Shown: positions 1-64,000, counted from the first letter of the stretch. The stretch: 64,000 bases of DNA from Polyangia bacterium (GCA_036268875.1 DATATI010000079.1:62001-126000); one strand, 5' to 3'. Notes: generated by a model not told the origin, from the sequence alone. Numbers and translations: made by a program.

Positions 1-752
1 CGGAGATCCCGGCGTCCGTGGTGTTCTTCGATCTGCTGTGCGACGGCGCGCGCGATCTGCGGCCGGCGCCCTTTCGGGAACGGCGGGCCGCGCTGGAGGC
101 GATGCTGGCGCGCGCGGCGCCGCCCCTGCACCTGACGCCGGCCACGCGCGATCGCTCGATCGCCCACGATTGGTTCCGGCGTTTCGAGGGCGCGGGCCTG
201 GACGGCGTGATGGCCAAACCGGACGATGGCGCGTACCAGCCGGACAAGCGCGTGATGCTGAAGGTGAAGCACGAACGCGACTGTGATTGCGTGGTGGCCG
301 GTTTTCGCTGGCACAAAGGCAGCGACAACACCGCGCTCGGCTCGCTGTTGCTGGGCCTTTACGACGACCGCGGCGAGCTGCAACACGTGGGCGTGTGCGC
401 CAGCTTCACCGCCATCAAGCGCCGCGAGCTGGTGGATTTTCTGGCGCCGTATCGGCAAGACGCGCTGGTCGATCACCCGTGGCGCGAGTGGGCGGCCTAT
501 CAGAACGAATCAGAAGGACCGCAACGCCGTCCCGGCATGGGCAGCCGCTGGAGCCAAGGAAAAGATCTCTCCTGGCAGCCGCTGCGCCCCGAGCTGGTGG
601 TCCAGGTCGCCTATGATCACATGCAAGGCAGCCGCTTCCGCCACACCGCCCAGTTCCGCCGCTGGCGCGACGACAAACCGCCGCGCGATTGCACCCTCGC
701 CCAGCTGGAGGTGGTGCCGCCGCAAGAGCTAGCCGCGATCTTCTCCGGTTGA
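1..752 (+). CDS. ATP-dependent DNA ligase, C-terminal part (cut by window edge)
   Basis: Seals DNA nicks or ends using ATP; this type works with Ku and a LigD-type polymerase in bacterial non-homologous end joining. The reading frame is open from the first complete codon at position 3, so the start and the motif I lysine lie outside the window. Visible signatures are FFDLL near the 5' end (motif IIIa region), GLDGVMAK (motif IV) and LKVKHERD (motif V), followed by an OB-fold-like C-terminal region ending ELAAIFSG. No polymerase or phosphoesterase domain follows, so this is a stand-alone (LigC-like) ligase or the last domain of a longer protein. It converges on the LigD-type polymerase gene and overlaps its end by 24 bases. 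Confidence 0.85.
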   Translation, partial: EIPASVVFFDLLCDGARDLRPAPFRERRAALEAMLARAAPPLHLTPATRDRSIAHDWFRRFEGAGLDGVMAKPDDGAYQPDKRVMLKVKHERDCDCVVAGFRWHKGSDNTALGSLLLGLYDDRGELQHVGVCASFTAIKRRELVDFLAPYRQDALVDHPWREWAAYQNESEGPQRRPGMGSRWSQGKDLSWQPLRPELVVQVAYDHMQGSRFRHTAQFRRWRDDKPPRDCTLAQLEVVPPQELAAIFSG

Positions 753-2147
753 TCCGCCGCCGGCATCCCCACCGGTCTCTTTCGCCGCCTTCCACTTTGC
801 CCGCCATTCGCGCGTCGGATCGTCGTCGGGATCCGGCGGCTCGGCCGGCGGTCGTTCGCCTTCCGGCACGTGGCGCAGGTTCACCCGCACGCGGGTCCAG
901 GTCGATGATCGCCCGCGCATGGAATCCACCAGCACGTCATCCACCGCCAGCAGCGTCGCCGCCTGCGGATGCCGTGCTTTCCAGCGTTCCAGGCCGGCCA
1001 GCGCCGCTGTCTTATCAGGCGAGTTGGCCACGGTGACCAGCGGCATCTTCGACCGTCGCGCCCCTTTCGGTGACGGCACCGCCGATCTGGCCGCCGACCT
1101 GGCCCGTGAGGGGGCCACCCGCGGCGCCTCGCCCTCCATCTTGCGAAAGTGCGGCGGCCAGGGCGCATCGCCCAGTCCCGCCGCGTCGTCGCGTGCCGCC
1201 AGGGCCAGCAGCGCGTCCAGCGAACCCGGGGCGTCGTCCATGCCAGCGTGCGGATCGCCGATCGCCGTCAGCCGTTGCGGCATGGTGAACACGGTGAAGT
1301 CCGCCGGCTCGCAGGCCGGCACCTCGTCCCAGCGCAGCGGCGCCGAAACGCGCGCGTCGGGCAGCGGCCGCACCGAATACGCCGAACAAGTGGTGCGATC
1401 CTTGGCGTTCTGGTTGTAGTCGAGAAAGACCCCGCGCCGTTCTTCCTTCCACCACTTCGACGTGGCCAGCGACGGCGCCCGCCGTTCGATCTCGCGCGAA
1501 AAAGCCAGCGCCGCCCGCCGCACGTCGCTGAACGTCCAGCGCGGGTGCAGGCGGGCGTTGACGTGCATGCCGCGCGAGCCGCTGGTCTTGGGCCAGCCTT
1601 GCAGGCCCAGCTCTTCCAGCAGCCCTTTCACCTCCATCGCCACCCGCCGCACGTCGTCCCAGGCCACGCCGGGGCCGGGATCCAGATCGATGCGCAGCTC
1701 GTCCGGGTGTTCCAGATCGCCGGCGCGCACCGGGTGCGGGTGCAGCTCGATGCAGCCCAGGTTCACAATCCAGGCCAGTCCCGCGGCGTCGTCGACCACC
1801 ACCTCCTCGGCGGTGCGGCCCGAAGGAAACGACAGCGTCACCGTGCGCAGCCAGGGCGGGCGCTTGTCGGGGGCGCGCTTTTGATAAAACGGCTGTCCCT
1901 CGGCGCCGTCGACGAACCGTTTCAAGACGATCGGCCGATCGCGAATGCCGCCCAGGGCGCCCGGCGCCACCGCCAGGTAATACTGAACCAGCTCCAGCTT
2001 GGTCAGCTTCGCTGCGCGCGAAAAATATGGCTTGTCCGGATGGGTGACGCGAACCTCGCGCCCGTCGATGGACAAGACCGCGGCGTCGTCGGCCTTGGCC
2101 GCCGCGGGAGCGCCGTCGCTTTTCTTTTGCCTCGGGGTTCTGGCCAC
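729..2147 (-). CDS. LigD-type polymerase/primase domain protein (NHEJ)
   Basis: Predicted archaeo-eukaryotic primase-fold polymerase that fills gaps at broken DNA ends. The 472-residue protein has the LigD polymerase signatures: DLDPGP at residues 154-159 (metal-binding motif I) and TSGSRGMHV at 188-196 (motif II). THPDKPYF near residue 35 and an FLDYNQNAKDRT stretch further on are also typical. The polymerase domain ends near residue 310. A low-complexity linker and a basic and acidic tail of about 150 residues follow, with no recognised nuclease or ligase domain. The ligase is instead encoded separately on the opposite strand, tail to tail. This split arrangement replaces the fused LigD of Mycobacterium or Pseudomonas. 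Confidence 0.88.
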   Translation of the reverse strand: MARTPRQKKSDGAPAAAKADDAAVLSIDGREVRVTHPDKPYFSRAAKLTKLELVQYYLAVAPGALGGIRDRPIVLKRFVDGAEGQPFYQKRAPDKRPPWLRTVTLSFPSGRTAEEVVVDDAAGLAWIVNLGCIELHPHPVRAGDLEHPDELRIDLDPGPGVAWDDVRRVAMEVKGLLEELGLQGWPKTSGSRGMHVNARLHPRWTFSDVRRAALAFSREIERRAPSLATSKWWKEERRGVFLDYNQNAKDRTTCSAYSVRPLPDARVSAPLRWDEVPACEPADFTVFTMPQRLTAIGDPHAGMDDAPGSLDALLALAARDDAAGLGDAPWPPHFRKMEGEAPRVAPSRARSAARSAVPSPKGARRSKMPLVTVANSPDKTAALAGLERWKARHPQAATLLAVDDVLVDSMRGRSSTWTRVRVNLRHVPEGERPPAEPPDPDDDPTREWRAKWKAAKETGGDAGGGSTGEDRG

Positions 2148-2158
2148 CGCGCCAAAGG

Positions 2159-3919
2159 CTACAGCGCGACGGCGAATCGGAACAGATACTCTTGCTCGAA
2201 GCGGCTCTTGAGTTTCTGGATGGTCGAGGTGTCGCCGCCGAGGTGGTTCAGAAGATAGTTGAACGTCAGGCGGAACCGCTTCGAGTGCCAGTAATTCACG
2301 CCGAGCTCGTACGAATCAACTTTCGTGGTGCCGGTGACCGGGCTCTTCGTCATCAGTGCCGCGGTGTCGGACGATTCGCTCATGGTCTCGTTCAGGTAAT
2401 CCACCTTGATCGCCAGCTGCAGCCCGTTGACCGGCGCCTTGACGCCGAACTTGCCGATGCGGGTGGGCATCTGCATCCCGGGCTCGCCGATGATGCGGTC
2501 GTCGCCGATGGCCCACAGCCACAGCTCGCCATAGAACGCCGAGCCTTTCAGCGTCGCGCCGCCCAGGACCACGGGCGCGGTGGCGCTGGTGACGTCCATC
2601 GCCGATAGCGGCTGTTTTTTCCAGACGAATTCGAACCGCAAGCCCCATTTGTGGGCCACCGGCGCGTTCAGCTCGGCCGCGAACGCTTGCAGCCGGCCCA
2701 TCTGGTGCAGCTCGATCGGGGTCTTGGTGCCGCTCGCCTGCGTGAAGGTGTACGACGGCTTCAAGAACGTGAACCCGGCCTGCGTGCTTTGCGAGGCGAC
2801 GACGAGTGAGTTGTTGCGGTCGCCGGTCCAGTACGATCCGCCCAGCGTGACCGCCTTCAATTCATCGACCCCGCCCGGCAGCGGCGCCACCCAGGCCCGG
2901 CTGATGAAGTCGAATTGATTGTCGGCGTTGCGAAAGTTCTGTCCGTCGCCGTCGAACACGCCCAGCGAGTAATAAAAATTGCGCTCCGGGTTGGTGCCGT
3001 GGGCCATCGCGCCGACTTCCTTTCCCGACGGGATGCCGAAGGCGCGCACCGGGATCGATTTTTCCATGAAGTCGAGATACTTGTCCGAGGTGCGGTTCTC
3101 GAGCGTGAAGGGCGCGTCGAACTGACCGACCTGCAGGATGAAGAGATCTTTCCAGGGCGCCAGGGCCACGAAATCGTCGGTGGCGTTCAGGTTTGATTGC
3201 GCGATGGGCGCCGCGCCGGCCGGCGCGCCCGAGGCGAAGTCGCCGGCAATGCTGAAGTAGACGAAGGTGCCCACCCAGCCGGTCAATTCAAAACGGGCCC
3301 GGCGCAACAGCAGCGTGTTGAACGGCGTGGTGTTGCTGCTTTTGAAAAAGTAACCGTCGGCCTGCACGCGGCCGCTGGGAAACAAAATGAAAAGATTGTC
3401 CGGCGAGCGCAGGAACGCCGTCTGATTGCTGAAGCCGGCCAGCGGCTCGTCGCCGGCGGTCGGCGCGGGCGGCGGTGGAGGCGGCTCGACGGGCGCGGGT
3501 GGCGTTGGGGGCGGCTCGACGGGCGGCGGCGGCTCGGCGGCTGGTGGCGGGCCGGGCGCTTCGGACGGCGGCGCCGGCTCGGCCTGGTCTTGCCCTTGCG
3601 CGGTGTCGGGCGGCGGCGGGCCAGCTGTGTACGGCAAGATCACCGCCGAGAGGTCGGGCTTCGCCAGCGCGGTGGGCGGCGATCGCCGCGGGGCCGGTGC
3701 CGCGGCCGATTCGTGCTTCGGCCAGACGCGCTTGGGTCGCGGTGGCGGCGGCTCCTCGCCGCGCGCTTGCGCGTGAATGGCGTCCAGGATCGCCTGCGCT
3801 TCGTCCTGTTCCTGGATTTGTTGCGGCAGCTTTTGCGCGTTCGCGGCGCCCACTGGCATCAGCGCAGAGACCAGCAGCGTCAGCGCGAATGGCGTCTTCA
3901 TCGATCGGGTGCGCGACAT
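2159..3919 (-). CDS. Phosphate-selective-type outer membrane porin with Pro-rich N-terminal region
   Basis: Predicted outer-membrane beta-barrel of the OprO/OprP porin family, a channel for anions such as phosphate. The ATG at 3919 was chosen because GGGAG lies 10 nt upstream and an N-terminal signal peptide follows, ending at ANA-QK. The frame is open further upstream without a ribosome site. Residues of about 50-155 are extremely rich in Pro, Ala and Glu (runs such as PPPPPAP), presumably a periplasmic spacer. From about residue 160 the sequence turns barrel-like, with FPSGRVQADGYFF, LLRRARFELTGWVG and many alternating beta-strands, and ends in an aromatic-rich strand. It lies downstream of the PstS-like gene on the same strand, separated from it by a terminator. 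Confidence 0.75.
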   Translation of the reverse strand: MSRTRSMKTPFALTLLVSALMPVGAANAQKLPQQIQEQDEAQAILDAIHAQARGEEPPPPRPKRVWPKHESAAAPAPRRSPPTALAKPDLSAVILPYTAGPPPPDTAQGQDQAEPAPPSEAPGPPPAAEPPPPVEPPPTPPAPVEPPPPPPAPTAGDEPLAGFSNQTAFLRSPDNLFILFPSGRVQADGYFFKSSNTTPFNTLLLRRARFELTGWVGTFVYFSIAGDFASGAPAGAAPIAQSNLNATDDFVALAPWKDLFILQVGQFDAPFTLENRTSDKYLDFMEKSIPVRAFGIPSGKEVGAMAHGTNPERNFYYSLGVFDGDGQNFRNADNQFDFISRAWVAPLPGGVDELKAVTLGGSYWTGDRNNSLVVASQSTQAGFTFLKPSYTFTQASGTKTPIELHQMGRLQAFAAELNAPVAHKWGLRFEFVWKKQPLSAMDVTSATAPVVLGGATLKGSAFYGELWLWAIGDDRIIGEPGMQMPTRIGKFGVKAPVNGLQLAIKVDYLNETMSESSDTAALMTKSPVTGTTKVDSYELGVNYWHSKRFRLTFNYLLNHLGGDTSTIQKLKSRFEQEYLFRFAVAL

Positions 3920-4055
3920 TGGTTTCGGACTCCCATTGGTTCCGGGGCGCCGATCATGCCGACGGAAAAATCGGTCGAGGTGACGATTGGGAAACTCTTT
4001 CGTGGGGTTTTCCATCGGCCCGTCACGCAGCTGTTACCGTCGGCGGCGCGACCCC

Positions 4056-4096
4056 AAAAAAAACGAAAGGGTGCGCCCCTCACCAGGACGCACCCT
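4056..4096 (-). terminator. Rho-independent terminator after the PstS-like gene
   Basis: Read on the minus strand, AGGGTGCG (4096-4089) pairs with CGCACCCT (4075-4068) around a 13-nt loop and is followed by a U-rich tract including eight consecutive Ts (4063-4056). It lies 48 nt past the stop codon of the PstS-like gene and upstream of the porin gene. The two genes are therefore probably separate transcription units. Confidence 0.85.
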
Positions 4097-4143
4097 CTCG
4101 CGAAAGTTAGGCGCGCGCCGCCTCCCGGCGCGCTTTTCTCAGA

Positions 4144-5832
4144 CTAGATATTCGGAACCACGCCCGCCGGGTTCGACCCGCAGGCATTGCTGTTGGTCGT
4201 GTAGGTCATGGCCGGGGACACGCAGGTCCTCTCGTCGAAGTCCTGGCAGAAGATACCCCCGGGGACGTCGATGAAGCCATGGCTGGTGATGATCGGGTTG
4301 ACGATCGAGCCGTTGCTCATGCACTTCGCCAGCTCGAGCTCGCCGGTGGCGAGGTTCGGGTCGCCGAAGCCGGCCACGGTGCTGAAGAACAGCTTGCGCG
4401 ACAGTGGGTAGAACGTCGGGTCGCTGGGTGCGGTGACGATCTTCTCGATGTTCGCCTGGCTGTCGGTGATGCCGTTCAGGGTCAGGGCGATGCTGCCCGC
4501 CTGGTTCGCCGCCTCGCGGCCGGCGTAACCCATGCTGCACGGATCAGCCTGCGCCAGGCAGCCGATCTGCGCGGTCGAATCGGTCTGCGTGCAGGTCGCG
4601 GCGCCGGTCGCGATCACCTTGCTGGTGTGGACGCCGTAGAAGGCGCCGGTGATGAAGCGGTTCAGGTTGTCCTTCACGTAAGAACCGTCGGCGTTCTTGA
4701 CGATCAGGTTGTACGCGCGGCCATTCATGCCGTTGGCACCGAAGCCCTGGACCGGCGTCTTGAGGGCGATGCAGTGGGCGTTGAACGCGCCGCCGCCCAG
4801 ATCCTGATAAGGCTGGAAGCACTTGCCGAACAGCAAGCCCAGGCCGTTCGGGCAGGCGGTGATGCCGGTGGTGGCCGGCTTCATCAGCTGGAACTTGCCG
4901 GGGCTGCAGGCCACCGACGAGAACAGCTGGGCGCCCGTCAGGTCGGCCGGAACCTCGACCACCGTGACCAGACCGAGTGTGCCGTCGCGGCTGCAGGCCT
5001 CTTCGTTGTTGTCGCAGGGGCGGCGGATCGGATCCTTGTCCTGATAGTCGTCGTCGCCGGCGAAGATGTTGCCCAGGCCGAAGGCGTTGCAAAAGGCCAC
5101 GCCCTTGGCGACAGCGCCGGGGACGGTCTTCGCCGAGGGGAGACCGGGCAGAGCCAGAAGCGTCAGCAGCGTGTCGCTGGTGCCGGAGAAATCCGAGCGG
5201 CGCCAGGCGTGACGAAGCTGCGTGCAGGTGCTGCCGGTGCAGGACGCCTCGAACAGCGCGCCCCAGTTGTTCACCAGCGAGCGGCGAACGTCGCTGTTGC
5301 AGTCGGTGACGCCCGCGTGGGTCTTGCCGCCGTAGATCAGGGTCAGGACGTCCTTCCAGTCGGTCAGGTGATAGGTGTTCGTGCCGCTGTCGCAGCCGGA
5401 ACAGTTGTTCACCGCGTTGCCGTTGGTGTCGGTGACGGCGAACGAGTGCGTCGACGTGAAGGCCAGACCGCCCCCGCACTTGTTGCCTTCGGAGGCCGAC
5501 GTCACGATGGCGATGCCGTCCAGGCCGACGACGATGGCTTCAGCGGTGGGGCCCTTGGCGCAAACGCCGGTGGTGGGGTTCAAGAAACGAGACATCGGAG
5601 CGACGAACTGCGTGGGCGGGCTCGCCGTCATCGCGTTCTCGCCCGTCGTCGAGCCGCCGCCGTTATAGGTGATGCCGTTCGTCGTCGCGCCCGGGCACTG
5701 AGCCAGGACCGCCTTGGTCACCTCTTCGAGAGTATCCGAACCTTGCAGCGCGACGTTATTGATCGCGCTCGCAGTGGTGGTGAAGCCGACCCCCACCATC
5801 AGGAATGCTGCGCCCAAAATTTTCATTCTCAT
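4144..5832 (-). CDS. Secreted PstS-like substrate-binding protein
   Basis: Predicted periplasmic binding protein of the PBP type II fold, probably for phosphate. GSDTLEEVTKAVL, GGGSTTGENAMTA, IVVGLDGIAIV, DWKDVLTLIYGG and RRSDFSGTSDTLL match the layout of PstS-type phosphate binders (G-S-D/G-T loop, second-lobe S-G-T). At 562 residues it is longer than usual PstS (about 320-380); the extra length lies in Cys-containing insertions between residues 190 and 450. The ATG at 5832 was chosen for GGAGG 8 nt upstream and the signal peptide that follows (cleavage near TASA-IN). No pstC, pstA, pstB or phoU is near, so it may serve sensing or scavenging with the adjacent porin. Phosphate specificity is inferred. 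Confidence 0.65.
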   Translation of the reverse strand: MRMKILGAAFLMVGVGFTTTASAINNVALQGSDTLEEVTKAVLAQCPGATTNGITYNGGGSTTGENAMTASPPTQFVAPMSRFLNPTTGVCAKGPTAEAIVVGLDGIAIVTSASEGNKCGGGLAFTSTHSFAVTDTNGNAVNNCSGCDSGTNTYHLTDWKDVLTLIYGGKTHAGVTDCNSDVRRSLVNNWGALFEASCTGSTCTQLRHAWRRSDFSGTSDTLLTLLALPGLPSAKTVPGAVAKGVAFCNAFGLGNIFAGDDDYQDKDPIRRPCDNNEEACSRDGTLGLVTVVEVPADLTGAQLFSSVACSPGKFQLMKPATTGITACPNGLGLLFGKCFQPYQDLGGGAFNAHCIALKTPVQGFGANGMNGRAYNLIVKNADGSYVKDNLNRFITGAFYGVHTSKVIATGAATCTQTDSTAQIGCLAQADPCSMGYAGREAANQAGSIALTLNGITDSQANIEKIVTAPSDPTFYPLSRKLFFSTVAGFGDPNLATGELELAKCMSNGSIVNPIITSHGFIDVPGGIFCQDFDERTCVSPAMTYTTNSNACGSNPAGVVPNI

Positions 5833-6242
5833 TCTGAAATCCTCCGTTGATTGGTTCCGATCGGTCGCCCGGTGCGAGCGCCGATCTGCCCGCCCGACCG
5901 CCGTAAACAAAGAACGGGCCAAGATCTGGCGGCGTCACCGTGGCAACCACAAGCGCGCCGTATCTGGCGGTTAGAGGAATGCGGCCATCGGATTTCACTC
6001 GTCGATGTGCGTCGGCCTCCTCCAGGAATCGAACGCAGCCCTCCGAAAAGCGGAGAGCGCCGGCGGGTTTTTTGGCTCTGTTTTCCCCGCGCTGCCGCGC
6101 TAGCCCCGAAATTCCACGCTTCTGCGACCGGGTGGCCGCGCAGCGCCATTGGCGCGGACTTTGATATGCGCCCAGCCGTCGCTTGTCGCTCTCGTTCGCG
6201 CGGCGGGTACTCATTTTTCAAAGAACCTCAGGAGGAATTGTG
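5833..6242. promoter_or_regulatory. Divergent intergenic region, 410 bp
   Basis: Separates the PstS-like gene (leftward) from the Cys-rich protein gene (rightward), so it must hold both promoters. I see no gene. Ribosome-binding sites are clear at both ends: GGAGG before 5832 and AGGAGG before 6243. A small hairpin, CTCCG at 6041-6045 with CGGAG at 6051-6055, is followed by a GC palindrome (CGCCGGCG) and six Ts at 6068-6073; this could be a leader hairpin or weak attenuator of the rightward transcript. I did not find a convincing Pho box. Confidence 0.4.
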
Positions 6243-7670
6243 ATGATTCGATCTGCAACCAGTAAAGCCGTGCTTCTGACGGCGACGGTGCTGCTGTCCA
6301 GCACCGCGTTCGTCAACTGTTCCAACACCAAAAACACCTCCAACGCCGTCACCGACACGGGTTCGGTCGGCCTGGCCGTCAAGCTCTCGACGGGCATCAC
6401 CGTCGACAAGGTCAGCTACACGATTTCCGGAAACGGGATCACGCCGGTCACCGGGACCATCCTGACGACGGATCCGGGCGCCACCATCTCGGTGTTGGTG
6501 AACGGTCTGCCGGTCGGAATGGGCTACACCGTCACGCTGTCCGCGACGGGCAGCGACGGCGTGACCACTTGCGGTGGCTCGTCGACCTTCAATGTCGTCG
6601 CCAACCAGACCAGCTCGGTGACGGTGGCTCTGCAGTGCATGGCGCCGAAGACGACCGGCTCGGTCGGTGTGACCGGCACCCTCAACAACTGCCCGACCCT
6701 GACCTCGTACACCGCGGCTCCGCTGGCGATCTCCACCGGTGGCGTTATCACGGTGGGCGCGACGGCCAGCGATCTGGACGCCGGCGACATGCTGACCTTC
6801 GCCTGGACGGCGACGGGTGGCTCGTTCGTCGCCGCCGGTTCGGCCAGCACCGGCTTTAACTGCACCACGCCGGGCGCGCAGACCCTGACCATCACGGTCT
6901 CCGACGGTCACTGCACCGACAACGCCACCATCGCGGTGACCTGCGTGGCCTTGGCCTGCGGCAACGGCACGCTGGATCCGGGCGAGCAGTGCGATCCGCC
7001 CAGCGCGGCCAACCACTGCGATGCCAACTGCCAGACCATTCCGGTGTGCGGGAACAGCGTGGTCGAAAAGGGTGAGCAGTGCGATCCGCCGAACGGCACC
7101 ACCTGCAGCGCCACTTGCCAGGGGATTCCGATCGTCTGCGGCAACGGCATCGTCCAGCCGGGCGAGACCTGCGATCCGCCGAATGGCACCACCTGCGACG
7201 CCACCTGCCACAGCCAGGTTGCTCCCACCTGTGGTGACGGCATCGTCAACCAGCCGAGCGAGCAGTGCGACCCGCCGAACACCATGACCTGCGATGCGAA
7301 CTGCCAGACGATCGATCTCTGCGCCAAGTGTGAAGCTGTGCAGTGCGATCCGACGATCGCGGGCTGCGGTTCGCTGACGGGCGCCGATCAGACCGCCTGC
7401 CTGGCGCTGGTGGCCTGCATTCGTATGACCGGCTGCTCGAAGGCCGGTGACGCTCAGCCCTGCTACTGCGGCACCGCGTCCGATATCGCCTGCCTCTCTG
7501 GCTCGGCGAACGGCGCTTGCAAGGCGCAGGTCGAGGCGGCCGCCAAGTCGACCGACGCCGGTACCATCGCCAACGAGTTCGTGGATCCGACCTTCCCGGT
7601 CGGCCTGGCCACCAACCTGATCGGCTGCGACGCCACGTCGTCGTGCGCGCCGCCGGTGTGCAAGCTGTAA
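6243..7670 (+). CDS. Secreted Cys-rich protein: PKD-like domain, four myxobacterial disulfide repeats, C-terminal Cys module
   Basis: Function unknown; a cell-surface or secreted protein. The ATG at 6243 has AGGAGG just upstream. An N-terminal export signal reaches Cys26 (STAFVNC), a poor lipobox, so lipidation is uncertain. Residues 40-135 look like a beta-sandwich. Residues 140-235 form a PKD/Ig-like domain (LTFAWTATGGSF, LTITVSDGHC) that is closely repeated in the next gene. Residues 238-355 hold four copies of the CGNG-x-PGE-x-CDPP-x-C-x-C disulfide repeat of myxobacterial surface proteins. Residues 360-473 form a Cys-rich module with a PCYCG core that recurs twice in the protein encoded at 12.3-14.6 kb. 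A strong terminator follows. Confidence 0.85.
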   Translation: MIRSATSKAVLLTATVLLSSTAFVNCSNTKNTSNAVTDTGSVGLAVKLSTGITVDKVSYTISGNGITPVTGTILTTDPGATISVLVNGLPVGMGYTVTLSATGSDGVTTCGGSSTFNVVANQTSSVTVALQCMAPKTTGSVGVTGTLNNCPTLTSYTAAPLAISTGGVITVGATASDLDAGDMLTFAWTATGGSFVAAGSASTGFNCTTPGAQTLTITVSDGHCTDNATIAVTCVALACGNGTLDPGEQCDPPSAANHCDANCQTIPVCGNSVVEKGEQCDPPNGTTCSATCQGIPIVCGNGIVQPGETCDPPNGTTCDATCHSQVAPTCGDGIVNQPSEQCDPPNTMTCDANCQTIDLCAKCEAVQCDPTIAGCGSLTGADQTACLALVACIRMTGCSKAGDAQPCYCGTASDIACLSGSANGACKAQVEAAAKSTDAGTIANEFVDPTFPVGLATNLIGCDATSSCAPPVCKL

Positions 7671-7690
7671 CACCGGTTGATGCTCGCTGC

Positions 7691-7712
7691 GCGGGAGGGC
7701 TCACCCTCCCGC
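7691..7712. other. Perfect 9-bp GC hairpin without U-tract
   Basis: GCGGGAGGG and CCCTCCCGC flank a 4-nt loop 20 nt after the Cys-rich gene. There is no T-run, so it probably stabilises the transcript 3' end or assists the terminator 40 nt downstream. Confidence 0.5.
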
Positions 7713-7752
7713 GTCGGTGAGCGAAAGATGGTGGCGGGAAGTGGGTGAGGGG

Positions 7753-7790
7753 ACGGGCGCTGGGTGAATAACCTGGCGCCCGTTTTTTTT
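7753..7790 (+). terminator. Rho-independent terminator
   Basis: ACGGGCGC (7753-7760) pairs with GCGCCCGT (7776-7783) around a 15-nt loop, followed by a run of eight Ts (7783-7790). It ends the transcript of the Cys-rich gene, yet sits immediately before the ribosome site of the next lipoprotein gene. That gene must be read by read-through or has its own promoter. Confidence 0.85.
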
Positions 7791-7798
7791 GAGAGGTG

Positions 7799-8365
7799 AT
7801 GAACGTGTGGTCCGATAGTCGCGCCGTGAAGATCGGGCTGGCCGTGCTGCTGCTGGGTTGGTCGGCCGCGAGCTGCGACAGCAACCACTGCGGCATCGCC
7901 GCGGCGACCATCGACGACGCCGGCACCGGCAGTGGCGTGGGTGACGGCGCCATCGAAAGGACGTCGGTGACGTTGCCGGAAGCAGGCGCCGAGACCAGCG
8001 ACAGCGCCGGCGCGCAAGACGTCAGCGTGGGCGTGGCGGACGCCAAAGGCGACGGTTCAATTTCCGTGATGGGCACGTTCAACAACTGCCCGAACATCGT
8101 CGCGGCCACGGCGTCACCGCCGCAGGCCACCGTCGGCGAGATGATCTCAGTTGCCGTTACTGCCAGCGATCAAGACCTCGGCGATCATTTGACGTACGCG
8201 TGGACCGCATTGGGCGGCTCGTTCCCTATGCCCTCCGCCGCCCGCACGGCTTACACCTGCACCGAGCAGGGCATGTGGCAGCTGACCGTCAAAGTCTCCG
8301 ACGGCCAGTGCACGCAGACCGTCACCGTGATGGTCTCCTGCGGAGCCGCCGGCGCGCCGGGCTGA
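7799..8365 (+). CDS. Lipoprotein with one PKD/Ig-like domain
   Basis: Predicted surface lipoprotein of 188 residues, function unknown. A hydrophobic N-terminus ends WSAASC, a plausible lipobox. An Asp/Ala/Gly-rich spacer follows (about residues 30-85), then a PKD-like domain: MGTFNNCPNIV, LTYAWTALGGSF, LTVKVSDGQCTQ. This domain matches residues 140-235 of the protein encoded just upstream, including both Cys positions, so the two arose by domain duplication or share one module. The start is ambiguous: GTG 7796 overlaps the GAGAGG ribosome site, ATG 7799 is 3 nt from it and GTG 7805 about 9 nt. A 12-nt palindrome, CCGGCGCGCCGG, sits at the 3' end (8349-8360). Confidence 0.75.
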   Translation: MNVWSDSRAVKIGLAVLLLGWSAASCDSNHCGIAAATIDDAGTGSGVGDGAIERTSVTLPEAGAETSDSAGAQDVSVGVADAKGDGSISVMGTFNNCPNIVAATASPPQATVGEMISVAVTASDQDLGDHLTYAWTALGGSFPMPSAARTAYTCTEQGMWQLTVKVSDGQCTQTVTVMVSCGAAGAPG

Positions 8366-8405
8366 CACGCGGGCCGTGGCCAGCTTGGCGTCGATTCGGG
8401 CCCGT

Positions 8406-11400
8406 TCAGTTCTTGGGCAGCAGCTCGCAGTGGTTGTATGGGGTCTTGGCCGCGGTCGGGTCCGCCTCCAGTTTCTTCAGATAAAGGAAGACCGCCACGC
8501 CGGCGTTGACCGCACCCCGCGTGGCCCAAGCGTCCGCGTCCGTGAAGGTATAGCGGTTGTCCTGGTCCTCCGTCGCGACCAGTTGCGAGGACGACGCCGT
8601 TATCACTTGGTCCGGGCAGTACGGCATCTTGACCTTGCCCGGGCCCACCGGGTGCGCGCTCAGCAACGCCTCGGCGGCGGCCAGATCGGCCGCGCCGCTG
8701 GGCTTTTGCACGCAGACCGGAAACACGTTGTCCGCGGTCAGGCCCATCTTCAGCTCGCCACGCTGGTTCAACACCGGCGCGTCCAACGGGTAGGCGTCGC
8801 CCCAGTAGAAACTTTGCGTTGGTCTTATCTCCAGCCCGCCGGCCGTGCCCGTGCTGTTGATCCAGAGGCCACCTTTGGGTTGCAGAACCCGCACCACCTG
8901 GCGGTTGCCCAGGCTGCACAGTTGCTGCCACATCTCGGCGTCCCCGTTTGACCCGATGAGGGCCGTGTTCGCGCCCCACTCGATATAGCCGCGCGGGAAG
9001 GCGTAGTCCGCGTCGAAGGGGATCGTCGTGTTCTGGTCAATCAAGGGAAGAACCTGGGCGCACAGATTCTGCGCCAGCTTGAGCATGTTGGCGGAAGTCG
9101 ACGGAACCGACTGCTGTCCGCGCGAAACGCCGAGAATCCTCGTCGTGCTGACGATGTTCAAGATGGCGTCGGGAATGGTGACGGCCGTGCCCCCCAGCGC
9201 CATCCAGGACACATAGCGGGCGGCCCAGTCGTCGGCGCTCAATCCATTCGTCAGGAGATCGGGCGTGCCGAAGACGCGCATCCGATTCGCTCCTGGCATG
9301 TCGGCCGGCCCCAAGAACCCGTCGCGGAAGTTGGCCACCCGCGCTGTGCCGCCGGTCATGTTCATCAGCGCGTCGGCCATCAACCCTTTCGAGTCCGCTT
9401 GCGGGCCGTGGCAGTTGATGCAGATGTTGTTAAAGACGGCGGCGCCCGGCGACATCATGTAGACCGCGCCGTTCGGATCGGGCAGGTTCGTCGGGTCGGC
9501 GTTCATCCAGCGCGGGCGCGGCGCGCTGACGTTGTCGAAGGACGAGACCTTCGGGAATGGCGATAGATCGCAGTTCGGCTTTCCCTGCCACACCCCGTAC
9601 GGCAGATCGGTCAGGGCGAATGTCCGCATTTGATCCGTGATGGTCGCCCCGTGAACCGCGGCCTGCGCATTGGCGCGGGCCCTCACCTCGTCGGCGCGGG
9701 CGTCCGGGCTGCTGACGGGCGGCAGGTTGGTGGTGTTGGCTTGCGACATCACGATGTAATTGACCCAATCGACGCGCCGCGGATTCCAGTCGCCCGGTGG
9801 ATCGGTGGTATCCGTGATCACCCAGTGCGCCCGAACCGGAACGCCGACGCCGGGCTGCAGAAGCTTGGTCGGATCCGTCGGATCGTAGACGTCGTCAGCG
9901 ACGGGAACGATGGGCAGCGCGCCCCCGGCCTTGATGACCGCCGGGTCGACGATGTCTGACTGATCGGGACAGAATTTGTATCGACCGCCGGTCTGGTATT
10001 CCGTCACGCGCTTGTTGGCGGCCGCCACGGCGTCGTTGTATCCGTCGTCGCCAGGATGGACCTCGACGTAGGGTTGCGGGTTGGTGTCGACGGCGACAGC
10101 GGTGTCGTTGCCGTTGATCTTCTTCGTCTCGCCCGGCACCGCATCCTCGTCGATCTCCGGATTCTTGCGCACCGCCGGGATGCTGGCCATCCATGAGCCC
10201 ATGATCCGCGGCGTCCGGCAGTCGAACCCCGGCGAGTTCATCGGCATGTGCGGGAAGACGACGTAGTCGTCGGCGTACATGAACGGCGTGTCGACGTTGC
10301 GATAGAGCAAGCTGCGCCAGGGCGCCGGCAGATGGCCGGGTCCGTCGTCGGTGCGACCGTCGCAGACGAACTGGGCAAACGCGTCGTCGCTGTTCGAGCA
10401 GTGCGGGACCCACTTTAGCGTCCAAATGTTGCTGCTGGCGCCGGGCGGTTCGTAGTTGTACGACGCCACCGGATATTCGCGCAGCGACGGGGTCAGGTAC
10501 GGCAGGGGAATCTCTTGCTGGCTGCCGCGCGCGCGCAGCGGGCTGACGGTGGTCAGCGGGAACTGGAATACGCCGCCGCCGCTGGGCGACGGCATGAAGT
10601 CCAGCGTGTCTTTCAGATCGGGGTTCTTGATCGACGGATAACCGCGCGGGTTGTGGCAGTGGGCGCAGTTGCCCAGCATGTACGCCTGGGCCGCCAACTC
10701 GTAGTCATTGCGAGGCGTCTTCGATCCTTCCGATTGTTCCAGCGGCAACACGTCGGTCGGGACCATGCCGCCGATGACGCCGTAGTCGATCAGGCGCTGC
10801 AGTTGGTCCAGCTCGTCGGGGCCGGTGTCCTCGTAGGCACCGCCGGTTCCGGATGGGCGGCGAGCGATCTGCAGCGGCAGGAAACCCAGGATAAAGTCTT
10901 CGTTCACGCTGCCCATGTGGCACTGGATGCAGCGCTGGCCGCCCGGCACGGCATAGTGTCGCTTCAGGCTGGGCTGCGCGTTGTCGAGGGCGTACGAAAG
11001 ATTCGCCGGCATGCTGTCGCGAATCATCTGCTCGCGCGGCTCGTCGACGGTGATGCTGAGCAGCGTGTCCGTGAACGGCTCGCCGTTGCGCAGCGGCAGG
11101 CTGGTCTTCACCGCCTTGGTCTCGTCTTCGTTCCAAAGATAAGTCCCGTACAAAGCGGTGGGCTGGGTGGTGCCGTCGGCCATCGTTTGATCGAGCCGCG
11201 CCACGATCACGCGCGTCTCGATCTTGCGGAAGGTCTGGTTGCCGTCGCGATCGATGACCTGCCGCATGAACGTCTTGTAAAAGCGCGTGTTCGGCGGAAT
11301 CTTGAACTTCTGGGCCGTCTTGTCGAAGGTGATCGACTGTCCCTTCGGCACCCGCACATAGCGCAGCTTGCCCGCGCCGTCGGTCCACAATGGATACTGC

Positions 11401-12194
11401 GGCACGTATGCGATGACGCCGTTGTGCGCAAGCTGGGCGGTGTCCAGCGTCGTGAGGTCGGTGTCTTCCAGGTTGTCGGGCAAGTCGGTCATCGCCGCGA
11501 ACGCCTGATCAATTTTGTCCATCGTATCGGTGCTGGTGCCGACCATGGCCGCGCCCGGAACGCAGCTGCCAATGTCCGTCATGTGAGTGCCGACGTCCGG
11601 CGACAGCAGGTACGGACTGGCGTTGCTGTCGCTGCCGCCGCTGTCCGCGTCCGAACCTGATGGATCGCTGACGGTGAACAGCTCGTCGGGGCGGCCTTGC
11701 GCGATCCATTGCGAAAGCAGATTCGCCAGGATGACGATCGGATCGGTCGCCGCGCGCTGCGAGAATCCCTTGCTCTGCGGCGGCATCGCCTTTGTCGGAT
11801 CGTCGGACTGGATCTGCGCCAGTACGGTTTGATCGACCACCGTCGAAAACGTCTTCGGCGTGAAGGTGAAGTTGCCCAGGTTCACCGGCGACAGGTGGCA
11901 TCCACCGCAGTCGGCCTTGACCAGATTGAAGAGATCTTCGGTGTACATCGTGTTGCCGCCGTTGCCGGCGGCGGCCGATTCGCCCGCGATGGCGTTCACG
12001 CGCGCGGGCAGCGCCTCGGCGGCACGGGCGGGCATGCACAGCGCGGACTTCGTCGGCATCGGGCTGGTCATCCCAGCGTCGGGACGCCAGTCCCAGTTCT
12101 GCGTGCTATCGGGTCCCCCGGGTGCGCTGCAGCCGATAGCCGTGGCCATTCCAAGCCACAACAAAGGTTGCGTTCGTCGGGCTGGCTTGGCCAT
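8406..12194 (-). CDS. Very large c-type cytochrome lipoprotein with four CxxCH motifs
   Basis: 1262 residues, exported; the N-terminus ends MATAIGC, a plausible lipobox at Cys22. Four heme-attachment motifs are visible: CGGCH 96-100, CIQCH 422-426, CAHCH 510-514 and CINCH 925-929. Residues of about 255-480 (VPQYPLWTDGAGKLRYV, FKIPPNTRFYKTF, YLWNEDET) resemble a family of conserved periplasmic cytochrome-like proteins in which a beta-rich domain precedes a heme motif; I cannot name the function. The hemes are widely spaced, unlike packed multiheme electron wires, which suggests several mono-heme domains in one chain. It stands alone, with converging and same-strand lipoprotein genes around it. 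A role in periplasmic or surface redox chemistry is inferred. Confidence 0.85.
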   Translation of the reverse strand: MAKPARRTQPLLWLGMATAIGCSAPGGPDSTQNWDWRPDAGMTSPMPTKSALCMPARAAEALPARVNAIAGESAAAGNGGNTMYTEDLFNLVKADCGGCHLSPVNLGNFTFTPKTFSTVVDQTVLAQIQSDDPTKAMPPQSKGFSQRAATDPIVILANLLSQWIAQGRPDELFTVSDPSGSDADSGGSDSNASPYLLSPDVGTHMTDIGSCVPGAAMVGTSTDTMDKIDQAFAAMTDLPDNLEDTDLTTLDTAQLAHNGVIAYVPQYPLWTDGAGKLRYVRVPKGQSITFDKTAQKFKIPPNTRFYKTFMRQVIDRDGNQTFRKIETRVIVARLDQTMADGTTQPTALYGTYLWNEDETKAVKTSLPLRNGEPFTDTLLSITVDEPREQMIRDSMPANLSYALDNAQPSLKRHYAVPGGQRCIQCHMGSVNEDFILGFLPLQIARRPSGTGGAYEDTGPDELDQLQRLIDYGVIGGMVPTDVLPLEQSEGSKTPRNDYELAAQAYMLGNCAHCHNPRGYPSIKNPDLKDTLDFMPSPSGGGVFQFPLTTVSPLRARGSQQEIPLPYLTPSLREYPVASYNYEPPGASSNIWTLKWVPHCSNSDDAFAQFVCDGRTDDGPGHLPAPWRSLLYRNVDTPFMYADDYVVFPHMPMNSPGFDCRTPRIMGSWMASIPAVRKNPEIDEDAVPGETKKINGNDTAVAVDTNPQPYVEVHPGDDGYNDAVAAANKRVTEYQTGGRYKFCPDQSDIVDPAVIKAGGALPIVPVADDVYDPTDPTKLLQPGVGVPVRAHWVITDTTDPPGDWNPRRVDWVNYIVMSQANTTNLPPVSSPDARADEVRARANAQAAVHGATITDQMRTFALTDLPYGVWQGKPNCDLSPFPKVSSFDNVSAPRPRWMNADPTNLPDPNGAVYMMSPGAAVFNNICINCHGPQADSKGLMADALMNMTGGTARVANFRDGFLGPADMPGANRMRVFGTPDLLTNGLSADDWAARYVSWMALGGTAVTIPDAILNIVSTTRILGVSRGQQSVPSTSANMLKLAQNLCAQVLPLIDQNTTIPFDADYAFPRGYIEWGANTALIGSNGDAEMWQQLCSLGNRQVVRVLQPKGGLWINSTGTAGGLEIRPTQSFYWGDAYPLDAPVLNQRGELKMGLTADNVFPVCVQKPSGAADLAAAEALLSAHPVGPGKVKMPYCPDQVITASSSQLVATEDQDNRYTFTDADAWATRGAVNAGVAVFLYLKKLEADPTAAKTPYNHCELLPKN

Positions 12195-12308
12195 GGCTTC
12201 CTTTTTCTGGCGCGGGCGCGTCGGCCGCAGTGGACCTTTATCACGTGACGTTGGGTGCGTCTGTGACAGTTCGGCGACCGGTTGCCAGGCGGTCAGGGGC
12301 GCCGCTGA

Positions 12309-14609
12309 TCAGGGAGCAATCTTCAACAGCACGTTGTCGAACTGCGCCCCGAACGCTGCGCTGCGGAACGTCTTCATCACCACCAGCCGCAAACTCATCG
12401 ACGCCGCACCCGCAGGCGGCATCAGCGTTCCGGTCAGCCGCTTCCACACGTTCGTATCGCCGAGCTGACTGCCGCTGTCGCTCCCGTTGATCGCGCCCGA
12501 ACAATCCGTCGAGGAATAATAGAACGCGCCGTATCCGGCGCTGCCCACGCCCTGTCCGCCAGTGATGAACACCTGCAGATCCAGCAGGTACTTCGTTCCC
12601 GCCGTCACCGGCAGGCATTGATCGGAAGCGGTGAGGACCATCCCGTCCTCTTCGGCCACGTTGGCGTTGGTGACGGCCAGCGAACCCGAACCAGCCTGGC
12701 CAGAGCCGTCCTTGTCGCTGCGCGACTGCACCGCCTTGAACTCCGCTGTCCAGTGGCTGGCATCGCTATCGAATCCAGAGTTCGCCACCAACGTCTCGTG
12801 GCAATCAGGGACGTTGTTGCTGTCGAGGTCGGGGCAAACACCAACGAGGGGGGAGCCGCCGGTGCCGGGCGCGCCGCCAGTTCCCGCGACGCCGCCGCTG
12901 CCGATCATCCCGCCGGTTCCCGCGCCCCCGCTGCCGTCACCGCCCGAACCCGATGCGCCGCCGGTGCCCGATGCGCCACCGACACCACCGGTGCCGGATG
13001 TACCGCCGCTGCCGGACGTGCCGCCGGTGCCGCTGGTTCCGCCGGTGCCGCCCGCTGGATCGCCGCTCGTGCAAACCCCGTCGCATGACGGAGGCGGCGA
13101 CGGCATCGGATCATGATCGCAGCCGAACAGCGCGAAGGCGGCCGTGACGGCGTAGATCGTCGGCGAAGGCGAAGACGGATCGGGCGTGAATCGCATGGCG
13201 ATGTCAGCGCCGCTCGTCGACTCGGCGGCGGCTTCCATCTCGGCTTTGCAAACGCCGTCGGCGTGTCCGGTCAGGCAGGCGATGTCAGCGGCGGTTCCGC
13301 AATAACACGGTTGCATGTCGGCGTCGGCGCCGCTTTTTCCGCAGCCGGTGCGACGGATGCAGGCCATCAGGTTCAGGCACAGATCTTTGCGCGCCTGACC
13401 CATCGCCGGACCGTCGGTGGCGTTGCCGGTGGCTTGTTCGCAGGCTGCCAGCGAATCCGGGCAGGTTCGCGTCTCGCACGCACGGCACATGCTGTACGTG
13501 ACGGTGCCGCCCGAAGTGCCGCCAGTTCCCGTCGACGAATCACCGCCGGTGCCGCCAGATGTTCCACCGCTGCCGGTGCCGCCGCCGGTGCCGCTGCCGG
13601 TGCCTCCGGTGCCGCGGTTTGTGCCCCCGGTGCCGTTGATTGCGCCGCCGGTGCCGCTGCTTGCGCCGCCGGTGCCCGAGCTGCCGCCGGTGCCCGAGCT
13701 GCCGCCGCTGCCCGACGCTCCGCCGGATCCATTCGCGCTTGCGCCGCCGCTGCCAGAGCCGCCGCTCGTTCCTCCCGAGCTTGCCCCAAACGTCCCGCCA
13801 GCACCCGAGTGGTCGCCGTCGCCGCCAGGGATCGTCAGGCACGACGTCCGGCAGAACGTCGAATCACAATCCTGGATCAGATCAACGGCCGCGCCGACGG
13901 CGAAGGTGGGATCGACCAAACGAGACGCGATGTCGCCGGGGTCGCTGGACTCGCTGGCGTTCTCGATCGCCGTCTTGCAGACGCCGTTCGCCTTGCCGGA
14001 CAGACAGTCGAGATCGCCCACGCCGGGCCCGCAGTAACAAGGTTCGACCTGGAAAGGCGTGCCCGCGTAGCAGCGGTTTTGCCGGGCGCAGTCCAGGACG
14101 GCTTGGCAGAGGTCCGTCTTGTTCTTGCCCTTCGCCGGCCCATCTAGGGCGGTGGCTGGCGAGTCCGGCACGTACATCGTCGGCGTGTAGCACGCGCTGT
14201 ACGAATCGAGATCCAGGCTGCGGCAGTACTTGTTTTCGCAGGCGGCGCAGTCGGCGGCGTTGAAGACCAGCGGCGCCCCACCGGTGTTGCCGGTGCCGGT
14301 GTTGCCGGTGCCGGTGTTGCCGCCCCCGCCGGTGTTGCCACCGCCGCCGGTGAGCGGGCGGTCGGTTCCAGCGGGGGCGTCCTGGGCGTCGCTGGTGGTG
14401 GCAGGACCGTCGGCTTTGGCGTCGGTCTTCGGCGCGTCTTTGGCGGCGTCGCCCGCTGACGCGCCGGCATCGTCGGACATGACGTCGATGTTGCCGAACG
14501 GACCGCCGCTGGATCGTGGAGGAGTGATTGAGTCGTCGGCGCAGCCGGCCGCCGCGCCCAGACTCATCAACAGCGCCGCCCAGGTTCTCTTTGACCGCGT
14601 TCGAGACAT
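12309..14609 (-). CDS. GTGG-repeat lipoprotein with two Cys-rich modules and a C-terminal carbohydrate-binding-like domain
   Basis: 766 residues, function unknown, predicted at the cell surface. The ATG at 14609 was chosen for GAGGGAG 4 nt upstream and the lipobox AAAGC (Cys23); the frame is open further upstream without these. Layout: Asp/Ala-rich and Gly-Asn-Thr spacer (24-115); Cys-rich module A (121-257); Gly/Ser/Thr linker of GTGG repeats (262-370); Cys-rich module B (375-513); a second GTGG linker (517-587); then a C-terminal beta-sandwich of about 160 residues (NSGFDSDASHW, SLAVTN, FDNVLLKI) resembling CBM4/9-type carbohydrate-binding domains. Modules A and B match the C-terminal module of the protein encoded at 6243-7670. 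Confidence 0.85.
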   Translation of the reverse strand: MSRTRSKRTWAALLMSLGAAAGCADDSITPPRSSGGPFGNIDVMSDDAGASAGDAAKDAPKTDAKADGPATTSDAQDAPAGTDRPLTGGGGNTGGGGNTGTGNTGTGNTGGAPLVFNAADCAACENKYCRSLDLDSYSACYTPTMYVPDSPATALDGPAKGKNKTDLCQAVLDCARQNRCYAGTPFQVEPCYCGPGVGDLDCLSGKANGVCKTAIENASESSDPGDIASRLVDPTFAVGAAVDLIQDCDSTFCRTSCLTIPGGDGDHSGAGGTFGASSGGTSGGSGSGGASANGSGGASGSGGSSGTGGSSGTGGASSGTGGAINGTGGTNRGTGGTGSGTGGGTGSGGTSGGTGGDSSTGTGGTSGGTVTYSMCRACETRTCPDSLAACEQATGNATDGPAMGQARKDLCLNLMACIRRTGCGKSGADADMQPCYCGTAADIACLTGHADGVCKAEMEAAAESTSGADIAMRFTPDPSSPSPTIYAVTAAFALFGCDHDPMPSPPPSCDGVCTSGDPAGGTGGTSGTGGTSGSGGTSGTGGVGGASGTGGASGSGGDGSGGAGTGGMIGSGGVAGTGGAPGTGGSPLVGVCPDLDSNNVPDCHETLVANSGFDSDASHWTAEFKAVQSRSDKDGSGQAGSGSLAVTNANVAEEDGMVLTASDQCLPVTAGTKYLLDLQVFITGGQGVGSAGYGAFYYSSTDCSGAINGSDSGSQLGDTNVWKRLTGTLMPPAGAASMSLRLVVMKTFRSAAFGAQFDNVLLKIAP
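12853..13062 (-). repeat. Low-complexity coding repeat (GTGG linker 2)
   Basis: Tandem imperfect 9- and 12-base units seen as GCCGGTGCC and CCGCCG on the plus strand, encoding GTGG/SGTGG. They lie inside the lipoprotein gene and are prone to slippage. Confidence 0.8.
13500..13800 (-). repeat. Low-complexity coding repeat (GTGG linker 1)
   Basis: About 300 bases of imperfect GGx-type codon repeats encoding Gly/Ser/Thr between Cys-rich modules A and B. A third shorter patch (about 14275-14360) encodes NTGTG repeats near the N-terminus. Confidence 0.8.
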
Positions 14610-14810
14610 GGAACTCCCTCGGCCGCGAACACCGCGGTGTTCCGGCGCCCAACCAATATCCATGCCACGACGGACCTTGATTTCCTTGGACCGAACCCGA
14701 CGCCGGCGACGGTGGCCGACCGTTTTTCGGAATCGCCGTTCGATTATCGGAGAGTTTCCGGTGTGTCTCGCAGCCGCCGCAGAATCGTGACAATGGCGGT
14801 GCGGTCGCGC

Positions 14811-14819
14811 TGCTATAAG
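14811..14819 (+). promoter_or_regulatory. Extended -10 promoter element
   Basis: TGCTATAAG matches an extended -10 (TGnTATAAT-like), 41 bases before the ATG at 14861. GTGACA at 14787 could be a -35, but the spacing (21) is long. It would serve the TPR-like gene. Confidence 0.35.
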
Positions 14820-14860
14820 CGGCGGCAACGCCGATTTCTCGGCTTGCGAGCAAATTCCGG

Positions 14861-15784
14861 ATGCGTCTCAAGATGGAAACAGTTTTGCGCGGGACGGGGT
14901 CAGCGGCGGTGGGGATGGCGTTGCTGTTGGTGGTGCCGCGGGTCAGCGCGGGGGCTGAGCCGCCGCCGGCGGACCCATTCGCACACCACCAGTTCGCCCT
15001 GAACGAAGCCGATCCCGTCTCTAGCGTGCCTTCGGAAGAAAACCGCAACGCGCACCCGCTGCAATTCGGTTATTTTTTGCAGGACCTGCTCGACCACGGG
15101 CAGGTGGCGGTGAAGGCCGGCAACACCACTGCGGCGCTGCGCTATTACCAGGCGGTTTCGAAGGCGGTGCCGGATCGCGCGGTGGGCTTTTCGCGCCTTG
15201 GTCAGCTCTTGGAAAAAACCAATCAGCCGGCGGCGGCGATCGTCGCCTGTCGCACGGCCATCGGCTTGCTTGGCGTCACCGTCGACGATTACACCCGGTT
15301 TGTACGGCTGGTGGTGGGGGCGCCCGGCGCGTTGGCGCCCCATGACGCCGTTGACGTCAAGGCGGTGATCGCGCATCTGCGCGCCCAGAGCGAGGTCAAT
15401 AAAACGCTGCCCGATGAATTGCAGTGCGAGCTGGCCACGCGCCAGGGCGACACGGCTAGCCTGGAAACCTGCACCGCCGCTCTGGCAGCCGCGGCGCCCA
15501 ACGACGCCCGGACCATCTCGTATCAATGGGCACTGGCGATACAGAAAGGCGACAGCGGCGAGGCGCGTCAGATCATTCGAAAGGCGATCGACAGCGGAAT
15601 GGCGCCGGGCGCGGTCAAGCTCATGACCGAGCAGACCGACGCGCGTTTCTGGCGCTGGTCGCAGCGTTTCCGTGACTGGCAGTTCTCTGCGCCATTGCTG
15701 GTGGCGGTGCTCGCGGCGGCGGCTTCCGTGATCGCCGTGGCGCGCCGTCGCCGGCTGGCCCGCCAGAACGCCGTCCAAACTTAA
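14861..15784 (+). CDS. Exported TPR-like protein with C-terminal membrane anchor
   Basis: 307 residues, function unknown. A signal peptide (ALLLVVPRVSAGA) precedes a helical region with TPR-like helix pairs (DHGQVAVKAGNTTAALRYYQ, RLGQLLEKTNQPAAAIVACR). After residue 275 a single hydrophobic helix (APLLVAVLAAAASVIAVA) is followed by RRRRLARQ, so the protein is probably periplasmic and held in the inner membrane by its C-terminus. ATG codons at 14861 and 14873 are both possible. It ends 16 bases from the converging sigma-54 activator gene. A role as an assembly or scaffold protein is a guess from the TPR-like pattern. Confidence 0.7.
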   Translation: MRLKMETVLRGTGSAAVGMALLLVVPRVSAGAEPPPADPFAHHQFALNEADPVSSVPSEENRNAHPLQFGYFLQDLLDHGQVAVKAGNTTAALRYYQAVSKAVPDRAVGFSRLGQLLEKTNQPAAAIVACRTAIGLLGVTVDDYTRFVRLVVGAPGALAPHDAVDVKAVIAHLRAQSEVNKTLPDELQCELATRQGDTASLETCTAALAAAAPNDARTISYQWALAIQKGDSGEARQIIRKAIDSGMAPGAVKLMTEQTDARFWRWSQRFRDWQFSAPLLVAVLAAAASVIAVARRRRLARQNAVQT

Positions 15785-15800
15785 GCTTCGATTTCGCCGA

Positions 15801-16865
15801 CTACGACAGGCTGTACTTCTTCAACTTCTCGTACAGCGTGGAGGCCGCGATGCCCAGCATGCGGGCGGCGTGAACCTTGTTTCCCCGGGTCAGCACCAGC
15901 GTCTGTTTGATCGCTGACTGCTCGACGCTGGCCAGGGTGTGGCCGCCCAGGGGCAAGCGATCCAGCAGCGAGTGATCGCCGGCCGAGGCCACAAAGCGCA
16001 GGTGCGTCGGCTCCAGCACGCCGGCGTCGACGAAGGCCAGGGCGCACGCCAGCACGTTCTTGAGCTCGCGTACGTTGCCCGGCCACGGATGAGCCCGCAA
16101 AAGCTCGAAGGCTGCATCCGAGACCGTGACATCGGGGCGACCCAGATCGGCCAGCAGGCGCGGCACCAGCAGCGGGATGTCGTCGCGCCGTTCACGCAAA
16201 GGCGGCAGCTGCACCACCGCCGCCGCCAGCCGGAAATAAAGATCCTGCCGGAAGGTTCGGTTGGCCACCAGCGCCGCCAAATCACGATTGGTGGCGGCGA
16301 CGATGCGCAGATCCACGCGACAGTCGCGCGTGCCGCCCACCCGGCGAATCGACCGACTCTCCAGCGCGCGCAGCAGGCGCGGCTGCAGATCCAGGGGCAA
16401 TTCACCGATCTCGTCCAGGAACAGGGTGCCGCCGCGCGCCCGCTCGAATGCGCCGGCGTGTTCGGCGTGGGCGCCGGTGAAGGCGCCGCGTTCGTGCCCG
16501 AACAACTCGGTCTCGACCAGGTTGGCGGCCACGGCGCCGCAATCGAAGACCACAAAGGGACCAGCGGCGCGGGAGCTGGCGTCGTGGACGGCGTGCGCCA
16601 CCACGTCTTTGCCGGTGCCGGTCTCGCCGATCACTGTCAACGTGATGTCGGTGGGCGCCAGGCGTCGCATCACGGCGAACACTTCATTCATGGTGGGCGC
16701 CGCCGCCACCAGGCTGCCGAAGGCATGCGCGCCAGGACCAGCCGGCATGGCTGGTGTGGCGATGCGGGCGCGCGTCGGAGGGATCGCTTGATCCTCGTCG
16801 TCCGGTGGGCCGGTAAGTGCGCTGATTCTTTCGGGGGCGGTGAAGTACGAGGAGGTGGCTGTCAC
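15801..16865 (-). CDS. Sigma-54-dependent transcriptional activator (AAA+ and Fis HTH, no sensor domain)
   Basis: 354-residue enhancer-binding protein that uses ATP to open sigma-54 promoters. A short, unstructured N-terminus of about 50 residues carries no receiver, GAF, PAS or FHA domain. The AAA+ core has Walker A GETGTGKD, the sigma-54 contact loop GAFTGA, Walker B GGTLFLDEIGEL and an arginine-finger region (FRQDLYFRL, LPPLRER). The C-terminus is a Fis-type helix-turn-helix (NKVHAARMLGIAASTLYEKLKKY). Lacking a sensor, it is probably controlled by its level, a partner protein or directly. The GTG start at 16865 has no clear ribosome site. It is divergent from the heme lipoprotein/barrel operon across a dyad-rich intergenic region and may control it. 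Confidence 0.9.
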   Translation of the reverse strand: MTATSSYFTAPERISALTGPPDDEDQAIPPTRARIATPAMPAGPGAHAFGSLVAAAPTMNEVFAVMRRLAPTDITLTVIGETGTGKDVVAHAVHDASSRAAGPFVVFDCGAVAANLVETELFGHERGAFTGAHAEHAGAFERARGGTLFLDEIGELPLDLQPRLLRALESRSIRRVGGTRDCRVDLRIVAATNRDLAALVANRTFRQDLYFRLAAAVVQLPPLRERRDDIPLLVPRLLADLGRPDVTVSDAAFELLRAHPWPGNVRELKNVLACALAFVDAGVLEPTHLRFVASAGDHSLLDRLPLGGHTLASVEQSAIKQTLVLTRGNKVHAARMLGIAASTLYEKLKKYSLS

Positions 16866-16902
16866 GCGGATTCGTATATCAGGCGTACGTCGTTAGGGTT
16901 GT

Positions 16903-16920
16903 TACAGTTGCTATACAGTT
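16903..16920. repeat. Direct repeat TACAGTT, one helical turn apart
   Basis: TACAGTT at 16903-16909 and 16914-16920, start-to-start 11 bp, just upstream of the sigma-54 activator gene. A possible regulator site on one DNA face. Confidence 0.35.
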
Positions 16921-16958
16921 CGCTGCGCGCGCACGCGGCGTCGGCAGTCTCCGGAAAA

Positions 16959-16974
16959 CGAACAGAACTGTTCG
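16959..16974. promoter_or_regulatory. Operator-like inverted repeat CGAACAG-N2-CTGTTCG
   Basis: Perfect 7+7 dyad with a 2-bp centre in the divergent region between the sigma-54 activator and the heme-protein operon. A dimeric regulator is likely to bind; which one is unknown. Confidence 0.5.
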
Positions 16975-17045
16975 AAAATCGATGGGCAGATTGATCCAGC
17001 GGCGGCGAAAAATATCGTCGGCGCGCCGGGCTGATTTTGCTGTCC

Positions 17046-17061
17046 TGTCACCCTGGTGACA
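17046..17061. promoter_or_regulatory. Operator-like inverted repeat TGTCACC-N2-GGTGACA
   Basis: Perfect 7+7 dyad 48 bases before the GTG of the heme-protein operon. It is suitably placed for an activator or repressor acting on the TATATA-containing element just downstream. Confidence 0.55.
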
Positions 17062-17071
17062 CAGGCAACCG

Positions 17072-17083
17072 GGCTATATAGCC
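17072..17083. promoter_or_regulatory. Palindrome GGCTATATAGCC, probable promoter core
   Basis: Perfect 12-bp palindrome containing TATATA, 25 bases before the operon start codon. It may be the -10 region of the heme-protein operon. Confidence 0.4.
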
Positions 17084-17108
17084 GTCCGACTGAACGTCGG
17101 ACCTTCGT

Positions 17109-17798
17109 GTGACCACCAGATATCACTCGCTGCGCAGGGTTGCTGGCGCGATGGCGGTCGCTGCCTTTGCGTGTTTGATGGTGCCCGGGTGTGGGGACAC
17201 CGTCGATCATCGGCCGGCGGCGTGGGAGTACATCTCGCCCGCGATCATGCAGCCGAACTGCGCCACCACCAGCTGCCACAGCCAGGCCGCGGCGGTGTCC
17301 GGTCTGGATTTCTCCACGCCCGATCACGGATACACCAGCTTGACCGGCCTGTGGGTTTGGATCGTCGATCCGAACGGCACGGCCGCGCAAGGTTGCCGCC
17401 CGTATGGAAATGAATTCGTCTGCCAGCGCAATCATCGGCCGCTGGTGACGGCATACGATCCGGCGCAATCGCGGCTGGTACAGACGCTGCGCGCGACGGG
17501 CGCGCCGCGCATGCCGCCCGATCGCCCGCTGCCGGAGGCGGACATCGCCCTCATCGAAAAATGGATCCTGGACGGCGCGCGCAAGAGCCTCAACGACACC
17601 GGACGCGACGCCACCGTGCCTGTCGACAGCGCAGCAGACGGCGGCGCCGGCGACGGGGCGGCGTCGGACGCGGAAGACGGCACGGACGCTGCCGGTGGCG
17701 ACGGCGCGAAGACGGACGGCAGCGGTTCGGACAGCGCCGGCAGCGAAGGCGGCGCTGAAGAACCCCAACCCGCCGACGCGGCGGCGGAGACGGGCTGA
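17109..17798 (+). CDS. Lipoprotein with CX4CH heme-type motif
   Basis: 229 residues. A hydrophobic leader ends LMVPGC (lipobox, Cys28). The motif CATTSCH (CX4CH) lies near residue 51, a spacing known for some c-type hemes; MPPDRPL further on could supply a distal Met, and IEKWILDGA is typical of cytochrome-like lipoproteins with a closing helix. Residues from about 165 are an Asp/Ala/Gly/Ser-rich tail of the kind that tethers surface lipoproteins. First gene of a three-gene unit; one base separates its stop from the next ATG. Electron transfer at the outer membrane is inferred from the motif and partners. The GTG start lacks a strong ribosome site. Confidence 0.75.
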   Translation: MTTRYHSLRRVAGAMAVAAFACLMVPGCGDTVDHRPAAWEYISPAIMQPNCATTSCHSQAAAVSGLDFSTPDHGYTSLTGLWVWIVDPNGTAAQGCRPYGNEFVCQRNHRPLVTAYDPAQSRLVQTLRATGAPRMPPDRPLPEADIALIEKWILDGARKSLNDTGRDATVPVDSAADGGAGDGAASDAEDGTDAAGGDGAKTDGSGSDSAGSEGGAEEPQPADAAAETG

Positions 17799-17799
17799 G

Positions 17800-18975
17800 A
17801 TGGCGCGCCAGCTTCAGCGGGTCTTCGTCGTTACGGTGGTGCTGCTGCTCGCGTTCCTTGTGCTGCCGGCGACCGCGGATGCTTACCCGCAGTGGCAGCT
17901 TCTGTCCGGGTCGGTGCGCTGCAACCAATGTCATTACGCTCCGGCGGGCGGCGGCCTCATCAACAGTTACGGTCGCGACGCCGCCGGCGAGGATCTGTCC
18001 ACCTTCGGCGGCAACGGCGCCCTGTTGCACGGGGCGTTGCCCTCGCTGCCGCCTTGGCTGGCCCTGGGCGGTGATGTGCGCGGGGCCTTGGTGGCCAACG
18101 ACGTGCAAGATCCGAACGGGCCGACGGTGGCGGCGTTTCCCATGCAGGCCGATCTCTACGCGCGCTTCGCCTTGCCGGTGGGCCTGTCGATCTACGCCAC
18201 CGGCGGCCTGCGCGGGCAGGAACGCGGCGGCGCGGACATCGTGCCGGATCAAAATTACCAGCCGCAGGACGTGTCGCGCTTTATCTCGCGCGAGCATTAC
18301 CTGATGTGGCAGCCGGGAGCCCTGGGCCCGTACCTGCGCGCCGGGAGATTCTTCGCGCCCTTCGGATTGCGCCTGGCCGAGCACATCACGTACATCCGCC
18401 GCGATCTGGGATTCAACCAACTGGAAGAGTCGTACAATCTCTCTGCCGGCGCGGTGTACGAAAGCTGGGAGCTGCATGCCACCTTGTTCGTCCCGGATTT
18501 CATCCGTCACATCGGCAGCGACGAAAAAGGCCTGGCGGTCTATGTCGAACGCCGCCTGCTGTCCGATCAACTGGCGCTGGGCGTGCAGACCCGGCTGGCG
18601 TCGGGGCCGGGCGTCACCCGCTTCATTCTCGGCGGGGTGGGAAAATACTGGCTGCCGCCGGCCCGCACCATGTTCATCGCCGAGGTCGACGTCGTGCAGA
18701 TGCTGTTCGACAGCGACGCGGTGGGCACGCGCGGCCAACTGGGGGCGGCGGCCGGCGCGGTGGTGGCGCCGCTGCGGGGTCTGCTGATCACCGCGCTGGG
18801 CGAGCGCAACCAGGTCGACCTGCAAGTGCGCGATTCGGCCTGGAACGCCGCCTCGCTGTTCGTGAACTGGTTTCCCTACGCCCACGTCGAGGTCGAGATG
18901 ATGGGGCGTCTGCAGTCTCCGTCGGGCGGCGCGACCGCCAAGACCTTCCTGGCTCAGATTCACTATTACCTATGA
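17800..18975 (+). CDS. Outer-membrane beta-barrel with N-terminal CxxCH heme motif
   Basis: 391 residues. The signal peptide is cleaved after ADA, then YPQWQLLSGSVRCNQCHYAP places one c-type heme motif (CNQCH) within the first 25 mature residues. The remainder alternates in beta-strands (LYARFALPVGLSIYATGGL, LGPYLRAGRFFAPFGLRLAEH, FLAQIHYYL) and ends in an aromatic, as outer-membrane barrels do. GRFFAPFGLR is a motif seen in porin-like barrels. Combining a heme motif and a barrel in one chain suggests a porin-cytochrome electron conduit or a redox-sensing pore. Translationally coupled to both neighbours: one base after the upstream stop and an ATGA overlap downstream. The heme and barrel assignments are by eye. 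Confidence 0.75.
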   Translation: MARQLQRVFVVTVVLLLAFLVLPATADAYPQWQLLSGSVRCNQCHYAPAGGGLINSYGRDAAGEDLSTFGGNGALLHGALPSLPPWLALGGDVRGALVANDVQDPNGPTVAAFPMQADLYARFALPVGLSIYATGGLRGQERGGADIVPDQNYQPQDVSRFISREHYLMWQPGALGPYLRAGRFFAPFGLRLAEHITYIRRDLGFNQLEESYNLSAGAVYESWELHATLFVPDFIRHIGSDEKGLAVYVERRLLSDQLALGVQTRLASGPGVTRFILGGVGKYWLPPARTMFIAEVDVVQMLFDSDAVGTRGQLGAAAGAVVAPLRGLLITALGERNQVDLQVRDSAWNAASLFVNWFPYAHVEVEMMGRLQSPSGGATAKTFLAQIHYYL

Positions 18976-19697
18976 CGGCCCTGGTGACAGCGAGGCGATC
19001 CCGGCGAATGCTTTTGGCGAGCGGGATCGCGGCCGCGTTTTTGGCCGCCGCCTGCGAGGGGGCACCCGTCGTGCCGGCCAATCCCACCTGGGCCGACGTG
19101 GAACCGATCCTGCGCGCCGAGTGCATCCATTGCCACGGCGGCACCGCCCCGGTCACCGGCGCGGTCGGTGACACGTACTATCGTTTTGATTTTTACGACA
19201 TGACCACCGACGTGTGCGGCGAGGCGGCCCAGGCGTTGACGGCGCCGATCCTGGGGCACGGCCTGGCCGCGTTGATCAAGGTCGACATCACGCCGCCGCC
19301 CACCTGCGAGCGCGGCCGCATGCCGCCGGCTCCAGCCCTTCCCCTGGCGGATTGGGAACGCGAGACCATCACGCGCTGGGCGTCGGCCCCTGATCCACCA
19401 AAGGGCGTACCCAACCGGGACGACCGCCGGCCGGAGATTCAGCTGTCGGCGCCCGCGGCGATCGTTGACAAGCGGCTGGCCTTCACCGCGGTCATCGATG
19501 ATCCCGACGGCGAATCGGTGGTGGGCATTCTGAAGATCGGCGACATGACGTTGCTGATGGATCGACCGGGCTCGTTCGCGGCCGACATCGACACGTCGGC
19601 CTGGGCGAACGGCACGCGCCCGATCAGCGCCGTGCTGTGCGACGGCTGGAGCAACTTTTCGTACCATCTCGGCAACGTCGAGATCAAACACAAATGA
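18972..19697 (+). CDS. Monoheme c-type cytochrome lipoprotein
   Basis: 241 residues; the lipobox is AAAC near residue 28. EPILRAECIHCHGG gives one CxxCH heme motif, and RGRMPPAPALPL plus ITRWASAPDPPKG resemble the Met-ligand and closing-helix region of small cytochromes. The C-terminal half (EIQLSAPAAIVDKRLAFTAVIDDPDGE onward) is a beta-sandwich of Ig-like type. Its ATG overlaps the barrel gene's stop by four bases (ATGA), so it is the third member of the heme lipoprotein/barrel operon. It probably works with the barrel at the outer membrane; electron donors and acceptors are unknown. Confidence 0.75.
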   Translation: MTALVTARRSRRMLLASGIAAAFLAAACEGAPVVPANPTWADVEPILRAECIHCHGGTAPVTGAVGDTYYRFDFYDMTTDVCGEAAQALTAPILGHGLAALIKVDITPPPTCERGRMPPAPALPLADWERETITRWASAPDPPKGVPNRDDRRPEIQLSAPAAIVDKRLAFTAVIDDPDGESVVGILKIGDMTLLMDRPGSFAADIDTSAWANGTRPISAVLCDGWSNFSYHLGNVEIKHK

Positions 19698-19743
19698 ACC
19701 GGACGCACGGTCGCAAAGACCGATTTGACTGTCACTGTCACTG

Positions 19744-20679
19744 TCAGCCGAGCAGCGCCATCAATAGCGGCGTGGTCACCGCGGCCATCACCGTCGACAG
19801 GACCAGGCTTCCCGCCACCGCCGCCTGCAGCGCCTGAAATTGCACCGCCATCAGATAGACGTTGGCGCCCACGGACATCGACGCCAGTAACACGACCACC
19901 TTGGTCTCCATCGGCGGCAAATGCAGAGCGCGGGCCAGCGCCAGCACCACCAACGGCTGCACCACCAGCTTCAGCGCGCAGATGGTCAAGCTTTGCTGCC
20001 AGCCCTTGCCCACGCCGTATTCAACCAATCCCATGCCCAGCACCAGCAAGGCCGTCGGCGTGGCCAGCTTTCCCACGGCGCCCAGGCCGAAGGCGATCGG
20101 CCGCGGCAGGTGCAGGCCGCAAAGACCGAACAGCGTGCCGCCGATGATCGAGGCCACGACCGGATTGGTCAGCACGCCCAGCGCGGTTTTTCCCAGGCCG
20201 CGCGGGCTGAACGAACCGTTGCGGGCCCACTCGACCGACACCGACACCAGCGTCCACAGGGTCAGCGAATTGAACACCAGCACCAGCGCCACCGACGGCA
20301 GCGCGCCGTCGCCCAGCACCAGCTTGGCCAGCGGCAACCCGAGTAGCACGTTGTTCGAGAAGATCCCGCCCAGGGCGAATACCGACTGCGATACGCCGTC
20401 CAGGCGAAACGCGGTGGCCGCCAGAAGGCGTCCCAGCAGGAAGACCAGGAAGCAGCCGCCGAAGAAGGCCAGCAGCAAACGCGCGTCGACGGCGGGCAGC
20501 GCTGACAGATCGCTCATCATGCGAAACAGCAGCGCCGGCAAGGCCACGGCGAAGACGAACTTGTATCCCCACCGCGTCCACTTCGTTCGCCAGAACGGCA
20601 GGCGGGCCATCACGTACCCGATGAAGACGATGACGAACAGCGGCGCGGCCAGGACGAAGGTGCGAAGGAAAATGGTCAT
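19744..20679 (-). CDS. AEC-family (auxin efflux carrier-like) membrane transporter
   Basis: 311 residues with about ten hydrophobic helices and no signal peptide; it sits in the inner membrane. Features of the AEC/bile-acid-symporter-like fold include the N-terminal APLFVIVFIGYV helix, the mid-protein helix break SNNVLLGLPLAK, NPVVASIIGGTLFGL and a conserved LGMGL helix. Bacterial AEC proteins export small organic acids such as malate or malonate; the substrate here cannot be read from sequence. The ATG at 20679 begins just inside the cleanly predicted first helix. Divergent from the TVP38-family gene. Confidence 0.85.
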   Translation of the reverse strand: MTIFLRTFVLAAPLFVIVFIGYVMARLPFWRTKWTRWGYKFVFAVALPALLFRMMSDLSALPAVDARLLLAFFGGCFLVFLLGRLLAATAFRLDGVSQSVFALGGIFSNNVLLGLPLAKLVLGDGALPSVALVLVFNSLTLWTLVSVSVEWARNGSFSPRGLGKTALGVLTNPVVASIIGGTLFGLCGLHLPRPIAFGLGAVGKLATPTALLVLGMGLVEYGVGKGWQQSLTICALKLVVQPLVVLALARALHLPPMETKVVVLLASMSVGANVYLMAVQFQALQAAVAGSLVLSTVMAAVTTPLLMALLG

Positions 20680-20751
20680 GCGGGTGCGGCGGGGCAGGGC
20701 GGTTCTTGCGTGCGCCCCCGATCTGGTGTGCGATGGCGGCGACTGTCAATC

Positions 20752-21525
20752 ATGATCAGCGAAGGCCCGCCGAAATCCGCCGCCCGATCCGCGCGGCCCG
20801 CGCGGCGATCGGCGGTCAGTTATGCGATGGCCGCTGCCGGTGTGCTGGCCGTGCTGGCCTTGTGGCTGCTGACGCCGCTGCGGTCATACGCGCGCGTGGA
20901 CGCGCTGATCGCGCTGGGCGCCACTGTGCGCGAAAGCCCGTTCGCCTTGCCGTGGGTGCTGGCCGCTTTCGTGGTCGGGTCGCTGGTGTTCGTTCCCATC
21001 ACGCCGTTGCTGGTGGCGACGGCGTTGGTGTTTCCCCCGTTGCGCGGCCTTGCTTACGGCCTGCTGGCGACGACGCTGGCCGGATGGATCACCCACGAGA
21101 GCGGCCGGCTACTGCGTCGGCGCCGCGTTGGTTGGTTGGAAGGCCCGCGCTTTCAAGCGCTGTGCGCGCGGCTGGTGCGGCGCGGCTTTTTGGCGGTGCT
21201 GATCGCCCGCCTGTTGCCGCTCGGCAACTTCACGTTGTTCAACGTCGCCGCCGGCGCGATGGAGATCCCGACGCTGACGTTCCTGGCGGCAAGCGCCCTT
21301 GGTCTGTTGCCGCGCATGCTGGCCTTCACGTTGCTGGCCGACAGCCTGGGCCAGGTGTTGCGCGATCCGCAGCCGCGCACGGTGGCGCTTTTTTGTTTGG
21401 CGACGGTGCTCTCGGCGACCGCTCTTTACTGGTTGCGGCGGCGGGCGGCGCGCGTTCAACCACCGGCGGGCGGCGCAGGAACCGACGATCCCGACGACGT
21501 CGTTACATCTGCTCGGGCGCCGTGA
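20752..21525 (+). CDS. TVP38/TMEM64 (VTT-domain) family inner membrane protein
   Basis: 257 residues with five to six membrane helices. The VTT-domain core is visible: FVVGSLVFVPITPLLVATALVF, GYGLLATTLAGWI with a charged RLLRRRR turn, and ARLLPLGNFTLFNVAAGAMEIP, the re-entrant-loop signature. DedA/TVP38 proteins are implicated in lipid movement and membrane homeostasis; the specific role is unknown. The ATG at 20752 was preferred over a GTG 42 bases earlier. The last 23 bases overlap the convergent argS gene. Confidence 0.8.
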   Translation: MISEGPPKSAARSARPARRSAVSYAMAAAGVLAVLALWLLTPLRSYARVDALIALGATVRESPFALPWVLAAFVVGSLVFVPITPLLVATALVFPPLRGLAYGLLATTLAGWITHESGRLLRRRRVGWLEGPRFQALCARLVRRGFLAVLIARLLPLGNFTLFNVAAGAMEIPTLTFLAASALGLLPRMLAFTLLADSLGQVLRDPQPRTVALFCLATVLSATALYWLRRRAARVQPPAGGAGTDDPDDVVTSARAP

Positions 21526-23230
21526 TGCCCAGCAGATCCAATCCCTGCGCCAGCACGCGCGCCGTCAGCTGACACAACGCCAGCCGTGAGGTGCGCGTCG
21601 GCTCGGCGGCTTTCAGCACCGGGCATTTTTCGTGGAACGCCGTGTACGCAGTGGCCAGTTCATAGACGTAAACACAGATCCGGTGCGGCTGCAGCGATTC
21701 GCCAGCCCGCTCCACCGTCGAGGCAAAGTCGAGCAGCTGCAAGGCCAGCGTGCGTTCTTCCGGGGTCTCGATTTGCACGGGACCAGACAGCCAGCGGTCG
21801 TCGACGCCGCCCTTGCGCAAGATCGATCGGATGCGGGCGTGGGCGTACATAAGATACGGCGCCGTGTTGCCGTCGAAGGACAGCATGCGGTTCCAGTCGA
21901 AGACGTAATCCTTGATGCGCTCGCTGCTGAGATCGGCGTATTTGATGGCGCCGATTCCCACTGCGTTGGCGATGGTGTTTTGTGCCGATGCCGGCAGCTC
22001 GGGCGCTTTTTCCGCCACCGTCTTGGCGGCGCGTTCGATCGCTTCTTCGATCAGCGCCGCCAGGCTGACCGAATCTCCGGCCCGTGTCTTGAACATTTTT
22101 TTGTCGGGGCCGAGGACGGATCCGAACGCCACATGCTCGAGGCGCACGTCGTCGGGAACCCAGCCGGCCAGGCGACTGGCGGCGAAGACCATGGCCAGGT
22201 GCTGCGCTTGCGGCGCGCCCACCACGATGATGATCCGCCTGGCGTGCAGCGCGTCCACGCGGTGGCGCAGCGCCGCCAGATCCGTGGTGGCGTAGCCGTA
22301 TCCGCCGTCTTGCTTGCGGATGATGAGCGGCACCGGTTCGCTCTCGCGACCGGTGAATCCAGGGAGAAAGACGCACACCGCGCCCTCGCTGAGGCGGGCC
22401 AGACCTTTTTGCGCCAGGTCGGCGACCACGCCGGGCAAGGCGTCGTTGTACTGGCTCTCACCGGCGACGTCTTCCGGCTGCAGGGTCACCTGCAGCCGCT
22501 GGTAAAGAGCGGTGAAGTGGCGCACCGACAGATCAATCAGGCGTCGCCACAACAACAGCGTCTCGGGATCGCCCGCTTGCAACGACACCACGCGCCGGCG
22601 GGCGCGCTCGGCGAAGGCCGGGTCTTGATCAAAGCGGGCGCGCGCCGCTTTATAGAACGCCACCAGCTGATCCATGCCGGCCTCGGCGTCGACGCTGGTT
22701 TGATCCAGCAAGTGTTCGATCAACATGCCGAACGGCGTGCCCCAATCGCCGATGTGATTCTGGCGGATGACATGGTGGCCTTGAAACGACAGCAGCCGGA
22801 CGATGCAATCGCCGATCACGGTGCTGCGCAGGTGGCCGACGTGCATCTCCTTGGCCAGGTTGGGCGACGAATAGTCGACCACCACCGTCTCCGGGTCCGG
22901 CGCCAGAGGCGCTCCGAGGCGCGTATCGCCCAGCATGCGAGTCAGGCGCTCATCGATGGCCGTCGCTTGCAAGGTGAGGTTGATAAAACCCGGACCGGAC
23001 AGCGTCGCGGCGGCGATCAGCTCGTCGGGCGGCAGGTGCTCGACGATGGCGGTGGCCACGTCGCGCGGGGATTTTTTCAGGCGCCGCGCCAGCGCCAGCG
23101 CCACGTCGGCTTGATAGTCGGCGTGGGCCGAGCGGTGAATGCCCGCGTCTTGCTGCGCGGCTTCGTTGCCAAAGGCAGCGGCCACCGCCGAACGGATGCG
23201 CTGTCGAAGAGGAATCTGCGGATCGATCAT
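21503..23230 (-). CDS. argS: Arginyl-tRNA synthetase
   Basis: 575 residues, usual length for class I ArgRS. It charges tRNA-Arg in the cytoplasm. Layout: N-terminal Add-1 domain (residues of about 5-90), then the catalytic Rossmann fold with SSPNLAKEMHVGHLRST, where HVGH is the HIGH signature. QNHIGDWGTPFGMLIEHL, DLAALRHRVD and KMFKTRAGDSV (the KMSK-loop position) follow. The DALR anticodon-binding domain begins near residue 460 (AHARIRSILRK) and ends GITAPEQM. The ATG at 23230 is consistent with family start positions. It overlaps the TVP38 gene tail to tail by 23 bases. Confidence 0.95.
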   Translation of the reverse strand: MIDPQIPLRQRIRSAVAAAFGNEAAQQDAGIHRSAHADYQADVALALARRLKKSPRDVATAIVEHLPPDELIAAATLSGPGFINLTLQATAIDERLTRMLGDTRLGAPLAPDPETVVVDYSSPNLAKEMHVGHLRSTVIGDCIVRLLSFQGHHVIRQNHIGDWGTPFGMLIEHLLDQTSVDAEAGMDQLVAFYKAARARFDQDPAFAERARRRVVSLQAGDPETLLLWRRLIDLSVRHFTALYQRLQVTLQPEDVAGESQYNDALPGVVADLAQKGLARLSEGAVCVFLPGFTGRESEPVPLIIRKQDGGYGYATTDLAALRHRVDALHARRIIIVVGAPQAQHLAMVFAASRLAGWVPDDVRLEHVAFGSVLGPDKKMFKTRAGDSVSLAALIEEAIERAAKTVAEKAPELPASAQNTIANAVGIGAIKYADLSSERIKDYVFDWNRMLSFDGNTAPYLMYAHARIRSILRKGGVDDRWLSGPVQIETPEERTLALQLLDFASTVERAGESLQPHRICVYVYELATAYTAFHEKCPVLKAAEPTRTSRLALCQLTARVLAQGLDLLGITAPEQM

Positions 23231-23359
23231 GACAAGGCGGCCCGGGCCGCGGCTGGTTTCCTATCACCTTGGGGGCCCATGTCCAAGGTGGGGTCTTCTT
23301 CTCGATCGGCGAGCGGAGGTCTGGGAACCTCGCCGCCGCCATTTTGCTATGGTGCCGCC

Positions 23360-24337
23360 ATGGCCGCGAACGACCAAGAGCTGCCGGTGCTGCCGGCGAT
23401 CCAGGTGATGGAAGAATCCACCGGCGCCCAGCCCGGCTATCGGCGCGCGCACGCCCGCGGGTTGGTGGTGGGCGGAACGTTTCAGGCCACGCCGGCGGCG
23501 GCGGCGCTGACGGTGGCCGAACACTTTCAAGGCACCGCCGTGCCGGTGCAAGTTCGACTGTCCAACGCCGCCGGAAATCCGCTGGCTCCTGATCGCCAGT
23601 CATCTTCGACCGGCCGCGCCCTGGGTCTGGGCGTCCGGTTTGTGCTGCCCTCGGGGGCGGTGGCCAGCTGGGCGGCGGTGAATCTCCCGGCTTTTCCGGC
23701 CCGCACGCCCCAGGATTTCTTGCGCTTGACTGCCGCGCAGAAACCCTTTCTGTCGCTGCAGCCGAATCCTTTCAAGCTGGTCGCCTATCTGCTGACGCGA
23801 CCGCACCTGCTGCCGACGATCAAAGCCATCGCCAAAATGAAGCCAGCCCGTAGTTTTGGCTGTACCCCTTTCAACGGCATTCACACCTATTTCTTAGTAG
23901 ACCAAAAAAACAATCGACAGGCGGTTCGCTATGCGTGGTTGCCCCGAGCGGGGATCGAGTCGTTGCTGCCGACTGAATCCAGCGCACTTCCCCCGCAATA
24001 TTTGTTGGCGGAGATGCGCCAGCGTTTGCGCACCGGCGCGGTGCAGTGGGAGCTGCAGTTTCAATTTCCGGAGGCGATCGACTCGCTGGAGGACGCGTCG
24101 CGTGCCTGGCCGGCCGAGCGCAAGACGATCGTGGCCGGCACTTTGACCATCAACAGCGTCGAGCCCGATCAGAAAGCGGCCGAAGGTTTGGTTTTCGATC
24201 CCACCGGCGTGGTCCCCGGCCTGAAGATGTCCGACGATCCGTTGCTGAGGTTTCGTTCCGCCGTTTACAGCGAGTCCTATCGCCGTCGCAGCCAAGAAAC
24301 CCGCGTCGAACCGCCGCCGCCCGACATGGATCAATAA
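23360..24337 (+). CDS. Catalase-related heme peroxidase (SrpA-like)
   Basis: 325 residues, the size of small catalase-related peroxidases. RRAHARGLVVGGTFQATP carries the distal-side His region. RLSNAAGNP and SSTGRALGLGVRFVLPSG match the catalase core, FNGIHTYFLVDQKNNRQAVRYAW the heme-channel region, and LRFRSAVYSESYRRR the C-terminal helix with the proximal Tyr. Members decompose peroxides or perform organic peroxidase reactions; the exact activity is uncertain. No signal peptide is evident. The frame is open far upstream, but homology-like sequence begins at this ATG, 130 bases past the argS start codon on the other strand. Confidence 0.85.
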   Translation: MAANDQELPVLPAIQVMEESTGAQPGYRRAHARGLVVGGTFQATPAAAALTVAEHFQGTAVPVQVRLSNAAGNPLAPDRQSSSTGRALGLGVRFVLPSGAVASWAAVNLPAFPARTPQDFLRLTAAQKPFLSLQPNPFKLVAYLLTRPHLLPTIKAIAKMKPARSFGCTPFNGIHTYFLVDQKNNRQAVRYAWLPRAGIESLLPTESSALPPQYLLAEMRQRLRTGAVQWELQFQFPEAIDSLEDASRAWPAERKTIVAGTLTINSVEPDQKAAEGLVFDPTGVVPGLKMSDDPLLRFRSAVYSESYRRRSQETRVEPPPPDMDQ

Positions 24338-24368
24338 GCAACTCGGCCAGCTGCGGCCGGCGCCGACG

Positions 24369-24387
24369 TGCGATCGAATTGATCGCA
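24369..24387. other. Inverted repeat TGCGATC-N5-GATCGCA
   Basis: Perfect 7+7 dyad in the 104-bp gap between the convergent catalase-related gene and the small membrane protein gene. There is no T-run; possible bidirectional weak terminator. Confidence 0.3.
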
Positions 24388-24441
24388 GTGATCTTGCAGC
24401 GGCGGAATCCGGGCGCGAACATTTCGCGCTTTCGCGTCGTC

Positions 24442-24852
24442 TCAGTGTGCAATCGGCGTTCGGCGAGGACGGGGCAGAGTGAGCAGGGCCATGGCCAACG
24501 CGGCCCACACGTCGCCGATAAAAGCCGCTGAATTAAATGGCAGCGCCAGAATACTCAGGCACAAAAAGGCGGTGCTAATTAATGGAAGCAGTCGCGCGGT
24601 CCAACGACTGAACAAGGCCGCGGGCGCCATAACAGCCCAAACGCCAGCCATGAGTCCGCTTACAAATTGCGCCGTCCCAGTGGAGGCCATCGCGCCCACT
24701 GCAGCGACCAAGATAGGCACCCCGACCACGATCATTGGTGGACCGGCTCGTAGCGGCGCAAATGAATTGAATTTCGCGGTCAGGCTTAATGTGGCGGTCG
24801 CACCATTGGTTTGAGAGTGGGCCATCACTGTTGCGACGAATTTGTCGATCAT
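24442..24852 (-). CDS. Small membrane protein, SPW-repeat-like
   Basis: 136 residues with four hydrophobic segments (MIVVGVPILVAAVGAMA, LMAGVWAVMAPAALF, LPLISTAFLCLSILALP, DVWAALAMALLTL). The pattern of paired helices with Trp and Pro near their ends resembles SPW-repeat proteins, whose function is unknown. Base composition is noticeably less GC-rich than the surroundings and third-position bias is weaker, hinting at a different history. ATG at 24852 without a strong ribosome site. Confidence 0.55.
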   Translation of the reverse strand: MIDKFVATVMAHSQTNGATATLSLTAKFNSFAPLRAGPPMIVVGVPILVAAVGAMASTGTAQFVSGLMAGVWAVMAPAALFSRWTARLLPLISTAFLCLSILALPFNSAAFIGDVWAALAMALLTLPRPRRTPIAH

Positions 24853-25043
24853 TGAAAAAATAACAGCATTCTTTGTGCCACCGATGTTATGAGTGAAAAA
24901 TAGTCCATTCCGGCCTTCGCAGGCGCTTCGACGCTGATTACGCTAGGGACCGGGCTCTCCCGCGCAGAGCTTTTTGTTGTTCGCCCCGTGTGGAGAAAGG
25001 CAATGCCTTGCACCCAGCCAATACCGATCATTCGAGCCATCGG

Positions 25044-26375
<1,332 letters not shown>

Positions 26376-26503
26376 AAAACAGCGTCGCCACCGTCGCTGC
26401 CCCTGGCATCGATGCGAGGCCCCTATGGGCGAAAGCAAGGGATCGGACCGCCTTCGACGCCGAGGCAGCCGCGGCAAATCACGACAATTGGTTTGACGAA
26501 CAG

Positions 26504-26519
26504 CGGCACGTTGCTTGCT
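26504..26519 (+). promoter_or_regulatory. Sigma-54 (-24/-12) promoter of the respiratory cluster
   Basis: CGGCACG (26504-26510), N4, TTGCT (26515-26519) matches the consensus TGGCACG-N4-TTGCW except for the first base. The GG and GC doublets are exactly 10 bases apart as required. Transcription would start near 26530, ahead of the AAGGAGG ribosome site at 26563. The adjacent FHA-type activator is the obvious candidate regulator. Confidence 0.7.
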
Positions 26520-26574
26520 GGATGCTTGGGCGATCGCTTCCCCCCGGTCTGGCACCGTCAACAAGGAGGACGTC

Positions 26575-27300
26575 ACGTCTCGCGCGGTTTCACCTTCGGT
26601 CGTTTCACTGTTTGTGCTCTTCACGCTGGCGTCTGTCGTAATCAATCGTACGGCTGGTGCGGTAGAGACGATCGAAGCGAAAAAAATTTTCAACCAACGT
26701 TGCTCCGCCTGCCACAGCTTTGGCCGCGGTGTGAAAGTAGGGCCCGATCTGAAAGGGGTCACGCAACGGCGAGGGCGCCCCTGGTTGCTGCGCTTCATTC
26801 GATCCTCGCAGAGTGTGATTCGCGGCGGCGACACCATCGCGCAAACGTTGTTTGCGAAATTCAAACAACAGCGGATGCCGGATTGGTCCGATCTTTCCGA
26901 GCGGCAAATTACAGGGATCCTGGATTGGTTCGCCGGCAATGGTCCCGAACAGAAGGAACCGGACGAGCGCGCCGCCGAGCTGGCCACCGCCGCCGATGTC
27001 GATCGGGCGCGCCGGCTGTTCGAGGGCAGCGAACCGCTGACCTATGGAGGAACGGCCTGCGGCGCCTGCCACGTGGTGGAAGAGCGCGGCGTCCGCACCG
27101 GCGGCACCCTGGGCCCCGAGCTAACCGACACGTACCGGCGCTTCGGCGATCGCGCGTTGACGTTGTTTTTGAAACGTCCCTGCGCCGGCCGCGCGCCGGA
27201 GAGTGAGTCCGCGCATTACCTGGCCCCGGAAGAATCGTTCGCCATCAAGGGATACCTGCGGCGCGTGGCGATCGATGAAAGCGAAGGAGAGAACCCGTGA
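26575..27300 (+). CDS. Diheme c-type cytochrome, probable ACG start
   Basis: Exported cytochrome with two heme motifs: CSACH, about 30 residues into the mature protein, and CGACH, about 115 residues later. MPDWSDL and YLAPEESFAIKGYL could supply distal ligands. It is the first gene of the alternative complex III unit and its stop overlaps the next GTG (GTGA). The start is unusual. AAGGAGG at 26563-26569 is followed at ideal spacing by an in-frame ACG (26575), after which a clean signal peptide runs (VVSLFVLFTLASVV to AGA). The nearest upstream start, TTG 26515, lies inside the sigma-54 promoter, and the next downstream GTG (26614) has no ribosome site. Confidence 0.75.
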   Translation, partial: TSRAVSPSVVSLFVLFTLASVVINRTAGAVETIEAKKIFNQRCSACHSFGRGVKVGPDLKGVTQRRGRPWLLRFIRSSQSVIRGGDTIAQTLFAKFKQQRMPDWSDLSERQITGILDWFAGNGPEQKEPDERAAELATAADVDRARRLFEGSEPLTYGGTACGACHVVEERGVRTGGTLGPELTDTYRRFGDRALTLFLKRPCAGRAPESESAHYLAPEESFAIKGYLRRVAIDESEGENP

Positions 27301-28220
27301 ATGCGGCATCTTTGTTTGGGATCGCTCCGTATGTTGCGCTGGGCGTGGGCGCGGGAGGGCTGGGCGTTCGTTTGTTGTTGGCGGCGCGCGGGAAACCCGC
27401 GGCGCGGCTAGCGACGCACGCAATGCGCGCGACCAACGACGGCTGGGACCTGCTGGGCCCGGGGTTACTTGGCCGGTGGGCCTTGCTGGCGTTGCTGGCG
27501 GGACACGGCCTCTTGCTGGCGGCGCCCGGCCTGATCACCGGCTGGGATCGCACGCGCAGTGGTCTTTATCTGGTCGAGTGCGCCGGCTTTCTGCTTGGCC
27601 TGATGGCGTTAAGCGCTGTGGTGGGTGGATTGCGGCGCCACCTGGCCGGCGCGCGCGGCCCCCGGCCCGTCGAGATCGCCGACGCGGTCTTTCTTTCGTC
27701 GCTGCTGATGGCGCTTTCGTGCGGCCTCTACACGGCGGCGCGGTTTCGCTGGGCTTCGCTGTGGGGCGCGGCCACGGTGGCGCCGTACGCCCGCACGTTG
27801 GTCCAGGGACGGCCGTCGCCGTCGTTGCTGGCCGGGATCCCTTTCGCCGCACGCTTGCACTTGGCGGCGACGTTCGGGGCGATCGCCAGCCTTCCGCCCA
27901 GTCGTCTGGGAGGCGCGGTGGCGCGATTCCTGTGGGCGGTGGTCGATGCTGCCGCCGGGGCCTTGCAGATGGCGGCGCGCGCGCTGGTGCAAGCACTTCG
28001 CCCGCAACGCTTTCGCGATTGGTTGTGGCCCGAAGAAGATCTGGCTGATCTGCAGCGCGAAACGCGGCGGCGCGCCGTCGTCGACCGGCGAGCGGCCCGC
28101 GCCCGCCGTCCGTCGGCGGTGGCCGTTTCACCAGAAATCTTCGCCGGGCCGCCGGCGCCACCGCCACCCGGCGACCCCGAACCGGACGTGCCGACGCTGT
28201 CCGCTGAAGGAGGCGGCTAG
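27297..28220 (+). CDS. NarI-like (nitrate reductase gamma-type) membrane protein
   Basis: 307 residues with about five membrane helices resembling cytochrome b subunits of the NarI family, which carry electrons between quinol and a partner enzyme. LARGLWALLALLAGHG-type helices surround His70 and His188, a plausible heme b pair; I do not see a convincing second His pair, so one heme or none may be bound. After residue 215 the sequence becomes a charged, Arg- and Pro-rich cytoplasmic tail (RRETRRRAVV-like, then PPAPPPPGDPEP). GTG start overlapping the diheme cytochrome stop by four bases. It is unusual as a companion of alternative complex III. Confidence 0.65.
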   Translation: MNAASLFGIAPYVALGVGAGGLGVRLLLAARGKPAARLATHAMRATNDGWDLLGPGLLGRWALLALLAGHGLLLAAPGLITGWDRTRSGLYLVECAGFLLGLMALSAVVGGLRRHLAGARGPRPVEIADAVFLSSLLMALSCGLYTAARFRWASLWGAATVAPYARTLVQGRPSPSLLAGIPFAARLHLAATFGAIASLPPSRLGGAVARFLWAVVDAAAGALQMAARALVQALRPQRFRDWLWPEEDLADLQRETRRRAVVDRRAARARRPSAVAVSPEIFAGPPAPPPPGDPEPDVPTLSAEGGG

Positions 28221-28228
28221 AAGCACCC

Positions 28229-28804
28229 GTGCGGTTCCCCGCGGTATTGCTCAGCGTGGCGGGCCTGGCGCTCGGGACGCGACTGGTCTACTCGGACGTT
28301 TCGCGCCTGGGCGTTCACCAAGGCTATGAACCCGAGCAGCCGATCGCGTTTCCCCATCGCGTGCACGCCGGCGACAACAAGATCGCCTGCCTTTACTGTC
28401 ACTCGGGCGCGCGCACCAGCCGCCACGCCGGCATTCCGTCGGCCAGCGTCTGCATGAATTGCCACAATCTCCTGGAGAAGCAGACCACCGAGATCGAAAA
28501 GCTGAAAGAGTCGGTGCAGCTGGGTCGACCCATTGCCTGGGTCAAGGTGCACAATCTGCCCGACTACGTCTATTTCAACCACAGTCAGCACGTGGTTTCC
28601 GGCGTGGCCTGCCGGCGCTGCCACGGCGCCGTCGAACAGATGAATCGCGTCGCCCAGGTGGCGCCGCTGACCATGGGTTTCTGCCTCGACTGTCATCGCA
28701 GCAACGCGCACTTGCCCGGGTCGGGTTTTGAACGCGCGGTGCAGGGTCTGGGCGAGCGCCCGAAACCGACGGCGGGGCTGGACTGCGCCAGCTGCCACTA
28801 CTGA
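28229..28804 (+). CDS. actA: Alternative complex III subunit ActA, pentaheme cytochrome c
   Basis: 191 residues. An N-terminal hydrophobic anchor precedes five CxxCH motifs at residues 54-58, 75-79, 128-132, 152-156 and 186-190, the last ending one residue before the C-terminus. PIAFPHRVHAGDNKIACLYCHSG and VYFNHSQHV carry the His-rich segments that provide distal ligands in ActA. ActA passes electrons from the iron-sulfur and quinol subunits out to cytochrome c. GTG start eight bases after the NarI-like stop; the gene is followed after 11 bases by actB. Confidence 0.92.
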   Translation: MRFPAVLLSVAGLALGTRLVYSDVSRLGVHQGYEPEQPIAFPHRVHAGDNKIACLYCHSGARTSRHAGIPSASVCMNCHNLLEKQTTEIEKLKESVQLGRPIAWVKVHNLPDYVYFNHSQHVVSGVACRRCHGAVEQMNRVAQVAPLTMGFCLDCHRSNAHLPGSGFERAVQGLGERPKPTAGLDCASCHY

Positions 28805-28815
28805 GCGGAGAGGGA

Positions 28816-31800
28816 ATGAATCACCAGCAACCAGGCAGCGGCAATCGCCCGGCGAGCAACGAAGCGACGTGCACCGGCGCCAAGGCGCAACGGTTGGCCG
28901 ACGCCGAGCTGCTGCAGATCGGTCGCGGACCGCGCCTGGGCGACGGCGCCGCTGACGTCGACGGCGACGCCGACGAGAGCGGATCATCGCGCCGCGATTT
29001 CTTGTCGCTGATGGGCTTTTCGCTGGGCGTCGTCGGTCTCGGCGCCGGCTGCCGCGCGCCGGTCATGCACGCCATCCCTTTGCCGACGGCCACGCCAGAG
29101 ATGGTACCGGGCGTTCCGTTGACCTATGCCACCACCTGCGGGGCGTGCCCATCGTCGTGCACGCTGCTGGTCAAACAGCGCGACGGACGACCGATCAAGA
29201 TCGACGGCAACCCGGACTCGCCTGTTTTCGGCGGGGGCACCTGCGCCACCGGTCAAGCCGCGCTGCTTTCGCTTTACGACAGCTCCCGGCTGCGTGGACC
29301 GCGGTGGAACGGCCATCCGTCGACCTGGGCGGACGTCGACGCGCGTGTGGCCGCGGCCTTGGCCTCGCTGGGCGGGTCCGGCGCCCCGGCGGCCGGCGGT
29401 CAGCAGATCGTCCTTCTGTCCGGCACCATCCCCAGCCCGTCGACGCGGGCGCTGATCGCCGCCTGGATCCGGCGCTATCCTAACTTTCGTCACGTGGTGG
29501 TCGACGCTGTCTCGGCCGGCGCCCTGCGTGAGGCCACGCGACGCACGTTCGGACGCGCGGTGGTGCCGCATTACCTGTTCGACAAGGCGCGCGTGGTGGT
29601 GGCGCTGGAGGCGGATTTTCTCGGCACCTGGCTGTCGCCGGTCGAGTTCGCCCGCGGCTACGCCGCCGCCCGCCGCGCCAAGGCCGCGGCGCCGGCGATG
29701 CACGTCCAGATCGAATCGGGCTATTCGGTCACCGGCAGCAACGCCGACCTGCGCCTGCCTGTGCCGCCGTCGGCGCTGGGCGCGGTGGCGGCGGCGCTGT
29801 ATGCGCGCCTGGCCCAGCGGTCGGGTGGCGCCGCGGCCGCGGCGGACTTTCCGGTGGTGGACGATCCGCTGGCGGACGTGGGTCTTTCGCGGGCGCAGCT
29901 GGACGCCATCGCCGATCATCTGTGGCGGGCGCGCGGGGTTTCGTTGGTGGTCAGCGGCAGCGCCGATCCCGACACGCAGACGTTGGTCGCCGGGATGAAC
30001 ATCCTGCTCGGCAACGTCGGCCGCACTGTCGACGTGGCGCGCGCGTCGCTGCAACGGCAGGGCGACGATGCGGCGCTGGCCGCGCTGACCGCGCAGATGG
30101 TCGACGGGCAGGTCGGCGCCTTGATGATCTACGGGGTCAATCCCGGCTATGACCACTCCGACGGGCCGGCGTTTCTGGAGGCGCTGAAGCACGTCCCGCT
30201 GTCGATCGCCTTCGCCTCGCACGTTGACGAGACCAGCGCGCACGTGCACGGCATCTGCCCGGATCATCATTTCCTCGAATCATGGGGCGACGCCGAACCG
30301 ATCGAGGACACGCTGAGCCTGGCGCAGCCGCTGATCGCCCCGCTGTTCGGCACGCGCGCCGCACCGGAGAGCCTGTTGCGCTGGCTGGGCGGCCGCGACA
30401 GCCACCACGATTATGTTCGATCGTTCTGGCGCGAGGCGATCTTTCCCCGCCAGACGGTGGAGACCGACTTCGACGCTTTCTGGGATCGCACGCTGCAAGG
30501 AGGAATCTTGCGGACGGCGCTGACCATCGAGGATCCGCCGACGCCCGCGCCGGCGCCCGCCCGCGCGCACGCGCTCAAAGCCGCGGCGTCGGTGGTGGCG
30601 CGGTTTCAGCAGGCGGCGTTCGCCGGTGGCCCCGATCGCGTCGAGCTGCACACCTTTGAAAGCGTCGCCCTGCGCGACGGCCGCCACGCCCAGAACCCGT
30701 GGCTGCAAGAGCTGCCCGATCCGATCACCCGCCTGACCTGGGGCAACGTCGCCGCCGTGTCGCCGGCGCTGGCGCGTCGGATGGATCTGGTGAACGGCGA
30801 CGTCGTCGCGCTGGTGGCCGGCGATCGGCGCATCGAATTGCCGGCCTTCGTGCAGGCGGGCCAGGATCGGCGCACGATCTCCGTCGCGCTCGGTTATGGG
30901 CGAACCGCCGCGGGTTCGGCTGGCAGCGGCGTGGGTGCCAACGCGTTCGTGTTCGGCGCGTGGTCGGCGGCCGGCCGCCCGTCCGATGTCCCGAACCTCA
31001 CCGTCGCGAAGACCGGCCACCGCGTGCTGCTGGCCAGCGCGCAGACTCACCTGTCGATGGAGGGCCGGCCGATCGCCCTCACCACCGACGGCGAACACGA
31101 CGCCAACGCATCAGCGGAGCCGCCGATGCCGACGTTGTGGAAGCCGCGGCTGCAGGGCGAGCACGCCTGGGGCATGGCCATCGATCTCGACGCCTGCACC
31201 GGCTGCTCGGCGTGCGTGGTGTCGTGCCAGGTCGAAAACAACGTCCCGGTGATCGGCCAGGATCAAGTCCAGCGCAACCGGATCATGCACTGGCTGCGCA
31301 TCGATCGGTATTTCGACGACGCCGCGGCCGATGACGAAGGCGGCGGCGACCGACGCAGCATGCACCAGCCGATGATGTGCCAGCACTGCGGCCACGCCCC
31401 GTGCGAGACGGTATGTCCGGTGCTGGCCACCACCACCAGCTCGGAAGGTCTGAACCAGCAGGTCTACAACCGCTGCATCGGGACCCGGTACTGCGCGAAC
31501 AACTGCCCGTACAAGGTGCGGCGGTTCAACTGGCTGGCGTACACCAACGCGGGGCCGCACGCCTCGCACATGGAAGATCCCGTCGGCCGCCTGGTGTTGA
31601 ACCCCGACGTCACGGTTCGCACGCGCGGGATCATGGAAAAATGCAGCCTGTGCGTGCAGCGCATCCAGCTGGGAAAAAACCAGGCCTTGAAAGAACGGCG
31701 CACCGTCGCTGACGGGGACATCCAGACCGCCTGCCAGCAAAGCTGCCCGACCGGCGCCATCACCTTCGGTGATCTGATGGACGACGACAGCCGGGTGTCG

Positions 31801-31917
31801 CGCCTGCTCAGCGACCGCCGCGCCTACCGGGTGCTGGACGAGCTCGGCACACGCCCGAACGTCGGCTACCTGAAACGCATCCGGCGCCCGGCGCCCGGCG
31901 CGGGAGACAAACCATGA
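28816..31917 (+). CDS. actB: Alternative complex III subunit ActB, molybdopterin-like plus iron-sulfur protein
   Basis: 1033 residues. After a 55-residue hydrophilic leader, [14 protein letters not shown] is a twin-arginine signal, so the folded protein faces the periplasm. Residues of about 100-760 form the molybdopterin-oxidoreductase-like domain. It holds C108-x2-C111-x3-C115-x27-C143, a full [4Fe-4S] cysteine set that is normally absent from ActB. Residues of about 780-1020 are the ferredoxin-like domain, with [38 protein letters not shown] and CSLCVQR plus [10 protein letters not shown], enough for four clusters as in known ActB. The stop overlaps the actC start (ATGA). Confidence 0.93.
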
Positions 31918-33353
31918 GCGCGCCCACCGTCGACGAGCTCACGCGCGCAGCGTCTTCGTCCTCGCCGCGCGCCCCGTCCGCGCTGCCGCCGCCGCGCTGG
32001 GTGGACGGCCACCCCAGCTGCGGCCAGATCACCGCCGACATCGCCGCGCCTCTGGAAGGTCGGCCCGGCAAGGGCTGGTGGATCTGCTTTGGCGTGGCGC
32101 TGCTGGCCCTGGCCAATCTCCTGGTGATGGTGACCTATCTGTTCGCCAAGGGGATCGGCGTGTGGGGTCTGAACAACAGCGTCGGCTGGGCCTTCGATAT
32201 CACCAACTTCGTCTTCTGGGTGGGCATCGGCCACGCCGGGACGTTGATCTCGGCGGTGCTGCTGTTGTTCCGACAGAAATGGCGCACGTCGATCAACCGC
32301 AGCGCCGAGGCGATGACCATCTTCGCCGTCATGTGCGCCGGGCTGTTCCCGCTGATTCACATGGGCCGGCCCTGGGACGCGTTTTTTATTTTTCCATACT
32401 TTCCCAATCAGCGCGGCCCGCTGTGGGTGAACTTTCGCTCGCCGCTGGTGTGGGACGTGTTCGCCATCAGCACGTACCTGACCATCTCGCTGGTGTTCTG
32501 GTACCTCGGCATGGTGCCGGATCTGGCGACGCTGCGCGATCGGGCCACCGCGCGCCTGAAAAAGCTGGTGCTCGGCACGCTGAGCCTGGGATGGAACGGC
32601 TCGCACCGCACCTGGGCGCGCTATGAAACTGTCAGCCTGATCCTGGCCGGGCTGGCCACGCCGCTGGTGCTGTCGGTGCACTCGATCGTCAGCACCGACT
32701 TCGCCACGTCGCTGCTGCCGGGCTGGCACACCACGATCTTTCCGCCGTACTTCGTGGCCGGGGCGATCTACTCGGGCTTCGGGATGGTGCTGACGCTGCT
32801 CATTATCACGCGGCAGACCATGCACCTGCAGCGGTACATCACCATCAATCACCTGGAGGCGATGGCCAAGGTGACGCTGGCGACCGGATCGCTGGTCAGC
32901 TACGCGTACGCCACCGAATTTTTCGCCGCCTGGTTCACCGGCAACATCTACGAGCGCTACCACTTCATCAACCGCGCCACCGGCCCTTACGCCTGGTGCT
33001 TTTACCTGATGGTGCTGGGCAACGTCGTGACGTCGCAGTTCCTGTGGTTCAAACGGGCGCGGCGCAGCGTGGTGGTGCTTTTTATCGCCTCGATCTTGAT
33101 CAACGTCGGAATGTGGTTCGAACGCTTCGTGATCATCGTGGTGTCGCTGCACCGGGCGTTCTTGCCGTCAGGGTGGGGCATGTTCTATCCGACGGCCGTC
33201 GACGTGGGCGTCCTGGTCGGCAGTTTTGGCCTATTTTTTACCTGTTTTCTGCTGTTCATCCGGTTCCTCCCGATGATCGCCATCTGGGAAATCAAGGGCG
33301 TCGCGCAAGACCCCGGCCCGCACGCCCCAACCGACGGGAGGCACGATGACTGA
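31914..33353 (+). CDS. actC: Alternative complex III subunit ActC, NrfD-like quinol-oxidising membrane protein
   Basis: 479 residues with about ten membrane helices of the NrfD/PsrC family. ActC is the core subunit that oxidises quinol in alternative complex [55 protein letters not shown] and [37 protein letters not shown] are typical conserved blocks. The [11 protein letters not shown] segment with its His and the SIVSTDF segment carry residues implicated in quinol binding in this family. The N-terminal 60 residues are hydrophilic. Overlaps actB by four bases and actD by eight bases. Confidence 0.95.
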
Positions 33354-33876
33354 GCATCGTCGCTTCCTGGTCGCCACATTCACCGATCCGGCGCACCTGC
33401 TGGCGGCGGTGCGGCCGCTGCGCGTGGCCAGCGTGCCCATCTACGACGTGTACGCGCCGTATCCCGTGCACGGCCTGGATCAGGCGATGGGGCTGCGACG
33501 CACGCGCTTGCCGCTGGTGACGCTGCTGGCGGGTTTAGCCGGGCTGTCGTTCGCGTTGCTGTTTCAGTTCTACACCAACGTCTTCGACTGGCCGCTGAAC
33601 GTGGGCGGCAAGCCGGACAACTCGGCGCTGGCGTTCGTCCCGGTGTGCTTCGAGTTGACGGTGCTCCTGGGCGGCCTGGTCACCGTCGGCGCGCTGTTCA
33701 TCCGGACCCGGCTTTATCCCGGCCAGCGCGCGTCGCTGGCAGCGGCCGGCGTCACCGACGATCGGTTCGCCCTGGTGCTGCGGACGCCGGCGGATCGCGA
33801 CGAACGTCAACACACGTTCGCGCTGCTCTTGCGGCACCACGCCGCGCAGATCGATGAGAGGGACACCCCGCCATGA
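33346..33876 (+). CDS. actD: Alternative complex III subunit ActD (DUF3341)
   Basis: 176 residues. A soluble N-terminal domain ([46 protein letters not shown]) precedes two membrane helices ([19 protein letters not shown] and [23 protein letters not shown]) and a C-terminal stretch with RFALVLRT. This is the ActD/DUF3341 layout, a small structural subunit with no cofactors. Overlaps actC at its start and actE at its stop (ATGA). Confidence 0.93.
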
Positions 33877-34451
33877 AGCGCGCCGCGATCCACGCGCTGC
33901 TCATCCCGTCGCTGGCCTTCGCTTTGGGCGCCGGTTGCCAGGCCACGCGCCAAAGCCGCGCCCGCGAGTACATGCCAGACATGGTGCGCGGCCCGGCGTA
34001 CAAGGCGTTCGCCCCCAACGCCGGCACCAGCGACGGGCTGACCTTGCGTCGCCCGGTGCCGGGAACCATCGCCCGCGGCCAGCACCCGTTTCACTTTCAG
34101 CCGGGCGAACCGGAAGCCATTCGCGCCGGCCTGGCGCTGCACAGTCCTTACGCGCCAACGGCGGCGGTGCTGGACGACGGCAAAGGGCTGTTCGGGATCT
34201 ACTGCACGCCCTGTCACGGTCAGACCGGAAAAGGCGACGGTCCGCTGGCTGGAAAAATCCCGCCGCCACCGGCCTATCGATCGGAGCGCGTCCTTGGCTT
34301 TCCGGCCGGTCGCTTGTTTCACGTGCTGACGATGGGCTCCGGAAAGATGCCGTCCTACGCCGCGCAGCTTTCGCCCGACGAGCGCTGGAAAGTCATCGCC
34401 TACGTCCAGACCGCGTTGCAGGGCAAAAAAGAAATGGAGGGCCGGCCATGA
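33873..34451 (+). CDS. actE: Alternative complex III subunit ActE, monoheme cytochrome c lipoprotein
   Basis: 192 residues. The lipobox LGAGC (Cys22) anchors it to the membrane, as in other ActE proteins. MPDMVRGPAYKAFAPN and RPVPGTIARGQHPF are the conserved N-terminal ActE stretch. IYCTPCHGQTGKGDGP gives the single heme motif at residues 111-115, and MGSGKMPSYAAQL supplies Met159 as the likely axial ligand. ActE hands electrons from ActA to downstream acceptors. Four-base overlaps with actD and actF. Confidence 0.93.
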   Translation: MKRAAIHALLIPSLAFALGAGCQATRQSRAREYMPDMVRGPAYKAFAPNAGTSDGLTLRRPVPGTIARGQHPFHFQPGEPEAIRAGLALHSPYAPTAAVLDDGKGLFGIYCTPCHGQTGKGDGPLAGKIPPPPAYRSERVLGFPAGRLFHVLTMGSGKMPSYAAQLSPDERWKVIAYVQTALQGKKEMEGRP

Positions 34452-35641
34452 TCGCCGACGCAAACGCTTGGCCGTTCCTGCTCTCCCATCGCGCGCGTTT
34501 GCTGGCCGGGTTGCTGGTGGGGTTCGGCGTGGGCGTCGCCGCGCACGGCCTGATATTTCAGCCGGCGGAGGCGTGGCCCAATCTGCTGCTCGACGGGTTT
34601 TATTTCCTGTCGCTCGGCGTGTCGGGTTTGTTTTTTTTCGCCGGCCAGCGTGTGTCAGGCGCCCGCTGGTCGGCTGGCCTGCGCCGCGTGCCGGAGGCGG
34701 TGATGCTGCTTTTGCCGTGGGCGGCGGTCGGCATGCTGGCGCTCTATTTCGGGCGGCATACGTTGTTCGCCTGGACGCACGCCGGCGCCTTCGCCGGGGA
34801 TCCGCCCATCGCCGGCCGCGGCCGCTATCTCACCGAGACCGGCGTCTTCGGCCGAGCCATCTTCACCTTCGTGGTGTGGACGCTGGCGGCCTGGCGTTTG
34901 CGGCGCATCTCGCTGGCCCAGGACGGCGATCCGGCCGGCAATCTCATCCATCACGCGCGCCTCAATCGAACCGCGGCGCTGTTCATCGTCGTGTTCGCGC
35001 CGACGTTCACCTGCACTGCCTACGACTGGATCCTCTCGCTGGAGCCGCGCTGGTTCAGCACCATGTTCGCCGTCTATCTTTTCGCCGGCACCTTCGTGCA
35101 AGGGATCGCCGCGGTCACCTTGATCGTCGCTGTGCTGTATCGGCGCGGCCTGCTGCGCGGGCACATCCGCCCTGAACAGCTGCACGACCTGGGCAAGATG
35201 CTGTTCGCCTTCTCGATCTTCTGGGCGTACATCTGGGTCAGCCAGTATCTGCTGATCTGGTACGGCAACTTGCCCGAGGAGGTTCCGTATTACGTCAAGC
35301 GTACCCAGGGCGCCTGGCTGCCGCTGTTTGCGCTGAATTTTTTCGTCAACTGGGTGGGGCCGTTCGTCGTCCTGCTGCCGGCGTCGGCCAAGCGCAACCC
35401 GCGCGTGCTGGCCGCGGTGTCGATGGTTCTGCTGGCCGGTCACTGGCTGGATCTTTACGTCATGATCATGCCGACGCAGTCGGTGGCGCCGCTGCCGGGG
35501 TTGTACGCGGCGGCCATCGGCGCGGGAACGGTGGCGCTGGCGTTCTTGCTGATCGTTCGCAACCTCGGCCGCGCGCCGCTTTCGCCGATCAACGATCCGG
35601 TGCTGGTAGCGGAACGCGCCGCCGGTGCGGTCCACTCATGA
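34448..35641 (+). CDS. actF: Alternative complex III subunit ActF, second NrfD-like membrane protein
   Basis: 397 residues with about ten membrane helices. ActF pairs with ActC as the second NrfD-type subunit and is considered to lack the quinol site. Recognisable blocks are WPNLLLDGFYFLSLGVSGLFFF, NRTAALFIVVFAPTFTCTAYDWILSLEPRWFSTMFAVYLF and LLIWYGNLPEEVPYYVKR. The ATG at 34448 overlaps the actE stop; the frame is open upstream but matches the family only from here. The last base of its stop overlaps a possible ATG of the multiheme gene. Confidence 0.93.
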   Translation: MIADANAWPFLLSHRARLLAGLLVGFGVGVAAHGLIFQPAEAWPNLLLDGFYFLSLGVSGLFFFAGQRVSGARWSAGLRRVPEAVMLLLPWAAVGMLALYFGRHTLFAWTHAGAFAGDPPIAGRGRYLTETGVFGRAIFTFVVWTLAAWRLRRISLAQDGDPAGNLIHHARLNRTAALFIVVFAPTFTCTAYDWILSLEPRWFSTMFAVYLFAGTFVQGIAAVTLIVAVLYRRGLLRGHIRPEQLHDLGKMLFAFSIFWAYIWVSQYLLIWYGNLPEEVPYYVKRTQGAWLPLFALNFFVNWVGPFVVLLPASAKRNPRVLAAVSMVLLAGHWLDLYVMIMPTQSVAPLPGLYAAAIGAGTVALAFLLIVRNLGRAPLSPINDPVLVAERAAGAVHS

Positions 35642-35667
35642 CAGAAAACAGTAACAGGAGACGGCCG

Positions 35668-38433
35668 ATGCGCTTCGTGAAGGTCGCGGTGCTGCTGCTG
35701 ACCGCCGGCGCCCTCACCGCCGCCGTCAGCGGCGCCGAACCGGCGGCGCTGGATTTGCCGAACCGCATCCCGGAAGGGGCGCCCTACGTCATCGAAGAGG
35801 CGCGCGCGTTGCCGCCGCCTTACGAAGAGTACTGGCAGACGCAGAACCACCCGGGCCAGTGCCAGACCTGCCACCAGCGCATCTTCGACGAGTGGAACGG
35901 GTCGATGATGTCGAACTCCTGGCGCGATCCGGTGTGGCGGGCGGCCTTCCTGCTGCTGTCGCGCGCGGTCTCCACCGACGGAGAATGCGGCACGCCGGCG
36001 CCCCCCGACGGCACACCGAAGGCGCGCCACAACCCATTCGCCGAGCCCGGCGTCTGCGCGTCGCGCTTCAACATTGGCACCCAACAACTGACGGTGGCCC
36101 GCTCGGGCTCGCTGCTGGACGGGTTCTGTTCGCGCTGCCACATGCCCACCAATTACATCGACAACGTGCCGCTGCGAACGGTCACCGTCGATCCGCGCAC
36201 GCACGTGGAAAGCGCGCCGGTTGATCCTCGCTTCAATCCCACCTCCGACAACGGCACCGGCCTGGCGTTCGCCACGCTGGATTCGCAGCTGCGCAACACC
36301 GAATCCGGCAAGACCGGGATCTTCTGCGCCGTCTGCCACAGCGATGCCGCCAGCCGCGACACTCCCTTTCACAACTACGCCCGCGGCGGCACCGAGTACC
36401 ACGCCGCCATCGGCGCCGACGATCGCGGCGACCTTCTGCCGGCGCGCCGCCAGGATTTGTTTGCCGTCGCCGATCCCAGCAAACGGAACCTCGGCTACAG
36501 CATCGGGGCCGGCGCCTACCGTCTGTCCGCCCACGCCATCGTCGTCGGCGAACGCTTCGGCCCGCTGGCCGCCAACGCCGCGCTGGCGCCGCGGCCGGAA
36601 GACGCCAACACCAGCGCCGTCTTCGGTCAGCACATTCCGTATCAACAGATGGACGCGTCCAAGCACAAAGGCTTCCACCAGGCGATGTACGTGCGCGCCG
36701 AGATGTGCGCCGCTTGTCATGACGTCACCAACGCGCTGCCGATCAAGAACACTCTCGGCCGCTATGTCGGCGGCTTTCCCATCGAGCGTACGTACACCGA
36801 ATGGACCAACAGCCGTTACGCCGACCGGCCGGGCAACACGAACTTCGATCCGGCGTTCAAACGCGACTGCCAGTCGTGCCACATGCAGCAGGATTACGGC
36901 CAGCCAGGCACGGCGCAGACGCTTTATCAGGGCGGCCACCCGCTGCCCATCCCCAGCGACGCGGTGGCCACCGACGGAAAGCCGCGGCCGTCGTTCACCC
37001 ACCATTTCGTCGGCGGCAACGCGCTGGTGCCGCGCCTGATCGGCAAGGACGTCGATCAATCCGGCAACGTCTCGCCGTATCCCGAGCTGTCGACGTTCAG
37101 CTTCTCGTCGGCCGACCACGCCAGTCCCTATTCGCGCGCCCTGTGGACCAACGTCGAGCACAAGGGCCCTTACGCCCAGCAGGCGCGCATGGCGTGGGAT
37201 CGCCTGCGGCACGTGGTGTCGCTGGACGGGGATTCGGCCGGCACCGTCGCCGCCGGCGCGTCCCTGCCGCTGACCATCACGGCGGCCAACACCGGCAGCG
37301 GCCACGATTTTCCCACCGGCTTTCCCGAGGGCCGTACCGCCTGGCTGGCCGTTCACGCCTACGATCTGGGCAGCGGGCAAGAACTGCTGATCCGCGACAG
37401 CCGCTGGGACCGCACCGCGCGCGGCGTGGGCGATCTGACCCGCGAGGAAATGGAAGACCCGGAATTTCCCGGCTGCCACTGGAAGCTACCGCCCGGGTCA
37501 GCCGATCCGTTCTCGGTGCAGTTCAAGGCAGTGGCGTCGCTGGGTGACGGCTGCCCGACGCTGGATCTGCCATACGCCACGCCGCTCAACCTGATCACCG
37601 ACAAGCTCACCGGCCTGCCGATTGATCAGCGCGGTCGGATCATCGACGCTGCCACCAATCCTCGCGGGTTGCCGCAGTTCGAAGATCGCAACGGCAACGG
37701 CGATCTTTTCGATGATTCGTTTCTGCGCGACACGCGCCTGAAACCGCTGCCGAACGCCCAGGCCGTCGCCAAGATCGATCGCTACGCGGTGGTCGTTCCG
37801 CCCGAGACCGTCGGCCCCATCGCCATCACCACCGCCGTCTACTACCAGTCGGTCGAGGCCGTCGTCGCCACCAAGTTTCTGGGCAATATCGCCGACAGCA
37901 ACGGCGACATGGTGCTGCAACCGTGCGTGCTGGGCGGCCTGTGCGACGGCCGCACGCCGCGCACCGAGCCGGCGGTGGTGGAAGGCGCGCCGCCCGTGCC
38001 GATGGCCGTGCACAGCTGGACGGTGGCGGTGAGTGGCGTCGCCCGCGACCGCGCCGCGCCGACGATGACGACCTATCCGACCGCGGGTGCCGCTGCAGCC
38101 TACGAAGACGTGGTGGCCAAGGTCTCCTTCGATGAACCGGTCCGCGGCGTCAGCGGCGGCACCTTCACGCTGACCGACGCCAACGGCGCATTGGTGCCGG
38201 CGTGGGTCGATCAGATCGGCGCCGGGACCTACGGCCTGTTCCCCAACGCCATTCGTTTGAAGAAAGGCGCGCGCTACACCGCCCGGTTGGCGCCGGGGAT
38301 CTGCGACTTCGCCGACAACTGCACCACCCTAGCGCGCACCTGGTCTTTCGTGGTGGCCGCCGACCCCGAACGCGCCAGCGGCAACACCAGCGTGCCGGTC
38401 GGGTTTCGCGCGGCCAGCGCCAGCGCGGATTAG
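35668..38433 (+). CDS. Five-heme periplasmic cytochrome c with C-terminal Ig-like domain
   Basis: 921 residues. The ATG at 35668 was chosen for AGGAG 7 nt upstream and the signal peptide cleaved near SGA-EP; ATG 35638, overlapping the actF stop, is an alternative. CxxCH motifs lie at residues 65-69, 154-158, 220-224, 347-351 and 401-405. Several other His residues could serve as distal ligands. Residues of about 500-790 are beta-rich (GSGHDFPTGFPEGR, VYYQSVEAVVATKFLGNI), and the last 110 form a bacterial Ig-like domain (VVAKVSFDEPVRGVSGGTFTLTDANG). It is probably the redox partner of the upstream complex III, as electron acceptor or exporter; this is inferred from position only. Confidence 0.85.
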   Translation: MRFVKVAVLLLTAGALTAAVSGAEPAALDLPNRIPEGAPYVIEEARALPPPYEEYWQTQNHPGQCQTCHQRIFDEWNGSMMSNSWRDPVWRAAFLLLSRAVSTDGECGTPAPPDGTPKARHNPFAEPGVCASRFNIGTQQLTVARSGSLLDGFCSRCHMPTNYIDNVPLRTVTVDPRTHVESAPVDPRFNPTSDNGTGLAFATLDSQLRNTESGKTGIFCAVCHSDAASRDTPFHNYARGGTEYHAAIGADDRGDLLPARRQDLFAVADPSKRNLGYSIGAGAYRLSAHAIVVGERFGPLAANAALAPRPEDANTSAVFGQHIPYQQMDASKHKGFHQAMYVRAEMCAACHDVTNALPIKNTLGRYVGGFPIERTYTEWTNSRYADRPGNTNFDPAFKRDCQSCHMQQDYGQPGTAQTLYQGGHPLPIPSDAVATDGKPRPSFTHHFVGGNALVPRLIGKDVDQSGNVSPYPELSTFSFSSADHASPYSRALWTNVEHKGPYAQQARMAWDRLRHVVSLDGDSAGTVAAGASLPLTITAANTGSGHDFPTGFPEGRTAWLAVHAYDLGSGQELLIRDSRWDRTARGVGDLTREEMEDPEFPGCHWKLPPGSADPFSVQFKAVASLGDGCPTLDLPYATPLNLITDKLTGLPIDQRGRIIDAATNPRGLPQFEDRNGNGDLFDDSFLRDTRLKPLPNAQAVAKIDRYAVVVPPETVGPIAITTAVYYQSVEAVVATKFLGNIADSNGDMVLQPCVLGGLCDGRTPRTEPAVVEGAPPVPMAVHSWTVAVSGVARDRAAPTMTTYPTAGAAAAYEDVVAKVSFDEPVRGVSGGTFTLTDANGALVPAWVDQIGAGTYGLFPNAIRLKKGARYTARLAPGICDFADNCTTLARTWSFVVAADPERASGNTSVPVGFRAASASAD

Positions 38434-38439
38434 ACGCGG

Positions 38440-39117
38440 CTATTCGCGCCGCTGCGGATCGCCCGTGGCGGGCAGACACAGGTGGCGCTCGTCGGCGCCT
38501 TCCCGGCGCATGTGCCCGTGCCAACGCATGTACGCCGGCGCCGCCACCGCCGCCAGCGCGGTCAGCAAGGTGAATCCGATCAGCAGCGCCGCTTGCCTCT
38601 GCAGGACCTCGAACGTGCCGGTGGACGCCGCCGCCGCCGCCGCCACCGCCAGTGAAAGCACCAGCGCGCTCCAATAGTCGATCGGGAAGCGGCCTATCCA
38701 CGTCCGTCCGTGCCACCACACCTCCCCCTTGCGAAAACGGGCCCAGCCGTAGCGTGGGTTCAGCAGGAACCAAAGAAAATCCCAGGTCACCACCCATGCC
38801 ATGTACGCCGACAGCGTGGTTGCCTCCGCCCCCCAACTCCACGGCACCCCGCCGACGAACCCGATGTGAAAGCTCCATGCCGGCAGCACGAACATCACCG
38901 CGTGGTAACCGGTCAGCGGTTTGCCGCGCATGAGCAGGCCATAAAAACGCGCCGGCGGGGTGGTGACCCGAAACCAGGTCGGCAAGCGCTCGGCCCAGCC
39001 GTGCGGTCCTTCGATCTCGATCTCCACCGCCGCGAACATCAGGGCGTAGGCGAAAAGAAAAAGCACGCGAATGACAAGGTCGACGGTCGACGGCGTGGCC
39101 AGCATGGCACCAAGCAT
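38440..39117 (-). CDS. Membrane protein of unknown family
   Basis: 225 residues with five or six membrane helices. Aromatic-rich conserved-looking loops stand out: YHAVMFVLPAWSFHIGFVGG, WVVTWDFLWFLLNPRYGWARF and KGEVWWHGRTWIGRFPIDYW. Several His residues next to Trp might bind a metal or lipid, but I recognise no family. The ATG at 39117 was chosen because the first helix (DLVIRVLFLFAYALMF) begins shortly after; ATG 39105 is equally possible. The frame extends upstream into sequence without coding character. Tail to tail, 6 bases from the multiheme gene; divergent from the YhbY-like gene. Confidence 0.65.
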   Translation of the reverse strand: MLGAMLATPSTVDLVIRVLFLFAYALMFAAVEIEIEGPHGWAERLPTWFRVTTPPARFYGLLMRGKPLTGYHAVMFVLPAWSFHIGFVGGVPWSWGAEATTLSAYMAWVVTWDFLWFLLNPRYGWARFRKGEVWWHGRTWIGRFPIDYWSALVLSLAVAAAAAASTGTFEVLQRQAALLIGFTLLTALAAVAAPAYMRWHGHMRREGADERHLCLPATGDPQRRE

Positions 39118-39204
39118 GGCCCGTCGGGCCGGGCGACGGTAGGCAGCCTGGCACTGCACCGCTGGTTCCCCCACCCGCGCTGGTCGTGGTAAGCAGCGCT
39201 GGCC

Positions 39205-39597
39205 ATGGTGTCGCCCTCGACCGTCAGCCTCAAGAAGAAAAGCCTCATGCCGTCCAGCGCCCTGCGCAGCAAGCTGCGCGGCGCCGGGCACGCTTTATCC
39301 GCGATCGTTCAGATCGGCAAGGACGGAACCACCGCCGCCGTATTGAAACAATTGGGCCAGGCATTGCGCGATCACGAACTGGTCAAAGTGAAGATCGGCA
39401 GCGAATGCCCGGAGAGTCGATTCGAAGTCGCCGAACAGATCGCGATTCAATCGGGAGCGGACCTGGCCCAGATCCTCGGTCGAACGGTGCTGGTTTACAA
39501 ACGCGACCCGGAAAAGTCGCGCTTCGAACTGCGCGCCGTCCCGCGCGCGGAGGCGTCCCGAGAAAAATCGAAACACCCGAAGGGGAAATCGGTCTAG
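39205..39597 (+). CDS. YhbY/CRM-domain RNA-binding protein
   Basis: 130 residues. LRSKLRGAGHALSAIVQIGKDG and LRDHELVKVKIG are the CRM (YhbY) domain signatures, and GRTVLVYKRDP is its closing strand. YhbY binds pre-50S ribosomal particles during ribosome assembly. The C-terminal 30 residues are basic and unstructured, more than in the 97-residue E. coli protein. Starts are possible at ATG 39205 or ATG 39247 (MPSSALRSK); the latter begins right at the domain. Confidence 0.88.
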   Translation: MVSPSTVSLKKKSLMPSSALRSKLRGAGHALSAIVQIGKDGTTAAVLKQLGQALRDHELVKVKIGSECPESRFEVAEQIAIQSGADLAQILGRTVLVYKRDPEKSRFELRAVPRAEASREKSKHPKGKSV

Positions 39598-39937
39598 TCA
39601 ATCGCCAGTGGTGAGTCGCAAGATTTATCGACTTGGACCAAGAAAAATCGCGCGATTTCCTCATCGCCAGAACCACGGCGACATGCCGGTTCTGGTCGCC
39701 GGGGCCGAGGCCCGCGCCCGCAGCACCCGCGGGCCCACCCCGCGCGACGAGAGCCAGAGACAGATCCAGATTGGCAGGCGTTGTCTGCGGCGGGCAAAGC
39801 CCCCCTTCGATCCACGGCAGATCACCAGGCGACGGATTTGGTTCCGAATGCCTCTCCCGTTGGGGAGAGGCCGCGGGTGAGGGTGGCGTTCGTCGCCTTG
39901 ACTCGGTTCTTCGCGGGCCCGAATATCGACGCGACGA
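39598..39937. other. Intergenic region, 340 bp, with palindromes
   Basis: No gene seen. It contains a perfect 14-bp palindrome AAATCGCGCGATTT (39645-39658) soon after the YhbY-like gene, and a REP-like hairpin at 39850-39871. Promoter elements for the small lipoprotein were not recognised. Confidence 0.45.
39850..39871. repeat. REP-like hairpin GCCTCTCCC-N4-GGGAGAGGC
   Basis: Perfect 9-bp stem with a 4-nt loop, followed by GGGTGAGGG. This CTCTCCCC/GGGGAGAG plus GGTGAGGG design is a widespread extragenic palindrome in GC-rich proteobacteria. One copy is seen in this window. Confidence 0.5.
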
Positions 39938-40120
39938 ATGAAACACGTAGTGATCTTGCTGGGGCTGGCGCTGGCGGCTGTTGTTGGCGGCTGCGGGCCC
40001 AAAGAGAAATATTGTCCGCAAAATGGCGGGCCGTGTTTTCCGCCTGATCAGACGCCGCAGGACGGGGCGGTGGATGGCGACGGGGGCGACGGCGCGGTGG
40101 ACGCCGCGACCACGCACTAG
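39938..40120 (+). CDS. Small Asp/Gly-rich lipoprotein
   Basis: 60 residues. LALAAVVGGC is a good lipobox (Cys19), followed by a short segment with two further cysteines (KYCPQNGGPCFPP) and an Asp/Gly/Ala tail. Such tiny lipoproteins are common in myxobacteria and their functions are unknown. No clear ribosome site; it lies 58 bases upstream of argC on the same strand and may be an independent gene. Confidence 0.6.
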   Translation: MKHVVILLGLALAAVVGGCGPKEKYCPQNGGPCFPPDQTPQDGAVDGDGGDGAVDAATTH

Positions 40121-40178
40121 ACTCGCCCGGGAGGCGCCGCGTTTCGCCGGCCGTCGGTGCGGTGTAAAATAACCGCGG

Positions 40179-41228
40179 ATGAAGCGCTTCAAAGCCGCGG
40201 TGATCGGGGGCAGCGGGTACGGAGGTGCCGAGATGATCCGCCGGTTGCTGATTCACCCCGACGTCGAACTGGTGCGCGTGGCCAGCGTCGATTTTGTCGG
40301 CCAGCCGCTGGGCGCGGCGCACCTGTCTCTGACCGGCCGCACGAGTCTGCGCTTTGAAGACCTGCCGCCCGGCGAAGCCGCGAAAGGATGCGACGTCGCG
40401 CTGATGGGCCTGCCACACAAGATCAGCGCGCAGAAGGCTCCGGAGATCTTGGCCACCGGCGCCATGATCGTCGACATGTCGGGCGACTTTCGCCTCACCG
40501 ACGCCGCCGCCTATCGACAATTTTATGGCGCCGTCCATCCCCACCCCGAACTGCTGGGCACGTTCGTCTACGGTTTGCCGGAGCTCAATCGGGCGACGAT
40601 CAAGAACGCGCGCGCCGTGGCCTCGCCGGGTTGTTTCGCCACCACCATCATCCTGGCGCTGTTGCCGCTGGCCCGGGCCGGCAAGCTGCGCGGCCCGGTG
40701 CACGTCCTCGGTATCACCGGCTCTTCGGGCAGCGGCGCGGTGCCGTCGCTGGGCACCCACCATCCGCTGCGCGCGCTGAATCTGAAGACATACAAGGCGC
40801 TGGAACACCAGCACACACCCGAGATCATGCAGGCGCTGACCCAGGCCGGCGGCGGCGACTTTGATTTGCGCTTCGTTCCGGTGTCCGCACCGCTGTCGCG
40901 CGGAATCTTGGCGACCAGCTTTGTCGAGGTGCCGGCGAGCGAGACCATTGATTCGCTCGCGGCACTGTTCGCCGCAGCCTACGACGGCGAGCCGTTCGTG
41001 CGCTTCGTGCGCGATCGGTTGCCGGAGGTCATCGCCGTCTCCGGCAGCAACTTTGCAGAGGTGGGTTTCACGATGGGTCCGCCGACCGGCGGCACGCGCA
41101 CGCTGGCGATCGTCAGCGCGACCGACAACCTGATCAAGGGCGGTGCCGGCCAGGCCATCCAGAACATGAACCTGATGTTGGGCCTGCCCGAGACCACGTC
41201 ACTGGAAGATCCAGGCCCGTGGCCTTAG
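40179..41228 (+). CDS. argC: N-acetyl-gamma-glutamyl-phosphate reductase
   Basis: 349 residues; third step of arginine biosynthesis, reducing N-acetylglutamyl phosphate with NADPH. The N-terminal Rossmann motif GGSGYGGAEMIRRLLIHPDVEL, the active-site block ASPGCFATTIILALLPL (Cys nucleophile) and the dimerisation region HHPLRALNLKTYKALEHQHTPEI are all present. The His of the catalytic pair is in PVSAPLSRGI and the neighbouring blocks. Usual length. The argB start (GTG 41219) overlaps its last ten bases, so the two are translationally coupled. Confidence 0.95.
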   Translation: MKRFKAAVIGGSGYGGAEMIRRLLIHPDVELVRVASVDFVGQPLGAAHLSLTGRTSLRFEDLPPGEAAKGCDVALMGLPHKISAQKAPEILATGAMIVDMSGDFRLTDAAAYRQFYGAVHPHPELLGTFVYGLPELNRATIKNARAVASPGCFATTIILALLPLARAGKLRGPVHVLGITGSSGSGAVPSLGTHHPLRALNLKTYKALEHQHTPEIMQALTQAGGGDFDLRFVPVSAPLSRGILATSFVEVPASETIDSLAALFAAAYDGEPFVRFVRDRLPEVIAVSGSNFAEVGFTMGPPTGGTRTLAIVSATDNLIKGGAGQAIQNMNLMLGLPETTSLEDPGPWP

Positions 41229-42034
41229 GGGACGGTCTCCTGGTCGTCGTCAAGCTGGGCGGCGAGGTGCTGGAGCAGCCGGCGCTGGGCCAGGTGGCTG
41301 CGGGGGTGGCAGCCGCGCGCGCGGCTGGTCACCGCTTGATCATCGTTCATGGCGGTGGTCCACAGGCGACGGCGCTGTCGCAGCGGCTGGGCTTGACGCC
41401 GGCGATTGTCGGCGGGCGGCGGGTGACCGACGCGGCGACCCTGGACGTGATGAAGATGGTGGTGGCCGGCCAGTTGAACGTCGATCTGGTGGCGGCGCTG
41501 CGCGCGGCCGGCGTGCCGGCGCTGGGCCTGCACGGCCCAAGCGGGATCATTCTCGCGCGCCGTCGTCCACCGCGCATGGTCTCGGGCGGTGGCGCCGAGC
41601 CGATCGATTTCGGTTTGGTCGGTGACGTCGACGGTTTCGATTTGCCGCTTTTGCGCGCGCTGGGCGTTGAACGCGTGCCGACGCTGGCGTGCCTGGGCGC
41701 TTCGCCGGCGGGCGAGGTGCTGAACATCAACGCCGACGTGGTGGCCAGCCGGCTGGCGGCGGCGCTGACATGCGGTGTCTTGCTGGCCGTGACCGGCGTG
41801 GGCGGTGTGCGCCGGCACAGGGGCGATCCGAGGTCGCGTTTGCCGCGTTTGACCGTCGCCGAAGCGCGCGCCGCCATCGCCGACGGCACCGTCCAGGGTG
41901 GGATGATCCCCAAGCTGGAAGAAGCCTTTGAACCGCTGGCCGCCGGGGTGGGCGCCGTGCACATCATTGGCGCCGCGGAGATCGCCACCGCTCTGGCCCA
42001 TCCCGGCACGGTGGGCACTGTCCTTTTAGCCTGA
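41219..42034 (+). CDS. argB: Acetylglutamate kinase
   Basis: 271 residues; second step of arginine biosynthesis, phosphorylating N-acetylglutamate. Amino-acid-kinase fold with VVVKLGGEVL (phosphate-binding Lys), IIVHGGGPQ (acetylglutamate loop), the VGGRRVTD substrate loop, NINADVVASRLAAAL and GGMIPKLEEAFE near the C-terminus. It is short, lacking the N-terminal helix of arginine-inhibited hexameric forms, so it is probably not feedback-inhibited by arginine; this is inferred from that absence. GTG start inside the end of argC. Confidence 0.93.
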   Translation: MALGDGLLVVVKLGGEVLEQPALGQVAAGVAAARAAGHRLIIVHGGGPQATALSQRLGLTPAIVGGRRVTDAATLDVMKMVVAGQLNVDLVAALRAAGVPALGLHGPSGIILARRRPPRMVSGGGAEPIDFGLVGDVDGFDLPLLRALGVERVPTLACLGASPAGEVLNINADVVASRLAAALTCGVLLAVTGVGGVRRHRGDPRSRLPRLTVAEARAAIADGTVQGGMIPKLEEAFEPLAAGVGAVHIIGAAEIATALAHPGTVGTVLLA

Positions 42035-42059
42035 CGAAGAAAAAAGCAACCGCCTCCAG

Positions 42060-42092
42060 AAAAAATGCACCGGCTGTTGCTGCTGGTCAGCC
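42060..42092 (-). terminator. Probable terminator of the methyltransferase gene
   Basis: On the minus strand GGCTG (42092-42088, read as the complement of CAGCC) pairs with CAGCC (42076-42072), followed a few bases later by six Ts (42065-42060). It overlaps the end of the gene. The stem is short, so confidence is moderate. Confidence 0.4.
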
Positions 42093-42953
42093 ATCCGGCC
42101 GAGCGACGGTTTCTGCAATGTCGTCTGGCCGAGGTCGATCCGTCGCCGCCCGCCCGCGCTTGAGCCACACCTGACCAAGCTGGCATTCCACCGGCGGCAC
42201 GAGATCGTTGCCGCAGGCGATGCGCTCCAGCGCGCCGTCCAGTTTCTCCAGCTCGTCGCCGTCGCAAAGATGGGCCGCGAAACGATCGGTCTTCCACGTT
42301 CGCAAGTTCATCACGTGAATGCGGGCCATCAGGCGCGCCGGCAAGGGCGCGCCGACCAGCCGCGATTCCTTGACCATCCAGCCGGTGCCGGCGGCCAGGT
42401 GAGCGAGGATTTTCCCGACGACCATGTTTTGACCGTGCGCCTGTTGCAGCGCCGCCACCAGCGCGTAGTACCGGGCCAGCGTCGGGTGCGGCGAGGTCAG
42501 GCGGGCGGTCTCTTCCAGCAGCAAGTCAGCGCCAGGGGCGGCCATTCGCGCCCAGGCCCGCAACACCGCCGCCGGGTCGGACAGATGGGTCAGCAAGAAA
42601 CGCGCGTAAAGAAAATCCGCCTCGGCGACCGGGAACGGCGCCGCGGTAACGTCGTGCTGGACGAACCGCAGATCCGCCGATTGCCACAGCTGCGCCCGGG
42701 CCACGAACCGCGGCGAGCGATCGATCCCCGTGGTGATCTGCGGGGCGACGATCGCGCGCAAGAGGCGGGTGGTATAGCCAGGCCCGCAGCCGAGATCGAC
42801 CGCGTGCGCGGAGCCGGCCATCGACGACCGGGCGCGGCTCCACACGTCGGTCAAGAACACGCGCGACGTCGGTTCGAACGCGCGCGCCAGGATGCGCAGG
42901 CGCTCGGCGGCCAGATCATTGTCTCCGAAGGTGTATGTCTCTGCGTCGGCCAT
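42087..42953 (-). CDS. Class I SAM-dependent methyltransferase
   Basis: 288 residues, cytoplasmic. VDLGCGPGYTTRLL is SAM motif I, GIDRSPRFVARAQ the acidic second strand, and FVQHDVTAAPFPVAEADFLYARFLLTHLSDPAAVL the post-II/III region of small-molecule methyltransferases (UbiE/tetracycline-type). The C-terminus has no extra domain. The substrate cannot be read. The ATG at 42953 lies 43 bases downstream of a GC hairpin. Convergent with argB, 52 bases apart. Confidence 0.85.
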   Translation of the reverse strand: MADAETYTFGDNDLAAERLRILARAFEPTSRVFLTDVWSRARSSMAGSAHAVDLGCGPGYTTRLLRAIVAPQITTGIDRSPRFVARAQLWQSADLRFVQHDVTAAPFPVAEADFLYARFLLTHLSDPAAVLRAWARMAAPGADLLLEETARLTSPHPTLARYYALVAALQQAHGQNMVVGKILAHLAAGTGWMVKESRLVGAPLPARLMARIHVMNLRTWKTDRFAAHLCDGDELEKLDGALERIACGNDLVPPVECQLGQVWLKRGRAATDRPRPDDIAETVARPDG

Positions 42954-43267
42954 GGTGTGTTTGGCTCACCAGGGGAGACGCCGACCATTGGGAAAGCGAC
43001 CCCCGCGGGTCGCCTCTCCTTTCTTCGGTCAGAAGGACGGCGCCCGCACCACCATCGCAAACCACCAATAAAGGCGGCCGTTCACCGTCGCGGTAAACTG
43101 AAACGATGGGGATTGAGGCGACATCGACCCGGTCATTTTCGGGAACCGGCCCGAGATGTCAACGGGAGCGGCTGGCGTTTTGCGTCACGGGGTCTAGGAA
43201 ATAGTGCGCGAGTGACTTTTTTGGCGGCTGCAACGTCTTATATTGGAAGGGAGAACGGAGGTAAGTC
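42954..43267. other. Divergent intergenic region, 314 bp, with a leader hairpin
   Basis: Lies between the methyltransferase (leftward) and the Gly/Trp-rich exported protein (rightward). GCGACCC (42996-43002) and GGGTCGC (43007-43013) form a perfect 7-bp hairpin in the probable leader of the methyltransferase transcript. The rightward gene has a clear GGAGG site at about 43257. No gene is seen. Confidence 0.4.
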
Positions 43268-43657
43268 ATGAAGTCATTGATTCTCGTCGGTGTACTGGCC
43301 GGCCTGGTCGGAGCGCCGTCGGTCGCATCCGCCGGCTGGAGAGGTGGTGGTGGCCACATGGGCGGCGGCCACGGTGGCTTCGGTGGAGGTGGTCACGGGT
43401 TTCACAGCGCACCCGTCGGGCGCGTCGGTGTCGGGGTTCACGTCGGCGGACCCGGGGTTCGTTTTGGCGTTCGTCCCGGCTTCCGTGCCAACGTTTGGGT
43501 ACCGGGCTACTGGGGCTTCCGCGGGGGCGCCCGCCTCTGGTTCGGCGGCGGTTGGTACGCGCCACCTTACGATGGCTGGATCTGGGTCGCTCCGCAGTGG
43601 GCCTGGAATGGCTATCAGTGGGTCTGGCAAGAAGGCCACTGGGCGGCGCCCTACTAG
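43268..43657 (+). CDS. Exported Gly/Trp-rich protein with YXWGXW-like repeats
   Basis: 129 residues. Signal peptide cleaved after ASA. Next comes a Gly/His-rich stretch (GGGGHMGGGHGGFGGGGHG), then Val/Gly repeats and a C-terminal half dense in Trp and Tyr: VPGYWGFRGGARLWFGGGWYAPP, WIWVAPQWAWNG, WVWQEGHW. This matches the YXWGXW-repeat family of small secreted envelope proteins of unknown role. The His-rich stretch might bind metal. Strong GGAGG ribosome site 6 nt before the ATG. Confidence 0.75.
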   Translation: MKSLILVGVLAGLVGAPSVASAGWRGGGGHMGGGHGGFGGGGHGFHSAPVGRVGVGVHVGGPGVRFGVRPGFRANVWVPGYWGFRGGARLWFGGGWYAPPYDGWIWVAPQWAWNGYQWVWQEGHWAAPY

Positions 43658-43724
43658 CGACCGAGGGCGTGCCCAGCTCGGCCCGCAAACTGTCGTTCTG
43701 CGCTGGTTCGTCTAATCTGACCGG

Positions 43725-44324
43725 GTGGGGCTGCAGAATCACGTCCGCAACAAGGTGGTGGCGGGCCTCATCGCCACGATCCCGGTCGCGGTGACGGCAT
43801 TCATCCTCTGGTACATCGACACCAAAGCCCGGGCCTTGTTTGGCGTGCGCTACCCATTCTTGGGCATTGCCATCACGTTGGGGGCGATCTATTTGCTGGG
43901 CCTGTTCATCACCAGCTTGCTGGGGCGGTTCGTTCTGGGACTGACCGACGGGCTTTTGCGGCGGATTCCCGGGCTGCGCGATCTGTACCGGTCGTGGAAG
44001 CAGATCGCCCTGACCAGCGAAGGCCACGAAGGGATCTTCGCTCACGTGGTGCTGATCCCCGACGAGACCCGACGTTTGAAGATGGTCGGATTTACCAGCG
44101 GCGAGACCATCGACGGCGATCCGTCGTTATGCTGCGTGTTCGTGCCCGCGTCGCCGAATCCAACCTCCGGGCGGCTGTACTTCGCGCGGAAGGAAGATTG
44201 CCTGCGGCTTGAGATGACCGCCCAGGATGCGCTGAAGCTGCTGATCTCGGGCGGGAACTATGTGCCGTCGGCGATCGGGCGGGCGACGGCGCGGGCCGCG
44301 ATCACGACGGCGAATCCGGCCTGA
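43725..44324 (+). CDS. DUF502-family membrane protein
   Basis: 199 residues. Two N-terminal helices (VVAGLIATIPVAVTAFILWYI and FLGIAITLGAIYLLGLFITSLLG) are followed by the DUF502 soluble domain: IPGLRDLYRSWKQIALT, IPDETRRLKMVGFTSG, CVFVPASPNPTSGRLYF and LLISGGNYVPSAI. The family is widespread and conserved but of unknown function, probably an inner-membrane protein with a cytoplasmic domain. GTG start; no strong ribosome site. Confidence 0.9.
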   Translation: MGLQNHVRNKVVAGLIATIPVAVTAFILWYIDTKARALFGVRYPFLGIAITLGAIYLLGLFITSLLGRFVLGLTDGLLRRIPGLRDLYRSWKQIALTSEGHEGIFAHVVLIPDETRRLKMVGFTSGETIDGDPSLCCVFVPASPNPTSGRLYFARKEDCLRLEMTAQDALKLLISGGNYVPSAIGRATARAAITTANPA

Positions 44325-44350
44325 CTTGAAACCGGTTCTGTGGCTGGTAG

Positions 44351-44923
44351 ATGTACGGCATGATGACTAAGAAGCGCGTGTTCGTGGCCGCGGCGTTGGT
44401 TTTCGGTCTTGCGGCGGCGACCAGCCAGGCGGCCAGCGCGCCGCGCGTGGGCGACAAGGCCCCACTATTTTCACTGAAGACGGTGGACAGCGGCCAGGCG
44501 CGCGCGCTGGCTGATCTGACGAAAGAAAAGCACAACCAGGGAGCGGTGCTGGTTTTCCTCAGCTGCCGCTGCCCGTATGTCGCCCAGGCCCGCCAGCCGC
44601 TGGCCGAACTGAGCAAGGAATTCGGCGACAAGATTTCGTTCGTCGGCATCAACGCCAACCAGAATGAAAGCATCGAAGACATCAAGGCCGACGCCGCCTT
44701 GAATTTCCCCTTCCCCATGTTGCGCGACGACGGTTCAAAGGTCGCGGACGCCTACGCCGCGGAGCGGACCCCCGAGGTCTTCCTGGTCGACACCCACGGC
44801 GTGGTTCGCTATCACGGCGGCGTCGGCGATCTGGGCAGCGCCCTGCGCGAGTTCACGGCCGGCAAGACCATCAGCAAAGCAGAGGCGCGCGCCTTCGGCT
44901 GCACGATCAAGAGGAAGCCGTGA
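44351..44923 (+). CDS. Exported redoxin (AhpC/TSA-like thioredoxin fold)
   Basis: 190 residues. Signal peptide cleaved near QAA-SAP. VGDKAPLFSLKTVDSG starts the redoxin fold, and VLVFLSCRCPYVAQARQPL carries the catalytic Cys pair (CRC, peroxidatic Cys before P-Y). FPMLRDDGSKVADAYAAERTPEVFLVD completes the fold. It is probably a periplasmic peroxiredoxin-like thiol reductant. ATG codons at 44351, 44360 and 44363 are possible; the last begins right at the signal peptide (MTKKR). Its stop overlaps the following TlpA-like gene's GTG. Confidence 0.82.
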   Translation: MYGMMTKKRVFVAAALVFGLAAATSQAASAPRVGDKAPLFSLKTVDSGQARALADLTKEKHNQGAVLVFLSCRCPYVAQARQPLAELSKEFGDKISFVGINANQNESIEDIKADAALNFPFPMLRDDGSKVADAYAAERTPEVFLVDTHGVVRYHGGVGDLGSALREFTAGKTISKAEARAFGCTIKRKP

Positions 44924-45519
44924 GCGGGTCCGCGGTCCCGGCGCTGCTGGCGCTGGCGACCGTGGGCGCGACCCTCGCCGGCAGTCCGCGTGGGGGCCTG
45001 GCTGCCGAGCCCGCGCCGGCAGCCAAAGCTTCCGCCGCACCCGGCGGTGAATCGTCGGTGGTGCTGGTCGATCTGAAGGCCATCAAACAGGCCATGCAGC
45101 AGAGCCACGGCCGAACGCTGCTGGTGCACTTCTGGGCCAGCTGGTGCTTGCCGTGCATGGAAGAACTGCCGCTTATCAATCGATTCGCGCAGAAAGCCAA
45201 AGGCCAGGGCGTGGATGTTCTGTCGGTGTCACTGGACAATCCCGACGCTGCCGCGCGCGTCGCCAAAGTGCTCAGCCGATCGGCGCCCAACCTGACCCGC
45301 ACCATCGCCAAGATCGACGACGCCGACGCCTTCATCGCGACGTTTGATCGGCAGTGGGAAGGGGCCATTCCGGCGCTGTTCGGTTTCGACGGCGAGGGCA
45401 AGCTGCGCGGCCACCGCATCGGCGAGGCCACCCGCCGCCAGCTTGACGGTCTGGTGGGCGAGGTGATCGGCAAGCCGTTTTCCACTGCGGCAGCGGTCTC
45501 GGGCGCTCCGAAAAAGTAG
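44920..45519 (+). CDS. TlpA/ResA-like exported thioredoxin
   Basis: 199 residues. The N-terminal hydrophobic leader ends near GGLAAEP. VHFWASWCLPCMEELPLIN holds the CxxC active site (WCLPC); DVLSVSLDNPDAAARVAKVL and IPALFGFDGEGKLRGHRIG finish the fold. Such proteins reduce disulfides in the periplasm, often for cytochrome c maturation or protection. Here it pairs with the upstream redoxin through a GTGA overlap, suggesting a two-protein thiol relay. With so many c-type cytochromes in the region, a role in heme attachment is plausible but not shown. Confidence 0.87.
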   Translation: MSGSAVPALLALATVGATLAGSPRGGLAAEPAPAAKASAAPGGESSVVLVDLKAIKQAMQQSHGRTLLVHFWASWCLPCMEELPLINRFAQKAKGQGVDVLSVSLDNPDAAARVAKVLSRSAPNLTRTIAKIDDADAFIATFDRQWEGAIPALFGFDGEGKLRGHRIGEATRRQLDGLVGEVIGKPFSTAAAVSGAPKK

Positions 45520-45602
45520 GCCCCACTCATGGTGACCAGCCGCTGCGCGCCTGGTGGGTGTGGTCCGGCGCGGACAACAGCGGCGTTTTGGACAACAGAT
45601 CG

Positions 45603-46370
45603 CTATTTGTAATTCAGGACGACGATCTCCGCCGCGGGCCGCGCCTTCACCGTGCTCAAGGACAGCGTGTTCGACGGGTCCTTGCGCACGTTGGGCTTGC
45701 CGGCCAGAAAGTCGTCGACGCCTTCCAGTTGCTTGATGGTCAGGACGTCGGTCTTGTAGTGCATGGGTATCACCACCAGCCGCGGTCGCAGCTGATCCAC
45801 GACCCGGGTGGCCTGTCGCCCGTCGATGGTGAACACGCCGCCCACCGGAATCAGAACCACGTCCACCGAGCCGATGGCCGAGAGCTGATCGTCGGTCAGC
45901 AGGTGCCCGAGGTCGCCCAGGTGGGCGATGCGCAGGCCGCCCACCTCGAAGACGAAGACGGTGTTCAGGCCGCGCTCGGCGCCCATGGCGTCGTCGTGGT
46001 AGACGCCGACGCTACGGATGGTGACGTCCTTGATCGTCAGGTCGATCTTGGTCCACCCTTTTTTATCCGGCGTCAGGCCTCGCAACACGCGCGGCTTGTT
46101 CACCAGCAGGCCCAGGTTGTTGTGGTCCTGGTGTTCATGGCTGATGGTGACCACGTCTGCCTTCAGTCCAGCTGGAAGCTCGTAGCCGAGGCCTTTGGGA
46201 ATGGGATCCATCACCACGCGCGTGCCGGCGGTGGTCTCGAGGATGAAGCACGACTGCCCCAGCCATTGCAGCTTGCCGACCACCGGATTGCCGGCGGCGC
46301 GGGCATAGACCGCCAGCGCCACCAGCAGTGCAAAGACGGGAGCGGCCCAGGCCCGGGCGCGGTGTTTCAT
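45603..46370 (-). CDS. Exported metallo-beta-lactamase-fold hydrolase
   Basis: 255 residues. Signal peptide after MKHRAR (to ARAAG). LQWLGQSCFIL and VVTISHEHQDHNN give the metal-binding HxHxDH motif; VAHLGDLGH and IPMHYKTD are later ligand blocks, as in UlaG/UPF0173-like hydrolases. Members cleave phosphodiester or lactone bonds; the substrate is unknown and periplasmic location is unusual for this group. ATG 46370 was chosen over an open extension because the signal peptide starts there. Divergent from uvrC. Confidence 0.82.
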   Translation of the reverse strand: MKHRARAWAAPVFALLVALAVYARAAGNPVVGKLQWLGQSCFILETTAGTRVVMDPIPKGLGYELPAGLKADVVTISHEHQDHNNLGLLVNKPRVLRGLTPDKKGWTKIDLTIKDVTIRSVGVYHDDAMGAERGLNTVFVFEVGGLRIAHLGDLGHLLTDDQLSAIGSVDVVLIPVGGVFTIDGRQATRVVDQLRPRLVVIPMHYKTDVLTIKQLEGVDDFLAGKPNVRKDPSNTLSLSTVKARPAAEIVVLNYK

Positions 46371-46446
46371 CGGCGGACTATAGCGAACCGGCATCCAAAG
46401 CCCCGAAAGATCACCGGCGCGCTTGATCCGCTATTCTTGGAAGCAC

Positions 46447-48831
46447 ATGTCTGAAGGCGATGCAGAAACCCCGCCCGGGGGAACATTGCGCGACGCCGCG
46501 CAGGCCCCCGTGCGCAAGAGCATCGCCGAGATTCTGGAGAACATCCCGACCGCGCCCGGCGTGTACATCATGAAAGACCGCCGCGGCAAGGTGGTCTACA
46601 TCGGCAAGGCGGCGGTGCTGCGCAACCGCGTGCGCCAGTATTTCCAGGCGTCATCGGGCGACAACCGCGACTTTGTCCCGCTGCTGGAAGGGATCGTTGG
46701 CGAGATAGAGACGGTCATAACGTCGAACGAAAAAGAAGCGCTGCTGCTGGAAAACACGCTGATCAAAAAGCATCAGCCGCGGTTCAACGTCAACCTCAAG
46801 GACGACAAGAACTATCTGGTGTTGCGCCTGGACCCGGAGGCGGAGTGGCCGCGCCTGGAGGTGGGGCGCAAGATCGGCCAGGACGGCGCATATTATTTCG
46901 GTCCCTATCATTCGGCGACGTCGTGCCGCGAAGCCCTGCGGGTGGTGAACCGTCACTTCCAGCTGCGCACTTGCACCGATCATGTCTTGCACAACCGCCG
47001 CCGCCCCTGCCTGCAGTTTCAGATCAAACGCTGCCCGGCGCCCTGCGTGCTGCCGGTGTCGCCCGAGGAATACGGCGATCAGGTGCGCGACGTGCGGCTG
47101 TTTCTGGAAGGCAAGAGCGACGAGCTTTTGAGCCGCCTCACCGGCCGCATGAAGGAAGCAGCGGGCCGCACTGACTTTGAACGAGCGGCGGACATTCGTG
47201 ATCAGCTGCGCGCCCTGGAAACGACGCTGGAAGAACAGCGGGTGGTGTCGACGGATTTCGTCGACCAGGACGTCTTTGGCTTTTACCGCGAGGGGATCGC
47301 GCTGGAGATCGTCGTCATGTCGATCCGCCAGGGCAAGCTGCTGGGCAACCGATCGTTTTCATTTACCGGCCAGGAATTTCCCGACGCCGAATTGTTGTCG
47401 TCGTTCGTCGGCCTTTACTATGACCTGAACGTGGCACCGCCTGACGAGGTGCTGCTGCCGTTAGCCGTCGACGACGCCGAGGTGAAGGCCGAATGGTTGA
47501 GCGAGAAGCGGCCGCCGCGCCGCCGCCGGGTCGAGGTGACGGTCCCGCAGCGGGGCGATCGCCGCAAGCTGGTCGAGCTGGCGCAGAAGAACGCCGCCGC
47601 CAGCTTCGCCGCCCGCCGCAACGCCCGTGAGGACACGGAGCTGGCGCTTGGCAAGCTGCAGCGCCGGTTGAAGCTGCCGCGGCTGCCGCGAGTGATCGAG
47701 TGTTACGACATCTCGCACATTCAAGGTTTTGCCACGGTGGCGTCGATGGTGGTCTTCGTCGACGGGCGGCCGGAAAAATCACGCTACCGCACCTACAAGG
47801 TCCGCAGCGTCGGTGGGCGCGCCGGCGAGGGTGGGGCCTTCGCCCGGCGCAACGACGACTTCGCGTCGATGTACGAGGTGCTGTCGCGGCGGTTCCGTCG
47901 CGCGCGCGAGGGCGCGGCGGCTGAGGCGGCTGGTGGCGCCCCGGTCGACCCGAGTTGGGCATTGCCCGATCTGATCGTCATCGACGGCGGCAAGGGCCAG
48001 CTGGGCATGGCCCTGGCGGCGGCGCGCGACGTGGGCATCGACGTGCGGCCGGGCGCCGGGCTGCCGATCGTCGGCCTGGCCAAGGAGCGCGACTTTGACG
48101 GGGTGGCGGGGGCGCCGCCGGCGGACGCCGCGACCGAGATCGACGAAGGCTCGACGGTGGAGACCGAGCCGGTGGGGGCCGAAGCAGCCGCTACCGAGCC
48201 GACCGCCACCGAACCGGCGGCGGAACCGTCGCCGACCGAAACCCCGCCGTCCGCCGAACCGGCGCCGACGCCCCCCGAGTCGAAAGCCGGCGCCAAAGCC
48301 GACACCGGCAAGACGCGCCGGCCGGATCGGGTGTTCTTGCCGCACGCCAAGGACGCCATCGCCATCCGCCCGAACACCGCCGAGATGTTCATCCTTCAGC
48401 ACCTGCGTGACGAGGCCCATCGCTTTGCCGTCACCTTTCATCGCAGCCAGCGCAAGCGGCTGACCCTGCGTTCCGCGCTGTCGAACATCCCGGGGATCGG
48501 CGCCGCCCGACAACGGTTACTGCTGCGCCATTTCGGCAGCCTGAAAAAGATCCGCGAAGCCTCGCTGGAAGATCTGGCCACGGTGCCCGGCATGGCCCGC
48601 AAGACCGCCGAGGCCGTCTTCGCCTATTGGCAAGCGCAGCCGGCCGAGCGCGTGACGATGGCCGCGCGCGGGTCATCGGCTGGTGCGTCCGCAGAAAATC
48701 CAAATCCAGCGGTCCCTGTTCCCGAGGCGCCTCGCTCGGACGACGCCGAGGAGGACGCGGTGGCCAGCGCGTTTGCCGAGGTCAGCGCAGACGATCCGGA
48801 CGCAGCGGAGGACGAGCCCGATCCCGCCTGA
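46447..48831 (+). CDS. uvrC: Excinuclease ABC subunit C with an internal low-complexity insertion
   Basis: 794 residues against about 610 in E. coli. UvrC makes both incisions in nucleotide excision repair. Layout: GIY-YIG nuclease (APGVYIMKDRRGKVVYIGKA, then LRNRVRQYF), Cys-rich linker (CPAPCVLPVSPEEY), UVR motif (FERAADIRDQLRALE), RNase H-like domain (IECYDISHIQGFATVASMV) and C-terminal helix-hairpin-helix (SNIPGIGAARQRLLLRHFGS). Two additions stand out: about 75 residues of Ala/Glu/Pro/Thr at 48098-48323, within the RNase H-like domain after LAKERDFDG, and an acidic Ala-rich tail of about 50 residues. ATG 46447 was preferred over TTG 46423. Confidence 0.93.
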   Translation: MSEGDAETPPGGTLRDAAQAPVRKSIAEILENIPTAPGVYIMKDRRGKVVYIGKAAVLRNRVRQYFQASSGDNRDFVPLLEGIVGEIETVITSNEKEALLLENTLIKKHQPRFNVNLKDDKNYLVLRLDPEAEWPRLEVGRKIGQDGAYYFGPYHSATSCREALRVVNRHFQLRTCTDHVLHNRRRPCLQFQIKRCPAPCVLPVSPEEYGDQVRDVRLFLEGKSDELLSRLTGRMKEAAGRTDFERAADIRDQLRALETTLEEQRVVSTDFVDQDVFGFYREGIALEIVVMSIRQGKLLGNRSFSFTGQEFPDAELLSSFVGLYYDLNVAPPDEVLLPLAVDDAEVKAEWLSEKRPPRRRRVEVTVPQRGDRRKLVELAQKNAAASFAARRNAREDTELALGKLQRRLKLPRLPRVIECYDISHIQGFATVASMVVFVDGRPEKSRYRTYKVRSVGGRAGEGGAFARRNDDFASMYEVLSRRFRRAREGAAAEAAGGAPVDPSWALPDLIVIDGGKGQLGMALAAARDVGIDVRPGAGLPIVGLAKERDFDGVAGAPPADAATEIDEGSTVETEPVGAEAAATEPTATEPAAEPSPTETPPSAEPAPTPPESKAGAKADTGKTRRPDRVFLPHAKDAIAIRPNTAEMFILQHLRDEAHRFAVTFHRSQRKRLTLRSALSNIPGIGAARQRLLLRHFGSLKKIREASLEDLATVPGMARKTAEAVFAYWQAQPAERVTMAARGSSAGASAENPNPAVPVPEAPRSDDAEEDAVASAFAEVSADDPDAAEDEPDPA

Positions 48832-48886
48832 CGCGATGGAGGCGACGCAAAACTTGACGCCCTTGTCGGCTAAGGTAGCCTGATGT

Positions 48887-48909
48887 AGGTTTAGGTAATC
48901 TATAAACCT
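48887..48909. other. AT-rich inverted repeat AGGTTTA-N9-TAAACCT
   Basis: Perfect 7+7 repeat in a locally AT-rich patch 33 bases before ftsK. A candidate regulator site or weak uvrC terminator; no T-run follows. Confidence 0.35.
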
Positions 48910-48941
48910 TCACTGACGAACCAGCCGAACCGAGGAAATCA

Positions 48942-51755
48942 ATGGCAGCCAAGACTGACGCGGAGCCGAGAGGGAAGGGACGCCAGGGCCGGCGGCGGGA
49001 GATCGTTGGCATTGTGTTTCTGGCATTTTGCCTTTTTGCCGGCCTCTCGCTGTTCTCGATGCAGCTGGGCAGCAACCGGATGATGGGTCCGGGCGGCGCG
49101 ACCACCGCGTCGGCGTTGTACGGTCTGGCGGGCTTCGGGGCGTACCTGCTGATCGCGGCGATGGGTCTGGCGGCGGTCCGTTGCTTTCGATCGGTGCGGG
49201 TGGTCGACGGGTTCAGCGAAGGTTTGGGCGCCTTGATGTTATTCGGGTCGGCGGTGGTGCTGATGCACCTGCCGTTCTCCGAGCAGCACGGGGTCAACCA
49301 CGGACCGGGTGGTCTTCTGGGGCAATGGCTGGGTGAAGTGACGGCCAGCTTCATCGGCGCGGCGGGCGCGGCGCTGGCGGCGGCGACGGTGCTGGTGCTG
49401 GCGTTGATGCTGCTGGGCGATCTCAGCACGCGCGAGGTGGTGGTGGTGGTCGGCTGGGCGCTGCGCCAGGCGCAACGAGGGACGGTGGCCAGCTTGCGCG
49501 CGGTGTGGGGCCTGGCGCGGGCCGCGTTCCCCGAACGGGTCGACGACGCCGACGAAGACGAGCGGGCGCTGGAAGACGAGCGCGACGACATCAAGGTGAT
49601 CGGTCCCGAGTCGGCAGCCGCGCTGGAAGCGGCGTCAGACGAGTCGCCGCTGGAGCTGGAAGCGATCCCTGCCTCGTTCGACCACCACGAAGAAAGCGAC
49701 AGCGACGCCATCCGCGCCGTGCAGACCCGCGCGCTGTCCCAGGACATCGCCGACGAGCGCGCCGCCATGGCCGCCATCGTGGCCGAGGTGGCGGCGGTGG
49801 AACAGGTGAGCGCGCCCGAAGAGATGGTCGGCGAAGACGACGTCGAGGACGAACAAGACGAGCCGTCGTCGCTGGCGGTTGCCGCCGTGACCGCCGCGGG
49901 CGTCGCGCTGGCGGCGCCGATGGTGGCCCACGCCGCGCCGGTTGTTGCCGCCGCACCGGCGCCCGCCGAAGGTCCGATCATCGTCGAGCCGGCCTGGCGC
50001 ACCCGCCAGCGCCAGGAACAAGAAGCCGCCGAGGCTGCCGTCGAACACCCGCGGCCTGTCGAAGCCGCCGGCCCCGGTTTTATCAAACTGACCAAGGGCG
50101 CCTACGAGCTGCCGGGCACCGACATGCTGGAGTACATCCCGCCGCAAGCGCACGAGATGGACAAGCAGGCCCTGTACGACATGGCCGAACGCGTGGAGCA
50201 GGCGATGTCGAATTATGGCGTGCGCGGCAAGGTCAAAGAGATCCACATGGGCCCGGTGGTGACCATGTACGAATTCGCGCCGGCGCCTGGCACTCGCACC
50301 GGGAAGATCGCCAACCTGGAAAAAGATCTGGCCATGGCCCTGGAGGCGCAGGCCGTGCGTATCGTGGCGCCCATCCCCGGCAAGGCGGTGGTCGGTGTCG
50401 AGGTGCCGAACAAGGCGCGCGAGATGGTGTACCTGAAGGAGATCCTCGAGGATCCCTGCTTCACCACCGGCGCATCCAAGCTGCAGATGTGCCTGGGCAA
50501 GGATATCAAGGGCACGCCGGTCAGCTTCAACCTGTCCAAGATGCCGCACCTTTTGGTGGCCGGCACCACCGGGTCGGGCAAGTCGGTGGCGGTCAACGGC
50601 ATGATCACCAGCGTGCTGTACAACGCCAGTCCCGAGGATGTCCGTTTCATCATGGTCGACCCGAAGATGCTGGAGCTTTCGATCTATGAAGGCATCCCGC
50701 ACCTGCTCTTGCCGGTGGTGACCGATCCGAAGAAGGCCAACCTTGCCTTGCGCTGGGCCGTCGACGAGATGGAGCGGCGATATGAACTGCTGGCCAAGAC
50801 GGGCGTGCGGGACATCGCCAGCTACAACGCCAAGCTGCTGGCCGCAGAGAGCGGCACGCCGGCCGCGGCGGCGCCGGCCGCGCCGTCGAAGAAGATCAGA
50901 GTTGTGCTGGCCGGCGCCGACGGCACCGAGCAGGAAGTGGAAATGGCCGACGACGCGGTCATTTCAGGCGCCGACAACGTGGACGGCGTGGTGCAGGCCG
51001 AAGCGCCCGACGCCGAGGATCTGTCCAACGCCGCCGCCGCCGTTCAGGCCGCCGCGCAAGCCAAGGCCGACGCCGGTCCGCCGCCGCGCAAGCTGCCGTA
51101 CATCATCATCGTCATCGACGAGTTCGCTGACCTGATGATGGTGGCGCCAAAAGATGTCGAGACGTCGGTGGCGCGCATCGCCCAGAAGGCGCGCGCCGCG
51201 GGACTGCACCTGATCCTGGCCACGCAACGCCCGTCGGTGGACGTCATCACCGGGCTCATCAAGGCGAACTTTCCCAGCCGCATCGCCTTGCAGGTGGCGT
51301 CGCGCATCGATTCGCGGACCATCCTGGATCAGTCGGGAGCCGAGACGTTGCTGGGCAACGGCGACATGCTGTTCTCCGATCGCGGGACCAAACTGCGCCG
51401 CATCCACGGCGCCTTCCTCAGCGACGACGAAGTCCATCGCGTGGTCGAGTTCCTGAAGAAGCAGGCCAAGCCGGTCTACGATATGGACATCCTCAAGCCG
51501 CGCGAAGAGGACGCCGAGGAAGGCGCGCCGGCCGAGCAACTGCACGACGACCTGTACGATCAGGCGGTGGCCATCGTCTGCGAGACCCGCCAGGCCAGCG
51601 TGTCGTTCATCCAGCGGCGTCTGCAGATCGGTTACAACCGCGCCGCCCGCATGGTCGAGCAGATGGAACGCGACGGGATCGTCGGCCCGGCCAACGGGGC
51701 CAAACCGCGCGAGGTGGTGGCGCCGCCGGGCGAATACCTGCAGCAGGCGGGCTGA
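48942..51755 (+). CDS. ftsK: FtsK/SpoIIIE DNA translocase with an insertion in the motor domain
   Basis: 937 residues. FtsK pumps DNA through the closing septum and aligns terminus regions for dimer resolution. Four N-terminal membrane helices (residues of about 25-190) precede an acidic, Ala-rich linker. The alpha domain starts near MLEYIPPQAHEMDKQALYD. The beta motor has Walker A VAGTTGSGKSVAVNGM and Walker B YIIIVIDEFADLMM, then LATQRPSVDVITG and FPSRIALQVAS. A winged-helix gamma domain (SVSFIQRRLQIGYNRAARMVEQMERDGIVGP) binds the KOPS-type DNA signal. An extra stretch of about 80 residues, Ala/Pro-rich with a small beta-like core, lies just ahead of Walker B (50846-51086). Confidence 0.95.
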   Translation: MAAKTDAEPRGKGRQGRRREIVGIVFLAFCLFAGLSLFSMQLGSNRMMGPGGATTASALYGLAGFGAYLLIAAMGLAAVRCFRSVRVVDGFSEGLGALMLFGSAVVLMHLPFSEQHGVNHGPGGLLGQWLGEVTASFIGAAGAALAAATVLVLALMLLGDLSTREVVVVVGWALRQAQRGTVASLRAVWGLARAAFPERVDDADEDERALEDERDDIKVIGPESAAALEAASDESPLELEAIPASFDHHEESDSDAIRAVQTRALSQDIADERAAMAAIVAEVAAVEQVSAPEEMVGEDDVEDEQDEPSSLAVAAVTAAGVALAAPMVAHAAPVVAAAPAPAEGPIIVEPAWRTRQRQEQEAAEAAVEHPRPVEAAGPGFIKLTKGAYELPGTDMLEYIPPQAHEMDKQALYDMAERVEQAMSNYGVRGKVKEIHMGPVVTMYEFAPAPGTRTGKIANLEKDLAMALEAQAVRIVAPIPGKAVVGVEVPNKAREMVYLKEILEDPCFTTGASKLQMCLGKDIKGTPVSFNLSKMPHLLVAGTTGSGKSVAVNGMITSVLYNASPEDVRFIMVDPKMLELSIYEGIPHLLLPVVTDPKKANLALRWAVDEMERRYELLAKTGVRDIASYNAKLLAAESGTPAAAAPAAPSKKIRVVLAGADGTEQEVEMADDAVISGADNVDGVVQAEAPDAEDLSNAAAAVQAAAQAKADAGPPPRKLPYIIIVIDEFADLMMVAPKDVETSVARIAQKARAAGLHLILATQRPSVDVITGLIKANFPSRIALQVASRIDSRTILDQSGAETLLGNGDMLFSDRGTKLRRIHGAFLSDDEVHRVVEFLKKQAKPVYDMDILKPREEDAEEGAPAEQLHDDLYDQAVAIVCETRQASVSFIQRRLQIGYNRAARMVEQMERDGIVGPANGAKPREVVAPPGEYLQQAG

Positions 51756-51763
51756 GGCAGAAG

Positions 51764-52420
51764 ATGCTGGCGCCCCCGCCCATGGTCGGCACGCTGGCGG
51801 TCGCTCTGTTCGGCGCGCTGGCCATCATCGGCGGCGAGCGGGGGCGGCGCGCGCTTGTCTACATCGGCAAGCCGGCGGCGACGCTGTCCCTGCTGCTGAT
51901 TGTTGGATTGCCGCCGCGCGATCACTTCGCCTGGATGATCACCTGGGGCATCTTGTTCAATCTCCTGGGCGACATCCTGCTGATCAGCGACGCCGATCTG
52001 CCGTTCATGATCGCCGTGCCGCTGGTCTTGACCGGCCACATTTTCTACACGCTGGCCTTCATCGGATCGGTCGTGGGCGGCTGGTGGCCGCTGCCCTGGC
52101 CTTCGTATGCCATCGCGCTGCTGTCGGTGTCGCTGGTGATCCTGCTGTGGCCGGGCCTTGGCATCATGAAAATTCCGGTGGTGGTCTACGCCGTCGCCAT
52201 CACCGCCATGGTGATCGCCGCGCTGAAGACCGTCGGCGGGCCGCTGCCACCGGTGGCGGCGGGGCTGGCGGCGCTGGGCGCGTTCTTGTTTTATGCGTCG
52301 GATTCGAACCTGGCCTGGAATCGCTTTCGGCATCCGTACGCGCACGCCACCGCGGTGACGCTGTCGACCTACTGGCTGGGGCAACTGGGCATCGCCTGGT
52401 CCTCGCGGCTGCAAGGTTGA
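51764..52420 (+). CDS. YhhN/TMEM86-family membrane protein (putative lysoplasmalogenase)
   Basis: 218 residues with seven to eight membrane helices. YIGKPAATLSLLLIV, GILFNLLGDILLI, GHIFYTLAF and LFYASDSNLAWNRF are the conserved YhhN blocks; the Asp residues in LLGDILL and ASDSN are thought to form the active site. Lysoplasmalogenases cleave the vinyl-ether bond of lysoplasmalogens. This fits a myxobacterium, since plasmalogens occur in that group. Starts 8 bases after ftsK, probably in the same transcript. Confidence 0.88.
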   Translation: MLAPPPMVGTLAVALFGALAIIGGERGRRALVYIGKPAATLSLLLIVGLPPRDHFAWMITWGILFNLLGDILLISDADLPFMIAVPLVLTGHIFYTLAFIGSVVGGWWPLPWPSYAIALLSVSLVILLWPGLGIMKIPVVVYAVAITAMVIAALKTVGGPLPPVAAGLAALGAFLFYASDSNLAWNRFRHPYAHATAVTLSTYWLGQLGIAWSSRLQG

Positions 52421-52481
52421 AGACGTGTCAATTGATCAACGCCGGTCGCCCGGCCTCGTCTGATTGATTAGGATCGGGGCC

Positions 52482-53162
52482 ATGCGAGCTTGGTTGCGAG
52501 TTTGGCCGCTCGTCGTCTGTGGCGCGTGGTGGTTGCGCCCGGCGGCCGCCACGGAACGACTGGACGTCAAGACGGTGGTCGAGCGAGTGCAAAGACGGTA
52601 CGACGCCGCCGCTGACTTTCACGCGCGCTTCACCCAGACGCTGACCAACCCGACGTTCAACCGCACAAGCACGCTGACCGGCGAGGTCTCGCTGAAGAAA
52701 CCGGGGCGCATGCGCTGGGACTACCGGACGCCCGAGACGAAGATGTACCTGGCCGACGGCGACCGGCTGTGGCTGTACGAGCCGGAGGATCAGCAGGCCT
52801 TCAAGCAGGAGCTGAAGTCGTCGCAGCTTCCGGCGGCGCTGGCGTTCCTCACCGGCAAAGGCAAGCTGGCCGCCGAGTTCGACATCAGCTTCGCCGAAAA
52901 GCCTGCCTACGGCAGCGCCCGCGACTATGTGCTGCGGCTGCAGCCCAAGCACGCCCAGCCGCAGCTACAGACCATGATGTTCGTCGTCGATCCGGACAGC
53001 TTTCACGTGCGCGAAAGCATCCTGGTCGACGGGCAGGGCAACGTCAACGACATGCAGTTCGCCGACGTGAAGATCAACGGCGGCGTGGCCGACGCCATCT
53101 TCCGCTGGTCGCCGCCGGCCGGCGTGCGGATCATCGACACCGGCAAAATGGGCGGCAAATAA
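52482..53162 (+). CDS. lolA: Outer-membrane lipoprotein carrier protein LolA
   Basis: 226 residues. Signal peptide cleaved after RPAAA. VVERVQRRYDAAADFHARFTQT, RMRWDYRTPETKMYLADGDRLWLYEPEDQQ and ALAFLTGKGKLAAEFDI match the LolA half-barrel that ferries lipoproteins across the periplasm; FVVDPDSFHVRESILVDGQGNVNDMQFADVKIN is the C-terminal half. The window encodes many lipoproteins that would need it. ATG 52482 was preferred over TTG 52464, which lies before the signal peptide. Confidence 0.9.
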   Translation: MRAWLRVWPLVVCGAWWLRPAAATERLDVKTVVERVQRRYDAAADFHARFTQTLTNPTFNRTSTLTGEVSLKKPGRMRWDYRTPETKMYLADGDRLWLYEPEDQQAFKQELKSSQLPAALAFLTGKGKLAAEFDISFAEKPAYGSARDYVLRLQPKHAQPQLQTMMFVVDPDSFHVRESILVDGQGNVNDMQFADVKINGGVADAIFRWSPPAGVRIIDTGKMGGK

Positions 53163-53199
53163 GCGGCGGCGAGCACCCGCGGGGGCGGCGGCGGTTCGC

Positions 53200-53865
53200 C
53201 TAACCCCGGGTGCGGCGGCGCAGGCCCACGAATGGGTTGCCGTCTTTTTCGGCGCCGATGGTGGTGTCCGGTCCATGGCCAGCCACCACGATGGTGTCGT
53301 CGGGCAGGGTGAACAGCCGCTCCCGGATCGAGCTTTGAATTTGCGGCGCCGAGCCGCCCCACAGATCGGTGCGCCCGATCGATCCGCGAAACAGCGTGTC
53401 GCCGGCGAAGACGATGGGCGTTTCGCCTGGCGCCTCGACGAAGAAACAGGTCGACCCCGGCGTGTGCCCGGGCGTGTGGATGGCGTGGGCCTCGCGCTGG
53501 CCGAAGGTCAAGGTTTGATCGCGATCGAGCTCCCGGGTGGGCGGCGGCGCGGCCGGCACCGAAGGCAGCCCGAACGTCGCCGTCTGCAGGGCCAGGTTGT
53601 CATACAGCCAGCGGTCGTCCTTGTGCAGGACGATCTCCGCGCCGGTCTCGGCGGCCACCTCGCCGGTGCCCATGATGTGATCGAAGTGCGCGTGGGTGTG
53701 CACCAGGCGAACGACCTCCACGCCCAGGCGCCCAAGCGCCTCGATGATGGTCGGCGCGTCGTCGCCGGGATCCACCACCAACGCCTGCTTCGTTTCCGGG
53801 CAGGCGACGATGCTGCAGTTGCAGCCCAGCACGCCGACGCGGAACGATTCTCGAATCAGCGCCAC
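53200..53865 (-). CDS. Metallo-beta-lactamase-fold hydrolase (glyoxalase II-like)
   Basis: 221 residues, cytoplasmic. VDPGDDAPTII, VRLVHTHAHFDHIMG (HxHxDH metal motif), IHTPGHTPGSTCFFV and FAGDTLFRGSIGRTDLWGG are the complete signature set of the YcbL/glyoxalase II group, which hydrolyse thioesters such as S-lactoylglutathione. The C-terminal substrate-binding domain of true GloB is absent, so a generic thioesterase-like role is safer. GTG start. Just 16 bases from cobU on the same strand. Confidence 0.9.
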   Translation of the reverse strand: MALIRESFRVGVLGCNCSIVACPETKQALVVDPGDDAPTIIEALGRLGVEVVRLVHTHAHFDHIMGTGEVAAETGAEIVLHKDDRWLYDNLALQTATFGLPSVPAAPPPTRELDRDQTLTFGQREAHAIHTPGHTPGSTCFFVEAPGETPIVFAGDTLFRGSIGRTDLWGGSAPQIQSSIRERLFTLPDDTIVVAGHGPDTTIGAEKDGNPFVGLRRRTRG

Positions 53866-53881
53866 GAAACGCCCGCCTCTT

Positions 53882-54406
53882 TCAACGCATGCGCAAAGGA
53901 ACGCCGCTGACCATCAAGACCACCGACTGGGCGCGTTCAACCAGGATTTGATTGGCCTGTCCGACGGCGCTGATGAACCGCCGCGCCGGATCGCCTTCGG
54001 ACAAATGCCCGAGCCCGATCTCCATCGTCACCAGCACCGCCGGTGTGGGCGACCGGTACAGGCGATCGGCCAGCTCTTCAACTTCGGCCAGCAGCGCGCG
54101 CTCGGCGGCACGGTCACTGCCAGCGATGCGCGCCTGCACCCAGGCGGTGAAGCGATCGATGACCATCGCGCCATAGCCGCCGCCCTTGATGGCATCGACG
54201 ATGGTGGGAAGCTCCGCCGGTGCCTCCAGCAGCTTCCAGCTGGCCTCATGGTCGCGGCGGTGGTTGGCCAGGCGGCCCTTCAACTCGTCGTCGCCTTCCA
54301 CCGATGGAGCGACATAGACCCAGGGCGGCGGTCCGAGTTCAGACGCGCGGCTCAACGCATATCCCGATTTTCCCGAGCGCAACCCGCCGGTCACGAAGGT
54401 GAACAT
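53882..54406 (-). CDS. cobU: Adenosylcobinamide kinase/guanylyltransferase
   Basis: 174 residues. TFVTGGLRSGKSGYAL is the CobU P-loop; VAPSVEGDDELKGRLANHRRDHEASWKLLEAP matches the conserved R-I-xx-H-xx-R-R stretch including the guanylylated His; VLVTMEIGLGHLSEGDPARRFISAVGQANQILVERA is the C-terminal block, with M-E-I-G in place of the usual N-E-V-G. The enzyme phosphorylates adenosylcobinamide and adds GMP in the nucleotide-loop step of B12 assembly. The same window encodes a B12-dependent ribonucleotide reductase, a consumer of the product. No other cob genes are present. Confidence 0.85.
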   Translation of the reverse strand: MFTFVTGGLRSGKSGYALSRASELGPPPWVYVAPSVEGDDELKGRLANHRRDHEASWKLLEAPAELPTIVDAIKGGGYGAMVIDRFTAWVQARIAGSDRAAERALLAEVEELADRLYRSPTPAVLVTMEIGLGHLSEGDPARRFISAVGQANQILVERAQSVVLMVSGVPLRMR

Positions 54407-54549
54407 GTCACCAGGCTACCGAAAGCGGCGGGTGTTCGCCACCGTCGAGATGATCGTCGACATCGTCGCGATCTGTTTGCACCGTTTCATTGCATCGCCG
54501 GTCCGACGTATCATCAGTGCCGGCGGGTCAGCCGCAGGTCCGGTGATTG

Positions 54550-55401
54550 ATGCGTGAAAAGGCCTCCCTGTTTGGCGAGCCACCGATCCTGCTTGGGATC
54601 ACCACCGAGCCGTCCATCGTCGCTGCCGAACGCCCGGCGGTCTTGCTGCTGAACGCTGGGTTGGTTCATCGGGTGGGCCCGGCGCGAAAGTCGGTGCGCC
54701 TGGCCCGTCGGCTGGCGGAGGCCGGTTTCTTGACGTTGCGGTTCGATCTGTCGGGGATCGGCGACAGCGAACCACGACGCGACACCCTTTCGTTTGACGA
54801 GCGGGCCATCCTGGACGTGCAGCAGGCGATGGATTTTCTGCAATGCACACGCGGGATCAACCACTTTGTCCTGATGGGCCTGTGTTCGGGCGCGGACAAT
54901 TCCTTTCGCACGGCGCTGCGCGATCCGCGCGTGCACGGCGCCATCATGATCGACACCTTCGGTTACCGCACGACGGGCTTTTACCTGCGCCACTACTGGC
55001 GGCGGCTGTTTCGGCCGCAAGCATGGCAGCGGTTCGCGCGCCGGCTAACTGGTCAGGCGCGGGCCCGGGTCGAGCGGGCAATCGGAATTGAACGCCCGGC
55101 CGCCCCGGCGGCGGCGCCGCCGCAATACGCCCGCGAGTTTCCGCCGCAAGCCGAGTTCGTTTCAGGCGTACGGACTTTGATCAATCGGGGGGTGAACCTT
55201 TACTTCATCTACTCGGCGGCGATGGAGGGCTATTACAACCACGAAGGTCAGCTGGCAGAATTTCTGCGCGCGGTCGACTTCAAGAATCGCCTGCAGACAA
55301 AGTTCTTTGCCGACTCCGACCACACTTTCACCGATCTGCGATCGCAGCGCGCGCTGATTGACACGGTCGCGGCCTGGTTGGCCAGCGTTGCCGCGGACTA
55401 G
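54550..55401 (+). CDS. Alpha/beta hydrolase with probable Cys nucleophile
   Basis: 283 residues, cytoplasmic. AVLLLNAGLVHRVGPARKSVRLARRLAEAGF and LRFDLSGIGDSE form the first half of the alpha/beta hydrolase fold. The nucleophile elbow reads MGLCSGAD, placing Cys (GLCSG) where Ser is usual. DSDHTFTD near the C-terminus supplies the catalytic His. The arrangement resembles hydrolases associated with exopolysaccharide or exosortase systems, but neither is near. ATG 54550 follows a TTG in the same frame. Divergent from cobU across 143 bases. Confidence 0.8.
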   Translation: MREKASLFGEPPILLGITTEPSIVAAERPAVLLLNAGLVHRVGPARKSVRLARRLAEAGFLTLRFDLSGIGDSEPRRDTLSFDERAILDVQQAMDFLQCTRGINHFVLMGLCSGADNSFRTALRDPRVHGAIMIDTFGYRTTGFYLRHYWRRLFRPQAWQRFARRLTGQARARVERAIGIERPAAPAAAPPQYAREFPPQAEFVSGVRTLINRGVNLYFIYSAAMEGYYNHEGQLAEFLRAVDFKNRLQTKFFADSDHTFTDLRSQRALIDTVAAWLASVAAD

Positions 55402-55424
55402 ATTCTTGCGCGCGTCGGCCGGAT

Positions 55425-56348
55425 CTACGGCGCGGCCGAGACCTTGGAACGTGGCGGGACGATGATCTCCACCCGACGGTTGTTGGCCCGCCCCTCGGGA
55501 CTCTTGTTGTCGGCCACCGGCCGATCGGCGCCGATGCCGTGCGCTTCGATTCGCTCGGCCGGATAGCCGCGCGAGATCAGATACAGTCGCACCGCCTCCG
55601 CTCGGCGCTGCGACAGCGGCTGATTCAGCGTCGCCGACCCGCGCGAATCGGTATGTCCCTCGACGATCACCGTGCGCTCCTTGTCTTGCAGAAGAGCGTC
55701 CGCGACCTGGTTCAGCCGCGTTTGAGCCTCCGGAAGCAGAATTGATTCATTCGACGCGAACAGCACGCTGCCGGAAAGGGTGATGACCATGCCGCGCGCC
55801 TCTTCTTTTGCCTGCAAGGCCAGCAGCGCGTCGTTGGCTTGCTTGGCTTGTTGCTCGGCCGCGGCGCGGGCGTTCTGCTCCTGCGCCAACTGTTCTTGCG
55901 TCTTTTGAGAGTCCTGGCGCGCCTGGTCCAGTTTCTGTTGTGTCTGTCCCAACTGTTGTTTGCTCTCGCCCAACTGTCGTTGGGTCTGTTGAACAACCAC
56001 TGCTTGTCTCTTCTCCAGGGCGTTCCTGGCCTCGGTGCGTTGGTTCTCCGCGGACTGGGCGGCGGCCAGCGCCTCGGCCAGCTCGGCCCTGCGCTCGGCG
56101 ATGTAGGCCAGATCGCGGGTGGCGCCACTGTCTGGATCGTCGGCAAAGCTGTGTTCCGCCGCTTGCAGCGCCGTGTACGCCTTGTGCACCTCATCCGGCT
56201 TTACCGCCATCGCGGGCCCGTTGCTGGCGCGCTGATATGCGTCCCGGGCCATAATCAGCTCGGTGGGCGGTTGATGGGCACAGCCCAAAAGCATCAAGCA
56301 AGATGAAACCACCAGGATCTTGATTGGTCCGCGTTGCATTATCGACAT
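55425..56348 (-). CDS. OmpA-family lipoprotein with DUF4398-like and coiled-coil regions
   Basis: 307 residues. The lipobox LMLLGC (Cys23) anchors it in the outer membrane. Residues of about 30-110 resemble DUF4398 (AYQRASNGPAMAVKPDEVHKAYTALQAAEHSF), followed by a Gln-rich coiled coil (QRQLGESKQQLGQTQQKLDQARQDSQ and onward) to about 180. The C-terminal OmpA domain binds peptidoglycan: FASNESILLPEAQTRLNQVADAL, VIVEGHTDSRGSATLNQPLSQRRAEAVRLYL and RANNRRVEI. It links the outer membrane to the cell wall. A smaller DUF4398-type lipoprotein gene lies just upstream on the same strand, 25 bases away. Confidence 0.9.
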   Translation of the reverse strand: MSIMQRGPIKILVVSSCLMLLGCAHQPPTELIMARDAYQRASNGPAMAVKPDEVHKAYTALQAAEHSFADDPDSGATRDLAYIAERRAELAEALAAAQSAENQRTEARNALEKRQAVVVQQTQRQLGESKQQLGQTQQKLDQARQDSQKTQEQLAQEQNARAAAEQQAKQANDALLALQAKEEARGMVITLSGSVLFASNESILLPEAQTRLNQVADALLQDKERTVIVEGHTDSRGSATLNQPLSQRRAEAVRLYLISRGYPAERIEAHGIGADRPVADNKSPEGRANNRRVEIIVPPRSKVSAAP

Positions 56349-56373
56349 GGCACTCTTCCCTTTCCACGGTCGC

Positions 56374-56715
56374 TCATTGTGGCGTGCTCAGATCGACGTG
56401 GTTGAGTTGATCGACGGCTGTCTGCGCCTCTGACCGTTCGGCTTCTGTGCGCGCCAGCGCCAACGCTAGCTCGGCGTCCACCTGCGCCCGCGCCAGAAGG
56501 CGCCCCGCTCGATCCTTGTCGGAGCGTTCAGCCTTGGCCGCCGCGAACTGTTCCTTCGCCAGTTGCAGGTGAAGCGCGGCCTGCGGGACGTGCGTGGCCC
56601 CGACTTCCTCCGCCGCACGTATCGACGCCGACGACTGCTCCTGTTGCGCTACGGGCGGCGAACTGGCACACCCGAGAGCACCAACAATTCCCAGAGACAG
56701 GAAGACGTAACGCAT
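56374..56715 (-). CDS. Small DUF4398-like lipoprotein
   Basis: 113 residues. Lipobox VGALGC (Cys16), a short polar spacer, then a helical hairpin (AALHLQLAKEQFAAAKAERSDKDRAGRLLARAQVDAELALALARTEAERSEAQ) typical of DUF4398. It precedes the OmpA-like lipoprotein gene, which contains a related helical region, so the two probably work together at the outer membrane and are co-transcribed. GGAGATCCC lies 5-7 bases before the ATG. Confidence 0.82.
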   Translation of the reverse strand: MRYVFLSLGIVGALGCASSPPVAQQEQSSASIRAAEEVGATHVPQAALHLQLAKEQFAAAKAERSDKDRAGRLLARAQVDAELALALARTEAERSEAQTAVDQLNHVDLSTPQ

Positions 56716-56979
56716 GGGATCTCCTCGATCAACCGTTTCGGGGTTTCCGCTGCATTCAAGCGGAACGTGATACCGAACCGTCGACCCGACCAGATCCCCT
56801 GAGGGTTTTTCCGAGCGCAGCAGGCGCCGCGATCGCTCGCCCGCCGCACCCCAACCCGAGCCAGAGCGTGGCGAGGCAACGCACGCGTCGGATCGAATGA
56901 AGGGAGGGCCATTCTTTCAGCCGACACCGAGCACGCCGACGATCACCCGACGAGCGGAAGCGATGGTTAGCTTTGCTGC

Positions 56980-57398
56980 ATGACACTGGGTGTGCCGGGG
57001 CTGGCGATGTCGGCGCTGGTTTGTTGTGCTGCTTGTCAGCAACGAACCAGCGGCCTTGCCTATGCACACGACATCGTTTCATTCGACGTCGATCCGCCCT
57101 TGCGATACGCCGGCGCTGACAACAAACGTCGAGCCTGGCAAGAATTCTTCGCTCGCTATACGGGCCCGTTGACTATGAAGTGCACGACTTGAAAGCCACG
57201 GTGGACGGGGACCTCGCCTTCGTTCATAGCCTCAACCACGTCAAAGGCACGCTGGCGGGAGGTCATGTTGCCGACCTCTGGGTTCGTTGGACAGCCGGTT
57301 TCCGACGAAGCGATGGCGTCTGGCTGGTCGTGCACGACCACGCGTCAGTCCCGGCCGATCTCAAGCATGGCCGGGCGGTTTTGGATCTCACTCCTTGA
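56980..57398 (+). pseudogene. Frameshifted SnoaL/NTF2-like protein
   Basis: Two overlapping frames together resemble one SnoaL/NTF2-fold protein of the ketosteroid-isomerase-like type. The first frame (56980-57192) reads HDIVSFDVDPPLRYAGADN and RAWQEFFARYTGPL, then loses sense. The other frame (ending 57398) carries on with YEVHDLKATVDGDLAFVHSL, ADLWVRWTAGFRRSDG and LVVHDHASVPADL. Joining them needs a one-base change near 57166-57174 (CCGTTGACTATGAA, where GACTATGAA would read DYE). The N-terminus of the first frame is also degraded. A recent inactivation, a sequencing error or programmed frameshifting are the options; no slippery heptamer is evident. Confidence 0.6.
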
Positions 57399-57467
57399 GC
57401 TTGGGGCGTCGACCAAAATCGAAGGCAGCGGACACTGTGTCTGGCAAAATGCCCTCCCCGCGGGCGA

Positions 57468-58394
57468 TCACCGTCCAGCCGCATGCCGCCCGGGAGGGCG
57501 CCGTCCAGCAGGCGAAGCAGTTCTGGGCGTCGGTTCCTTGGCCCCCGCAGCCTTGCCCCGGCGGGCCCTGCGGGCAGGGCGGCGGGCGGTGGGCGCGCCG
57601 CCGGTTTCGTTGGCGGCCAGCGTGGCCTTCAGCGCCGCCATCAGATCGACGATCGGCTTTTCACCATGACCCTCCTCGGCGACAGCTACCTGTTCGGTGA
57701 TGATCTCCTGGCCCTGGGCTTTCTTGGCCACCAGCTTCATCACTCGATCGCGGTAGGTGTCGCGCAGGGTCGACGGATCCCAGGGCGCGGACAGCCCGTC
57801 GATCAAGCGGTTGGCCAGGGCCAGCTCGTTTGCTTTCAGCGCCGGCTTGCGCGGCAGCTCGCCCAGGTCTTTCGGGTTCCGGATCTCGTCGGGGTAGAAC
57901 ATGGTCTGCAGGGCGATGACCTCTTCGAACGGGCGCAGACAGACGACATATTCCTTGGTGCGCATGACGAAGCGGCCGATGGCCACGCGCCCGCTCTTGG
58001 CCAGCGCCTCACGAAACAGCGCATAGGCGCGCGCCGCCGCGGTCCCGTCGGGGACGACGAAGTACGTTTGATCCCATGACACCGGATCGATCTCGTTCAG
58101 CTGGACGAACTGCTCGATTTCGATGGTGCGCGTCTTCTCGGGCGCCGCCGCGGCCAGCTCCTCGTCGCTGAGCACGACGTGCCGGCCCTTGGCCACTTCG
58201 AAACCCTTGACGATCTTCTTCCAGGAGATCTCCCGTCCGGACGCCTCGGTCACGCGCTTGAGGCGGATGCGCTGGCCGCTCCCTTCGTCGTACTCGTGAA
58301 AGGCGATCCGGTGCGACTTCGTGGCGCCGTGAAGCCTGACCGGAATGTTTACCAGGCCGAAGCTGATCGACCCGCTCCAGATCGGACGCGGCAT
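57468..58394 (-). CDS. ku: Ku DNA end-binding protein
   Basis: 308 residues, cytoplasmic or nucleoid. MPRPIWSGSISFGLVNIPVRL is the unmistakable bacterial Ku start; FHEYDEGSGQRIRLKRV, YFVVPDGTAAARAYALFREAL and RFVMRTKEYVVCLRP complete the ring-forming core. After residue 262 a basic Ala/Arg/Lys tail (ARRPARRARRGKAAGAKE) probably contacts DNA, as extended Ku C-termini do. Ku recruits a LigD-type polymerase and ligase to breaks; candidates for both lie at the left edge of this window, about 55 kb away. Confidence 0.95.
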   Translation of the reverse strand: MPRPIWSGSISFGLVNIPVRLHGATKSHRIAFHEYDEGSGQRIRLKRVTEASGREISWKKIVKGFEVAKGRHVVLSDEELAAAAPEKTRTIEIEQFVQLNEIDPVSWDQTYFVVPDGTAAARAYALFREALAKSGRVAIGRFVMRTKEYVVCLRPFEEVIALQTMFYPDEIRNPKDLGELPRKPALKANELALANRLIDGLSAPWDPSTLRDTYRDRVMKLVAKKAQGQEIITEQVAVAEEGHGEKPIVDLMAALKATLAANETGGAPTARRPARRARRGKAAGAKEPTPRTASPAGRRPPGRHAAGR

Positions 58395-58517
58395 ATCGAA
58401 AACATAGGCACTCGTTCGCGCGGGACTAGCCGGCGGTGAAATCGGCTGGTTGTTTCGCTTTGATTCGTAACGTCCCCTGTCGCCAGCTTGTCACCTTGCG
58501 AGGGCCGCTGGGCGGCT

Positions 58518-58542
58518 CGCGGGAGTGGCACTTCCTCCCGCG
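58518..58542 (-). terminator. GC-rich hairpin after nrdJ
   Basis: CGCGGGAG and CTCCCGCG form a perfect 8-bp stem with a 9-nt loop, 20 bases past the nrdJ stop codon. No U-tract follows, so it may be a transcript-stabilising or weak termination hairpin. Confidence 0.4.
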
Positions 58543-58562
58543 CAGCGAGCGTCAGCGAACGA

Positions 58563-61532
<2,970 letters not shown>

Positions 61533-61604
61533 GCGCTCTCCCTCCCCGAAGACCTGCGGGCAACATTGCCGCAGTGACGATAAGCCAGAGTTTTCGCCGG
61601 AAAG

Positions 61605-61651
61605 CAACTATATATCGTGGCCTACCTTGGCGTACCCACAACCCATTGTGT
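61605..61651 (-). promoter_or_regulatory. Tandem NrdR boxes upstream of nrdJ
   Basis: Box 1, CAACTATATATCGTGG (61605-61620), and box 2, CCACAACCCATTGTGT (61636-61651), each match about 12 of 16 positions of the NrdR consensus ACACWATATATWGTGT. Their spacing is exactly 31 bp, three helical turns, as in known NrdR operators. A weak promoter (TTGTCC at 61680-61675, TATCAA at 61656-61651, 18-bp spacer, minus strand) would place both boxes at or just after the transcription start, fitting repression when ATP/dATP pools signal sufficiency. Confidence 0.65.
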
Positions 61652-61660
61652 TGATAGCGC

Positions 61661-61692
61661 AGTGGATGACCAGTGGACAAGCTGTGGACGGC
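61661..61692. repeat. Three GTGGA repeats at 11-bp period (DnaA-box-like)
   Basis: GTGGA occurs at 61662, 61673 and 61684, exactly 11 bp apart, within AGTGGATGA, AGTGGACAA and TGTGGACGG. The first two match 7 of 9 positions of the DnaA box in the TGTGGATAA orientation. An inverted TTGTCCACC lies at 61738-61746. They overlap the proposed nrdJ -35 region. Confidence 0.35.
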
Positions 61693-61887
61693 CACCCGAA
61701 ACCGCGCGGCGATTGCCGGGTTATGGGCAGACTAGAATTGTCCACCGCAGCGGTTTTGAATGCAAGTACTTTGCGTGGCATGTGTTGTCACGTATGGTCA
61801 CTAGCCCGCGGGCCGGTTCTTTGCCAATGCGCTCAATTTTGAGATGCTGTGTCGCCCGCTCCCGCGTCGTTCTTTCGTCACCCGCCC

Positions 61888-62808
61888 ATGCCCATTCGCT
61901 TCACTTTTATCGCCGCCGCTGTTCTGGTCGGGGCGGTCGCCTGCGTGGGTCCTGGTCCCGAGACGACCGGTCGCACACAGCAACGGCTGGACGTCTGTGC
62001 CGTCTCGATGGACGGCACGCTGTGCGACGATGGAAAGATCTGCACGACCATGGACGTCTGCAAGAGCGGCGTCTGCGTCGGCACCACGATCGCCGACGGC
62101 ACGCACTGCACGAACGGCGACGTTTGCGAGATTCACGACAGCGCCGTCTGCATGAGCGGCAAATGTCTCGGCACGCCTGCCCCGGACGGCTATCCCTGCC
62201 TGGACGACGATCCGTGCACTGATCCGGACACCTGCCACAGCGGCAAGTGCATTCCTGGCCCGCCCAAGGTATGCAGCGACGGAAACATCTGCACCATCGA
62301 TTCGTGCGTGACCGGCAAAGGCTGTCTCTTTTCGCCCATTCCTGAATGCACGGGCGACGCCGCCGACGGTCCAGTCGATGCCGACGGCGGCGACGCCAGC
62401 GACGCCGCCGACGCGGTGATCAACCCGATCGACACCATGTCGATGGACATGCTGGCGGCGGACAAGCCGGCAATGGACGAGACCGGCGCGGACCTGTCCT
62501 TGCCCGAGACCGGCGACGTCGGCGATGGTCCTTCAGTCGAGGTGGCGGGCGACGCCGCCGTGGATCTACCGGGCGACGGCGTCTCCGATCAGGTCGTCGA
62601 TGCCCCGGAGATCAAAGACGCGGCGCTGGATCAGCCCCTCGACGGCGGTGGCGACGCCTCGGACGATCAGGGAGAGACGCCGCCTGACCTGCGCGCGCGC
62701 GGCGGGGCGTGCGTTTGTTCGGCCGGCGATGGAGCCGCTGGGCCGGGATGGTGGCTATTCGGCCCAATGTTGGCACTGGGCTGTCGCCGCCGCCGCGCCG
62801 TTCGCTAA
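61888..62808 (+). CDS. Cys-rich lipoprotein with Asp-rich stalk and MYXO-CTERM-like end
   Basis: 306 residues, predicted surface protein of unknown function. The leader ends VGAVAC (lipobox, Cys19). Residues of about 35-150 carry repeats of the type CDDGKICTTMDVCKSGVCVG, and several more C-x-DGDPC-like units. An Asp/Ala-rich stalk of about 110 residues follows. The C-terminus is GGACVCSAGD, a hydrophobic stretch (GWWLFGPMLALG) and CRRRRAVR, matching the Cys, membrane helix and Arg-cluster plan of MYXO-CTERM sorting signals. ATG 61888 was preferred to GTG 61849. The 355-bp gap upstream holds the nrdJ control region and no other gene. Confidence 0.75.
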   Translation: MPIRFTFIAAAVLVGAVACVGPGPETTGRTQQRLDVCAVSMDGTLCDDGKICTTMDVCKSGVCVGTTIADGTHCTNGDVCEIHDSAVCMSGKCLGTPAPDGYPCLDDDPCTDPDTCHSGKCIPGPPKVCSDGNICTIDSCVTGKGCLFSPIPECTGDAADGPVDADGGDASDAADAVINPIDTMSMDMLAADKPAMDETGADLSLPETGDVGDGPSVEVAGDAAVDLPGDGVSDQVVDAPEIKDAALDQPLDGGGDASDDQGETPPDLRARGGACVCSAGDGAAGPGWWLFGPMLALGCRRRRAVR

Positions 62809-62822
62809 GAACACCGTCGTCA

Positions 62823-62837
62823 GTCCGGAGTCCGGAC
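62823..62837. other. Inverted repeat GTCCGGA-G-TCCGGAC
   Basis: Perfect 7+1+7 dyad between the lipoprotein and the FtsE-like gene; a possible operator or weak terminator. Confidence 0.35.
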
Positions 62838-62888
62838 GCCCCAATGCAAAAATTGGAGGCGGACGCCGCACACGACTAGGATCGGCCG

Positions 62889-63626
62889 GTGCTACGCATC
62901 CTGGGCGTTTCGGTTCGAATGGGCGAGGCCATGGTGCTGGACGAGGTGGCCCTGCAGGCCCGCGCCGGCGAGCTGGTGGTGGTGGAAGGCGGGCGGGGCG
63001 CCGGCAAGACCACACTGCTGCAGGTAGCGGCCACGCTGCGCTGGCCGGATGCCGGCGAGGTCTGGGTGGCCGGTCGTGACGTCCTGGCCTTGCAACGCGC
63101 ATCGCTGCCCTACGTGCGTCGCAACGTCGGCTATTTTTCGGCCGGCGTTCCCCTGCTGCAAGGAATGACCGCCCTCGAAAACGTCATGCTGGCGCTGGGC
63201 GCGCGCGGCGCTGATCCTGCGCGCGCGCGCGAGCTGGGCATGCGGGCGCTGGGCCGCGTGGGCGCGCTGGGCGCGGCTACCCGCCGCGTAGAATCACTCT
63301 CCACCGCCGAGTGTCGTCTATGCGGCGTGGCGCGCGCGCTGGCCGGTGCGCCGTCGCTGATCTTGCTCGACGATCCGTCGGCGGGACTGGCCGCCAGCGA
63401 CACAGGCGCGGTGCTGTCGGCGTTACTGGGTGCGGTCGAGGCCGGTGCGGCGGCGTTGTGCGTGTCTGCCGACGGTTCGTTCGTGGCGGCCGCGGTGCGG
63501 GCCGGGGCGCGGCGGGTGCGGCTGGAAGCGGGGCGCGTCCTGGTTGGCGGCGGGCCGGTGGGCGTGGTCGGGACGCGCCGACCGGACACCGACAGCGACG
63601 GCGCGCGGGTCGAGACGCGCCGGTGA
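62889..63626 (+). CDS. FtsE-like ABC ATPase with substituted motifs
   Basis: 245 residues, paired with an FtsX-like gene. FtsE/FtsX span the inner membrane and switch on cell-wall hydrolases at division. Walker A is normal (GGRGAGKTT), but other motifs differ from FtsE. The Q-loop position has no Gln (VGYFSAGVPLL), the signature reads LSTAECRL instead of LSGGEQQR, Walker B ends LILLDDP (Asp for the catalytic Glu), and the H-loop reads SADGS without His. The C-terminus carries an extra Gly/Arg-rich tail. ATP binding seems likely, hydrolysis doubtful. GTG start; the stop overlaps the ftsX-like GTG by four bases. Confidence 0.75.
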   Translation: MLRILGVSVRMGEAMVLDEVALQARAGELVVVEGGRGAGKTTLLQVAATLRWPDAGEVWVAGRDVLALQRASLPYVRRNVGYFSAGVPLLQGMTALENVMLALGARGADPARARELGMRALGRVGALGAATRRVESLSTAECRLCGVARALAGAPSLILLDDPSAGLAASDTGAVLSALLGAVEAGAAALCVSADGSFVAAAVRAGARRVRLEAGRVLVGGGPVGVVGTRRPDTDSDGARVETRR

Positions 63627-64000
63627 CGGCGGTTTGGATCCTGCGCCGGACGGTTCTGGAGCTGCGCCGGCAACGCTGGTCGCTGGCGGCGCTGGCCGCC
63701 GCTGTCGCGCTGGCCACGATGCTGGGCGCTGGTTATCGCTTGGGCGCGTCGCCGCTGCGGATCGATCGGGCCGCCATTACGAAGAGCGGTGGCCCGCCGG
63801 CCCAGGTCATCGCCTATCTGCGCGAGGACCTTGATGGCGGCGCCACGCACCGGCTGCGCGACGTGCTGACCCGGTTACCGGGCGTGCAGCAGGTGGCGCT
63901 GGTCAGTGGGGAAGACGCGCTCGGCAAGCTGCGCCGCCAGCTGGGCGAGCGCGGGCGGCTGCTGGAGGACGCCGACGACGGTCTTTTGCCGGCGTCGCTG
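63623..64000 (+). CDS. FtsX-like permease, N-terminal part (cut by window edge)
   Basis: The first 126 codons are in the window. GTG 63623 overlaps the FtsE-like stop (GTGA). A charged cytoplasmic start (ILRRTVLELRRQRW) precedes one membrane helix (SLAALAAAVALATMLGAGY). The extracytoplasmic domain follows with VIAYLREDL, LTRLPGVQQVALVSGEDALGKLRRQLGER and DDGLLPASL; the last is the FtsX block usually written NPLPASL. The frame is open to the end of the window. The remaining three membrane helices would lie beyond it. It is coupled to the ATPase and is probably its membrane partner. Confidence 0.8.
   Translation, partial: MTAVWILRRTVLELRRQRWSLAALAAAVALATMLGAGYRLGASPLRIDRAAITKSGGPPAQVIAYLREDLDGGATHRLRDVLTRLPGVQQVALVSGEDALGKLRRQLGERGRLLEDADDGLLPASL

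Follow-up and report, generated by a model that had tools for sequence, protein, structure and literature searches.

A fourteen-cysteine helical module linked to a tetraheme cytochrome locus in uncultured Myxococcota

Genes and modules of the locus

The window analysed is a stretch of 64,000 nucleotides from a Polyangia bacterium (GCA_036268875.1 DATATI010000079.1:62001-126000). It contains two genes, P0001 and P0002, which code for proteins carrying a Cys-rich module and flank a gene for a tetraheme cytochrome of 1,262 residues. The features of this region are the following:

2159-4015, minus strand: Porin O/P family porin (Pfam PF07396, E 1.6e-16)
4144-5922, minus strand: Cys-rich PstS-like protein (PBP superfamily) that keeps the R-x-S-D-x-S-G-T motif; homologues at module loci
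6243-7670, plus strand: P0001, putative lipoprotein with a PKD/Ig-like part, four myxo_disulf repeats (TIGR02232) and then module 1
7317-7667, plus strand: Cys module 1, C-terminal domain of P0001 (residues 359-473)
7796-8365, plus strand: small predicted PKD-domain lipoprotein, resembling the PKD part of P0001 homologues
8406-12194, minus strand: predicted tetraheme lipoprotein cytochrome with an SO2930-family domain (CxxCH at residues 96, 422, 510 and 925)
12309-14609, minus strand: P0002, predicted lipoprotein containing modules 2 and 3, Gly-rich linkers and, at its C-terminus, a candidate jelly-roll resembling CBM_4_9 (12309-12833)
13071-13490, minus strand: Cys module 3, second module of P0002 (residues 374-513)
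13839-14252, minus strand: Cys module 2, first module of P0002 (residues 120-257)
14861-15784, plus strand: TPR protein; homologue recurring at module loci
15801-16865, minus strand: sigma-54-dependent regulator; homologue adjoining the G001 locus
17109-17798, plus strand: predicted lipoprotein with a haem-like C-x4-CH motif (CATTSCH); homologues adjoining modules in G001:C285, G003:C336 and G007:C442
17695-18975, plus strand: fused monoheme cytochrome-porin with an N-terminal CNQCH and a 16-stranded outer-membrane barrel; homologue adjoining modules

The three modules had been placed in these two proteins by a preliminary description made from the sequence, and they do lie in open frames there, at coordinates correct within a few bases. 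Their homology is beyond doubt: the modules of P0001 and P0002 align at 46% identity in BLASTP (E = 3e-26 and 2e-17), a multiple alignment with 37 columns invariant in all three gives an identity to module 1 of 45% for module 2 and 53% for module 3, and the module profile scores complete real copies at about 51-105 bits, as against a maximum of 10.5 bits among 1,020 shuffled modules. The source genome holds only these three copies. The link to surface lipoproteins and Gly-rich linkers made in the same description also holds as a prediction: P0002 has a good predicted lipobox (LGAAAGC), P0001 a weaker predicted one (AFVNC), and long GGTSGTGG linkers flank modules 2 and 3 of P0002.

The cytochrome matches the SO2930-family diheme model TIGR03806 with E 2.4e-26 and 92.7 bits, under the family cut-off of 313 bits, and is thus related to this family but divergent. 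It contains the SO2930 domain, although it differs from the family in being tetraheme, in its length of about 1,260 residues and in a C-terminal segment absent from shorter forms. This long-form-specific segment (residues 1111-1203) has two extra cysteines, 1161 and 1193, found in 14/14 long forms and in 0/11 short forms. The PstS-like protein matches TIGR02136 only partially (E 1.6e-5, 24 bits, cut-off 206.6), whereas neighbours of the short-form cytochromes match PF12849 (PBP_like_2) over its cut-off.

The AlphaFold2 model of the cytochrome-porin has 16 strands (mean pLDDT 65.6), and Foldseek matched its barrel to chitoporin, OmpT, OprP and OprO at E 1e-12 to 1e-9; translation probably begins at an ATG farther downstream, near 17800. 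Its single N-terminal CxxCH (CNQCH) fused to a 16-stranded porin is the architecture of Cyc2, for which the AXPXFAR[Q/K][T/Y] motif upstream of CxxCH is diagnostic (PMC8406198), but this motif is absent and the copy in the window reads AYPQWQLLS. The protein is therefore not named Cyc2 here, despite the architecture. A Bdellovibrionales copy of the cytochrome-porin (L074) reads AFPEFARHG at that position.

The module family

Searches with a profile of the module led to 34 distinct copies, about 115-160 residues long, spread over several families within a single myxobacterial class; many genomes contain three to ten. Within the genomes searched the module was found in myxobacteria only, as the preliminary description had supposed. 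The motif string given in that description is present, although it undercounts the cysteines, 14 of which are conserved across the 34 copies. The short-spaced pairs C-x2-C and C-x-C occur in nearly all copies, and the alignment of the relatives' copies contains no CxxCH, nor is any His, Met, Asp or Glu invariant in it. In the copies of one clade (L063), C35 and C69 are missing together, suggesting that these two residues pair with each other. This joint loss and the constancy of the cysteines fit disulfides and, taken with their even number and a predicted extracytoplasmic location, suggest that the module could have up to seven.

The preliminary description had proposed structure prediction as a check, and the AlphaFold2 model of module 1 (built with 17 sequences) is a confident all-helical domain with eight helices, pLDDT 88.2 and pTM 0.82. 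Foldseek, a tool that is weak for small disulfide-rich domains, found 0 matches to this model in the PDB at E <= 10, and viral structures gave noise only. The negative search is compatible with a new fold, to the extent that such a tool can tell. By sequence, no PDB chain matched the module, and no Pfam-A or NCBIfam model covers it or matches it above a curated cut-off, in agreement with the earlier statement that it is not a named domain. The copies make up a domain family that so far has no name and whose genomic signature is sharp.

Other Cys-rich families of these bacteria, such as myxo_disulf_rpt/DUF4215 (TIGR02232/PF13948) and the TraA repeats (TIGR04201), are similarly myxobacterial, extracellular and disulfide-rich, and often occur in the same proteins as the module. 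TIGR02232 and DUF4215 are, however, short repeats of about 40 residues, in contrast to a single helical domain of 115-160 residues with 14 cysteines, and no module matches the TIGR02232, DUF4215 or TIGR04201 models. In P0001, TIGR02232 matches four stretches directly before module 1 (best at 328-351), and it matches inside none of 17 modules examined (0/17), so that the idea of the module as a myxo_disulf_rpt variant was rejected.

The module is usually the last part of its protein: it ends 12 residues or fewer from the C-terminus in 28 of the 33 module proteins, and in the other five it is internal or ends short of the C-terminus. More than 240 residues follow the modules in P0002, in its G001 homologue and in L144. 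The parts N-terminal to the module vary (PKD/Ig-like, EGF-like, myxo_disulf repeats, other Cys-rich repeats and Gly-rich linkers). A lipobox-like site lies near the N-terminus of many module proteins, suggesting that most of them are probably outer-membrane or surface lipoproteins.

Linkage to the long-form cytochrome

A class-wide census of 318 genomes found the module in 15 of the 15 genomes with a full-length cytochrome and in 6 of the 303 others (Fisher p ~3e-21), a value that is not corrected for kinship and overstates independence, because the genomes are related. In this and the other large surveys part of the candidates in each genome was scored, which makes absences of module or cytochrome soft. 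The genomes without the module include seven with a short form and two with a partial-length match (G580 and G585); when these two are counted as full-length, p is still ~4e-19. The same association is seen in five families (f1, f6, f11, f19 and f74), and within one genus of f1 (g2) two genomes have both elements and a third (G011) has neither. In the family of the window, 6 of 18 genomes have the module and these are also the ones with the cytochrome, and among 39 relatives six have the cytochrome and the same six have the module, as detected by a more sensitive profile.

Module and full-length cytochrome share a contig in 10 of the 15 genomes, usually within 7 kb, the nearest module being 27 bp to 3.6 kb away, and in G001 and G002 module and cytochrome genes lie on the same strand and nearly overlap. 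Other genes of the locus accompany them: homologues of nearly all lie beside modules in G001:C79, two or more do so in G002, G003:C290, G008:C202, L056, L060, L063 and L144, and smaller module contigs have one each. In the window itself the modules flank a predicted tetraheme lipoprotein in a predicted outer-surface redox locus.

Named genomes were also surveyed with the cytochrome as bait, yielding 26 loci, mostly titled Myxococcales or named myxobacteria, together with Bdellovibrio-type genomes, metagenome-assembled genomes (MAGs) labelled only as Proteobacteria and one MAG labelled Luteimonas. Among these genomes the module occurs in 11 of 12 with a long form and in 0 of 11 with a short form, a contrast that amounts to about one evolutionary event, because the short forms are one clade in the tree. 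The module itself as query gave no confirmed copy over named genomes, and looser HMM searches for divergent modules at the short-form loci gave nothing convincing.

Six genomes, four of which belong to family f19, have the module without the long form, so that the module does not strictly require the cytochrome as a partner. In at least one of these (G286:C786) a PstS-like gene lies beside the module, making the PstS-like protein an alternative candidate partner. That the module belongs to the surface cytochrome locus is well supported, and the description with most support is of a structural domain of this conserved locus, whose surface location is itself predicted. The linkage and near-exclusive co-occurrence with the tetraheme cytochrome locus are the strongest clue found, and they are absent from the preliminary description.

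Possible roles of the module

A constant C-terminal module, present in several copies per genome, on varied lipoproteins and next to one cytochrome, has the appearance of a docking or scaffold domain. The preferred reading, held tentatively and at somewhat short of even probability, is that the module is a disulfide-locked, all-helical extracellular domain, restricted to certain uncultured Myxococcota, that holds lipoproteins on an outer-surface redox complex. Surface lipoproteins that otherwise vary would have it in common, mostly at the C-terminus, and through it their Ig/PKD, carbohydrate-binding-like or Cys-repeat parts would be fixed to a shared cytochrome or PstS-like complex. The putative outer-surface redox locus would comprise the tetraheme SO2930-like cytochrome, the PstS-like and TPR proteins, the C-x4-CH cytochrome lipoprotein and the fused cytochrome-porin, with the long-form segment 1111-1203 as the first candidate place of contact for the module. 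Dockerin-type domains of cellulosomes are likewise small constant domains carried in several copies per genome by varied surface proteins. With one linked putative partner, the module resembles them as a functional analogy, although no sequence or fold match between the two was found.

The preliminary description had favoured an adhesion or binding module. A domain binding glycans or other ligands, placed near the cytochrome merely as part of a general surface gene island, is a rather unlikely but serious alternative. The partner domains (Ig/PKD, EGF-like, Cys-rich repeats) would suit it, and in TraA, a receptor for recognition among myxobacteria, the proposed stalk consists of Cys-rich repeats (PMC3325183). 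The sole hint of adhesion as such is, however, the CBM_4_9-like C-terminus of P0002 (E 8e-4, 20.3 bits, below the Pfam cut-off of 25.9), which lies outside the modules; no binding domain was matched by the module in sequence or fold, and a surface island does not predict so strict a co-occurrence with one cytochrome. The C-terminal position in most proteins, and the sharing of the module by many different ones, recall MYXO-CTERM (TIGR03901), a C-terminal element likewise common to different myxobacterial surface proteins, and could point to a sorting or surface-anchoring tag of analogous function. This is improbable: a transmembrane helix with an Arg-rich tail is absent from the module proteins, whose ends are Cys-rich soluble segments, the module itself, with its roughly 115-160 residues, is a folded domain, and many of these proteins already have a lipobox. 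The tag was rejected on account of the internal copies, those followed by long C-terminal regions among them.

The tight association with a redox locus and the C-x2-C and C-x-C pairs would also accord with cysteines that bind metal or carry out thiol-disulfide exchange, the module being then an electron carrier or thiol switch. This is quite improbable in view of an even set of cysteines that are all or nearly all conserved, the lack of CxxCH and of any invariant His or Met, and a paired loss of C35 and C69 that resembles a structural disulfide. Finally, the whole locus might serve phosphate acquisition and be induced when phosphate is short, with the module in a surface capture layer. The motif kept by the PstS-like protein and the Porin O/P neighbour point in this direction, as does a single locus, G008:C202, which adjoins genes for a response regulator, a histidine kinase and an ordinary PstS. 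The phosphate-starvation link proved weak, however, as Pho-box-like sites in the window are not above chance (1 found, 2.4 expected) and the PstB genes found sit on contigs other than those of the module loci; this reading also leaves the haem proteins unexplained and is highly improbable.

The docking or scaffold reading can be tested directly, the domain being small and the set of partners short. In a more far-reaching and less likely form, one that is distinctly speculative, the module would assemble variable lipoproteins onto a cytochrome conduit made of the tetraheme lipoprotein and the cytochrome-porin. The uncultured myxobacteria of peat, permafrost and soil would in that case build a redox surface layer from modular parts, for which no description exists. 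The locus is a candidate for extracellular electron transfer in Myxococcota, and a search of the literature on PstS with multiheme cytochromes in Myxococcota, on SO2930 and on porin-cytochromes found it not described and nearly nothing on the combination.

A PstS-like (PBP superfamily) gene also adjoins the shorter SO2930-like tetraheme cytochrome in Sorangium, Pyxidicoccus, Myxococcus and Bdellovibrio, where modules are absent. This PstS-like/cytochrome combination may thus have come first, with the long cytochrome and its Cys modules as a later elaboration in uncultured groups. To judge by the titles of their MAGs, several of these groups were sampled at fen, palsa and Chersky sites.

Genes accompanying the module and the cytochrome

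The short-form SO2930-like tetraheme cytochrome gene and the PstS-like gene form a conserved pair; they adjoin each other, with no modules present, at loci L068, L071, L075 and L078 (Sorangium, Pyxidicoccus, Bdellovibrio and Myxococcus). In genome G588 the module/cytochrome locus is greatly expanded: a single contig (C255, identical to L063 and L142) carries about nine module copies together with a cytochrome gene and several PstS-like genes. Two further types of gene adjoin the modules or the cytochrome:

L050:3340-4968 and L143:5109-6911, protein that has four CxxCH motifs and, at its C-terminus, a cytochrome c554-like domain, adjoining module genes (genomes G298 and G405)
L039:5191-6297, signal peptidase I homologue (PF10502), immediately downstream of the cytochrome gene

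By eye, the N-terminal part of the L050 protein resembles a metallophosphatase, and at L053 a gene similar to the L039 peptidase homologue likewise follows the cytochrome.

A fused cytochrome-porin

The window also encodes (17695-18975) a monoheme cytochrome fused to a porin, a Cyc2-like architecture, with homologues in Myxococcota and Bdellovibrionota. The Cyc2 motif AXPXFAR[Q/K][T/Y], located upstream of CxxCH (PMC8406198), is absent from the window protein, and a Bdellovibrionales copy (L074) contains a near-match, AFPEFARHG.

Other features of the window

By eye, the following genes are likely a non-homologous end-joining set:

18-2147, LigD-type ligase and polymerase, separate genes facing each other
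57468-58394, Ku-like protein, 55 kb from the LigD-type genes

Multihaem and other proteins clustered at 26515-38433 resemble, also by eye, an alternative complex III operon. A further Cys-rich protein (61849-62808, 22 Cys) does not match the module profile; it does match the Dictyostelium Cys-rich repeat (PF00526), with a score below the threshold.
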